Below are positions 1-64,000 of a stretch of DNA of 64,000 nucleotides, in pieces; positions within the stretch are counted from its first letter, which is position 1, and every line of letters begins with the position of its first letter. The stretch covers positions 15,294,001-15,358,000 of the forward strand of contig CM068582.1 in the NCBI GenBank assembly GCA_035048485.1, read 5' to 3'. The stretch is from Pteria penguin. Lineage: Eukaryota > Mollusca > Bivalvia > Pterioida > Pteriidae. The position numbers and the translations under genes were made by a program. The notes beneath the pieces are model-generated. The model did not search any database and was not told where the DNA came from. It worked only from the letters and a program-made list of their open reading frames with translations.

Positions 1-159
1 ACATAACTTGAAGGCACAAAGGCAACCACAATCATACATTAGTATTCATTCTTTACAAATAAGTTGGTTTTAGTGGACATTCAAGTATTAATTTCAACAT
101 TGTACACACAGTTAACACTGAATACCTTTATACACTAATAAAGATGGATCAAGGAGATG

Positions 160-770
160 AGAGGCGCGGAGTAGGTATATAATACATTGGTGAAGCTGTA
201 GGGTGGGGGTGGAGTAGAAAGTGAAAATAGCAATGGTGGATGGAAAGGGTATGCATGGATAAAAGTGTGTGAAGAGGGGTATACAATGATAAAAGTAGTT
301 TGCGAAATATCTAATGATACAAATGGGTGAAACGAAAATGTGATAATGGAGGGATGGGTATAAGATAATAAAAGTTGATTGAAATGGGGTGTACAATGAT
401 ATACGTGTGTGGAAAAGGGTATATGCAAAGTAAGTACCAAGGTGTGTACAATTATACAGGTGCATAGAAAGGAACAATACACACAATAATAAAGGTGAAA
501 TGGGAGAAGTATACAATGATGAAGATGAGCGGGAAGGAGTGTATAATATAACAAAGGTGGGTGGACATGCTTATGTAATGATAAATATGGTGAAGAAAGG
601 TATATAACGATAAATGTGGGAGAAGAGAGGTATACAATGATAAAGTTAGCTGGGGTGGGGTATACTATGATAAAGGTGGGTGGGGAGTGGTATATAATGA
701 TTAAGGAGGGTGGGGAGGGGTATACAATGATAAAGGTGGGAGGGGAGGGGTATAAAATGACCAAGGTTGA
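160..770. repeat. G-rich 30-bp minisatellite downstream of PLEKHM2
   Basis: About 20 tandem copies of a roughly 30-bp unit with core GGTATACAATGATAAAGGTG followed by a G/T-rich stretch. Copies at 600-765 are nearly uniform, while those left of about 450 are strongly diverged. Because 30 is a multiple of three, several reading frames stay open on both strands by repetition, with no sign of a real protein. Confidence 0.85.
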
Positions 771-776
771 ATATTC

Positions 777-994
777 AAGGTATGCAATATTCTGTATAAA
801 CTTTCCACAACATACATTGCACAGTCAATATGCAATGAATTTTTGAAATCAACAACAAAAACTGTACATGACAGTGTAATCAACAACTCAATGAGAATCA
901 CTGTCATGTTCAGTTTTTGTCAAGTCAGATTTTAATGCTTAGAAGGGGTTTCTTCGCATTGTAAATACAGTTTATTTAAACATATACTATCTCC
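777..994. other. PLEKHM2 3' flank, nothing further recognised
   Basis: A short AT-rich stretch between the minisatellite and the PLEKHM2 stop codon. It contains the candidate poly(A) signal and no other recognisable feature. Confidence 0.5.
971..976 (-). terminator. Candidate poly(A) signal AATAAA of PLEKHM2
   Basis: On the minus strand a canonical AATAAA lies about 19 nt after the PLEKHM2 stop codon (995-997). If it is used, the 3' UTR would be only some 40-50 nt. The hexamer is common in AT-rich DNA, so the assignment rests on position alone. Confidence 0.4.
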
Positions 995-3900
995 TTATTT
1001 TTTGACAGTTAATGTATAATTTAGAGACTGCACTGTCTCTCTGCATTTTCTTTGTAAGGAGAAGTCTTCCAGTTCTATAACGGGTACTTCAACCTGAGAA
1101 CAAACATAAAACTTATAAAAGTACATATTGCTCACATGAGTATAAATAAGTTAAAAGCTTTTCATAATGCTTTTTGTGTACTGATATGAAAACATATCTA
1201 AGTGCATTTTAAGTGTTACTGATTAAAGGTGTTATAATTTTTCTTTTCCCTTTTCAAAAGATTGTAAGTATCTTTTAAGAAAGAAGTCTGAAAAGAAGAA
1301 AAAGAAGTTGAAGAGATGTGTAAAAACATTTCAAGATTAATATGACTTTTATCCCCTGCCAAGGGTCATAACTAAATGCAAATATGTCAGGGTAATAAAA
1401 TATATCATGTGTATGAATCTACGAATGAATATCAGTGGCAGTATCTATAATACTTTCTACACCACTGAGCAGATAGACCTCAATAGATAGGTCCAGGTTA
1501 TAAAGAAATTCAAACTAATCATGCTCATACTTTATGGACCAGTTCAATTAAGTGAGTTATCTGCCCTTGTTATTAAGGTAATCAGCAGAAATTGAAAAGG
1601 AGCAGTATAAAATTCATGCAATGACTGTTAATTAAATTTATTCATACGGTCATGGTGAGATGTGGTCAGTCTAGTAGCAATTACCTTTATGAGGTGCACT
1701 GTGATATGTAGAGGGTAAGAGAGTTCTTATCAAGGGCAGATAAATCATCTTATTGAAATGACCTATAGAGCTGAAAGGCTCTGACCAAGGTTCACACTAA
1801 GTATCAGTGTGGGAGGTTCCTAACCAGTATACCTAAGCAAGAAATTCTATATCACATACCAAGAAGGTAGTCTAAACAATGATTTAAGTCATGTCTTTCT
1901 TGAAGAAAGTTGAAATAGTTAAGTTCAGATACCACTCAGAACAATATGCTTCTTATATGTAGTATACCCACCTCAAATTGTAGAGCCCACACTTTGGATA
2001 AGGCCTTTACATAGCGATCTCTCTCACTCTTGGATACGAAGAAAAAGACCCATCTCTCTGTACTGACACTGCTGTCATGGGACTCAAATTCCTAGAACCA
2101 AAATACCATACTGTGTTCAATGTTATTACTGTCAAACCTGCTATAAAGACCACTCATAGTAAGCAATCACCTGTCATAAACAACCACCTTATCTGTTCTA
2201 TACTATGATTCATTTATACAAAATCAACCTGTATTAAGAGGCCACCTGTTATAAGTGACCACTTTCCATCTGCCCTTTGGTGCCTGATGAAAACAAATTT
2301 GACTTAACTTTATGAATTGATGTTACACAAGGATAAAATGGTTCAGACTTCAAATCTGTTCAAACCATTTCAATGCTGTAAAATTGCAATCAAAAAAGCT
2401 GAAAATCGAATAAATTTGATCTCAAACAGAAAATAATTATAAACTTATTTGCTTGAATTAGTGTATCAATAGATCTAATTATCTCATTTAAGATGAAGGA
2501 TGGTGGAACCTTAGAAATTTTATCTGGATTACATAAATTACCAGTTTACATGGAAGATAGTGGAATGAACCATAGTCATTTCTACATGTACCTGGATTTT
2601 AATGTTAAAAGTGTTGTTTGCTCTCCTAACATCTGACTGGTAAAAATGAATTCAGTCCATTGAAATTTTTAATACAACACTGATGGAAATGATTGAAAAT
2701 AAGGAAATGTTGGTATCTAAATGAAACTGGCTAGTTGAAACAAAATTCTTTTGAAAACTTTATGTTTTATTTTCATGTTGTGTTATTGAGTCTTTTCATT
2801 AAACAGTTGGTTAATTGGTTGATTGGTGTTTTACGTCGCTTTCAACAATTTTTCAGTTATATCGTGACATGGAAGCATGAAGTAACCAACCTCTTAAACA
2901 TAGTGGTGCATTCCAGAAATCGAAACCGGATCATTAAACAGAGCTATAACTCTAAATTACCTCCTTTTCACAGAACCATCTCAAAAAGATCTTTATATCA
3001 TAATGAACAAAAAACAGAGAAGGAAAGTTGAACTTTTTGAACTTTGGACTTTATTCGTCCCATACAAAATTGCCACATATTACTGACAGGAGAGATGTCC
3101 CATATACTGAGAAATCTATACATACCAATATACAGTATGATTCAGCAGTAGAGTCTATATACACTGAAGTCAACTCCTCTACATTCGCACTACCAAGAGT
3201 ACGAAAGAAACTAGCCTGCATGTCCTCATGGCACATCAAAATCTTCAGGGGAGTCAATATGCTACAGCAAGGAAGACAACTTGGCTTGGAGCCAGCAGCT
3301 GTACTCTATAAATAAATCAAAGTTGTGCAAATGTCAAATGAACAGTTATTTGTGTAAAAAGTTTGGAAAAACATTATTACATAAAGAGAAAAATATACTT
3401 TGAATGAGTACTTAAGAAAGCCATTATGACTGACCTCAGATGACTCAGACTTACCTGTAATCCCTCGGCGACTGCTTGACATAGACACTGCAACCAGCTG
3501 TTTGCTTCCTGAGTGTTTGCTAGCGACATCTGTACAGTAGAGCTGTCTGCTTTGATGATCTCTATACAGTGATCCCTATCTGTATTGGTGACTCTTCTGC
3601 ATCCAACACAGTCCTCCCCCCTCATTTGTATGAACAGAAAGGGTTTATTATCGGACTTGACGTTGTACAGGCATAGTAAACCATCCCTATATGATAAATA
3701 TATAATATTACATAAAACAGTATACTATAGATTCTGACACAGATATAACACACAATACATGTATACTATAAATTATGTCACAAGTATAACTTTTGAGATG
3801 TTCCCTTACAAAGCTGTGAATTAGCATCAAAGTTACCAGTGCAGTTACCAAAACCTTGCCTTTTTTCATGAAGTACAGATTTAAGTTCAGAAAACAAACT

Positions 3901-6900
3901 GTAAATTGGATAGTTACATTTTGTTACCATTATATGAAGCATACAGAGAAGAGGTAATATAAAGATAAACATTAACAATTTCTATTTCATTGTTTACTGT
4001 TCAACCCCTCCCCCTCCCTCATCAGAGAGCAGTAGAGGAAACCAGAACACCTAGAAACAATTACTGACTTTCTGCATACACACTGGCAGACCTTGTTCAT
4101 CTTGAGTAGGATCCAAACCTAGACTTGTCAGGGGTGAGACCTTATGGACAGTTTCAGTCAAGCACTTTGACTTACCCAGCTATGAACGTCTCTCAAATAA
4201 TATCCAAAGCAAGTACATATTCCACATAGAGTAATTCCTTTTATGACATTTGTATCTGAATCATGTGAATGAAATTTAATCTTATACATGTTGTAAACAA
4301 AAATTGAACACAAAAATATAGTACATACTTGAGCACAACATAAGCTGATTTCCATGTCTGTCCATATAGCAGAGACAGAGGATCTTGTACCGTCTGTAGG
4401 AGGTGACCACTCAAGGAAGAGGGTGGACTCTGTACCTTGTATAACAGGTGCCCTTCCTTAAAAGCTGAGTCAAAGTTATTGCCCTTGGTGGGATCATCCC
4501 AAAATACTAAGGAATAACAAGTAATCTCTGCGTCAGCACCCTTTAATAATGAGAAATCAGGCAATAAAATCAGACAAATGTACTTTTAAAACGTCAAAGT
4601 ATCAATAAGTTCACAAAAATTGTTTAATCCAAGTAGTATTCAACTCTGTTCTTAATGCTGTGTTGCTGTATCACATTTTATACAGCATTAGTCTACCATT
4701 ATCTCAAGTGTGCAGTGGTGATACATTTTTCCTCATCTAATTCTTCATCGTTTTAAAATTAATAGCCTGTAAGGTTATTTCTGTTCTGATGTTTTTTATG
4801 CCCCTGGAATCAAAAATTTGGGGGCATCTAGTTTTTGGTCTGTCTGTTTGTCCGTTTGTCTGTGGCAAAAAACTTTAACATTGGTTATAACTTTTGATTG
4901 GTAAGAGGTAGGGCTTTCATATTTCACATGTGTATTCATTGTGACAAGACCTTTCCGTTGCTACGATAATATTTCACCTCATGATGTTGACCATGACCTT
5001 TGACCTACATTTCAAAAACCTTAACATTGGGTATATCTTTTGAATGGTAAGTGATAGGGCTTTCATATTTCACAAGCATATTCCTTGTTTTTAGCTGTGA
5101 CACATTCTACACAGAGATGGCAGTGTTGAATATTTTTCATCATTAACAGTTTCAAGTTTTGATATCAATAACCAGTATGGCTGGCCAGACAGGAGATGTT
5201 TACTTCTCCCAGGCAACATGTTCTTCACCCCCGATTTCAAGTAATCATTGAATATCCATGGAGTATGTTGTTATGAGTGCATTAGAGCTGTAGTAACAGT
5301 TCCTTTAAAATTTTGCTTTATGGAATTGTAGCCGAGTAAAAGATAGTCAAATGGATGGATTTCTTTTCAATATCATTATATAGTAGGTAGAGAGACAAAT
5401 AAAAAAAACCCAGATTTTATGAATGCTTGATTAACAGGAGTTGTTAGAAGACAATATAGCTTGCTGGCGGGGCATTGTCAGAGGAAAAGCATGTATTATG
5501 ACCAACGTTAAAGTTTCGAAAAGTAGGTCAAAGGTCAAGGTCAAGGTGAGTAGGCAAAAATCTTTTGTACCAATGAACACGCCTTGTCACAAGGAATTCA
5601 GATGTAAAGTATGAAAGTCCTATCTTATATGGTTGTAAAAGTATAACCCATGAAAACAAAAAAATGGCACCAATACTGGTAATGACAATATAAAGCAAGG
5701 CAACAAAAATGACAATAAAAACAATGGCATAAAAAATAGAGGATGGTATGGTTACCATTACCAAACATATATTTTTCTTGGCCTAAGGAACTTTCTGAAG
5801 TGGAAGTGAAACAACTTTTGTTTGCTTCCTACAGATTATGTCATCATACAGATGAAATCATAAAATTTAATGACATATATCTGACTCACTTCAAACCTGT
5901 ATTCCTTGTTAAGATACTTCCTGAGAGCTATTCTTTGTGTAGTGGCATCGTTAAGTACAGGCACTTTATGTTCAGAAGTCTGATCTACGATAGATTGTAT
6001 GCTGTCAACTATGACACTGCAACAAAAAGCAAAAACATCACCCAATAGACAAACTACCCATGTATCAACTTGTCTTCATATAAATTTTAAAAATATCCAA
6101 TACCATGAAATGGAATCAATGTCATATGTCAAAATGGAATGTAATTAGACAGATCAAGTATGAAAAAAAGAAAGAAATAATTCTTATTTCGATAAGATTT
6201 TTGTCATAAATAAAATAAAATTCCAATGTCAAGGTCAAACATCCAGATAAAATATGAAAATGGCAAATTTTACTTAAGTATATTTAGTATATTATAGTTC
6301 AAGTTGAATGTTGATAATCTAGGCAGTGTACTTATGACATGTAAAAGGTCAGCATATTAACTGAGATAAAATTGACCAGCAAAAATATAATTCAATGGCT
6401 AATTTACTGAAATATAACTGAACAAGATGCTGAGATATTATTTGTCAATATACTGAGATATAAGATGGCTTATTTAGATATAATTCAACTCCATACTTAC
6501 TAAGAGATAACTGAACAGCATACTGAGATGTATTTTGGCATACCAAGATAAATCAATACAGCATACTGAGATATTATTTTACAGCTTTTGAGATATTATT
6601 GTACAGCATATTAATGGTGATATGATAATACAGAATACATGTAGTGAGAAATAATTCAACTCTTTACATAATGAGATACAACTGAACAACATATGTAGCC
6701 ATAAATAACCACTATACATACCGAGATATAATTAGAAACATACTTACTGAGATATATCTGGACAACCTGTAGTGAGCCAATACTGAATCCTCTTGTTAGT
6801 ACATTTTATATGTACGACCTGACTGTCTATGCTGAGCTGAAAATGACAAGTGTATATCAGGTATCAGTATAAAAACTTTGTGATAAGCCGACCATACCTA

Positions 6901-9900
6901 ATACTGCAAGGTCATACGGTTTACTAAGATCATTCATCTCAAATACTGAAACAAAGTGTAGATTGCATTTACGATAAAGACATGTATAATGTTTGTTTCA
7001 TTCTTGTTTTATGTCACTCCAAGATCATTGCACTTATATATATGATGAAGACATCTGCCTAGTGCATTGCACAATAATTCTCATTTTGCAAAAGACCCAT
7101 CCAAAACAGAGAGGGATCTTTTAATGTGCTGGTATCTCCTATAACATAGGACCTTGATTTTATTGTCTTATGTGAAAGACAGTATACAAATGACTGTCAC
7201 AGGTGGAATTTGAACTCTGGATCTCTTTGCCATGAGCCTTGTAGGTTACAAAATATCTCAGTTCCATCAACAAGGTAAGAAAATTAAGACTGCTCATGTT
7301 TTTATAAATAAGGTGAAATTGTACTTACTGAGATAAAGTCGATATTTATAAAGGGGATTGAAGTTTCCTTAACGAATCTGTAATCACTCTGCTCCTGATT
7401 CAGTAAGTAGAGGCAGCGATCGGTGATCAGAACAAATACTGGCTGAGGATCCCCATCTGTGTGTCCGACTCGTGTAGCAAACATCTGCAATATACCATAG
7501 ATGTTTATTTATCAAGGTTTTAACCTATCAATTCTCATCCCCACTCCCTTCCTTATATTTTCGTTTAAAGACCTAGAAAGGTTTTCAACATAAGTGTTGC
7601 CAAATAGTGAAGCTAGGTCCATTCTCAATACATTCCATTATTACAACATAGAACTTGACTCGGTAACATATTTTCTAATTCTGTAGAACAAACAAGAAGC
7701 TTTGACAAAAACAATCTTTTTGCAATTGCAAGACTACTGATGATATATGGCAATGTTAAAAATTCAGTATATAATGTACAAGTTTATTTCTGATAAAACA
7801 GATTCCATATATGGGATTAAATTTCTACCTTTATATACTGTTCCTCTGCATTGTCAAAAACATCCAGCATGAGGTGAAGCTTGGTATTATTGTCTAATCT
7901 AGGTTGGAGAGATACAAATCATGTCAAAAGACTCATAAACCTTCAAACTATAGCAAGCAAACAAGTTAATAAAATTCACTAAAGTTGGGGGGGTTCTTGA
8001 ATTTTCGTCTTTTGAACCTGGATCATGGAGGCAAAATACTGTCTCATGAAGAGTACATATTTGGATAACTGTAAGCTGAACCAGGGAAAACAAGCAAATT
8101 CAGAGAATTGTGGTTCCCCACTTTCGGGTTCTATCAGCAAGGGCGCAGTGATCTGTGATATATTGTCATGGTTGTGCATGTCTACCGACACACATGCCAA
8201 ATATGAAGGGTCTACGTCTTACGGTAAAAAAGTTACATTGAAGTAGGTCAAAAGTCACAGTCAAGGTCACATGATAAAAAATTCTGGTACCAACAAAAAG
8301 GTATTGCAATTAGGGAAATATATGCCAAATATGAAGGCCCTATGTCTTACGGTTAAAAAGTTACATTGAAGTAGGTCAAAGGTCATGGTCAAGGTCATAT
8401 GATAAAAATTATGGTACTAACGGAAAGGTATTGCAATTAGGGACACACATGCCAAATATGAAGGCCCTACATCTTATGGTTAAAAAGTTATGACCAAGGT
8501 TCAAGTTTTTGTGACAGACGGACAGACAGATGGACGGAGAGACAGACGAATGAAATTAATGTCCCCTTGCTTTTGCTGAAACGGGGGACAATAAAGCACT
8601 TGGTTACAAGCTCTACATGGGTCCTTAAATCTTTAAAAGTTAAAGGTACTAGTGGCTCTGAATCCATGTTCACAAAGTAGATCCCTTATTACAGCATAAT
8701 AAATCAGTAAATCTGTTTTTCGTTTCCTGTATGACAGACCTCAAATATAGACTGGATTACTGCAACCTGTATCATATCTGATCTACTTTCAATATATTTT
8801 ATATTTCGAGATGAACTAATGTGCAGCTTGAGCATGTAAACAAATACATGAATATTGTCTCCCACACTGAATGTATTTGACGAACCATATATAGAAATAT
8901 ATGATCAGACTAAATTTAAAGTCTAAGAATAAATTTAGAATAATTTGTTGTGTTAACCAGCTTTTCTAGAGGCCCATCCAAATTTTTTCTGCACCCCCCC
9001 CCCCCCTTCCTAATGTTACATACAAGGAACTCAGATGGTCCCTTATACATTGCTGACTATTTTTGAAGTTAACCACGGTGGAAACATCTTGAGAAGCAGG
9101 CTGTATTATCACAACCAAAGGAACCGATACATAGACACAGTGCTTTTTTGAGGAACAAAAACCACAACCAGATTTGAGTTTGTAACGTATTAGCTGACAT
9201 ACCAAAAACAAATTAAAGACAACCGTTAACATCTGTGATGAAAAAGTAGGGTCTGAGAAGTAAGCACTCACAATAACTTGCTCTGCTGGGAGGTAAGACT
9301 TTTGCATTGTCTAGCAATGTCATCACCACTTTGATAAAGTTGGACTAAAAATTTGATGATTGTCTGCTTTAAATTTTTGGATAACAAACACTTTAAGCAT
9401 TATCCTGATTGCCAGAAGATATGGAAACATATCACATCCCAATTTGTGGTTAAAAAAAAGTAACCAAAACTTTGATAATATATAAGCTAAAAACAGCTCT
9501 ACAGGTTATATCTTTCACAATATCATCATCTTCTCTAAACTTTCACCATAATAATACAAGCCCTACTTACTCTACTTCTGCTAAAGACAGGTTTTCACCC
9601 TCCGATTCCTGAGGCTTGGATTCTTCAGGTTCCTCTTCAAACATATGCTGATGTAAAACAGCATCTGATTGGTAGATAATGTCATCCACCTTGTCCTGAA
9701 GTGCAGAGGTAAAAGATTTTTCATTGGATGAATAAATATCATCTTCATCCTCCTTAGAATTTGCGTCAGTTTCTTTACTATCACAGTCTTCTGGATGCTT
9801 GTCTGCGTCCCAAGAACACTCAATATTGTCATATTCCATTGTGGAGAAATCCTGAGTGGAGTTTGTCACTGTTAATTGTATGTCTCCCTCTGGCAAATCT

Positions 9901-12900
9901 TCATATATCACAGTAGTAGCTTGATGAGCACCAATATTTTCAGAAGTCGATCCGCTAACGAGCTCAGAATTTTGACATTGTTCAGCTTCTCTAAGGAGGG
10001 AGCTTTCACCGTCTTCCTTACTAAATTCACTTGAGGTATAAAAATCTTTGTTGACTAGAGACTTTGTACTCATATTTAAATCCACACTTACATTTTCAGT
10101 TGACTTTTGACTTGTATTTGAGCTATATAAATCTATATCCCTTGTATCTAGTGAATTGTCGTGAATATTTGAAGACTCTAACATTGTCTCAGGTTCTTTA
10201 TTTATGGTGTCTTGATCAAAGCTCTTGGTTGTATCATCTTCATGGTGAGATTTTGATTCTAATGTTTTATGTTGATCTACATAAAAATCTGAAGAATTGT
10301 CTGTCAAAATTTCCTTAAGCTTTTGTTCACTACTTAGTCTCAAGTAAAAGGCATTGGGAGATCCACTGTCTACTGAAATTTCTGAATTTTTTCTCACATT
10401 CTCATTCAACCCATCAGTTTCATCTTCATTTTCCTCTTTTATATGTTCATCACAAACAGGTGATTTTCTTTCTTTTCCATTTTTTCGAAATTTCTTCTTT
10501 TTGCCATGTTTCACTTTCCCTTGACCTTTGACCCTAATGACCTGCACGCCTATATTATCCTCCTCCTCTTCCTCTGCTGTCTCTTGTACTAAATTATCTA
10601 GCCTATCCCCTTTGTTCTCCTGTGTACCATGAGAAACAGACTGGGTTTCTATACTATGCACACTTGTTGTTTCACTGTTGTCTGAGGCAGAATGAAGACT
10701 TTCACTAGGTGTAGAACATGCCTATTAGGATTAAAAGAAAACGAAAAAAATTCAAGAATTCAGTGTTTCAATTTGCTGTAGACTTCAACAACAAATCTTA
10801 TTTCAAATTCAGAAAGAAAAGATTTTTTCTTTCATTTTTTTTTTGCTTGCTTGTACTGAAACACTATCCAAGTTCACTGGTGCATATTAATATTGTGACA
10901 AGCAGGAGAATAAGATGTGGCCGGGCTCTTGAATCGAACACAGAACCTACTGCTATCAAAGTGGATGCTCTCACCATTGAGCTATCTGGGCCGACACCCG
11001 TCTGTCACAATCCTCCCCTGCCAGATGCTTCCAGTCCTGTAAACTGAAACACACAACAACCAAAGATCGTAACCCTCACACTGCAAAAACCAATATGTAA
11101 CTCATGACGGCTGGCCACAGCACCAAATATAGCAGGGAGGAGAAAAAGATGTGACCGGACCCGTGAATCGAACGCAGAACCTTCTGCTATCAAGTCGGAT
11201 GCTCTCATCATTGAGCAATCCGGGCCAAAACCCATCCGTCGCAATATATTCATGAGTGTTCTGGTTCATATTGATATATTAACTAAATTACTATTTCATT
11301 TTAATATATCACCAAAATTCTTTAGCATATATTGATATATCACCTGAATTCTGTAATATATAAGGATATAGCAACAAAGTTCTCTAGCGTATATTGATAT
11401 ACAGTATACTGATATACTAATCAAGCTCTCTAGTGTATATTGATATATTACCGGAGTTCTCCAGCATTTATTGATATGCAGGTATGTTACCTGAATTAAC
11501 TTTTATATCGATATATAATCAGAGTTCTCTAACCTATATTGATATATCTCTAGAGTATTCTGGCATATACATGTATTACAATATTGCCGGAGTTCTAAAG
11601 CATATATCACCCAAGTTTTCTAGCATATATTGATATATTAAGTGAGTTCTCTGGCCTATATTGATATATTAACTGAGTTCTTTGGCATATATTGATATAT
11701 TACCTGAGTTCTCTGGTGTATATTGATATCTCACCGAGTTTTCTGGTGTATATTGATATATTACCTGAGTTCTCTGGCATATATTGATATATTAACTGAG
11801 TTCTATAGCATTCATTGATATCTCACCCAAGTTCTCTGGCATATATTGATATATTAACTGCGATCTATAGCATTCATTGATATTTCACCCAAGTTCTCTG
11901 GCATATATTGATATATTACCTGAGTTCCCTGGCGTATATTCATTTTGATATATTACCTGAGTTCTCTGGCGTATATTGATATATTACCTGAGTTCTCTGG
12001 CGTATATTGATATATTACCCGAGTTCTCTCGTGTATATTGATATATTACCTGAGTTCTCTGCATTATGTTACATGACATGACACTGTCCATACTACATAA
12101 GGACACTCTGTCATCATCTACTTCAGAGTTAGTACGAGATCTACTCCTAGGGGGCACTGTTCCAATGTCCAAATAAGGTTTATCCTAAAAGTAAGACATT
12201 CTCAATATAAAACAGACAGTATAATTGCAACTACATGATGAAAGGTGACTTGTGTCAAGTTTTCTTACTTCATCCTAACAAACAGTAAATCTGCAAAGTT
12301 CTTTTGTGTTTAAATGTGTGTGTACATTCAAATGCATGTCTTCACACATATTGAACAGTTGTTTTGGTGGTCTTTTTATACATAGAAATATATGAATCAC
12401 TTTTTCAATAAAAGTATGATTATCATTTCAGAAACAGAAATGGAAATTTAATAATACTTTGAAACAGGGTTTTAATTCCCAACTCACTATAGCTAACTGG
12501 AAAACAGCATGTTCCAAGCCCGCTGTCAATGTCAGGAGGATGTTGATATTCTGGGTAATGAGAAGAAGACTTAATAGAAAATCATGTGTTAGCATTATTT
12601 ATCCAATAATAATTTGAATTTGAAAATGTGGTAAAATGCTTACTTAATGTATTTGATTATCATTTCACAAAATGTCTTAATGGTCATATTTGTAATTGTT
12701 TTTGGTTGAGTAACATCATATCAGGGTAATCTGTTACAATGATGTCAACTTTCTGATGCACTTCACAAAAATATGAACCACATAGAGGGCCCACCACCCC
12801 CAAGCAGTGAGAGACCTTTTGCATGTCAATGTCTGCTGTGACATTGTACTTCAGTTTCCTGTCTCTCATCCACAAGACAAGAATGAGTTACTGATCAGAT

Positions 12901-15900
12901 CTGAACCCAAAATGTTCTGGCCCTGCATACTACCAGCTGAGCCACACTGGCTCTCGTAGGGTAATTTTATGTTCAAATTGGGTAAAAGTTGTATCTTCAG
13001 AAACTAAAATCCACCTTTGAGATTTATATTAATCTTGAATTTGAGGTTTCTGGAAGATAACTGGAAGTTTTTGCTCAGACATTCACTTGAATGATAATTT
13101 ACATGTCTCAAAAAAAAACCAACAAGTGGCCACTAAAGACAGTTTGCTGTATTGCAAAGCAAATTCCAAACAAGGTCAAGGTCACAAGGTCAAAAGTCAT
13201 GGAATCAACTGAAATCTCTATTCATAAAAAACATGTGTGAAATATCAAAGCCATACCCCAACTGATTCAAAAGATGTAGCCAAAATTAAAAGTTTTTTAA
13301 AAGTAGGTCAAAGTCCAATGCCAAGTCATGAGGTCAGAAGTCATGGATTAAGTTGAAAGCTCTGGTCATGAGGAACCCATGTGTATTATGTTTATACTCC
13401 TCTAAGTTGCTGAAATTTTGCTTCAACCAGAAACTTATCCAAAATGTTGATGGACAGACAGAAAGATGGACGATCATGTCAATCTAAAGACAGGATTTGC
13501 TTTGCAATCTGGCCAAAAATGCTATAGATGCTACAAACATTCATCATATTCAATATGTTCCTTGTATTACTCTATAATTCTTGAATTACTAAAGAGTCAC
13601 CTGTTGATCTAGGAGCAGAGCATCACGTGAGTAGTATTTCATTACAGTCTTTTTGTTGTCCTCATAGCATTTAATATAACATTCCAGGCAGCATTCATTC
13701 AGAGCCATTAACAACCAGGCACGACCTTAAAGACATCAAATAATCATAAAAAACATTTACAATTAGCTTACTCTCTGAACCATGCACATTATGTGTACAA
13801 AACAGAAAGATAGATTATGATAAGTGCATAAACAGCATTATTTAAAGACTGATAACATAATAAGAAGCTTGAATGTGTTTGTGAACACTATGCTTCCTGC
13901 GGCAACAAATTGAGAAAAAGTTATTTTAGCATGAAGGTCATTTTCAAGGTCAAAAGGTCATCAACTTTGATGTCATTTGAAAGGACTTCACTAGTTGAGT
14001 ATGCATGTGAAATATGAAATCTCTATCCCACACGGTTCAAAAGTTATGGCCAAGGTTATAGTTGACAGCAGACAAACAGACAGGACAACAACAATATGCC
14101 CCCGATCTAACGATCTGGGGGCATAAAAAGATAATAATAATGATATCTACACAATATTATTCCACATGTCTAACTTACTTCGTCCTAGATCTGTGGTGAT
14201 ATGCTGAAGAGTTCTGAGTTCTTTTACAGCATCTTTCCGAGTAAATTCTGACACTACCTTCCAATATCCATTATGTAAATGACGAAGCCTGTGTGATATA
14301 CATGTCATACAATTAATTCATATTTCTTTGAAGAAAACTACAACGAGCAGGAAAAATTACAAAGTCATGAAGCGACCTGCTGTGTCACCTTATGAATCCA
14401 ATGTTCACCAATATGAATCCTGCTGAAATGAATAAACATACAATGCATATAGCTGAAGTTCAAAAATTTCTTTATCTACATGACTTGTACACCTTTCTTG
14501 TCAATCTGTCACTGTATACAAACCATAATCAGCAAAGAGGTTAAAAAGAAGTGTTTTGCACTTTTTTGCTTTCTGCTTTTTTATCTGGAGTCAGTCCATG
14601 GTGTTTTGGGATTTTTATTTTTTCAAGTAACTTACCAATTGGTAAGTGATTACACAAAATTCACTTATCCATCTAATAAAAATTCATGTTCCAGAAAAAT
14701 CCTCTTCAATTAAAAAAAAAGGAGATCTCTAACTAAAGGGTTAACGTTAAACTTAAATTCAACAAATTTGTTTTCATCTGATATATTATACATATATGTC
14801 ATTATTCAACAACACTCGTCTTGTTTGGTTAAAATCTATGTTTAGAAACATTTCAACAAAGGATGAGTTCTGCTCTTATTGAAATGAAAGACTGAGTGTT
14901 TATATTACATCCTAGCTACATGTAAATTAAAGGAATACCAGAAATTCATTTTATGAGTTTTATTGATTATTTCTTGTAAGTTCAGATTTCTGTGATGCAT
15001 ATGCAGTGATTGCAAATGGAAATCCTATTATAAGAGAGAAAAAAACTGAAAGTTTAAATTTGAAATAAAAGTAAAAGCATACATGTATCATATTTTTTAT
15101 ACCATCTCTGTAAGAGTACAGTTGATGTCACTGACACTGTACTTAATTGAGTGCATGAATAAATTAAGATTTAGACTCATGAACAAGGAAGTAATTTATC
15201 ATTTACCATGCTCTCAGAGGTAAAATGAAATTTATTAGAAATTGTGATTATGTGGTGTGTTCTACTTCCATCTCTAATTCTGAAAGCAATGTATAAAATA
15301 ACTGGATCTTATTATAAACAAGGAAGGATGCAAGCTGACTTAAAATAATGTACGTGTTCCAAATAAAGTGAATGCCAGAAGAAAATAACTATTAAGCTCT
15401 AAATACTGTAATAAAGTCTTAGTACTTTTTAAGCAAGTATAATTGGTTTGAATAACTTGCTTTGTGTAAAAATATGTAATTAGATGTTACTTCAAAATTC
15501 AGTTACCAATGGGTAATTGTCTCTTTGAATTCTGTATACCCAACCTCAGTTTTTATTTTCCTTCGGTAACAAATAGAAATACTAAAACACAGGCCAGGTT
15601 TTCATAGTGGTCTTGACAGTCTTGCCAGCAGATGACTCCCCTAAAGGTGCCAATTGATTTCACTAAAGCTGATAACAAGTAGTCTTGAATTCAAAGTGAG
15701 ATTTGCCTCACTTACACAAGGTGGGAGGGAGTTCCATGTGAAAACTATGTAAAGGGGAAACTAAATTTGTCCTGCATGCCATCTTAAGTTGTCATTTCAC
15801 AATTGTAGGTAGGTAAAATTATATACATATAATAACCTCTTCCAGGCAATAACTATCAAAACATCAAAAGAGGAAGACAATATACCAGTACTTATATATT

Positions 15901-17688
15901 GTAATCAGCTCTTACCCATGCAGAAACACATTATCAAGTTGTTCACAGAGTTTACTACATGCTACATCTTCATTATGGAGAATAATGGGTTCTCCATCAT
16001 CCTTTAGAAATTGCTCTTGCTGAATCTGAAATTTTCAATTGAGAAAATGAACAAAAATCACACAACTATATCAAAATTTAACAAAATTCTGGGAATACAG
16101 ATAATTCATGGATTGGTGAACTATAGTCCTATTAGATTAACACAAATTTTTATCTGTATAGGAACATCTATAATGGGCATTGCATGACCCACTGATCTGA
16201 ATAGACCAAACCTTTTTGGACAGAAAATTTGGTGGGAAATTGATAATTTCCTTTAAAATGTTTGACGCCATACAGAGCTCTAGAGAATTTTTGAGTCAAA
16301 AGGGTATTTTGGTATCACACTTCCAAAAAATGAAGGACTTCCTGTCATAGATGCATACACTTCTTGGATTATTCTTTACACGAAAACGGGTGAATTTTGC
16401 CATACAATTGAGTCAGACCTCTTTCTCATCCTTTATGGTAATCCCCCTTTTATTTTATTTTATTTTTTTTTTTTTTGCACATGTAGAGTGATGCATGTAA
16501 TTGACTTGCACAGATGAGTCAGATCTCAAAATTTTGAACTGCTATTTTATTGTACTGTACTTCATTAACTTAACATCCCATGTTCACTTGCATTTATGCC
16601 TGTGGTGTAGTTTGCCATACAACTGAGTCAACTTGTGCTACTGGTCAAGATATAGCCAAAACATTTTGTGTTTTCACACAGGAATTGAAATAATCAAGGT
16701 GGCTCTTTCTTTGAAAACAATTAATTCAAGTTTAAATTTTTATTGCTCAATTTCACAATAATACAATACATTTATGGTATCATTATTTCTTTTTTAATCT
16801 GCCATGCTTACTAGGCGACATATTTTCATGTTCGATTTGACAGTTTCAATGTATTTACACTCGCTACTTATGACATGCAAGGCAATATGTAAATGTGTAT
16901 TTTTACACCCTACCCTGTTTATTTTTCCTATGTGTTTTTAGCAATTTTCAATGCATAATTATGTTTTTACAAGCATTGTCTGTTGCTCTGATCATAATAA
17001 AAATATGACTGTCTCTGATGTCATTTTGTGGAGGAAGACAGCCAGTGTTGATTTTGACCAACAATTAAGATGACAGTGAATTTTATTCACTTGAAACAAA
17101 GCATCGATTATCAGCTCAGGTGACTCAGCTGGTAGAATATCTAGATTGTATAAAGCACAGGGGAAGAATATTACAGACTTTTATGCCATTCCGAGTGGAC
17201 TAGTTACCAGCTTAGACCAGTTACCGGCTACTATATGTTATTAGTATTCAAAACATGAATTTACGAAACTGATAGCAAATTGACTGTGATCAACATGGAA
17301 TGAAGCTACACTGATTCTGTCTGTAGTCTGGAGACATATCAGTAATGGGAGACACCAAAGACAGGATTATTCGTCTACCAAAGTGTAACTGTAAACTGCT
17401 AACAGCGTCCGAATGACTATTCAGGCCAATCAGGGTACCAATCTAACTAGCTTCCCCTCCCCCGCCCCCTTTACAACATGAAACAGATCACATTATCTAA
17501 TACTTAACTATTCTTGCAAAACTGAGCGTAAAAAGTATGTGATTATTCTTATTTTCATTAAATGCTAATTTGACAATAATTCATCATGTGACAATCAGAT
17601 GCCCCCTTTTACTCACATTTTTTATTGCTTTACTCAGACTTTCAAGGATACGATCCTTGAATCTAAGGCGTTCTGATGAAGTGGACAT
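995..17688 (-). CDS. PLEKHM2: PLEKHM2 (SKIP), RUN and PH domain lysosome-kinesin adaptor, 16 exons
   Basis: Coding exons in transcript order: 17688-17617, 16025-15916, 14288-14179, 13725-13601, 12550-12488, 12184-12050, 10721-9571, 7898-7829, 7484-7329, 6836-6748, 6016-5890, 4540-4329, 3686-3455, 3305-3126, 2091-1972, 1093-995. All have AG acceptors and GT donors, phases match at every junction, and the sum is 3,051 nt (1,016 aa plus stop; human is about 1,019). The RUN domain is about residues 10-165, with LGRSRAWL across exons 3/4 and LLTLTAGLE in exon 5. Exon 7 (residues 206-589) encodes a disordered acidic linker with VIRV (266-269), a Lys-rich patch (276-282) and one W-acidic motif at Trp509. 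The C-terminal PH domain is about residues 764-885 (EDCVGCRR, WLQCLCQAV), followed by LPCC and CHEDMQASFFRTLG. The known family role is ARL8-GTP binding on lysosomes and kinesin light chain recruitment. The start is the first Met of exon 1, aligned with the family N-terminus (FKDRILESLSKAIKN). Homology is from memory. Confidence 0.94.
2092..3125 (-). other. PLEKHM2 intron 14, no recognised element
   Basis: AT-rich intronic DNA between exons 15 and 14. Two short frames overlap it without matching any family. Confidence 0.5.
4797..5180 (-). repeat. AGGTCA-rich interspersed repeat, minus-strand copy in PLEKHM2 intron 11
   Basis: Starts with the palindromic end ATGCCCC...GGGGGCAT, then a CAGACAGAC-type tract, and internally (minus strand) AAATGTAGGTCAAAGGTCAT. 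Two roughly 170-bp halves repeat AGGGCTTTCATATTTCACA (4,910 and 5,057). Confidence 0.65.
6345..6766 (-). repeat. Degenerate tandem array of 5' splice-site-like units at the start of PLEKHM2 intron 10
   Basis: Read on the minus strand, exon 10 ends ATATCTCA|GTAAGTATG, and the next 400 bp holds about 14 diverged copies of the same motif (ATATCTCAGTATG, ATCTCTTAGTAAGTATG, ATATCTCGGTATG) spaced about 20-50 bp apart, most often 22-26. Several copies keep a usable GT donor. The array starts at the junction, so the exon's last bases are part of its first unit. It stops before exon 11 (6016-5890). Confidence 0.7.
7010..7255 (-). mobile_element. Decayed tRNA-derived SINE in PLEKHM2 intron 9
   Basis: Minus-strand remnants of the same family: TTTTATGTCACTCCAAGATC, AGGGATCTTTTAATGTG, ACCTTGATTTTATTGTC, and a B-box-like GGAATTTGAACTC. 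Heavily diverged. Confidence 0.65.
8225..8595 (+). repeat. AGGTCA-rich interspersed repeat in PLEKHM2 intron 7
   Basis: Two and a half copies of a roughly 120-bp module: GTAGGTCAAAGGTCATGGTC, AAGGTCATATGATAAAAATT, ACACACATGCCAAATATGAA, GGCCCTA. It ends in a GACAGACGGACAGACAGA tract and AACGGGGGACA. Confidence 0.7.
10900..11235 (-). mobile_element. Twin tRNA-like heads, SINE-like element in PLEKHM2 intron 6
   Basis: On the minus strand two tRNA-like segments about 80% alike occur in direct orientation, at 11152-11228 and 10917-10994. Each has an A-box-like TAGCTCAATGG or GCTCAATGATG, a B-box GTTCGATTC, and the same ATAGCAG...AGGTTCT middle. About 160 bp of unique sequence separates them. Lack of clean cloverleaf pairing argues against real tRNA genes. 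Confidence 0.6.
11240..12060 (-). repeat. 31-bp minisatellite made of copies of the PLEKHM2 exon 6 splice donor
   Basis: The unit is about 31 bp. On the minus strand each copy contains the exon 6/intron 6 boundary, GAACTCAG|GTAATATATC, followed by AATATACGCCAGA. About 26 copies were counted by hand. Copies nearest the exon (11,640-12,060) are most uniform and those at 11,240-11,600 most decayed. The true junction (12050/12049) is the first unit, so the exon's last 11 bases belong to the array. The length is not a multiple of three, so each skipped donor shifts the frame. Confidence 0.9.
13150..13500 (+). repeat. AGGTCA-rich interspersed repeat in PLEKHM2 intron 4
   Basis: Contains CAAGGTCAAGGTCACAAGGT, AAAGTAGGTCAAAG, ATGTGTGAAATATC and a terminal GGACAGACAGAAAGATGGAC tract. 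Diverged but same family as 8,225 and 13,905. Confidence 0.6.
13865..14130 (+). repeat. AGGTCA-rich repeat with terminal hairpin, PLEKHM2 intron 3
   Basis: Contains AAGGTCATTTTCAAGGTCAA, the GACAGCAGACAAACAGACAG tract, and ends in TGCCCCCGATCTAACGATCT then GGGGGCATAAAA, a near-perfect stem-loop. A paralogue sits at 38,125-38,395. Confidence 0.7.
14289..17616 (-). other. PLEKHM2 introns 1 and 2 (flanking exon 2 at 15916-16025), no recognised element
   Basis: Two long AT-rich introns. A poly-T tract lies at 16,465-16,478. I see no SINE, TIR or tandem array. Confidence 0.5.
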
Positions 17689-17830
17689 TGTTATCTATCT
17701 TTGAAGAGATCAATCATTTCGTATGTTGTACACAAAAGACAATTTCCTGATATGATAACGAAAGTGAAAAGTTCGTCAGCTGTTTCCACTTCCGCCAAAA
17801 AGATCTCCATTGAATAAAAGTGTATTACGA
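17689..17830 (-). promoter_or_regulatory. Probable PLEKHM2 5' UTR and proximal promoter
   Basis: The sequence immediately upstream of the PLEKHM2 ATG (17688) has no in-frame coding extension and no recognised repeat. The transcription start should fall here if exon 1 holds the whole 5' UTR, but a separate upstream non-coding exon cannot be excluded. No core promoter motif was convincingly identified. Confidence 0.35.
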
Positions 17831-18738
17831 TCCCGAGTTTTACTTTTTCTATGTTATGGTAGGCCTAAGGAAAAAAATGCTTATAACAGGATGTAGGGTA
17901 CATGTAAGTGGAAGTGAAAGGGGATGGGAAGATAATGTCGCTTCACCTTTAAGAGTGGGGTCACAAGTGGGTTTCCGTTCCCCTAGCTCTACACATAATA
18001 TGTATGGATCTATATTTCTTATTCCATGTGAAGTGTACGCAAGTTTAAGTTAAGCGAGGTTATACTTTGTGTGTTATTTGTCGTAGCTTTTAAAAAAATT
18101 CCAAAATGGATGGGTGTCTTGATTTGTTTTGTTTTGTTGATGTTGTTGTTGAGTTTTGTTGTTGGGGTGGGGGTTGTATTGGGGGGGGGGTTGTTTGTTT
18201 TGGTTTTTGTTTAGTTTTGTTTTTGCTTTTTATTTTTTAGGGTTTTTTGTATTTTGTTTGGGATTTTTGTTTGTTGTTGTTGTTGTTGGTGTTTTTTTTG
18301 GGGGGAGGGGGGGGGGGATAATTTATTCTTAATAGTATTACTAGTGATGGTAGTGGTGGGGGATGCTAGTTTTTTTTAAATTGTTTTCGTCTTCGTCCGT
18401 TTTTCTTCCAACTGAGAGTTGCAGGTTGTTTCCTTTAGGGTCAGCAATATCACAGTCATTTGTAAACTTTAAATAAAACTTTACGCATTTGTTTTTAGTT
18501 ATTTGATTTTTTTTCTTTTTGTTTCTTTTGTTTGTTTGTTTGTTTTTGTTTCTTGGGGTTTTTTTTGTTTTTGTTTTTGTTTTTGTTTTTTTTTCGGGGG
18601 GGGGGGGGGGTTGACAGAAGTTTGGCTGCTGAGAAACTGTTCATGATTTGTGTGTCCACTTAACACTGCCTTAGTCTTGCTTCTCATTAATGTTTATGTT
18701 GTCCCCGTTATTGGTTTGAATTTTATTACCCATCAATT
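17831..18738. other. Intergenic, low-complexity only
   Basis: Upstream flank of PLEKHM2. Apart from the two T/G-rich tracts no feature was recognised. Confidence 0.5.
18110..18325. repeat. T/G-rich low-complexity tract with G runs
   Basis: TTTTG/TTG repeats with G runs of 10 and more (about 18181 and 18300). A second tract of the same kind follows at 18,505-18,612. Open frames across these tracts are artefacts of composition. Confidence 0.85.
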
Positions 18739-18754
18739 TCTAATAAAATACGAA

Positions 18755-19037
18755 AACCGGTGTGGCTTAGTGGATAAGGTGCTCGGCTCATGATCGAGAG
18801 GTCCCGGGTTCGACTCCCGCTCTGGGTGCACCGGTGTTGGTGTTCTGTCTTTCGGATAAGACAGTAAAAACCGAGGTCTCGTGTCACGGTAGGCGTGGCA
18901 CGTAATTTAAGATCCCTCGCTGCTTCTGGTGGGTCCGTTGCAAAGGTGTACATTTGTATGCAATGCATCAGACAGATGCCGTCACCATATACGTGAAATA
19001 ATCGTGGAGTGACGTAAAACAATATTCAATCAATCAA
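18755..19037 (+). mobile_element. tRNA-derived SINE, full length, with target site duplication
   Basis: The 5' end folds like a tRNA: A-box TGGCTTAGTGG, an anticodon stem closing a CTCATGA loop, and B-box GGGTTCGACTCCC. A conserved body follows (TGTCTTTCGGATAAGACAG, GATCCCTCGCTGCTTC, GCCGTCACCATATACGTGAA), ending in a TCAATCAATC tail. It is flanked by TCTAATAAAATACGAA at 18739-18754 and the same with one extra T at 19038-19054, which fits target-primed insertion. It is not a functional tRNA gene. Confidence 0.92.
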
Positions 19038-19054
19038 TCTAATAAAATTACGAA

Positions 19055-20274
19055 GATGGTATTTGTTAGTTACATCTCTTTTTATTGACCGTCCTCATAC
19101 ATATTGAATACAATATATTGGAATGGCATAAATATTCAAATCAACAAAACAAAGTGCAAAACATAGTTTTAAAATAAAATAAAATAAATTCGAAATCGGA
19201 TGGATCAAATTAAAATTTACATACAATATTAATATGGAAGATTTTATAAAATTTGCAAAACAATAGTAATGAAAATACGAAAACACAAATCGAGTTCAAA
19301 ATATTAAGATATATACATGTATTTTCAAATAGACGTTTAGATGAGAAATATCAGCCTCAAAGTGGACTTTCTTTCCAAACGGCATACCGGGTATATGTAC
19401 AGGGTAATTGACACACAGATCCAAAACAATGAAATGTTATAGAAGCAGTGGACGGTTAAATAATGTAATACATTTTGTACATCATTATTTTCTTTGATAT
19501 GAGCTCTTTACGCTGCCAAATCGAATTCAATCCTTGCTTTTGACGCAAACTGGTTTTTTTTTTTTTTTTTGAAGAAAGACTGTGTTCATTCAAAATGTTT
19601 CGACAGACCAAGGACAAATGACAAAAGCAATTACACATAAATATTATATGTTTATTTGAATAACTAATTGCTGGCTTAGCTTTATACATTTTATCCCTTT
19701 CTTTATGTAACATTGCTTTTGATACTATATTGCGCTGCCCGATATTCAAACTTTCTGACGGACGTCACAAATGAAATTGTATATATAACTTGTCATGTTC
19801 TTTTTCATCATAATAATGTGGCTTTTGATAATTTTCATTTACACTGAATCACGAAACGCTGCTGTCCATACAGCACTTTAAAAAACTAATTCCAAAATAT
19901 ATATCACTCATTTTCATTAAAGACAAAGTTTTGCGTCACTCTAAAAAGTTCATCGTAGGAAATTCAATATTTAATTAAGTACACCACAAAGTAATTATTA
20001 TTGAAGAACTACAGAACTTCAATTTAACTTTTGATTTTCCTTAAATTTGTCTAATCTATTTTGCGTCACACCCTTCAATGAATCAACGTGGATCCCATCC
20101 ATGTGAACAAAAAGTCCTTTGACGATCTATATCTTTAAGATAATATTACTTTCTCGTGACATCAGATACCCTGCAAACTTTATCAAAACTGCGTCTTCTA
20201 CTCAGAAATTAAAATTACGTTCAAGGTACAAATACATAGAGAGCGAAATTATGAACATAAAAAAGAAATTACTG
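19055..20274. other. Intergenic, nothing recognised
   Basis: AT-rich DNA with short homopolymers (T run at 19,555-19,570). No frame with family resemblance. Confidence 0.5.
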
Positions 20275-20465
20275 TAACAATTTATAACGTCCGTGAAGAA
20301 GTTCTAACATCGTTTCCGCTATAACGAGAGGCATCACGAAAGAAACGTCAATTCAAAAATATTGTAATGCGATCGCGCATTTATTATAATTTGATAATGC
20401 GTCAAGGGATGCGCATGAAGAGTTGCGCGGGTGAGCGGGTACGGTCAGCGATATGAGCAAATGCC
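20275..20465. promoter_or_regulatory. CpG-dense segment in the intergenic region
   Basis: I count about 17 CpG dinucleotides in 190 bp, including GCGATCGCGC and TGCGCGGGTGAGCGGG, well above the surrounding DNA and the introns of the three genes. It could be an unmethylated promoter or enhancer, but no start site, conserved frame or downstream gene was found. Purely compositional evidence. Confidence 0.3.
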
Positions 20466-22352
20466 TAGTCATTGTTAGCCACATTGCTGGTGACATTTTC
20501 ATATGGTTTTGTTCTGGTTAAAGTGCATGATGAGCAGTAAGGAAATATTTGCTTGTCAAATGCGCTTTAATTTACGTTCAATGTTAGCAGAACAGTGCCG
20601 TATTTGTCCTTTGTATGTCGGGGCAATGAGTACATTTTTATTGAATGGAAGAAAAGTGCAACTATGATTACATGGAATTCCTGACAGCTATAGTAAACTC
20701 ACTCTTTACAATGTTATTGTTTTCATTTCTTAAAAAGCTCAATGGGAGTTCCTGAACTTTCAAAAGTTTTTATTTTTTCTTCTTTTTTCATTTCTTTTGC
20801 TTTTCTCTTCTTTTCTCTTTTTTATTTTTCTTTTTTCTTTTATGTTTTTGTTCTTGTTTTTAGTATTTTGTTTTACTTTTTGTTCGCTTTTGAGAGTTTT
20901 TGTTGTGTTTTTGTGTTAGTCCGTATTTTGCAAAAATGTTTTACCGTGTGTGTATGATTATTGTATACATTACAGAGGCGTTGATGTAGGTCTAACTATC
21001 TTATACTAGTGGTTTCAGGATACTTAAGACATCAAATCAGAATCTGTCGGCTGCTCTGTATGTCTTATATTTGTTTTCGTTTTGTGTTCGCATTCTATTT
21101 GTTTGAATTATTTGTTGTTTTTATTTTTCTTGCCAGTTTACGTAAATATTTAAAATATCAAAGCTACATCAGACAGCAGCTCTTGAAACATCAAGCAAAG
21201 AGCGGGAAAGAGAAAGGAATTAATGATACAATTTATATTGTACAGAATGACACGAAAAAGCGTTAAGAATTTCCATGTGAGATGGCAATTTGTTGTATGA
21301 CAGTTTTCTCGTGTGACATTGAGGTTTCCCCCAACACGTTACCCTATCAACTGCATTCTCTACACAGTATATCCATATTCATGACAGGGAACCACATGCA
21401 TCCGCTTGCGGTGCACACCGATGACAGATTGCGGGTGTAATTACAAGCCAACTCATATATAAAACCTTCAAGTAAAATGATATAGGCGGTGCTCTCAACA
21501 AAGCCATCTTCAAAGAAGCAGTTTTCAAATATATTGTCTTATCTGTCAAATCCTTGACAAAGACATTATTTGTATGTAAAACATGTACGTGTAAAGACAA
21601 GAATCTCTCCCAAAATAAATAAATTTATAAATGTGTATCAAACACAAGAAGAACTTAATAAACTTGTTTTTCCCTCTCCACGACATTCAAATAAATTCGA
21701 CTCAATGTGAACTGCTAACTTTGTCAAATAAATACATATAAATATGACTTTGCAATGATTAAAAGCTTACATAGAAATTCAAGAACACGTCGTTCTGTCC
21801 TTAATCCATATGGCACCCGAGATAAGATTGCGAGTTTAATTGTCCGCTTATTTGATAAAGAAAAAAATACGAAAAGCATGCTCGATTTATGAATATACTA
21901 AGCGAAGGAAAAATGTAAATGGGTCGAAAGATCGAGATCGGTTTTAATTTCAAAATCATAAACACCATTATCTGATCTGGACACAGGGATAGAATACATA
22001 AGGCGATTAAAATCGGTACAAATTTGCGAGCTGATTGAAGAATTACTTGTGCTGTCACCCTCACAAAAGGCCGGGCACGAACAGCGAAGACTAGTATTAA
22101 ACATTTGTATCTTAAATCATCTTGATCACATTTGCACGATCAAACGGATCGTCCCTACCTATTAAAATCGTCATGGGAAAGTGAAGGATAGTCGGGAATC
22201 AATTAACCTTTCACAACACAACAAGTTGATCTATTTAAGGACCTATTGACGTCCCCTGCATAACGAATGTGACAGACAGCCGCTCGTGATGTACGGTGGG
22301 ATACACGGATCAAAAACAGGTTGCAGAAAAAAGTTAACTAATATTAAAAGGC

Positions 22353-22356
<4 letters not shown>
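20466..22356. other. Intergenic, no gene supported
   Basis: Contains a T-rich stretch at 20,760-20,900 giving a phenylalanine-rich frame, and a 68-residue minus-strand frame (21,898-22,104) that I cannot match to any family. Confidence 0.45.
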
Positions 22357-22393
<37 letters not shown>

Positions 22394-22515
22394 TATGTGT
22401 ATGTTTATGTACGACGTTTTTGCTGTTGTTGTTGTTGAGCTTGTTGTGTGTGTGTTATTTTTTGTTTTTGTTGTATTTTTGGTTTTTTGTTTGTTTGTTT
22501 GTTTTGGGTTTGTAT

Positions 22516-22563
<48 letters not shown>

Positions 22564-22564
22564 G
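22357..22564. repeat. (GA)n, (TG)n and poly-G cluster
   Basis: A (GA)n run of about 17 units at 22,357-22,391, TG/TTG-rich sequence, then (GT)n at about 22,520-22,546 leading into a G run ending near 22,563. The overlapping reading frames here are low complexity. Confidence 0.9.
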
Positions 22565-23896
22565 TTGGAGATCTCTTTTCTTAAAAATAAACGGAAATTT
22601 TTACATAATGATTCAGCGGTAGATTTAGAGGAGGCAGGGGCGGGGCGGACTTCAGTTTTCTTCCCAATTATCATAATGTCATATTAATAAAAAATATTAT
22701 CACCATATTATATAAGTAATAAAGATACAGTTCATTTATCATAACGCTAATCCTATATAGAGATTTTGTCCTTTGGTCTTCTCCCATTTTTCACCAAGAC
22801 CCCTTGAGGCCGAGTTCCATTTTACGGCATTTATCGAACTCCTGAATTATGCCAATACCAGAACATGGCTAATTTATTGTTACACTAATTCAAGCTACAT
22901 TCTTTAAAACTGACACTATTTTCTCAATTTTAATTGATGCATTTTTTCTCCACATACATATTAAATGCATTGAGCTATTACAACAGCTTTGCTGCTTAAA
23001 GGGGTACTGAGTACAAACAGGATTGTAAACAAACACCTGGCCGACCCGGTAATGAATAGGTAAATGATATTAGACGTTTGTCACAAAAATGGAATGTTAT
23101 ACATTGTCAGCGGATTGTGAAGATCAAATATATTCCTTCTTTCATTGCATGTAACTTGGTATGTACTTTATTGGTTTTATTTATTTTTCACATTAGTTGA
23201 ATGTTTAATAAACATATTTCAGATTTTAAAGTTTAAAAATATGTCCATATGTATTACTGGCGGATTTAGAGGAGGGGTTTAGGGGTTGCAACATCCCCCC
23301 TTTTGGTAGGAAAATGTTGCCAAAAAGTCGTTGTCTACAATTGAAGGACCATAACATCCCCTTTTCTGACCGAATAGTGCAAAACATTGGTCATGGGAGG
23401 CTGCAAATAACCCCCTCCCCTTTTTCAAAAATTTCTAGATCCAACCATGTGTATGGATTCATTAGTGATCACGATGTCTCAGTGTTATTTTTTTCCTTTG
23501 GAATAGTTACCAGTGCCACATTGCATGAGCTACTGTCGTATTTCACATTGCCCATTCAATTTATGAAAATAGATTTCGGAATAGTTGATAGCTAAGAATA
23601 ATCAAATTGTTGCCGGACATTTTACCATGATGGCCATATTACCAAAACAAGCGAAATCTCGAAAATCCACAGTGAAGTCGTTGTATGATTAATTAGTAAA
23701 TTATTTTTATATATTTATGTGAAAATAATGTCTTTTATTCATTATACAATGAAGAACGAAGACAACCTCTAGCATGATGTAATGACTTTCTTACTGCCAA
23801 ACATCATGATCATCTGGCGTCACTTTTTTACATCTTAAAACTTCTGAGACGACAACAAATAGTTTCAATTTTAATATTATATATTAATGAAAAATA
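22565..23896. other. Intergenic, no gene supported
   Basis: Includes two occurrences of GGATTTAGAGGAGG or TAGATTTAGAGGAGG next to C/G-rich runs (22,621 and 23,263). Otherwise featureless. Confidence 0.45.
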
Positions 23897-24058
23897 CCCC
23901 CCCCCCCTTTTCCACCCCCCCCCCCCCAACAAACAAAACCAAACAGAAAATCAAACAAACCCCCCCCTCCCCCCCCCCCCAAAAAAAAAAAACCAAAAAA
24001 AAAAACCAAAAAAAAAAAAAAAAAAAAATCAAAAACAAATGTAAAAAGAAGAAAAAAA
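23897..24058. repeat. Poly-C and poly-A low-complexity block
   Basis: C runs of up to about 14 bases, interrupted by TTTTCCA and AACAAACAAAACC, followed by A-rich runs. It gives spurious proline/lysine- and phenylalanine-rich frames on both strands. Confidence 0.92.
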
Positions 24059-25345
24059 ACATACATGTATGTACACGTAGTTTATAATTATAAACAATTG
24101 AATGGTTTTATAATGAATTTTGATTTAAATCGCCCAACATTTTACATTCGATTAATTATCATTTTTATATAATATTTTTAATTACTAATGAAGCGGTATT
24201 TATTCAGTTGAATTCTTAAGTTATTTCCACTGTTTTTATGTTGTTCATTAAAACTTATATTTCGAAGATGTCACATGATGTATTGATGTTCATTCTCTTC
24301 TTTTCATAAAATATTTTCACACGGTTATGCCATCTGACAAACTGCACTATCTTCGTCATTATTTTTCCGCAAATACACAAACAGAGATCAAAAACACATG
24401 TTTCCATCATCAGAACTGAGAATCCACGACATTGCGCGAGACCAGGAGCCTGGGAAACGTTACCCAATAGTTGCGTCTTCCTCTCTCATCCCGGAATAAT
24501 GTTGAACAAGTGTCTTATCGTGCTATCTAAATGGATTCCCTGCCGAACACCAAGGTCGACATGATATAGGAAATATGCGATTTCAATTTACCATTCATTC
24601 TTTTTAATTAGGTAAAAAGTCTTTCCTCACATCTGTATTTACATTTACTCTACATATATATGTATATTTCTCTATATAAGACATGTTTATGGCATTGCAA
24701 AATTAGTTGGTAAATAGGTATAATAATTATGATGGTCAAGATATGAAAAAGAAGTTAACGACAAAGTTTTCAATATTACCTGTTACCAATCAACTTCATG
24801 CCTTGTGGCATATAAGGCCTTCACAAAGCTCTTTGCTCTCTTTCTGGTTTCCGTAATAAGTCGGAAGGGGGGAGGGGGGGGGGTTAACAGGAGAGGGTTA
24901 TTAGCCCTCTGTCCAACACCCAATCTGGAGGACCAGGGGACCACGCTTCATTTGGTCCCTACCCCTTGATCTGTTCGGCATGGGTGACTCTTAGGGTCAT
25001 CCGAACACACAAACCACCCCACCACAACAAGGTGCAGGTGGTGACCCCATCGAGACAGCGAAAGTTTTCATTATATCTTTAAGAAAAATCACAATACCCT
25101 CAAGATTGATTTAAGCGACCACCAAAGGAAGATTGAAAAAATTGTCAGTTAAGGCAAGTGACCGCTTCATACAGGTTGATTTTTTGTGGGTAATTAGTGG
25201 TAAGTAACAGAGAAAAATGGTCGGGGTACTTGCGGCTGTGAGGCAGGTTTAAAGTATTTCTAACATAAGCAAAGATATATTTTCGTTGTTGTATGAAGTC
25301 TAGATTCCAACGATAGGATCATATATTCTCAAGTAGCTCTCTTTT
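24059..25345. other. Intergenic, no gene supported
   Basis: A G run at 24,865-24,883 and AT-rich DNA. No repeat family was recognised. Confidence 0.45.
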
Positions 25346-25508
25346 AATACACCGATCCACTTTTCAGCACAAAAACTGATGTTTGACGGACTTTTGATTG
25401 TTATGCTTATAACTCAAATGTCCGACTTGTCCAACCATACGTGACGTCATCATAGTCGTATTTTGCGCAAAAGTGCTTAACATTCGACGAAAGTGGATCG
25501 GTGTATTA
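25346..25508. repeat. 18-bp inverted repeat enclosing about 127 bp
   Basis: AATACACCGATCCACTTT at 25346-25363 is exactly inverted at 25491-25508. It abuts a second inverted repeat at 25,528-25,737, and the pair may be parts of one MITE-like or foldback element. Confidence 0.7.
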
Positions 25509-25527
25509 AATTCATCACCATCTATTA

Positions 25528-25737
25528 AGTCTTTTCGTTTAACAGAGTAATTTCCCCTTTGAGAAGGTATCTGACGTACAACAATTATGACGTCATTAAT
25601 TTCCGATGAAAACGTCATATGTGGGCTATCATTTCCCTGAGTTTTAGATCAGTTTCTATAGAATTTGATGACGTCATAAGTGTTTTACATCAGATACCGT
25701 TCCAAATGGGAAATAACTCTGTATAACGAAAAGACCC
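25528..25737. repeat. Inverted repeat, about 50-bp imperfect arms (MITE-like)
   Basis: The left arm runs GTCTTTTCGTTTAACAGAGT then AATTTCCCCTTTGAGAAGGT, ATCTGACGTAC. The right arm, inverted, reads the same with scattered mismatches and ends CGAAAAGACC. A related sequence lies at about 58,330-58,475 in SDR intron 1, sharing CAGATACC, GGGAAAGACCCAATA and AACAGAGTTA. Confidence 0.7.
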
Positions 25738-27733
25738 AATAGCATATATTGCGCCTAATTTTATCGAAAGCACATCAATTTTGTATCACATAATGATCAC
25801 CAAGATTCAATACATGATAAATATCAGAACGTCATTATATACGTCAAAAAATTGTGGTGCACCATATGCGCATTGCGACAGCTTCTTTCTTTTCAGTGAT
25901 GCTCCAGACCTAAACTGTGGAAATCGAAAATATGGATATTTGAAGAGTGAACGCATTACCAAATATAAAAGGTGTGTTTATGAAATAAGGATGCCCTTGG
26001 GAAGGCAGGCAAGGTTAAAGTTTTGCAAAGTTGTACTACTTTCATGGTCAACGTCAAAGTCGAAACGTTTTTAACCCAAAGGTATTGTCACAAGACAAGG
26101 AATGCATATGTAAATTAGAAAAGTCACATCTTTTACTGTTCAGTAATTATGGTCATTTTAAGTGGTTTTTTTTTCTAGACTGAGAAACAGAAAAATAGGC
26201 CAAAATCTCAAAATGGACTCCAATGATGCACCGGTAAAATTATTTTTAGACATAATTTTAATACTGTGGGACGGAGGAGATACAATATTCTCATATACAC
26301 CTCTTCATGATATCGCATCTCCTCTCCACAGGTTGGCTTGTCTCCCCTTACATCTACCATCACATCTATATGGGGCCAATTATAACAAGGGAGATAAATC
26401 TATTTCTAAGCCATAAAACATTGCATAATATTGTGTGTGATGAGACCAGTGAAGTGTTCATGCTTAGGCAATCCCGACAGAATCAGTTTCACACTGAGGG
26501 GTTAGGAACAAATCGTTGAATCCACTGGATCGTGAGAACTGACAGCTTACACTCACTTTTTGCTTGTTTCTGATGTTGATGTTTTATATTTCGTTTTGCA
26601 AATTTGAATCTGTAAAGTGATATGAACATGATTTCAGCAGTTCTATCTTTTCAAGTGCAAATAGTATGTTTGTCTCTACAGCATAGTATTTGTAATGGGA
26701 CATGGCAACTGTTTATTATTCATAGAAAGATATACCCGGTTTGAAGGTATAGAAACTTTGATAAAAATACGTGCATTCTATAAAATTTGAATGAACAATG
26801 ATTTTATCTTTTAAACGGTATTGGCCGGGCAACAACAATTCGACCAAATATGGAAGGACAGACTGACGGACAGATAAAGAAAACCCCGCTAATCCATTCT
26901 GACTAGATCGATCACTGAGAAGTGACAAAAACAGTCACACAATAATCATGGTCTGGACTCACCCCGAGATTTCGCGAAAATTATTTTTCTTGTTATTTTT
27001 CGATGTACATGTAAAATAACAATTTTACACAGAAAATATAGGGGTATCCCGCTCGAAAAATTTATTGGAGGGTGGACTAGCTCCCTCTCGACAAAATTTC
27101 TGGATCCGCACTTGATAATCGTATTGCTAGGAAAAGGAGAGATCAAAGCAATTATGCCCCGTCAAGATAAATGAAACTTTTAGGATTAACTTATATTGTT
27201 CATCTAAAGATATCAGATTCGCCATAGGATGAAACATGTATTTTTGTCACCTATTTTTCTTATCAGCTGTGATATGATGTTCTACGATTAATCTTTGCCA
27301 AGTATACACAACACATTGATGCAGTCTGAAACTCTGACCACAAAAAAGAGAGAGCTATTTCCGGATCCCACTTGTCAAATTCGTTATTTACATCTGTCTA
27401 CCACATGCACTTATTAGTTATTTCAAATTAATGCTGAGACGAACCATACAACTATACATGACAGACTAAAAATTCTTTTGCTGATTTGGCTTTGATCTTT
27501 AATTACACTACATGTATATTCAAAATCTTTGATTTTACAACTCATGCGTTTGAATTTTAGCATTAGTTTAGCAATAATAATGTTATTTCATAATCTCTGA
27601 TTAAAAAAAGAACACACGATAAGGCTACATATTCTGGTCAAGCTGACATACTTCGTGATCTTTGTTGTTCCATTAATAAAAAGTGGACAACGACCATCAA
27701 ATTGTATGTTGTATGTGCACTGGCTTAATTCCA
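25738..27733. other. Intergenic, no gene supported
   Basis: Short frames only. A GGACAGACTGACGGACAG tract (26,856) marks a small fragment of the AGGTCA-type repeat class. On the minus strand GCGGATCCAGAAATTTTGTC (about 27,090) resembles the motif seen at 29,940. Confidence 0.4.
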
Positions 27734-27845
27734 CACACACGCATCCTTACACTCCCTCCCTCCCACAAACACACACACCACACACGCACACACACACACA
27801 CCCACCCACACACACACACACATACACACACATCTACACCTACAC
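27734..27845. repeat. (CA)n microsatellite, interrupted
   Basis: A CA-rich tract with TCC and CCA interruptions. Threonine/histidine-rich open frames over it are artefacts. Confidence 0.9.
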
Positions 27846-28247
27846 GAACACATCCACATGTTGGTCACGCAATATTTCCTGATTTTTACAATTACTGTAT
27901 GTATAATTGAATTTTGATCGGTCAATTCCAAGAAATTTTGGAAAAAGTAATTATACCTCAGAAAGATCCACAGCTCTGGCGTCGCTTCTACTGTGATCTG
28001 CTATATCATTGAGACGTCTTTTATCCCAGGCTTATTTATATTTCAGCAAATTTTTAATTATTGGAAATTAAAAGTTATAAAATGACAATATGTAAGATTT
28101 TCCCAACGTATCGTGTTTTTTTTCTTTTATTTCTTCGTGTATCACTTCTGCTGATGATAATTGTACACTCGAAATATGTGTAAAGTACATTGTATTCCCA
28201 TATTACAACAATATGAGGAGTCTTTAGTATTTAACTGCAAAAAAATG

Positions 28248-28475
28248 ATGTTTTTTTTTTTGGGGGGGGCAATTTTTAAAAACCATTAAAGAAAACATTC
28301 ATGTTTCTATGTACATATACGACGAGGTGTGTGCGTGTGTGTTTGGAAGGAAGGGGGGGGGGTGTAAACTATTTTTAAAAGTGGTAGGGAGAAGAAGCAC
28401 GCGCATCTCTAACCCCTAACCCCACCCAACCCCCCCCCCCCCACCCCTCCCCCCCCCACACACACACACGCACTT
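28248..28475. repeat. Poly-T/G, poly-G and poly-C/(CA)n cluster
   Basis: T/G run at 28,250-28,268, GTGTGT plus a G run at 28,330-28,362, and C runs grading into (CA)n at 28,418-28,471. No gene is supported. Confidence 0.85.
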
Positions 28476-30179
28476 TTTCTACGCCCATGTAGTAATCACA
28501 GGGATTTCCTCTCATACACTTTAATCCTACAGTCCCATTAAGCTGGAGGGCGAGGCGAAATCCCTTCGACCAATAAAAAATATTCTTTTTAAAATACATA
28601 CTGTATATTATCTTACGTAAAATTCTAAATACTGCTGCATGAACAAGAAACAAATATGATTTATATCTGTATACATATACTAAAAAATTCAATGATGCTT
28701 TAAATGAAGTATTTATTCCGTTTGAAAGAGGAAACTCCTTCTTTCACAGTCAGTTATTCATGCAGAATGCACACAATCGAAATCAAAAGACAAAGCCGGT
28801 GACAAATACATTATGATGTGTCGTGGAAATGAAAGGGCGTGATTGATTGTTGCCGACTTTGTGATGGAAAATAAATTATATAGTTTGGTCTTCCTTGCCA
28901 TCAAGCGTTATTGGAAGGGCAAGATAGATGGGTCGGGACCATGTCAATACAAAGTTGAAATCATCCGTTACCTTGGAATTAGATATGAAATCGCAGAAAT
29001 ATTGGGTAAAATCCATCCATCTTAGTTTGTTATCCATCACCGTTAGGGCTCACGTCAGCTCCTTATTGCATCTTCTCCCTTCATTAGACAAACTGAGTTA
29101 CTCCAGCCCGAGATGGGAGACAACCGGACCAGGAGATACATCGGTGAATCCAGGCATGTGACAATGTAGCACATTGATCCATTTCGATGTGATATTTCTT
29201 GTACCCTTGTTGCATTACCCATCTTTCTTACGTTTAATATTTTCGGTTAGTATTTGTCCTGAATATGCAGTGTTTTTAGAGGCTCCGAGTTGGGAATTAA
29301 TAAATGTGAAAAACCCAAATAAATGGACGTTCGTCGTAGAAAGTTCTCAGTTATAATATTTCATTGAAATTGAAAAACTAGTTACAATGGATACAATTAT
29401 AAACAATAAAAGTGTAAATTAATGTACTTGTAATGTGATATACTGATACAATTGTGATTTATGTTAAACATGATAGAAAATATACGAACAACGTTTGTGA
29501 AACACTGATGCCCCGACACACTCCTATCAATGTCTTATTTATTGGTGTTCACTAACTACCCATAATCTGTTTGGCTTTTAGCTCGTTTAGAATATACATT
29601 GATAGTCACTTGTTCAATTTCAGTATGTGTTAAACTTCAGGATGGTAAACCTAGAGAGGGACAGTTTGATGAATTTAGAACTGTAATAAATTTCATATTT
29701 TGTCAGTCATGGTTATGCAGACATATTTCTTTCATCCATTCGCCAGAATTCTGTCCACTCGCCAGATCTTCATGTCGATTTGGTATCGCGCTCAACTTCA
29801 AATCTGAGGACCAGGGTTCGAATCTGGCTATAAGCTCTGATTTTCTAAAATGATTTATCACTGTTTCGGGTGCGTCCGTATCTTAGGACAAAATTGTGAA
29901 GCAATACACCAGGAAGGGGCCGCCACTGTATAAGCAGTGGTGGATCCAGGATTTCGCCCCACCCCCCAAAAAGAGGGAGGCACATGTATATTAGCTAAAC
30001 TGCTCAGCCATTTTGGATACCAAATCTGGATTTTTACTTGTAAATATGCCCCCTGTAAATCTGCTACTGATAAGTATTACTGTACTACAGTAATCTTGGA
30101 GAGGCGTAAAACAACACTCCCTCCAATTAAATGCACTTGTAAGATCTTTCTGAGGACATAACATCGAGAAAATCGACAT
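28476..30179. other. Intergenic, no gene supported
   Basis: Frames of 60-84 residues at 28,843-29,161 and 29,599-29,853 match no family. A tRNA-like B-box fragment (CAGGGTTCGAATCTGG) lies at about 29,811. Confidence 0.4.
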
Positions 30180-30502
30180 ATTTTATGACATGTTGACATA
30201 ATTACCTTACAAGTCTACATACTTTTCCGTTGAGTCAACATAATTATCTGACAAGTTGGTATAATTATAATTATCATAGTTAGCTTTTATGTCAACATGA
30301 TTATTTGATAAGTCGGTTATATTATCTCATAAGTCGATATAATTATCTAACATGTCGATATAATTATCTGACAAGTCAACATGATTATTTGATAAGTGGG
30401 TTATATTATCTCATAAGTCGATATAATTATCTAACATTTCGGTATAATTATCTCACAAGTCGGTATCATTCTCTGACAAGTCGACCTAATTCTCTAACAT
30501 GA
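30180..30502. repeat. 21-bp AT-rich tandem repeat
   Basis: About 14-15 diverged copies of a 21-bp unit of the form AAGTCGATATAATTATCTGAC, with a higher-order duplication visible around GATTATTTGATAAGT (30,298 and 30,383). It stands about 60 bp left of the long (TA)n tract. Confidence 0.8.
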
Positions 30503-30561
30503 AGTAGCAGGAAAACACCACCATAAGTATAATGCATCAGAAGTTGTAACATAATTTCTTG

Positions 30562-32418
<1,857 letters not shown>

Positions 32419-32429
32419 CAATGCAATTA

Positions 32430-32683
32430 AAGCCGGCGTGGCCTAGTGGTATCGCGTTGGGGTTCGAGTCCCGCTCTGGTCATGCCGGTGTCCTGTCTTT
32501 CGGATGAGACAGTAAAAACCGAGGCCCCGTGTCGTGGTATGCATGGCATGTTAAAGATCCCTCATTGCTTCGGGTGGGTCCGTTGCAAAGGTCAAAATTT
32601 GTATGCCCCGCATCAGGCAGATGCCGTCACCATATACGTGAAATATTCGTGGTGTGACGTAAAACAAAAATCAATTGATCAAT
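32430..32683 (+). mobile_element. tRNA-derived SINE with an internally deleted tRNA head
   Basis: Same family as the copies at 18,755 and 57,221. It has A-box TGGCCTAGTGG and B-box GGGTTCGAGTCCC, but about 22 bp of the anticodon arm between them are missing. The body and TCAA tail are intact. The 11-bp target site CAATGCAATTA occurs at 32419-32429 and 32684-32694. Confidence 0.9.
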
Positions 32684-32694
32684 CAATGCAATTA

Positions 32695-34269
32695 TACTGT
32701 GGCTTAATATGAAAGGCGGAAAGACATTTCATTATCCCCTTTGGATCTGAAAAAAGTACAAAAAATAGTGAAAATCGCCGATGGGAAAAGCGGATAATCA
32801 AATGTCATGCCGTATTCGATAACGCATAAACAGTGCTATAACTAACATTAGATAAAGAATCTTAAATCTATCAAATGGGAAACAATCTCACTATAAAACA
32901 GTTTGCTTTAAAATAAGATATCAAACAGAACAACGGCATACACGCAGATCAAGCACCCAGTGAGAATCGAACATCAGCCAAGAAATCGACATGCCGACGT
33001 CACCACATCTGGATTTCTAGGTGGAAACCATTTTTCTACGTTTTACATGCAGTACAATTATTGTTTTTATTTGTAATTATGTTGTAGACTGGGACATCAT
33101 ATCCACATGGAAGGCGGAGGGTAATGGGTTCGAAGACCAGCATAGCCATCACTTTTTTCTGCCAATTACTGTATTATTATTATCCACAGTGTTAGTATAA
33201 TTTCAACGCAGTTATTCGGTTACTTTACATAGGATTACTTTGTGAAGACTACTTTGTGAAGACAATATACAAAATGCATATAGTCAAAAGTGGTGAAGTG
33301 ATCGCGCATTAATTCTGTACGAGACGACCCGGGTTCGATTCACGAAAAGTGCTTCGATATTTTCTTCCCTTTACCATGGTCACGCTATGGCCACAATTGT
33401 AAACGACGTTAAATGCCCCAAAACCACCAACACCTACGTATACATGTGGGTGGCTGAAAATGATTCATTCATTGCTGAAAGAAAGGCGTGACATTTAAAT
33501 AACATGTAGATGACCAATGCTCACTCAATCGACCTTGAAATTGATATCTATTCCTCAATTACGTGGGAGAAGAATTAACAAAATGCCAAATGATCACCAA
33601 AACTCATTAATTAGATGCGTATTCACCCATTGCGCGATCGGGTATGATCTCTGAGATAATCAACTGTGAACAAAAGCCAGACCCTGTCACTTATTGCTTT
33701 CATTGGGTCTGTGGAGGTGTCAACTAGCGCAAGATTTTGCGATATGTCAAACGATGAGGGCAGATAACTCGAACATTAGAAGTTTTGTCGTCTGCAGAAT
33801 AGAGAGCAATTACGTGGGTTCGTGCAGCAAGAGACTATCGGAGTCATCAATACCTCTGTAATGGCTTAGTATAAAATAAATCATCTGCTGACAAAATAAT
33901 ACACATGCATACTGTCTCCATCATTTCTATGCACATCACAAACTGGAAACTCAGCCGCTTGATCAAAGAACGGTAACTCCAAAATAATAGGATATCGTAA
34001 ACTGTCATTGCTCACAATTATAATATATACTGCATAAAATTATGGTAATGGAGAATGTAAGAGGAACCTGCTTTTGTCACATTATAGTTATGAGGGTAAA
34101 GGCATCCAGTTTCATTCAGATCATAAATGTAATGTTTATTTGGAGAGGTAAGACCACTTTACTTCCGTATCATCGATGTTTTCCAGTAAGTTAAGACCAT
34201 CTTACCTCCCTATCATCTTGCGTTTTAGTTTGTTAAAAAAACCCCTGCAAATGTCAGGTCATTGGAGGT
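32695..34269. other. Intergenic, nothing recognised except a B-box fragment
   Basis: A short tRNA-like fragment (GACCCGGGTTCGATTCACG) lies at about 33,327. No gene or tandem repeat. Confidence 0.45.
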
Positions 34270-35095
34270 AAGGGGTAATAGCACTATGCCACAGTCAGAC
34301 CATTATAAGTGAGATAGGAATGGTACCATGCCATGGTGGGACCGTCCTAATTAAGTGGGCAAATAGCACCATAACATAGTTAGACGACAATAATTGAGAA
34401 AGTAAACGCACAATGCCATAGTCAGACCATTATAGTCGAAGGTGTCAGTAGCATTCTGCTACAGTCAGACCATTATAGGTGAAGGGGTAAATAGTAGCCT
34501 GTTATAGTTAGACCATTATAGTTGAAGGAGGAAACAGCAGCCTGCTATAGTTAGATCATTATAGTTGAAGGGGTCTGTAGCAGCCAGCTATAGTTGGACC
34601 ATTATAGGTGAAGGGGTAAATAGCAGCCTGCTATAGTCTGACCATTATAGTTGAAGGGGTAAATAGTTGCCTGCTATAGTCAGATCATCATAGTGGAAGG
34701 GGTCAATAGCAGCCTGCTGTAGCCAGACAATTATTGTGGAAGGGGTCAGTAGCAGCCTGCTATAGTTAGACCATTATAGCTGAAGGGGTAAATAGCACCA
34801 TGCTATAGTCAGACCATTATAGTGGAAGGGGTCAGTAGCAGCCTACTATAGTCAGACCATCATAGCTGAAGGGGAAAATAGCAGCCTGCTATAGTCAGAC
34901 CATTATACATGTAGTTGAAGGGGGAAGTAGTAGCCTGTCATAGTAAGACCATTATAGTTGAAGGGGTAAATAGTAGTCTATTATAGTTAGACCATATAGC
35001 TGAAGAGGTAAATAGTAACCTGCTATAGTAAGACCATTATAGCGGAGCTGTTTCAATGTAATAATACCCTGCCTATGTCTGACCATTAGAGTTAG
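34270..35095. repeat. 43-bp minisatellite downstream of SCLY
   Basis: About 19 tandem copies of a roughly 43-bp unit with core ACCATTATAGTTGAAGGGGT, then AAATAGCAGCCTGCTATAGT. Copies diverge toward both ends. It lies some 730 bp beyond the SCLY stop codon, so it may be outside the transcript. Confidence 0.88.
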
Positions 35096-35828
35096 GAGCT
35101 TAACAGTACCTTGCCTTAATGTCCATACATGCATATGATTGGAAACTGTCAATAGCCAAATTAAACAATGCAAAAGCAGTCAATAAGACTATAATGTGAT
35201 ATCACCATTAAAACCACATTCAACAATTTTTTTAATGATTTATTTAAGAGAAATCGACTACAAGTAAAATTCACAGCTGACTTGTTCGAAACGAAACCAT
35301 TACAAGTCATAGAATGAAACAATATTTAAATTTGAAGAAAAATATTTGAAACAACCTTCTTTTTTATCCTTTTCTCCTGTTTTAATAATGCATAAATACA
35401 AGCATATTACATTATTTGATAAGGAAAAAAGATTATACTACTGTTTATAGTCATGTTTGTGAGAAAGAAAACAACTGGGATTGGAAAGTTGGCTTCTTTG
35501 GTATACACCAGTAGAAAATGTATAGTACAACCAAAACAGATGACTTTATATGACAAAGTAGTTTAAAAAATGTTTTAGCCAGATGGACAGAGTGTTTCAA
35601 TAAATCCTGCCCATTATTTGCAGAGGTGTAAATACCCCGGTAGGGTCAGTTGGGTTACCCTAAGAAAATTAGTGTTACACTTGAAACACTGCAATCATCA
35701 ATAAAAGAAAGATAACTCCAAATCTTTTTTTTATCAAGGTGGAATGACCACTCTTTGATTTTCGATAATTATAAATGTATATTTATAATGACAACATAAA
35801 TAAAGTAAATAGAAATCTATCAATAATA
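35096..35828 (-). other. SCLY 3' flank, includes probable 3' UTR
   Basis: On the minus strand a candidate AATAAA lies at 35239-35244, about 585 nt after the stop codon. The minisatellite starts beyond it. Confidence 0.35.
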
Positions 35829-38800
35829 TCAAGTGTTTTCTTCACATATTAACGAATCTATCGATTGTTTTAAATCAAGCACAACATCGTCTATATCAGC
35901 TAGTGTCGTTTCTCTTCCCACCGATAACCTGATCGCATTCCTGGCAATATTCTCTGGTATACCGATCGCAAGCAAGATTGGTGATGCCCTGTAAACAGAA
36001 AAAAGGTTTCTGAAAAGAAAGATAAAAACAAAAAAGAAATAATCTCCCCCACCCCCAAATCAGATCAGATTAAACATGAAATTCAAGTACTTTAGAGGGA
36101 TGTCTGAAAATACTAAAGTAAATGTGAAATGTATCCCTATTTATTTAGATTATTTACATTTGTTATGCCAGACTACGGTCAAGGTTACAGTAAATTAAAT
36201 ACTGAAGTGTAATAGTAATGATCTCAGTCTTGTCACAATCATTCAGTACACAGACACATATCCTACATCTGTGCCATACATTTACTGCCATACTGGGTTG
36301 AAACGACCAAAAGAAATGTTCTTGCAGACATGTTTACAAAACTCTACATAGGATTGCCATACTGGGTTAAAACACAGGATGAAGCGTTCTTGACATCGTG
36401 TTTACGACAATTATATGCAAGATGTAGGACATGCTCAGGATGATGTCAGATGACGTGCGTGGATCTTTCACTAAATATCTAGAATTGCACTGTTTAATAA
36501 CAAGAGAAGGGTCTGCATTAAATAATTCACTCAACATGTTTTTTTGTTTTAATTTTCAGGGTAGTTACTTTCTAAGGGACATAAAAATGCATTCCTACTG
36601 TCCACAGTGACTGTGAGGTGAAGGGCAAAGTTAGCAATGGTTTCCTTCAAAGAGAAACTGGTTTTCTATCCTCTCTTAGATATACTGGTACGTTGTACAT
36701 CATCATTACATTCTTATACATTGTATTATGATCAACAACAGCTATGGAAACATGGATAGTATGTAATACACAACCATCTTTGCAGACAAGACCAAAACCA
36801 ACATGCTTTTCGAGATCGACATCACTCTGGACAACACTTCACCTGGACTAGGTTCGAAACTTATTTTCAACCCATGTCACAGACTACTAAATCTGAATTT
36901 GCTAAAGTGTACTTCAAAGAGGATCTGGTTATTAATCCACCTTGGTACATTGTAGGTCATTCTTGCTTGAATATCAACAACCTGGACAACATTCCATATG
37001 GTCAGTACATAATACTCATGGATCATCATAGGCCAGGCCATAACCAACAAGGATCATCACAGGACAGGCCATAACCAACATACTCAAGGATCATCACAGG
37101 ACAGGCCATAACCAACATACTCAAGGATCATCACAGGACAGGCCATAACCAACATACTCAAGGATCATCATAGGCCAGGCCATAACCAACAAGGATCATC
37201 ACAGGACAGGCCATAACCAACATACTCAAGGATCATCATAGGCCAGGCCATAACCAACATACTCAAGGATCATCACAGGACAGGCCATAACCAACATACT
37301 CAAGGATCATCATAGGCCAGGCCATAACCAACAAGGATCATCACAGGACAGGCCATAACCAACATACTCAAGGATCATCATAGGCCAGGCCATAACCAAC
37401 ATACTCAAGGATCATCATAGGACAGGCCATAACCAACATGCTTTTCACAATCTAATACCTACCTGCGACAACCTGGACAACACTCCACAATCTCTGTACT
37501 TTTTCATATTAACAACAATTCACACAACAATCCACCAAAAAAGTTTCACCAGTTCTCACACAGAAAACCAACATGCATTTTTTCACAATTTATAACAGAC
37601 AAGACAATGCTTCACTTGAACAGTCCATGATAACCAACATGCTTTTTGTGATGTCAGCAAAGCAACATAATGATTCTTTATAGATAATAGTCTGGACAAC
37701 ACTTAGACTCCTTTGGAATAGTACATGCCCTATTTATCATCACAGTAAAAGCTGTAAGTAAAATGCTTTCCAGGATTTACTGCAGCCTAAAACACACTCC
37801 ACCTATATACTTTATGATACAATGATTCTTTTGCAAACTGCTGAAATCCAACCCTATCACTACCAAGGACTTCGTTGATGATTAACCACTGTCCACATTC
37901 TCTTATCCAGTCACAATTTTCAAAATTTTAATAGAAATCTGTAAATAAAATAACCTCTTTTCATTACAAATACCCTGTAAACTTTACTGCAGAATGCCCT
38001 CAGATTTTAAGGAGGTACTTCTTATGAAAGGAAAGATTAATCTACTCCCTGTTGAAATTTATGCAAAAATACTACAGAATTAAAAGTTCAACTCTCCAAC
38101 CCACAGAACTACAAAATGAACAAGCTGTATTTGTGAAACACTAATGCCCCCGGTGACACCAAAGTCCAAGTTAATTTTAGCCTGAAGGTCATTGTCAAGG
38201 TTAAAAGGTCATCGACCTTGGTGTCACTAGAAAAGGCTTCATTAGTTGAGTATGCATGTCAAATATGAAGTCTCTATCCCTCATGGTTCAAAAGTTATAG
38301 GCAAGTTTAAAGTTGACAACAGACAGACAAACAAACAAACAGTCAAGACAAAAACAATATGCCCCCGATCTATTGATTCGGGGACATAAAAATTCAACCC
38401 TCCAACCCCCCAAAAATCAAATACCAAAAAAAATTAATATATGATTACAGATAAAACCCAACCAAGTTAGTGACACCCTGCTTTACTTAAAACTAAACCT
38501 CCAAATACAATACCGCAACCAAGAAAATTGTAGGGATGATGTGATTTAAACCGGCAACTAGCTTGCAGTGTTCCAAGGAATACATAGGTGATGTAGTGAA
38601 GGTTAGAACAGGTACAGAGACAGACAGACAGTCAAAGTAATCTCTAAGTGCCCTTTTTCCACATGCAACGAAATGAAAAGTAATAATTTCAACATAATAG
38701 TTTTTTTTAACATTGTCTATGAATGAATGACGTACTTTAAACATTTTGAGCAGTGTAGCTCCGTGGGTGAGGTGCTTGATTTGTGACTTAAAAGTTCTGA

Positions 38801-41800
38801 GTTTGACTCCTACAGTGGGCACACTTGTATTCTGTCTTTCGGATTAAACAATGAAAAACAAAGGTCAAAAGCAAGTGAGGCTCGCTATATGAAGTGCTTG
38901 CCTCATGACCGAGATGTCCTGGGTTAGACTCCACTATTGGGCATGGAGTGTCTTGTCTTTTGGATCAGACAATGAAAATCAAGGTCCCAATGTCACAGCA
39001 GGCATGGCATGTGAAAGATCCCTCACTACTTGGGTGGGTCCATTGCAAAAGGATAAATTTCTGTAAATGCCATCAGTATATATATGTAATAATCGTGGAG
39101 TAAGGTAAACAATAATTATTTAATTAATCAGTTAAACATCTAACTCAAATTCTTTTTGAGACCTAATTTAGTGCTGGAGGACAAGTCTTGGAGGACGTCT
39201 TGAGGGAAGATAATTCAAGAATACCCAATATCACCCTCCAGATTATATACGTGTAGAAGTACCAGAAAATCTGTTTAAAAAGAGAAAATTACAAGTGAAT
39301 TTTGTATGTCAAGAGCTTCCTCCCAATTCCATTCATTTGTATGAAATATCCTCTAACAAACATCAACAGTTTTACCAAAACTTGAAGTGGAAATATTCCT
39401 GAGCAGTTTGCCATCGAATACTACCCTGCATTGTCTCTGGATAGTCTGTCTGGCTTTGAATACTGTACTCAGTCTGTAGTAATCAGCTGTATAAACACCT
39501 TTCAGATTTTTACGTCAGATTTCATAAGACTGAAGAGACCAGATATATCGAGATGAGTCCGAAATTGCTGCCACACTGGAGCATATCAACCAACTGAGAT
39601 CAAACAACTGAAGTTACTTACAATGTGTCAGTTTTTGTTATTTTAGAAAAGGAATACCTGTTCTGTGCATGGCATGCTGCTCCAACACTGGCTTGTAAAA
39701 TCTTACAACGAGAAAGTACTTTATGCCCTGAAATTAATGAAAGGTCAATTGATTAGTGTATTTAGTATTTACAGCATAGAGAAAAGAAAAATTCTGTCAT
39801 GAAAGCATAATTTATTTGGTGATTCTGGACATTTTCAAGAATTTTATATTCATGCTGCAGCTGAAATATTCATGTAAATCCTAAAATGAATATTTCAGTA
39901 TATAAACATTCATTCATTATTCATTTATTTTTTTCCCATATGAGATCATAATACAAAAACATGTACATGTAAAAACATATGTAAATAAGAGAAATATGAT
40001 TATCATTGACTTTCAAATATAGAACATATATACAGATATGTACATGTCAATTTGCTGTTTACTATGAATTGCTTCCTGATTGGTTCAATGTGTCTTATAC
40101 TTGAACCAATCAAATATTATCTTTTAAGCCCAGTTTTGAATTGTATGAGAATCACAAAGCTATGACATTATGAAGTGTAAACATGTAGAGCCTATTCTTT
40201 CTCCTTCCAGTATTGTACATACGGATTACATGTCCAAGATTAAGGTCACCAGATAGACAAGAGGCCCAAATGGGCCTATATCGCTCACCTGAGCACAAAT
40301 TGCCTATTTACAATAAAATGACAGCTCATTTCAGTAGAAAATTTTGCTTTTTTTCTACAAGACTTTCTATAAGGTTTGGTGATATTTTGTGCAGTCGTTT
40401 TGAAGAAGTCCAAAATGTGTTAACCAATCAGAGCCAATGGTGGCCATCTTGGATTACGAATGGGCATGAAAAACACAAATTTGGTAGAGGACCTTGAGTA
40501 CTTACTTCCTATGAAGTTTGGTGGAATTCTGTGCAGCGGTTCTGGAGAAGAAGTCAAAAATGTTGAAAAGCTAACGACGGACGGACGGCAGACGACGATT
40601 GATCACAAAATCCATGGTACAAAATGAACCTGGGTCCAGAAAGATTTGTATAAGTGACTTCCAAGTTACAAGTTAAACTCTTGACCTTCTCATATCTCAC
40701 TCAAATAAATCCTACTGAATCATAATATAGAAGAATACCCACAGTACTGTGCTTACAATTCTAATTGTAAGCAGAATATGTTGTTTGTAGTGTAAACTCT
40801 TGGAATTAAAAATGCAATACAAATATAACCACATGTAGCATCATTTGCATTTCTTTAGCTGCAAGTCCTGGCCCTTCTTGAATGATAGGGCAACAATTCC
40901 TTACGTTACGTAAACTTGCAATTTTGATAAACGGAATGTCCGGCATGACTGTAGTACTATGGTACCAAATGGAACAAATATCAAACATATACAAACATAA
41001 AGCAAACGATTGGTAATAAAAACTTACCCATGACCCGTTGTCTGAAAACTCTACACACATTTTTCCCTAACCTCTCAAATTTCCCAGTTTGTTTATATGT
41101 CGTCTGAATTATACACACATTTGCATGATTGCATCTCATGGACAGATTCAAATGTGTGGATAAGACTATGTATAAACAAGTCGGCAAATATGACACAAGT
41201 TGGGGAATAATATGTGTAGAGCCTTCACATGATGGATTGAGGGTAAGTTTTTATTGCCGATGGATTGCTTTGTATTTACCGTATTTACTCGAATATAATA
41301 TGCACTTTTTTTTGCCAATTTGACCCCTCATTTTCTCACTGCATATTAAACATAGGGTTGGAAATCTGGAAATTTTTTCCATGCCTTTAAGCTTCAGAGG
41401 CAGATTTAGAGGGGTGTGTGTGTCCGTTAAAGTATCTAAAGCCATCAATCAAACCCAGGAGGCGTGAGATATATCTATTGCCTGTATACTGTCTGCTTCC
41501 CGTAGTACATGCCCAAGGTGATAACAGGAGTAATGTCTACAGTGTGTCATTCAATGAACACGACAGAATGCATGCGCTGTGTTATTTAGCAAAGGTCTCT
41601 GATCAGCAGATTGTACAGGTGATATAATGATTTATCCTTGATTGATAGTTACGTAACAGGTGAAACTACTTGACTGTAACGGCACGAGCATCGACAGTTT
41701 GGATAACACTCATTTATTCATTCTTCATATATTTTGTCTTCACAAACATTTGCGATCTCCGTGTTAAGTTCACCTATATAGTACACATGCACGTTCATTC

Positions 41801-44800
41801 TAACGAGAGAGTAAAAAATGAAGTGATCGTCTGGGACGAGGGTACTAGTTAAGACATTTAAAGTCTATGCGAGTTTGATTGTAAATGAAATGAAAGAGAG
41901 AAAAGCGTTGATATCACACAATGAATAAAGGCTGGTCGTTCTGTGCCGCTTTTGATAATAATACACGTTACACAATTACACTGTAAAAGGTATACGGCAA
42001 AGCAATTTCAGCTCTCGGTCTTGCTACTTCAACACAAAATTGACATCTTGTTTTGGATTTTTCCGTTTTTTCATGATTTTTGGGGTCATTTTTAGGGGTG
42101 TATTATACTTGGGTGCATATTATATTTGAGGAAATACGGTATATATGTTTGATTTTTGCTCCATTTGGTTCTGTGATACGAAGAATCATGCGGAACATTC
42201 CGTTTATCAAAATTGCAAGTTTACACAAAATAAGCAATTGTGGCCCTATCATTCAAATAGTGCCATGAATTGCAGTGAGCATTTCTATATTTACACAAAA
42301 ATATTCTATAACAATATGTTTACTTTCTTCATACTGAACAATAGAAACTAAAATACCTTGTAGTTTGTCCCCAATGAATGATACATTGCAGGTGTTAGGA
42401 AGTCGCTCACTTTTGGGCAGCTTTCCATTGAAATGAACCTGTCCTTTAAATGTATCCTTTTGAATAGAAAATTAAAATATACCTATAATAATACTATTAT
42501 TACTTTCCTGAGTAGATTTAAAAAATCTAATTAAAATAACATGTCAAACAAGTCAGATATCCACTTGTATGTACATGCACTGCCTGGAATGAATACATAT
42601 CAATCTTGATAAGTTAAACTTAAGGGTTCAATTGTAACTAGAAAAGTCAAATACCATTAATGGCAGCAAAATTGTACAACATCAAATTTAGTGGTAGGCT
42701 CAGCATGACCTTCACCTTTGATATGACCTTAGGTCAAAGTTCTGTCAAGGGTTACAATCATATGAAGCAGATCAATGTTTGTTTTTTAAACCAGACAACA
42801 TTTTAGTCCATGGATTCAGTGTGAAGTTAACTTTGGAGCTATGATCTTGGCTCAAAGTCATAATACAAGGATAAAAAGTATGTGAACTATGAAGCAGATC
42901 AACAGTACATAGCAGATGTATATTAATGACAAAGAAGTTTTTATAACTTCCTCAACAGATGGACAGACAGACAGGGTGATTCATTTATATCCCCAAACTT
43001 CATTTGTAGGGGTTTATAATCAAAGTTATCAAAAGCCTGACTTAAATGTAAAATTGATTTCTAAGAACTTTAAAACTGATTACTCATAATGTTTCCATTA
43101 TCATACAAAAAACTCATTTCTACAGTCCTGATTCAGATTTACCTTACTATCATCAAAAAGTCTAACACCTGATAATTCCTAATATACTTCTTATTGGTCC
43201 CTTGAAGGTGGAGTTACAGAGATTGAGTAGGACTTAGAACCTTCAGTACAACTGGAACACAGCTAGCACATTCTATACACATCTACTCATAATGCTCTTT
43301 CTCTGTACCAAGTGTGGTCAAAATCCATCACAGGATATGGAAATATCACGACAGACAGTTGAGACAAATTTATAAGGCAGAGTACCTGTAATTTCTGTTC
43401 CACATAGTCTCGGACGAGACACAGATGTTGACTGTATTTGTCTATGTTGTTTACAACCAGTTCAGCTGCCTTCAAAAGCAATGAGATATTTCATTATGGC
43501 AGTATGAAAATGAGTATGAATGTGTGTTTTACAAATAGCTGTGTCAGGTTTCTCAAGATCTTTGAGCAAATGTGTGACTGGGTGTTCAAATCTTGTCTGT
43601 AACCATGGTGACAGTGGGAGATCTTTGGGTAGACTTCTTGATTTCAGAACCAGTAAAACAAACTGTCAAAACAAGGAATGCATACCATGATTTTGAATAG
43701 CCAGTCTAATAAATTCATACTCTGAGACTAAAAGGCCAGGTTGAAGAGTAAAGAAACACTCTGTGAAAAAAAACCTAAGATTTATTTCAATAAAATATCG
43801 CAGTATATTTTTACAGAGTATAATGTATGTGGCATGTAAAGGAAATTGTTATCTACTGTTGTTGGACAAAACGTCCAGTACTTTTATGTATCTAGATATG
43901 GCCAATTCAACTTAATTAGTAAATTAACATCCAACTGGGTCAACAAAAAATATGGGGCGGGTGGGAGACTTTTATTTTTAATTTTTTAGCTTCCTGACAA
44001 AAATATTCATGACAAAAGTGTTTTTGTCAACAGATGGGTGTCATATAATGCCCTTATTTTAACAGAAGGATGTCAAGTTGTATTTTTTCATAGATGGAAT
44101 CAAAAGTATAACTACCGGATTTGTACATGAAAAATTTTCAGAAATCGTAAATTTTGCCAAAATAAAACAAAATAGGGGTGGACCGATTTTTGAGGGGTGG
44201 GTGGGGATGATAATCTATCTATTAATTTGAAATGGCCTATACTGAGAACTTATATTTTAACTCCACCTAAAGAAACAGATGAAACATAAATCATATCAGA
44301 TGCACTTACTTTGCCAAGCCCTGCTATCATCCCTGTGTTTTCTGTCCTTTATAAATAAATCATAGAGGTAGATATTAAATACATTCAACATATTAAAAAA
44401 CAGTTTGTACCTCTATTGTACATAAATACATTGTCTTGTGAGTAAAGAGAGAAGTAAACGTAGTATAAGCATAGCATAATTTCACAATTTTTTTTTTTTA
44501 AAGTACATCAAAGTTGAATGTCAAGGTCACAGGGTAAAAAATTATGGTAGCAACAGAATGAAGTTGTGACAAGGATTTAACATGGAAATATGAAAATGCC
44601 ACCTTACGCAGTTAAGAAGTTATAAGTAAGGTTAAAGTTTTTGATCACAGACCACAACAGTGCTGATATCAAGGGCATGACAAGTTCTCCAAACATTCAG
44701 TTCCAGTGAGCTAAAAGCACAAACACAGAACCCTAAGTACTCTTCTCACAAAGACTATCAATTACTGTGGGATGCATCATATATTAGACTTGTCATACAA

Positions 44801-47800
44801 AGCTTAAGGCTGCCATCAACCAACACTCTGGTTGCTATTTCAGAAAACATTCTCATAGTGAGTAAATGTCAAATATCTATCATTCAAGTATTACAAAAGT
44901 TTTTGTTTCAGATACATGTGAAAAAAGTCATACATTTTCTGTATTTTATAGAATTATTCATGGTTACACTTATTCCATGTAAAATATATACATGCTGTAC
45001 AAACACAGTGTTGGACTAACTTTAGAGAGGATTGACTGACAGAATAATTGATTATTGTTTTGCATAGATTACTGGACCAAAGCAAATATGAAGGTGGTCC
45101 CTTCCTTGTGGATTTGTGTTTTTTTTTTTTTTACTTCTGCAATAGACCCCACTCTAAGCAGTGAGGGGATCCATAATATATCAACTATTTCTAGTATATA
45201 ACACCTCAGATTTTATTGCCAGATGGATAGAAACATAAAAGAGACTCTAATGGGATTTTGAACTGAGTTAGGCTGGCCTCTTTGAATGAGATAGCACCTT
45301 ACAGAGTGAGGTAAATCTATTTCTGGATAAATGACTATCTGATAAGCTGAAGCTAACTTATAAATTGACTTAAAAATTGACTCTGTTAAGTTTTGAATTT
45401 AATCCAAATCGGACATCATACCCTGATCTGTAGTTTCTTTCTTGGCCTCCCCCGTAAAACATGGGGTACAGTGGTACCACTTTAGTGTCCAGATCTCTTA
45501 TATAGATTGCTCCAATTCTGGGCCCATAAAACTAATCATAGAAAAGTAGAAGGATGCAAAGTTTAGTAGATAAAAAATAAATTTTGCTTCATAAAAATAT
45601 CTTAAATGTATGATGAAGTAAGACAGATAACACTCAAAATAGAAAATGTTTTACAAAACTGCAAAATTATATAATAATACCATATTTATATTAAATTAAT
45701 TCAAGGAAACCATATTGGACAGAACTTAAAATCAATCCATGAAGAACAAAAATTTTCCCAATATACATGTACCTAAAACTCCCAAACAAAACAGAATTAT
45801 CCTTACATGACTTCGTCATATGGCTGAGTCAGATGTCCTTATGTTTTCTTTTATATCTACACTTACACTACACCTCTCAAGTGCAGTGTGGAGCTGGTAG
45901 AACAATTCCCTACGCCTGGGTGTTCAGAGTGTTATTATTCTACTCTCAGGTAAATGACTTTGTTGTGTGATAATTTTTTAGGCTTTTTGTCTGTGATAAC
46001 TTTTGTCATAAGGTTGATGAGGTTGATATCTTCATGCTTTCTTTTACAGGACAAATACCCCGGCATCAACACATTCCTGTGACCTTGACCTTTGACCCCA
46101 AAACAAAAGGGATCTTCCTTTTATCATGGGCATCATATACGCAAAGTGTCAAGATCATAGGGTGTAAAAAGCTATTGATTTATAATTTGTAAATACTCTA
46201 TTTTCAAACAGATAAACATAGTGAAACCAGTACACCTCATGTAACTTTGCTGGTGGGAGGTGTAATAAAACTAAATCCTATTTTACATAAGAAACTTATA
46301 ATTAATTAATCTAAGACATTACCTTGTGTCCTACAATGGTTAGATAGTCCGCACAAAGGTCACCAACATCAACATCTATCTTTCCTAAAGCCTGAGCCGC
46401 ATCAGTATGCAGGAGTATCACAGGCTCGTGCTTTCTGCTCCGGTTTAACTTGGACACCTTTTGGAATATTTCTTTCACAGGCTACAAAGAGAAGCAATAA
46501 TCCCTTGTAATGATGTAGTATAAATCATCTGTTTTCATTTAATTGCTTTATTATGATTATAACTCATAATACACAAATAGCACTAATAATTATACACTTT
46601 ATTAATGATTATAATGATGTATAAATGTTTTTCTTCTTAGGATTCAAAAAAGCAAACAAACAGAAATTTCTCTATGGTCGAAAATAGCAGTCATGCAGTC
46701 AGAGAATTGTAGTTTTGCCATTAGACCCGTAATATTCCTAATAAACTGGCCATATTTCTTCAGGCTGGTAAAAGTTAGAAATCCTAGGCTTAGCTCTCTT
46801 CTGCAATAATATAATCTGAATATTTTTTTGTTATTTATCCTTGAACTATGCCTTTTCATTAAAACTGTTTGTTCCAATATCACTTCATCCTCCTCAAAGC
46901 AATTAAAGTTTTAGAGAAGGGACAAGGAATAACAATTCTCTCACTCCAAACAAAATTATCTACATGTTCATTTGCTTAGGGACCACTGACTCATACCCCT
47001 GTATATTCCAAACCACTGATAAAACCACAATGCATAAACAATATCAGAAATACAGGAACTGCACGTGTCAGCTCTATATAAATGGGTGAGAAAAAAATAT
47101 GCCATTATCAATCTCTACTTTGCACATGGACAAAGAAATTCCATCCTTTTAACAAGGACCTGAATCATTCAGGTCATAAACTGCAAGTCTTCAGTAATTT
47201 CCCTTTCCCTGTCAGAAGTGTTTTTTGACTGTAATATCAAAGAAATCAATCAACACAGAATATGGAAGTTGTCAAGAAATGAGATAAAAGGAAAGTAATG
47301 GATAAATCTTAGCCACTGTTTATATTCTTAACATCAGAATGTGTTTGAATGCCTTAAACATGGAGTTTTGCCTTACCTGTAGAACACCTGTCTCATTATT
47401 GGCTAACATAACTGAGATCATACAAGTTGAAGGTCGTATGGCAGCTAATACATCATCACTTGCTACACATCCTGTCTTTGGAGAAGCTGGTACAAATGTA
47501 ACACCTGTACAGGCAAGACAAGCAATCAATGAAGTACAAAAGTGGAGCAAGGGTCATTATCAGAACAAAATTTGCATCTCTTCAAAATGCAAATAACAGT
47601 TCCAACTATCCAGCAAAATCAGGTGAATACAATAATAGATAAATTAAAGTAGTTATTTTTCTTGCAGGGATTTGGTCCATATATTTACTTCTTTTTTCAC
47701 ACCAAGATTATTTCACTTAAGACTGTGAAAGCCTCTGTCTGATGTATAGCATTGAAGTTTTGAGGTATGCAACAAACCATTCCAAAGACTGATTGATTAA

Positions 47801-50800
47801 TTTTTGTTTTATGCCACTCCATAATTGATTCATGTAAAAGGTGTCGGGATCTGCCTGATGCATAGATATCTTTAGTTTTGCAATGGACCCTCCCAAAGCA
47901 GTCAGGGATCTTTTACTTGCCAGGCTTACTGCAACACAGGACCTCGGTTTCTACTGTTTCATCAGAAAGGTAGGACATCAGTTCATCTATGAAGGGAGCA
48001 AACCCAGGCCTCCCGGTAACGAGTCGAGCACCTCATCTACTGGGCTACACTGGCTTCCATTCCAAAGAAGTGAGAACATATTGCAGTGCCAATGTCTACC
48101 ATGACGCCATTTTACTGTATTATCCAAAAGACTAGACACCAATAAGCCACCAGGGGACACACTTGGTACCAAACAAAAGAAAACTTTACTTGTACGGTAT
48201 CACCACAACACTTCCTAGTTATCTTTTCTGACAAGAATTCATCACTAGGATAGAGACTTGAGAATATATCAACCAAACATTTGTTAAAGTCAAGTCGCGA
48301 TAACTGAAACTCAGAAGGACTACGGAAAACAAACCACTTGAGAAAAATTTGATTTATGATGTATATTTATGTTAAGAAATTAGTGTCTGGACTTGAAAAT
48401 TGGTCTGAATCAATTGGAAATTTTAGTTATCAGAGTTATAGTAAATGTGAGTCATTTGGTTGCAATATCTGTACATACGTGCAGTTTATTTGGTCAAGTG
48501 CTACACAACATTGCTATAAAAACTAGATCTCTTTAATAAACAAGGGACAAACATAAAACTGAATTGGATTAACATATGGCTACAGGGGACTTTAAATCAG
48601 ACTGAAGATGGCATTCTTACACTAGAAGCCATGCTAAATGTAATTAAATGTAATAATATCTATAAGTGATTTTATCTATATCAAGTGCTATTGCAATCTC
48701 ACAAGGAAGACAAAATTGAAAACCTGATTCCTTTCTAGTGGCTTAGGTCAAGAGGAAGAGATGGGAAGCAGAGTACAGAGATGGTATCAATTTTGAAGTT
48801 AAAATGGTATCAATGGAACCATATGTGTTTGTGAAACACTGATGCCCCTGTATGGCATCAATGCATGAACTATCTCAGAAATGGTATGAAATGGAAGATT
48901 TTATTACAAGAAATGACCAAGATATTGTATCTAGGCCCCATCTCTAGCCAATACAAAAGTTCTGGTAAAGGATCAAGTTTGCAGATGGTTGGATAAATAA
49001 ATGGACATACAAATGATTAAACACAGACACAACAAAAATGTATGTATATCCAATTCTATGGCCATAAAATGTCTTTTTTAACCTATTAACTGGCTTAGAT
49101 TGATTAGAAAAATTAATCCCATCTCTCCTATGATTTTGTTTGCAGGAGTTTAATGAAATCTGGATTATTTCCTTATAGTAAAGAAAGATTACATATTTAA
49201 TACAATCAGTCCTACATACTGGCTATTCCTTCCTCGGCGAAGTTCTCCAGGACCAGTTTTACTGCATCGTGTTCCAGATTAGTGGTGATAAAGTGTGGAA
49301 GAACCTCTCCCTTATCACCAAGGCCTTGGTGATTCAGACCATTGGAATTCTTCATTTGGAACGCATGGAAATACTTGACAGCAGTGTGGAGAATCATGTT
49401 GTTGCCCTGTATAAAGTAAAAGCGAATATAAGAGTAATAATATACAGAGAAAGGAGTAAGTTGTTGATTTTTTTTTTTTGAATAACGTTTCAAAACCTTT
49501 TTTTTCAACTCAAACATCCGGCGACATGTCAATTTTGATGGGCATCGTCTCCAAGATGAAGAGCATCATATCAGTACATCATTTGGGTTGGACTAATGCG
49601 ACTGGGTGTATTTCAAATAATTTTTCCAGTAAAATTAATTTTACAACTCCCTTATATGTTATGACTGGCCTTACATCATTTTACTATTAGTTCATCATTT
49701 TCTATCAAACATATTATGAGATAATAGGAATCATCAATTTTTTTTTTCAGAGATATCTATAATTACTTTGATTAAAGTCTTTTCTTTTTGGCTTGATTCT
49801 TGATCTCTGAATCTGGAGCCAAGCTCTTAACTGATAGAGCTATGTCAGTATCATAATAATCTGAAAGAATAGGCCATGGTGTTCTTTGCTGAAAGTTATG
49901 ACATATCATCTTGGAGAAATGTTAGAAATAACAGTTATACCCAAGTTTGAATAATGTCTTGAAATCCATGTCTTAATGATAAACAAAGATTGCTTATTCT
50001 AAAGAAACAGCAAACAAATTTTTAAGGCCACTCTATTGAAAGTACAATGTACTGGAAAAGTCTGATATGTTTTCGTACATACATGCATCTATAGTTCAAA
50101 TAAATGACAAAAGAACTGATATAGCTGTGTCAGAAGCATGCTTGGCTCATGCTTGAGAGGTTCTAGGTTCAATTCCCTCATATGGTTCATCTTTATCGTT
50201 CAGATGAGACAATAAGGCTAAAGGTCTGATATGGCAGTAGACAAGACACATAAAATATCCATCAACACTCCAGATGGGTTCATCGCATACTTTGAGTTTC
50301 TGTACAATGCATGGAGTCAATGCTGTCACCATATAAGTGCAAAAACATAGGTATGATCATGTAATACTACAACAAATCAAATAGCAGAAGGAGAAGAAAA
50401 AAAAAAGTGAAATTGTGTTTGTGAGACACTAATGTCCAAGACAGTAACTAGGTAAAGAAGTCCTTTTGCCAAAAACAAACAGATAAAAACTATATGACTA
50501 TATGCCTTAGGTTTTTCCCTTTCTTTTAAGGGGCGTAAAAATATATTTCACAAAGAAAAAAAAAGGAGTAATCTCCTGATCCCATTTATGTGCTGCATTA
50601 CACTATACAAACACCATCATTTTTTCCATATTAGAAAAATTGAGAATCAGAAAATCAAAAACATTATATGTAGACAGGATGGCTGATACCTATGTACCTT
50701 GTCAGTAAATCATTACCTCTGTTCCTCCTGATGTGAAAATGATGTCTGAAAATAATAAAGAAAATCCCATATGATGTACAACTGAATATAAATGAGGAAA

Positions 50801-53800
50801 TTAAAATAGGGGTCTTCAACGTTTGTTGTCAATGATCATCTCAATGTTTAGTAATAATTATAAACTGACGAAAAAATAAACTTCACATATTTTGTGAATT
50901 TGAAATCCAGAGCCTAATTATACCTGCATTAAACATCATTAACCAAAACAAACTATCCACATATGTTATCAACAATTACCCTTCAAGAAGACATTAATTT
51001 GTATTGTTTACAACCATATACATATACTGTTAGTGGTAAATACTCTACAGAGTTTATGTTTGTTTGTTAACTTGCATACATGTTGATTCAAAATAACATT
51101 CACTTAGTGACTTAAAATTAAACATCAACAGAAAACAGGAATTATTAAATAAACTTGTTTGTTTGCTCAATACCACCTTTTATCCTTTTTTATGTCTTTA
51201 TCTGAGTCATACATTGCATGAAGTACTATATAGTTGAAAGATCATTGCTCCAGAGTAAGAAAGGAAAGATACTGACAAACAATTGAAATTGTATCTTTGA
51301 AGTGAATGGAACAACACATGAGTTATCTATATATCATCCTTACTAAACACTAGACTTGCCTCTTACCTTACTAGCCACTAGACTTGCCTGTTAACTTTAG
51401 TAAACACTAGACTTGCCTCTTACCTTACTAAACACTAGACTTGCCTCTTACCTTACTAGCCACTAGACTTGCCTGTTAACTTTACTAAACACTAGACTTG
51501 CCTCTTACCTTACTAGCCACTGGACCTGCTTGTTACTTTACTAAGCACTGGACTTGCCTGTTAAGTTAACTAAACACTAGACTTGCCTCTTACCTTACTA
51601 GTCACTAGACTTGCCTGTTAACTTTAGTAAACACTGGACTTGCCTGTTAACTTTACTAAACACTAGACTTGCCTCTTACCTTGCTAAGCACTGGACTTGC
51701 CTGTTAACTATACTAAACACTAAACTTGCCTGTTAACTTTACTAAACACTGGACTTACCTGTTACTTTACAAAACACTGGACACTAGACTTGCCTGTTAC
51801 TTTTGTAAACACTGGACTTGCCTGTTACTTTACTAAACACTAGACTTGCCTGTTACTTGACTAACACAGGATGTGGTTGTTACTTTACTAGACACTGAAC
51901 CTGCTTGTTGCTTTACTGAACACTGGACTTATCTATTAACTTTATTAAACTCAAGACTGGCCTGTTACTTTACTAAATACTGGACTTGCCTGTTAGCTTT
52001 GCACCAATCATATCTGCTATGTGACCCCTTGCCTCTACAATCTGACTTTTGGCCTCTATGCCTAAAAAGGTAAAATTTCCATAAATGTTAACTAATGCTT
52101 TATATTACATTCTGAAAATAGTTCTTTGGATTGACTTGAGGATAGATTTATTTAATGTGGCTGTTTTCATCTGAGTGTTTTATATTCAGCATTATCATGC
52201 CAATGTATACATGAACCATAATGGTTGATTGATTATTGTTTTACATCACTCCATGATTATTTCATGTACACGGTGATGGCATCTGCCTGATGAATCGCAT
52301 AGCAATTTTTACATTTGCAATGGATCCATTGGAAGCATTGAGGGAGCTTTTATGTGCTACGCCTACCGTGACACAGGACCTCAGTTTTTACTGTCTCATC
52401 TGAAAGACAGAACAGTGGTGTGCCCACGGCAGGAATCAAACCTGGAACCTTTTGGTTACAAGCCCAGCACCTCATCCACTGGGCCACACTGGCTTGAACC
52501 ATAATGGGTTATATCAGGTATATATGGGGTATATTTACCCAACATCTCTTGTGAAGAAACATACTCACAGCAAATGTAAGCACTTTTAACATGTTAAAAT
52601 AAAGCTTCAACAATTACTATTAAATTCAAGCACTTTTCAAATTGTTTTAATTTCCAAGCACTTCAAGAGGACTGAATCTAAATTCACGCACTTTTACAAA
52701 TGTCTGTGCCTTCCATGAAAGTCTGCCAATTATTAACTTTGTGATGCTAGATTCCCTATTTGACAAATGATTCATAGAAACCTAAACCATAATGAGATAA
52801 TCCATTTCCCACAAAATCAATAAAGCATCATAATGTTTGACAAGCAGAACTTCAAAGGATTTAAACAGGAGTTAGTTTTCCAAAGTTCCAATAAACAAGA
52901 AGCAATTTTGCATGTATATTTGATTGTCCTCAGCCATTTGAAACAAAATAATTACAAACCTTGTTGATACGAGCTACTTGGATTACCCCATGCTGTCTTC
53001 AAAGCCGATGTTATGGAGTGTAAAACTTCCTCGTCTAGGGGTGTGGTAGCATTGAAGTCTAGATACACCCTCCTGACAACACACAACAAGGTATCATTGC
53101 TATTGTACACAAGGATATGAACAGGTATGCATTTTATTACATAAATTGATTGGTTACTTCAACCTGAGGAGAGATCGGGCTAAGGGAGTCAACTTAATCT
53201 GACAATAAAAAATATCTATGCAGTATGTATGTATAAAAATTCCATCTCTTAGAAGTTTTTTTTTTTCTAAATCATTGACATTATGCTTCATACAAAGGTT
53301 ACTTGACATGACCAGTGTCCGCGAAATTCATCGGACCGAACGGACAAAAGTGCGATCGGTCCGATTTGCACGTTTTCTAGCCGGACCGTTTGTCCGATGT
53401 TGCTTCCAACACTATGTATACCACAGAAAGACGGAGTCTTGCAAGCAATTATACTATTTAATAACGACCTTTACATTTTGAGCGTTCCTGAGTGTACATG
53501 AATGTCTTTTCTAGCGAAATTAAAATATGTGGAGGGGGCAATCCCTGGAAAACCACTAAACAAAAGAAAATTGACATCGACGGACGCCAACAAAAAGGCG
53601 ATGTTAAATACCCCATTGAAAATTCTTCAATTTTCGTTTTTGGTCAGACAGAAATGATTTCGGTCCTATGAAATATGTCTTCCAATAGGACCGAATGTCC
53701 TGTGGAGTTCAAAAAAGTTTTGCGGACACTGCATGATATGTAAAATACGAAAATAACTGGTGTCACATGACTATGGCACTAACAACAATGTACCACAGTG

Positions 53801-55378
53801 GACATTCATGGACCCCTGAAATTCAGAGACCAGGTGCCCGTGAGGAGTGAGCGTCTCCTGTTTGGCTATTCACACCCGCCATGAATGCCCTGACATACAG
53901 ATGAAAATATAATTCAGCACTGTATATATACATGAATGTGAATAAACACTGTGTAGAAAGTGTCACAGTCACATAACATCAGGAAAAAAGGTATAATAAC
54001 GCTTAAGTCAAACCCTCCGCGGGGAACTTTTTTACCAGCTCCACACTGCAAAGGGAAAAAGGGAATAAGACAGACAAGCAGGCCAAAAACTAGTTGCCTC
54101 CAAATTTCATTCCTGGGACACAAAAAAGGAATACCGGGCTACCAACCCTAACTTTTTTCAGCATGTTACAGGAAACATGCATATTTCTTTGTTTGGCCTT
54201 ATCATCTCCTGTTGGGTAGTTATATCCACCATGAATGCCAAGTAATAGACAAGGGAAAATGTGGACAGACTGAGACATGAACTTATTATCTTCCTTCATC
54301 TGTGCAGATGATTTTCTAGTTAACCAAGACAGTCACACAGTTCTCAGTCCATAATGTAGAGATGAAAAGACAATTCTGATTATTCATTATTAGATTCTAA
54401 AATAATATACAATATCTTGGGATTCAACTAATTCTAAATAAAAGTGACATATATAGATAGAACAATAATCTGTTATTGCTTCATATCTGCATCACAATGA
54501 TATAATAATTAAATGCTGAATATTTATACTTTTGCTATCCACTCTGGCAAAATATAAAAACAGTTGTATTTCCACTTTCATTACTAAAAAATAGATCCGT
54601 TTGGTACTCACTGGTAACAGATTAAATTAAGATTTTTTAAAATTTCATTTTATTTTTTAACATCGTTCAAAAGGTAACTTGCCCATCTTGTTAACATGTG
54701 AAAAGGTCTAAATCTGATCATGATCTGTGTATTTTACACATTTAGCCGGTCCCACTTTGATGCATATACTTCATTCAAGTTTTGTATTGATCTTGTTGTC
54801 ATAAAATATAAAACTATACAGACCAAACACCATAGAGACAAACAAATGAAATATGTTGTGTTTCTGCTTTCTGACCCTATTTCATAGTGCCAATCTAACA
54901 AATTTAATTGAAAAAATTAAAAACTTAAAAAACAAAACCTGGTATTTGGTCTACCTCTCCTAGCTATTTTGGCATAGAGGCTCTATGCCAAAATAGCTAG
55001 GAGAGGTTTATTTTGTTAAATTCTTTTACTTTCGAATTTCTGATGATGCAAAACTTGCCATGTGGCACAAAGAACAGAATATTGATAAATATAAATAATC
55101 TGACTATATGAAGAAAATTTTATAACCTGTAATAAATTAGTTATTGATCTAGCCATTAATGGCCATTCTAGTCCAATACAATTTATATAGAAAATGAAAG
55201 TAGACATCGTAAAAAAAAAAAAGAGGTCATAATGCAGAATAGAGTAGCTTTATTTCCCTTAATCAAAAATTGCAAAGTAATTATTACAAGGAACAAACCG
55301 TGAGAATTGTAAATCCTTTTTCTTGGAAGAAGCATCGTATTTTTCCTCCATCATTTCATTTTCTACCACGTTCTGCAT
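35829..55378 (-). CDS. SCLY: Selenocysteine lyase, PLP-dependent class-V aminotransferase fold, 13 exons
   Basis: Coding exons in transcript order: 55378-55299, 53072-52960, 52061-51990, 50745-50717, 49406-49220, 47504-47377, 46481-46323, 45531-45422, 44346-44310, 43469-43386, 42456-42357, 39727-39658, 35988-35829. The sum is 1,329 nt (442 aa plus stop; human is about 445) with every phase consistent. The enzyme releases selenium from L-selenocysteine, giving alanine, in cytosolic selenium recycling. Visible landmarks are [52 protein letters not shown], the PLP lysine in TIVGHK (Lys256), [28 protein letters not shown] and the catalytic Cys385 in [13 protein letters not shown], the GGGQERN/SGTENT spacing and overall length favour SCLY over mitochondrial NFS1. 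The start Met is the first after an in-frame upstream stop. Exon 1 is assigned from phase and position and is the least conserved. Exon 3 ends at a GC donor. Exon 4 is only 29 bp. Confidence 0.95.
37018..37440. repeat. 37-bp minisatellite in SCLY intron 12
   Basis: About 11-12 copies of a unit containing GGATCATCACAGGACAGGCC and ATAACCAACATACTCAA. Some copies lack a short ATACTC segment, so unit length alternates between about 37 and 30 bp. Copies are nearly identical, which suggests recent expansion. Flanking sequence (36,770-37,720) contains more widely spaced diverged copies of ACCAACATGCTTTT and TGGACAACACT. Confidence 0.88.
38125..38395 (+). repeat. AGGTCA-rich repeat with terminal hairpin, SCLY intron 12
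   Basis: Close paralogue of 13,865-14,130: GTGAAACACTAATGCCCC start, AAGGTCATTGTCAAGG, GTATGCATGTCAAATATGAA, GACAGACAAACAAAC, and terminal GCCCCCGATCTATTGATTCG then GGGACATAAAA. Shared edges define the element at about 260-270 bp. Confidence 0.72.
38750..39130 (+). mobile_element. Decayed SINE pair, partial head-body unit followed by a near-complete copy
   Basis: Two diverged tRNA-like heads occur in the same orientation, at about 38,755-38,815 and 38,876-38,942. Each is followed by the TCTGTCTTTCGGAT/TCTTGTCTTTTGGAT body, but the first breaks off after about 65 bp of body. This fits a partial tandem duplication or insertion of one copy beside another. Lies in SCLY intron 12. Confidence 0.75.
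40252..40615 (+). repeat. Mollusc-type GAGGCCC...GGGCC interspersed repeat, SCLY intron 11
   Basis: Begins AAGAGGCCCAAATGGGCCTA and TATCGCTCACCTGAGCA. It contains two related segments (TATAAGGTTTGGTGATATTT and TATGAAGTTTGGTGGAATTC, each followed by TGTGCAG) and ends in a GACGGACGGACGGCAGACGA tract. I recall this layout as frequent in bivalve genomes and transcripts; the class is not known to me. Confidence 0.6.
40859..42277. repeat. Large inverted repeat in SCLY intron 11, right arm split by a transposon
   Basis: Left arm 40859-41127 is the inverted, diverged copy of the right arm 41146-42277 once the 861-bp insertion at 41279-42139 is removed. Shared stretches include GGTAAGTTTTTATT, ATATGTTTGAT, CATTCCGTTTATCAAAATTG and CCCTATCATTCAA. 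The central spacer is about 20 bp. Similar peptide-like frames on both strands here reflect this symmetry, not a gene. Confidence 0.8.
41279..42139. mobile_element. 861-bp non-autonomous DNA transposon with 27-bp TIRs and TA target site
   Basis: The left terminus CCGTATTTACTCGAATATAA and the reverse complement of the right terminus (CCGTATTTCCTCAAATATAA) match at 18 of these 20 positions and continue for several more bases. TA flanks both sides (41277-41278, 42140-42141). The opposite arm of the surrounding inverted repeat provides the unoccupied site, and removing the element plus one TA gives equal-length alignment there. No transposase frame is present. Confidence 0.85.
42690..43020 (+). 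repeat. Decayed AGGTCA-rich repeat, SCLY intron 10
   Basis: ATGACCTTAGGTCAAAGTTC, TATGAAGCAGATCAA (twice), GATGGACAGACAGACAGG and a final CCCCAAACTTCATTTGTAGG stem. Old member of the same class. Confidence 0.5.
44495..44680 (+). repeat. Decayed AGGTCA-rich repeat, SCLY intron 8
   Basis: GAATGTCAAGGTCACAGGGT, AAAATTATGGTAGCAACAG, AACATGGAAATATGAAAATG: a partial copy of the 8,225 module. Confidence 0.5.
47505..49219 (-). other. SCLY intron 5, one SINE and otherwise plain
   Basis: Holds the SINE at 47,789-48,056. A short GTGAAACACTGATGCCCC edge at 48,830 resembles the left end of the AGGTCA-type element at 38,125. Confidence 0.45.
47789..48056 (-). mobile_element. tRNA-derived SINE in SCLY intron 5, same strand as the gene
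   Basis: A minus-strand copy of the SINE body (GGGATCTTTTACTTG, ACCTCGGTTTCTACTGT) ending in the tRNA-like head near 48,050. The 12-bp duplication CCATTCCAAAGA is present at 47777-47788 and 48057-48068. Confidence 0.88.
50120..50350 (+). mobile_element. Decayed tRNA-derived SINE in SCLY intron 4
   Basis: A recognisable head (GGCTCATGCTTGAGAGGTTC, GGTTCAATTCCC), TTCAGATGAGACAATAAG and GTCACCATATAAGTG, all with many substitutions. An old copy, antisense to SCLY. Confidence 0.7.
51338..51996 (-). repeat. 28-bp minisatellite made of copies of the SCLY exon 3 splice donor
   Basis: About 23 copies (hand count) of a 28-bp unit. On the minus strand the unit reads TAACAG|GCAAGTC followed by TAGTGTTTAGTAAAG. 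The first copy is the exon 3/intron 3 junction itself (51990/51989). Most copies keep the GC dinucleotide, one has CAG|GTAAGT (51758/51759), and a subset reads AAG|GTAAGAGG in the neighbouring register. Units next to the exon (51,850-51,980) are more diverged than those farther into the intron. Confidence 0.9.
51981..51998 (-). other. GC-type 5' splice donor of SCLY exon 3
   Basis: The exon ends CTAACAG and the intron begins GCAAGTCC. Joining here to exon 4 at 50745 gives the family segment [15 protein letters not shown] in frame. No GT donor near this point preserves it: reading on meets a stop within ten bases. GC-AG introns are a known minority class with otherwise strong U1 pairing, as here. 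Confidence 0.8.
52225..52494 (-). mobile_element. tRNA-derived SINE in SCLY intron 2, same strand as the gene
   Basis: A minus-strand copy with complete body and tRNA-like head (CACTGGGCCACACTGGCTT on plus). The 13-bp duplication TGAACCATAATGG is present at 52212-52224 and 52495-52507. Confidence 0.9.
53313..53731. mobile_element. hAT-like MITE in SCLY intron 1
   Basis: Termini CAGTGTCCGCGAAA and its inverted partner TTTTGCGGACACTG form about 14-bp TIRs with one mismatch. Inside are several GGACCG/CGGTCC and GGACAAA/TTTGTCC motifs. The flanks share CATGA in matching register within 8 bp, consistent with a worn 8-bp target duplication. CAGTG termini are typical of hAT elements. No coding capacity. 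Confidence 0.65.
53990..54070 (-). repeat. Dispersed repeat shared between SCLY introns 7 and 1
   Basis: On the minus strand GCAGTGTGGAGCTGGTAAAA and the following bases resemble the plus-strand sequence at 45,879-45,950 (GCAGTGTGGAGCTGGTAGAA). The two copies are in opposite orientation. Class unknown. Nearby, CTCCTGTTTGGCTATTCACA/CCATGAATGCC at 53,855 and 54,207 form a diverged direct repeat. Confidence 0.5.
54953..55007. repeat. Perfect 27-bp palindrome with a 1-nt centre, SCLY intron 1
   Basis: The left arm (54953-54979) starts ACCTCTCCTAGCTATTTTGG, and the right arm (54981-55007) is its exact reverse complement. A single G (54980) separates the arms. Flanks are not complementary. Confidence 0.95.
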
Positions 55379-55623
55379 CTGATCGATTTTCAGTATCGCT
55401 TACATCATCAAAAATAATTTATAATCAATAATAACTCCAGCTGTCTGCAATATATTAAAAAACTATTAAGCACTAATTGTTTCAAAATCACTATGATTGA
55501 AAGTCCTTTATGACAGTTAGTGTGTAAATAATAGGATTATCGCTTTGTTTTTTCTGCGTTATTGATATAGACGGACTTGTTGACAAAGCGAAACTGAAAG
55601 TACATCCATGGGGAGTAAGACGG
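55379..55623. promoter_or_regulatory. Head-to-head intergenic interval, probable bidirectional promoter of SCLY and the SDR gene
   Basis: Only 245 bp separate the SCLY start codon (minus strand) from the SDR start codon (plus strand), so both 5' UTRs and core promoters must share this interval or overlap it. I see no clear TATA box at a sensible distance from either start. No repeat interrupts it. Shared control is inferred from geometry alone. Confidence 0.6.
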
Positions 55624-58600
55624 ATGGATGTTTATGTAAACTTATGCAACTTTATCAAGTTAACCCTTGACCTGATCGTGTTGATTGGGAAAGTGTGTTA
55701 CATTGTGATAAAGTCGACTATTCAATGGCTTTCTCCAGTGTATGCCAAGGACATAAGTAATGAGATTTTGCTCATTACTGGAGGTGGGCGGGGCATTGGG
55801 CGCCAGCTAGCACTGCAATTTGCCAAACATAAACCAAAACATGTAAATATGACAAATGTGTTATGGCAATGACAATCAGAGCGCTGAATTCGAGCATGCC
55901 AATCATGATGTGAAAAGTCATTGCTTATAACTAGTCTACTTCTAGTTTCAACTAGTTGCAGCAAACATGTTGGGGACAACCTTTCATTTGTTTGAGAGAT
56001 AATCACACAAATGAGTAACAATCACTGTTTTCAGTAATCAGTTTCAACCATAGGAATTCTGATTTGAAATTCAAAAGGGCTTATCTTACATGCCAAATAT
56101 ATTGTAACCTATATTCAGTTCAACTTAATACAAAGATTTGCCCCTTTAAGTTTGAAGTCAAAATTCTATTATTTTCATTTTTCAGTATTTGTTTACTTAT
56201 ACTCAGTCATTGAAACTGATTACTGAAAACAGAGATTGTTACGCATTTGAGTGATTATTTCTCAAATGAGAGGTTGTCTCCCGAAAATGACGAGCAAGTC
56301 AGCAAAATAGGCTCTTTACTGGAATCAGTAACAAGTCTACATTCATTTACATGATCCATGCATGATATATAAAAACTAGCAATGTTATTGTATATTAACC
56401 TCCCCCCCCCTTCTTCCCTAAAATGTACACACCATATACATACTTCATATATATTGAGAAATAAAGGGGAGAAACCAAAACAAACAAAAGGTCCAAGAGG
56501 GCCCATGCTGCACACAGGAGCATAGTTATGGTATAATTATATATATAAATATTGGAATTTTCTTGGGTTAAAAGTCATAGAAGAATGTTCCAAAAACAAT
56601 GTCACAGCTCTCTACCCTGAGCACTATGATACTTTTAGATTTTATTAATCTATGTAGCTTTCCTGGCATTTTCTGAATTACAAAGGATGTTATCCCATCC
56701 TTAATCTAACATTAAGCAGATCTAGCAAAATATATAATTGCACTTTAGGGAAACTTAGAACTTTATTTCTGTCTGTATAAATTTCAGCAAAATAATTCCA
56801 TTAGTTCAGAGAAAGAAATCAGTTGAAATAAATATAAGGTGTAGTAGTGTACTCTCACCTTTTTAAACTAAAAAAAAAATAGATTAAAAAATAAAAAGAA
56901 AAGGGTAAGCATTTGTTTTGCAATCTATTTCTTCACACTTACATGTATTAATTTCCTTAAACAAGAATGAATTAAATAAATGCTTTACAAGCATTCTGCA
57001 TAGAGAAATCAAAGAACTTACCAGAAAATATGCAAAATTGATAAGGTCCAAAAAGGCTTAAAAACTTTTTAAAAATTTTATTTCGGAATGGAACCAAAAA
57101 CAGCAATTCTCAAGAAGCTTTTTTAAATCACTATCTCTGGTGCAGAGACTGCAGCCAGTCTGAGGAAGATGCTTGTTGAAGGAGAGTATACTCTTTGGGG
57201 CCTATGTTTTCCTCCCTACAGTAAGCCGGCGTGGCCTAGTGGTATCGCGTCGGACTCCTGATCGAGAGGCCTGGGTTCGAGTCCCGCTCTGGTCATGCCG
57301 GTGTCATGTCTTTCGGATGAGACAGTAAAAATCGAGGCCCCGTGTCTTGGTATGCATGGCACGTTAAAGATCCCTCACTGCTTCGGGTGGGTCCGTTGCA
57401 AAGGTCAAAATTTGTATGCCCCGCATCACGCAGATGCTGACACCATATACGGGAAATATTCGTGGTGTGACGTAAAACAAAAATCAATCAGTCAATCAAT
57501 CCTCCCTACATTAATTTTGTTTTTTGATAGATCTGGTAAAACCATTGTAAGGGACCATGAATATCTCATTCCTACCAATTATCATCAGAATTCTTCTACT
57601 AGTTCAGATATATTTGCACCTCAATCCAAGAATCCTTTTTTATATCCATAACAAATTGTCATTTAAATCAATTTTGTTCTCCAGTTTTTTATTTGTATAA
57701 GTAACGATTACAAATTTACTTAAAATATACAAAATTATTAAATGCATTTAAACAGCATTCATTCAGAAAATGAAAGAAATCCCCTGAAAAATGTGCATCA
57801 TATGCATTAAATCGAAATACATGCCAAAAACGTAAAATTTGTGTTTTAAAGGAATGGAACCAAACACGATAACCCTCCTAGACTACGCTGATACATTTGG
57901 ATTTGCAGACGGGTTGAATCAGTGGTATCTCATTGGATTTTCATTTGATGGCAGGTGGTTTCATTCCTTGTTGTTGGTTTGGGTTTTTTTAGGTGATTTA
58001 TGAGCTCCTGCCTCTTTATCTGTTTTTTTGTTTAAGACAGTATATTAAACCCATGCCTTATGTTGCAGTATAAATTGTAGTTATTAGTAGATCCCTTACA
58101 GCTTCAGGTAGGCCAGTCTGTCTCATCAGAAAAAAATTACGAAGCCATGTATCAGGCAATAAATAGGTTTGTAGCTTAGCAACTCTTTGAAGTAATAGAC
58201 CATCATAAATATATATATATATATGGATCTGACATGACATGCAATAAAAATTTATCTAGTATACCGGTAAACTAGCTGTTGCAGCTAACATAATATGATT
58301 TACCAAGATTTGGTGGCACTATTGAATCTTTTCATTAAACAGAGTTACTTGTATACAGTTTGAGCAGGTATTTTATGTCAAAACATAGTGACGTCAACCA
58401 GTTTTTTGTACTGCATCACAATTAATGCTTGACATCAGATACCCACTCATATGGGAAAGACCCAATATGTCAGTGGAATACCAGGTATAGGTGTTTTCTT
58501 AATTTGTATAACTTAATATTGTAACTCTTCCACTGTTATGTTTTGTTTTTTCGTTGCAGATTGTATTATGGGGTAGGAACAAAGTTGCTCTCCAGCAAAC

Positions 58601-61600
58601 GACTCACGATGTATTGGCTTTAGGGGTTCCATGTTCTTTCATGATATGTGATGTCAGTTCCAGGGAATGCATTTACCAGAGGGTAAATACAAAAACACAT
58701 ACAAAACACTAAAGATACTATATACTGGTAGCAAGCTTTTTGTCTTGTATCTGAAGTGTACTCTACAATGATACCCATTGCTAAATTGAAATTAAAACCA
58801 GAAGTTTTGTCTTCAAATTTTTTATAAATGCCAAAGAAAAAATTATTTCATAAGATCTGTCTAATAAACAGCATTAGTCATTTTAATGAAAAAATATCTT
58901 TTAAGGTATTTCTAATGGTCACAGTGATGAATTTGTAGTTCTTAATGCATATGTATCTAGACACCATTTCAAATAAAGTGATTTATCTACCTTTTGATAA
59001 AAATTAACTCTTTCACTCTCTGCATATCAAGGCAAGCTACATAATGGTGACTGCTACTTCACTGATCATATCTCACCATACAGATTAGAAAAGTAAATAG
59101 AATGACCAGTCATTGCACAACGTTTATATATACCATTCATTTTTCCACTTCCATGGGACTACCTTGTTAAACAAGAGCAGATAACTCCCTCTATTAAAAT
59201 AACTTATATACCTCACTTTTCAAATAGGCTGAAGAGGGTAGCTGCATTTTCTGAAAATATTCACCAGCAGCATAATTTCTATATATGGCCATGTTCTGTA
59301 ACTAGATAAAACTCTGCAGTTGAACATTTCTCTGTCAATTCATATTACACTACCGCTTAGGCCTAGTGTAAAATTGTCTGATTGCACCTTCAAGTGTGTA
59401 TTATTTTCTCTGGATAGTCTAGCATTCTCCATCCAAAAACACTGGCCTCTGTCATTTAGGTAAAATTTCTGTTCATTGTTGTATTGTTTTAATGCCACAC
59501 CATAATGATTTCACCTATATGGTGGCGACACCCATTTGGTGTGATGCCCTCATAATTTTCACCAATGCAGCTGGAAGCACTGAGAGATCTTTTATGTGTC
59601 AGTGACATATACTGTGACACAAGGCCTCAGATTAGGTTGTCTCATCTGAAGGACACATGAGAAGGCAGGTGTAAAAAATGAGGAGGCATGTGTAAAAAAT
59701 GAGGAGGCAGGTGTAAAAAAGGAGGAGGGAGGTGTAAGAGATCACCTCAGAAAAGTCTGAACTGATAGCTTGAATAGAGCCAGACACATCAGATTTTATA
59801 AGAGACCCAGTGTGATGCCATTGGACCAGCCTGCCCCCTATATGAAAAATAATTCATCCATTTAAGTTTACAAAACAAACAAACAAAAGCAGATAGTGAG
59901 TCTTCCTTTTTAGTACTGAGATTATTTACTTAAATGGTAGAACTCAGGCAGAGGAGTGATTCATGAGTGAAAATCCTCAAATTCTATAATTGAATTTAGA
60001 TATTTATGATAGTAGACATTAAAAAACACAATTATTTTGTAAATTCAGTGTTGCAAGTTCTAGATATATTTTTTTCTATAGATTATATAGAAAAAATAAT
60101 AGTAGGGAAAATATAAGATTAAAAGGATTAAGGAATGATAATTTCTTAGAACTTAATATACTAGGTATAGAAATCCCTATTCATATATTCCTTGATCCAT
60201 TCAGTGAATTGTCTTTATTTATTTCCATGGGATTTTAATTTGCCTGAATTGGTATTTACGTAGTATTTGCCTGAATTTTATGGAGAAACTGCACTTAAAT
60301 CATTTTAAACACTTTACAAGACCTCTAATATCTCTCCACATTGCAGGCAGAGGAAATAAGGAAGAAAGTTGGTGTGGTCACTTTACTGGTCAACAATGCA
60401 GGTGCTGTGAATGGTCAGAGTATAATTGATACCAGTGATTCAGAGATGGAATGTATTTTGAATACAAACTGTCTTGCACACATCTGGGTAAAAACATCTT
60501 TGATATTTTAATTTGAACATACCATAAATGTTATATCTTTTTATTTCAAATTATAAAGTGTATATATATATATTATGCTCTTCATAATTTTATACAATAA
60601 TTTTGTATGTCACAGTGGATCTATTGTTTTAGAGACATACATTTTTTCTGTTTAATTTGTCTGCCTTTCAACATCACTACATAAACTCCATGTTTGAAGG
60701 TTAAATGGACTCATTTACCCTGCAGACAGGGATTTTACATTGTGGTTTGTTCTCTCTGATTCCACTTGATAAATTAGATAAGTGGCAGAAAATTTGTTGG
60801 TACTGAGTGTTCCTTGCTATCTATTTATACATTTTTATGCATGATGCTGCCATTAACAAGGGTCTTTGAAATAAGGTCATAAGTTGATGACCTCTCAAGA
60901 TCTGTAAGTGACCTTATGAAAAGCTTAATGTTAAATTTTGAGTCCATTTTTGAACATTACTTGAATATGAAAAATGTGGTTGATTTTAGTGATAATTGTT
61001 GAATTTTTCTTTAAGGTGCTTGAATATTATTTTGAGCATGTGTAGAAAACCTCTTTGTCAGCTAAATTTATCATTGCTGTTATTAGAAATATTTAAGAGT
61101 AAATTAAGCATTTTGTTCTTAGTTAATTTTCTGAATGTCTTTGGTTTAGTGGGACTTACTATTGTGTCTATCTTTGACTATTGTATCTGTACAACATGCT
61201 TAAAAAGCATTTTGAAGAGGAAAGTGCTTAAAAAAGTTTTTGTCTTGGACTGTATGAACCATGCCTCTTGACCTTGACCTTTATACCATAAGCAATGATG
61301 ATGGAAGTGTAATGTTTTGCAAACATATCTCATTTACTTCTATTTCAGACAATAAAATGTTTCTTGCCAAATATGTTGTCTTTGAACCATGGACATATTG
61401 TGTCGATAAACTCAGTGCTTGGTCTGATGGGAATGAAGAATTGTGGAGACTACTGTACATCCAAATATGGCATGACAGGATTTTATGAAAGCTTGTATTG
61501 GGAGCTTCAAGAAGCGAATGGTATTCGCATCACCTCTGTACACCCATATACAGTGTCCAATAAAATGTTTGACGGAATCAGAATCAGGTAGAGAATTTTG

Positions 61601-62579
61601 TTCGAAATAAAAAGAAAGAAATCATACAACTGCTCTCAGAGTACCTTCAAATCATCAGCTTCGTTAAAATTCATCACCATTTAGTATTTACTTCAAGTGC
61701 ACTCTGGTTACAACAAGATTTAATATACACTTAGAGAAGTGTAATAAATTTTTGTACAATGCTTTTCATGTTTTAAAGTTACATAGTAATTACAAGGTAG
61801 ACTCAGCAAGAACCATTATGAATTATTATACATGTTCAGCATTCATGATGTGAAAACTAGAAATGTAGAAGAAAAATTGAATGGTAGCATTTTCTTTGAG
61901 TCTTGACTTTAGCAGATTTGCCAGCTTCAGATAAAGCTATTAGCTATAATGACATCATAATGGTGTGGTGTTAATATGTTTCTTGGGTTTTCTACAGCAA
62001 CATAGAATTGTGAAGTGTGTTGAGTGCTCCTATAGTTGGGTATGATATCACTTTCAACAAGTTTTCAATCACTTGCCATGTAAGCAGGTGGTTTGAATTA
62101 CAGGGGGGGGGGCTTTTTGGGGATTTGATCTTGTATTGCTGTCACTGCAACCCAGACATTAAACCTCTATACCAAGTGTAATCGTTTTTAATCGAGGTGG
62201 AGTCTTTTCTTTAAATGTAATGAAAAAATGCATATGAAGTTGTTGTGTTGCCACTGAAGCTAATGGACAATCCAAAGCACTGTCCATCATCTGTGTGTCT
62301 GTCTGTGTGTGTTTATTTATATGTCTGTATGTGTGTGTCTGATTATGGTGTCTGTCTGTGTGTTCATCAGTTACTTTTTTTATTGTACTTATCTCAGCAA
62401 ACAACACCACATTTGAGGGGTTTTTTTTCTTACTTAGATTCCCAACATTATTTCCCATGCTTCAAGAAGAATATGTGGCCAAAAAGACTGTGTCTGCTGT
62501 GCTATGCAATAGAAAATTTGTTATTATTCCAAAAGTGATGTACCTTGTGATATGGTGTAAAAGGTTTGTATGGACCTAA
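55624..62579 (+). CDS. SDR16C-family short-chain dehydrogenase (RDHE2/HSD17B11-like), 5 recognised exons
   Basis: Exons: 55624-55842, 58560-58682, 60347-60487, 61349-61587, 62438-62579. Phases match and total 864 nt (287 aa plus stop). An N-terminal hydrophobic segment (about residues 14-36) suggests ER or lipid-droplet anchoring. The Rossmann motif TGGGRGIG is residues 52-59, CDVS about 103-106, NNAG 130-133, and the triad is Ser183-Tyr196-Lys200 (YCTSK). These define a classical NAD(P)(H)-dependent SDR. Order, spacing and the N-terminal anchor fit SDR16C and HSD17B11/13, which oxidise retinol or act on steroid/lipid alcohols; the substrate cannot be told from sequence. Family members usually have some 15-30 further C-terminal residues after the segment ending near VMYLVIWCK. 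Here the frame runs into a stop just after a plausible donor (AAAAG|GTTTGT at about 62553), so a final exon may lie beyond the window, or the protein is short. The start Met is the first in frame and precedes the membrane segment. Confidence 0.88.
55843..57210 (+). other. SDR intron 1, left part
   Basis: A loose inverted repeat joins CAGTAATCAGTTTCAACC (about 56,034) with its mirror TTGAAACTGATTACTG (about 56,210) and continues outward to TTGTTTGAGAGATAATCACA (about 55,986) and TGATTATTTCTCAAATGAGA (about 56,251). The arms are about 65 bp and the whole is about 290 bp, suggesting a small foldback MITE. Confidence 0.5.
57221..57500 (+). mobile_element. tRNA-derived SINE in SDR intron 1
   Basis: Complete head (A-box TGGCCTAGTGG, B-box GGGTTCGAGTCCC), body and TCAATCAGTCAATCAAT tail. 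Exact 10-bp target duplication CCTCCCTACA at 57211-57220 and 57501-57510. It is the least diverged copy in the window together with that at 32,430, so the subfamily has been active fairly recently. Confidence 0.92.
58330..58480. repeat. Diverged relative of the 25.5-kb MITE-like repeat
   Basis: TTAAACAGAGTTACTTGTAT at the left and GACATCAGATACCCACTCAT, GGGAAAGACCCAATA at the right resemble the arms of the 25,528-25,737 element, including the GTCTTTTC/GAAAAGAC-like edge. Confidence 0.5.
58683..60346 (+). other. SDR intron 2, one decayed SINE and otherwise plain
   Basis: Only the SINE remnant at 59,480-59,838 was recognised. Confidence 0.45.
59480..59838 (-). mobile_element. Decayed SINE in SDR intron 2 carrying a short tandem repeat
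   Basis: A minus-strand SINE body (ATGCCACACCATAATGATT, GAGAGATCTTTTATGTG, TTGTCTCATCTGAAGGACA) is interrupted at 59,655-59,735 by about four copies of a 21-bp unit GAGGAGGCAGGTGTAAAAAAT. The head remnant (GCCATTGGACCAGCCTG) follows at about 59,815. Confidence 0.65.
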
Positions 62580-62600
62580 TTCTGAGTTTATAATACTTAA

Positions 62601-63939
62601 CCTTAGTCATGCTGGACCTGGAATATTCCAGGAATCGAATGCATGCGCTTTGAGCTGAACCCGGAATATTCCGAGTAACAACTAGGTCGACTATAGCTTA
62701 TTTTTAGATCGTATTTATAGCCTTCCAATCATTGTAAACGTTATAAAAAGACTTTCTATGTATAGAATATCTATCTTTAAAAAATTCCATGACGTCTCCT
62801 TAAATTTTATTGGTTCATATATTAAGATGCGGGAAAAGGTGAGATCAAAATTTGTATTTCAAAATGGCGGATTTATAAACACAACTTGATTCTTTCTTCA
62901 AGTAAGTCTTTGGAAAAGATGATAGTGATGTGGAAATTGATGCATTTAATGTCACAAATATAATTGAAGACAATGATTACGAAAAAAAAATATAGGATCG
63001 GGTAGATTTCATGAATAATTGACGCTTAATTGACGGTGGCTGGCCACGTGTTGACCTCAGGATTTTACAGGTGTTTCTAAACATCACTGAAGACCGTCGA
63101 TCTTCTTGGGATTTCCTCAATTTGTTTATCAATGACAATGATTAGAATGGCACATAAATCTTATAGGTGTGCAGACCAGTATCTACGGAAAATGCCGGCA
63201 ACTTAAAGCATACCTCCGTTTTTCGTAATTGAATTTTCACAAAAATGAAGGGGGAAATGAAGGTGTTTATGGACTAATTATAGTGATGCTGATGGGCCTT
63301 ATTGGTACTGGACAACATGTTTAGTAAACGTGATTCCATTCTTTCAATCGGTGATCACTAGATATCGACTCTGGCTCTTTGAATTGTTTTTCACCTGACC
63401 GATACTACCTTACAGGTACGACGTGGAAACCGCGATTTTAATCAATTATTCAAACTAGTTCAGTTATATGACAACGCTGGGCATCATGTTGGAGCAGTAT
63501 ATAACCCCAATCAGCATCTGTCATTAGATATACTTCACATACTAATAAATGTTACCCGAGTTTTACCTGAAAAGTAACCACTGGCCTACTGGTGTGTGAC
63601 TTTTATTAAATTATTATTTCATATTTCAATATTTTCACAATCTCTTTTATTGTATTTTTTAAAGTAAATTCATATATTTATTGCTAAATCTAGCTTTTTG
63701 TCATTTTACCTGTATTTACCTGCAGTTTACCTTTACTGTGCATAAATTGTAGTCAAACTTTTACAGTATTCATAAACTTCAAACATTCTTTAACATTTTG
63801 GTATATGATATGTCTATATCATCATGCAAACAACCTTCATAAAACTGCATACAAAAACATGCTTCTATTTTTTAAAATACATAGAAAAATATTCAGCTCA
63901 CAGCACTATTTCTGTGTATTTTATATAGCATGACTAGGG
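62601..63939 (+). mobile_element. Degenerate piggyBac element with TTAA target sites
   Basis: The left end CCTTAGTCATGCT and the right end inverted (CCCTAGTCATGCT) match at 12 of 13 positions. Both are flanked by TTAA (62597-62600 and 63940-63943), the piggyBac target. The inside carries transposase relics. At 1,339 bp it is shorter than autonomous elements and lacks the distal half of the coding region. It lies 21 bp after the SDR stop, so it either lies outside that gene or sits in its last intron. Confidence 0.85.
62880..63580 (+). pseudogene. piggyBac (PGBD-type) transposase relic, multiply frameshifted
   Basis: In changing frames with several stops I read, in order, an acidic start (DDSDVEIDAFN, about 62,920), ITEDRRSSWDFLNLF (about 63,085), a PYWYWTT segment (about 63,300), FFQSVITRYRL (about 63,340), FHLTD (about 63,390), QVRRGNRDFNQLFKL (about 63,416) and a PNQHLSLD segment (about 63,508). 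Order and spacing follow piggyBac transposases, where the last motif immediately precedes the first catalytic Asp. Everything beyond is missing, so the element could not encode an active enzyme. Confidence 0.75.
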
Positions 63940-64000
63940 TTAAAGTGACCTACTGTGGTAAGGTAAGGGACCATTGTAGTTGAGTAGGTAGCATTCTTAG

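Follow-up and report, generated by a model that had tools for sequence, protein, structure and literature searches.

A minisatellite abutting the putative GC splice donor of SCLY exon 3 in Pteria penguin, with similar arrays at the donors of other genes

The window, by which we mean the whole 64-kb stretch of Pteria penguin DNA that was analysed, carries SCLY and a PLEKHM2-like gene on its minus strand (Table 1), together with a third gene that we take, from its motifs, to encode a short-chain dehydrogenase. Eleven coding exons of SCLY share a single open frame; no exon 1 was found. The protein is about 70% identical to the SCLY of Mytilus and oysters and falls beside the oysters in the tree (FastTree support 0.872). 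Two SCLY exons are very short, exon 4 and a 37-nt exon at 44310-44346 (minus strand), and skipping either shifts the frame.

Table 1. Features at the SCLY locus, in the PLEKHM2-like gene and in three genomic loci; a slash marks an exon-intron border
Feature	Position	Strand	Basis or score
SCLY coding exons, 11 in one open frame	39658..53072	-	exon joining, 1089 nt
SCLY exon 2	52960..53072	-	gene model
SCLY exon 3, 72 nt; last 11 nt (52000-51990, AAAGCTAACAG) belong to the first repeat unit	51990..52061	-	
SCLY putative authentic donor, GC dinucleotide, CTAACAG/GCAAGTCC	51988..51989	-	join restores conserved frame
SCLY 28/29-bp tandem array, about 23 units, most repeating the region around the exon 3 donor	51338..52000	-	TRF and unit parsing
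Strongest decoy donor, CAG/GTAAGT, first intron base 51758	51753..51761	-	U1 dG -12.1 vs -7.4 for the exon donor
Six AAG/GTAAGAGG (AAG/GTAAGA) decoys, first intron bases 51679, 51593, 51508, 51451, 51423, 51366	51359..51682	-	dG -9.5 each
SCLY exon 4, 29 nt, acceptor TTTTCAG/ACATC	50717..50745	-	
SCLY last exon	near 35990-35850	-	
PLEKHM2-like gene	17.7 to 1.0 kb	-	protein relatives, exon map
PLEKHM2-like exon DKPYLDIGTVPPRSRSRTNSEVDDDRVSLCSMDSVMSCNIMQRTQ, ending ATGCAGAGAACTCAG/GTAATATATC, donor first base 12049 (CAG/GTAATA)	12050..12184	-	
Second donor-spanning array, 31 bp x 14.7, units AGAGAACTCAG/GTAATATATC with variation	11602..12064	-	TRF
EED array	L042, about 4352-4713		homology of joined exons
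RAVER-like array	L034, about 3237-5103		homology of joined exons
CUB-domain gene array	L044, about 4327-5882		homology of joined exons

Nine of the ten introns between the SCLY exons are GT-AG, and intron 3 (51989-50746, 1244 nt) is GC-AG. Human SCLY matches the gene at E 1.5e-119, and when exons 3 and 4 are joined at the GC donor the product aligns with it without a gap over 17 residues across the junction, in line with the gene identity and the junction that a sequence-only reading of this DNA had proposed. The junction motif is present in 113 of 120 SCLY relatives, and the segment there has the same length in 109 of the 113; the four exceptions are three C. gigas X2 models that are six residues shorter and one protein that is a residue longer. 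The X2 models (Crassostrea/Magallana gigas; P0021, P0022, P0023) are missing the residues SDIIFN precisely where exons 3 and 4 meet, a pattern that would fit an acceptor 18 nt further downstream. We rejected an in-frame donor inside exon 3, ATTG/GTGCAA, which keeps the phase but deletes five residues; it looks very weak by eye and fell below the listing thresholds of our donor scoring.

GC-AG introns make up 0.983% of introns in animals (PMC7072748), and the other positions of GC donors match the consensus closely (PMC2490688). The exon 3 donor, CAG/GCAAGT, is likewise near consensus apart from its GC and is paired with an AG acceptor, as expected of a U2-type GC-AG intron. Its U1 pairing (-7.4 kcal/mol) ranks third among the 11 SCLY donors, so the earlier description of it as a weaker site holds against the GT copies described below and not within the gene. 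The accessible portions of three accounts of the GC-AG class (PMC7242645, PMC2490688, PMC7072748) make no mention of tandem donor copies downstream, which SCLY has.

TRF reports the SCLY array with a period of 28, 23.1 copies and 78% matches over 51340-52000, as well as 57- and 85-bp higher orders, of which the 85-bp row starts at 51338; this bears out the proposal of a GC donor in the first unit of a 28-bp array of about 23 copies. The array edge lies 11 nt inside exon 3, where the exon tail AAAGCTAACAG matches the unit sequence AAAGTTAACAG at 10 of 11 positions, indicating that the repetition crosses the exon edge. Outside the array, only 4 of 126,680 11-mers on both strands match the unit as well as the exon tail does. 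With the exon donor included, the array holds 11 copies of CAGGCAAGT, 17 of AGGCAAGT, six of AAGGTAAGA and one of CAGGTAAGT (51758); CAGGCAAGT occurs nowhere else in the window on either strand. The array had no match in a phage collection, and at the search sensitivity used it occurs once in the 838-Mb genome (49 contigs).

We defined a donor-like site as a G before GT or GC with a U1 duplex of -7.4 kcal/mol or lower; the scores use a PWM for donors and a U1 5'-terminal sequence, both entered by hand. The array contains 19 such sites including the exon donor, eight of them GT, against 6.2 +/- 2.1 (maximum 14) in 500 dinucleotide shuffles. Seven downstream GT sites within about 625 nt beat the GC donor on both U1 energy and PWM, as anticipated from sequence, and CAG/GTTCAG at 51900 (-7.7) does so by energy but not by PWM. 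A single perfect CAG/GTAAGT had been noticed and is indeed present, while the AAG/GTAAGA copies, put at about eight, number six. We rejected masking of the decoys by RNA structure, as the local unpaired probabilities of the exon donor and the decoys overlap.

Reading on from exon 3 gives GKSSI and then a stop at 51973, as had been foreseen, and because of this immediate stop any array donor beyond it yields a truncated product whatever its phase. It had also been argued that a 28-nt unit must shift the frame. The truncation stands, but the units are mostly 28 or 29 nt long, and decoys at 51821, 51758, 51614, 51593 and others keep the phase by length, all of them beyond the stop. One degenerate unit contains a minus-strand AATAAA poly(A) signal at 51946, 43 nt after exon 3; unless U1 binding holds it in check, this signal could cause premature polyadenylation.

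Donor-likeness is not proof in itself, since repeated donor-like sites also occur in two other arrays of the window. One is a 30-bp array at 599-767 with five GT donor-like sites on the plus strand. The other, at 11602-12064, has nine sites at -7.4 or better and, when followed up, proved to be a second donor-spanning array, with the PLEKHM2-like donor at 12049 within its first unit; the end of that exon and the start of the next are both in phase 0. Counting copies of each donor's own -11..+11 sequence (22 nt) at 17/22 or better in the next kb gave 19 at SCLY 51989 and 15 at PLEKHM2-like 12049. None of the other 28 donors among the 30 tested in the window (11 of SCLY, 15 of the PLEKHM2-like gene and four of the presumed dehydrogenase) has downstream tandem copies, and none of 26 acceptors of SCLY and the PLEKHM2-like gene has upstream copies; for the PLEKHM2-like gene and the presumed dehydrogenase, splice sites were located by visual inspection. 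When six arrays are placed at random, the probability that at least two fall within 15 nt of a donor is 0.003, a value computed after both cases had been seen and for six larger arrays chosen by hand, with 599-767 and low-complexity runs left out. Two further long minisatellites lie near the 3' end of SCLY, at 34414-35042 (43 bp x 14.5) and 37012-37439 (37 bp x 12.1), at none of the mapped splice sites.

We also searched the 838-Mb genome for three copies of CAGGTAAGT separated by gaps of 15-45 nt. There are 348 matches, about twice the 155 obtained with the backwards motif; both are counts of matches clustered in arrays, not of arrays, and the 155 mean that a motif without meaning is also often found in tandem arrays. 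The matches listed, in genome order and fewer than the full 348, comprise 15 distinct arrays, all of which were fetched (L032 to L046), and three of these start at donors supported by homology, in EED, a RAVER-like gene and a CUB-domain gene (Table 1). The EED exon alone matches an EED chain at E 5e-14, behind a top WD-repeat protein at 2.6e-19; with the exons joined, EED is the top match at 3.3e-33, ungapped across the junction. For the RAVER-like gene, E falls from 0.0048 for the exon alone to 3.5e-16 on joining, with one 1-residue gap just after the junction. The CUB exon alone gives a Pfam value of 0.0033, under the cut-off, and also matches cubilin at 8.8e-9; on joining, the Pfam value is 1.2e-7 and the match covers profile positions 8-110 of 110. 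Joining lengthens a query and by that alone raises its score, so continuity at the junction counts for more than the E-values.

The array edge coincides with the donor itself in EED and the RAVER-like gene and lies 27 nt inside the exon in the CUB gene. Close copies of the donor's own -11..+11 sequence at 17/22 number 40 in the CUB gene, one in EED and none in the RAVER-like gene, which has 16 at 16/22. In EED and the RAVER-like gene the exon junction itself is thus repeated only loosely, though the units carry donors, and this weakens the claim of recurrence. The next acceptor lies 593 nt beyond the array in SCLY, 395 nt in the RAVER-like gene, 1,883 nt in EED and 569 nt in the CUB gene; in the PLEKHM2-like gene it lies 881 nt beyond the array and 547 nt from a further degenerate stretch. 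The putative authentic donor is GT in the four genes other than SCLY, and SCLY is the only one of the five with a GC.

Eleven of the 15 arrays (L032, L033, L035-L040, L043, L045, L046) were neither tied to an exon by homology nor classed as a coding repeat, and edge-to-donor offsets across the 15 show no clear common phase. A Pfam scan of the open reading frames at the array edges covered 14 of the 15 loci, L039 having none to scan, and gave no convincing family for L032, L033, L036-L038, L040, L043 or L045. Weak matches were to Integrase_H2C2 in L035 (0.0025, residues 27-57 of the open reading frame) and DUF7023 in L043 (0.026); L046 has a plausible candidate small exon with 11 copies.

The closest known system is human ABCA7, in which a VNTR at exon 18/intron 18 (25 bp x 23.7 in the reference) has the authentic donor as its first two bases (PMC5954066). 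Splicing from the donor of the next unit has been observed there and shifts the frame, with retention of one unit at 2 +/- 1%; the VNTR is polymorphic in length, and greater length raises skipping of exon 19 (PMC5954066). In brain, the other ABCA7 isoforms together can exceed the canonical one (PMC5954066), so such arrays are not necessarily harmless. As in ABCA7, the SCLY array abuts the exon and its first unit supplies the putative authentic donor. This arrangement is found in SCLY and in the PLEKHM2-like, EED, RAVER-like and CUB-domain genes, where authenticity is judged by protein homology, and repeat units carrying potential donors were found for the SCLY array and for the one at 11602-12064. 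SCLY differs from ABCA7 in several respects: its donor is GC with stronger GT decoys, where that of ABCA7 is GT, a feature that we do not take as essential; its unit includes the last 11 nt of the exon; several genes of the same genome show the pattern; and for ABCA7 the length polymorphism and its effect on exon 19 skipping have been measured.

Other known repeats at splice sites are less alike. A tandem duplication across an intron-exon boundary that has been described is a single event on the acceptor side that made a new intron, unlike the roughly 20 duplications on the donor side of an existing intron in SCLY. Repeats of 4-30 bp occur at or near the borders of all 213 introns examined in another study (PMC11782384), but these are pairs read as marks of insertion, whereas the SCLY repeat runs head to tail for about 20 units at the donor only.

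We consider it probable, at roughly 70%, that the SCLY array arose as a minisatellite when the 5' splice site of exon 3 was duplicated in tandem, that the first donor is the one mostly used while the decoys leak, and that the process is recurrent. The seed would have been the last 11 nt of exon 3 plus about 17 nt of intron, and a duplication across the 5' splice site would be tolerated because the first unit still supplies the original junction; later growth would add intronic copies. The spliceosome would then mostly pick the first, exon-abutting GC donor, a choice suggested by the open frame of the gene, the immediate stop after the donor and the ABCA7 precedent. Later units would act as decoys, leaking at some rate into transcripts in which a stop follows five additional codons and which nonsense-mediated decay would probably remove; because the SCLY decoys are stronger than the putative donor, the leak may be higher. 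The PLEKHM2-like, EED, RAVER-like and CUB-domain genes would be further cases. The frame that stays open over 11 exons and the conserved protein obtained on joining at the first array donor speak for this reading, as do the repetition across the exon edge, the copies found at two of 30 donors and at none of 26 acceptors, the random-placement result, the genome-wide excess over the backwards motif and the ABCA7 precedent. Counting against it are the seven GT decoys that beat the GC donor on both scores and the five donor-like sites of the array at 599-767, which has no known exon.

The direction of seeding may be questioned. A minisatellite born in the intron could have reached the exon edge, with a chance donor-like unit replacing the old donor. 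The final two codons of exon 3 (L T) are those of the 29-nt unit type in frame (TTA ACA), and among 109 relatives L is found at that codon in none and T at the next in four. The proximal units are also more diverged (mean pairwise identity 0.663 vs 0.805), so that the junction-proximal end is not obviously the youngest, although the trend along the array is not significant (Spearman 0.13, P 0.54). Yet a unit would need to carry a donor by chance, at about 3% per unit, and to do so in several genes; elsewhere on the gene strand of the window, donor-like sites at -7.4 or lower number 60, about one per kb with true donors and the second array included. We therefore regard an origin within the intron as unlikely.

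The sequence-only reading had suggested a possible function, with the array as a U1-binding platform or a tunable switch for selenium recycling. In its general form, the competition between the GC donor and the GT decoys would be selected and would tune SCLY output, with U1, an SR protein or array length as the means. Such a switch is in keeping with the seven GT sites that lie within about 625 nt and are stronger than the donor, GC donors are tied to regulated splicing in let-2 and ING4 (PMC7242645), and the three of 113 motif-bearing relatives that lack SDIIFN (C. gigas X2) suggest that splicing here may be flexible in other bivalves. Predicted accessibility, on the other hand, does not separate the exon donor from the decoys, and the similar architecture occurs in four unrelated genes whose putative donors are GT. 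We know of no role in selenium metabolism for the PLEKHM2-like, EED, RAVER-like or CUB-domain genes. With four such genes, general duplication of donors is a simpler cause than a selenium switch, for which we found no support, and a selected switch of any kind seems rather improbable.

We give little credence to the view that the decoys are the dominant donors and that SCLY is poorly expressed or decaying in Pteria penguin. Both scores do favour 51758 and the six AAG/GTAAGA sites, but all 11 exons that were found are open and have splice sites, and the protein retains its high identity to the bivalve SCLY sequences. Moreover, the ABCA7 units repeat the GT donor with slight variation, and yet one-unit retention there is no higher than stated above (PMC5954066).

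Human UBC has tandem AGGT dual-specific splice sites, and tandem repeats have been proposed from it as a route of gene-structure evolution (PMC10809524). The SCLY repeats likewise carry AG/GT motifs, but in UBC the repeats are coding and intron length equals a whole number of units (PMC10809524), whereas the SCLY array is intronic save for 11 nt, its acceptor lies outside the array rather than in another unit, and its 1244-nt intron is not a multiple of the unit. Stepwise removal of the SCLY array through units whose AG/GY serves as both acceptor and donor, regenerating the first donor, is very improbable: AG/GYAAG is present in most units, and introns spliced at dual-specific sites are 8.4-fold enriched in tandem-repeat genes (PMC10809524), but by eye no polypyrimidine tract precedes the units, and with the acceptor 593 nt beyond the array the intron length is not set by the unit.

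Returning to seeding from the splice site, donor-spanning VNTRs (ABCA7), GC donors and tandem AGGT sites (UBC) are already known; what is new is that the donor here is a GC with stronger GT copies and that a single genome shows the pattern in five genes. Among the open-access literature matches listed, judged by titles and the starts of abstracts, the only donor-spanning minisatellite that we noticed was that of ABCA7, though to be missing from such lists proves little. More tentatively, and somewhat short of even odds, 5' splice sites may be preferred birthplaces, or preferred surviving sites, of minisatellites. In that case dozens of genes would have arrays that begin at an authentic donor and hold many competing donors, through which introns would still be growing and alternative 5' splice-site use arising in a general way, SCLY being the example with a GC donor. 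Splice signals may in this way give rise to repeats, which in turn supply genes with rival splice signals; this touches the old questions of how the spliceosome chooses among near-identical donors and how introns lengthen. A real donor followed by 10-20 natural copies, some of them stronger, offers a ready-made competition experiment in vivo. Should donor-seeded minisatellites form a class, they would tie repeat mutation directly to splicing variation and provide an evolutionary context for the disease-linked ABCA7 VNTR.

Several repeats met in the course of the analysis deserve mention in their own right. The Rfam scan of the window gave only two tRNA-like matches, at 18756-18827 (plus strand, 35.1 bits) and 52421-52493 (minus strand, 32.7 bits), the second in SCLY intron 2; both are possibly tRNA-derived SINEs. 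In L035, a 45-bp repeat (sense 4548-5223) is open as 15-aa units (YYMGHNKSYDQVSQQ) and carries CAG/GTAAGT, and may be coding or intronic. L041 contains, on the minus strand of the locus (sense 4164-4700), a 54-bp repeat with seven exact CAG/GTAAGT copies. Judging from its open frame alone, this is apparently a coding 18-aa repeat (TGxTPCxxPCNTGKSYC), and it is possible that it forms a UBC-like dual-specific splice array.
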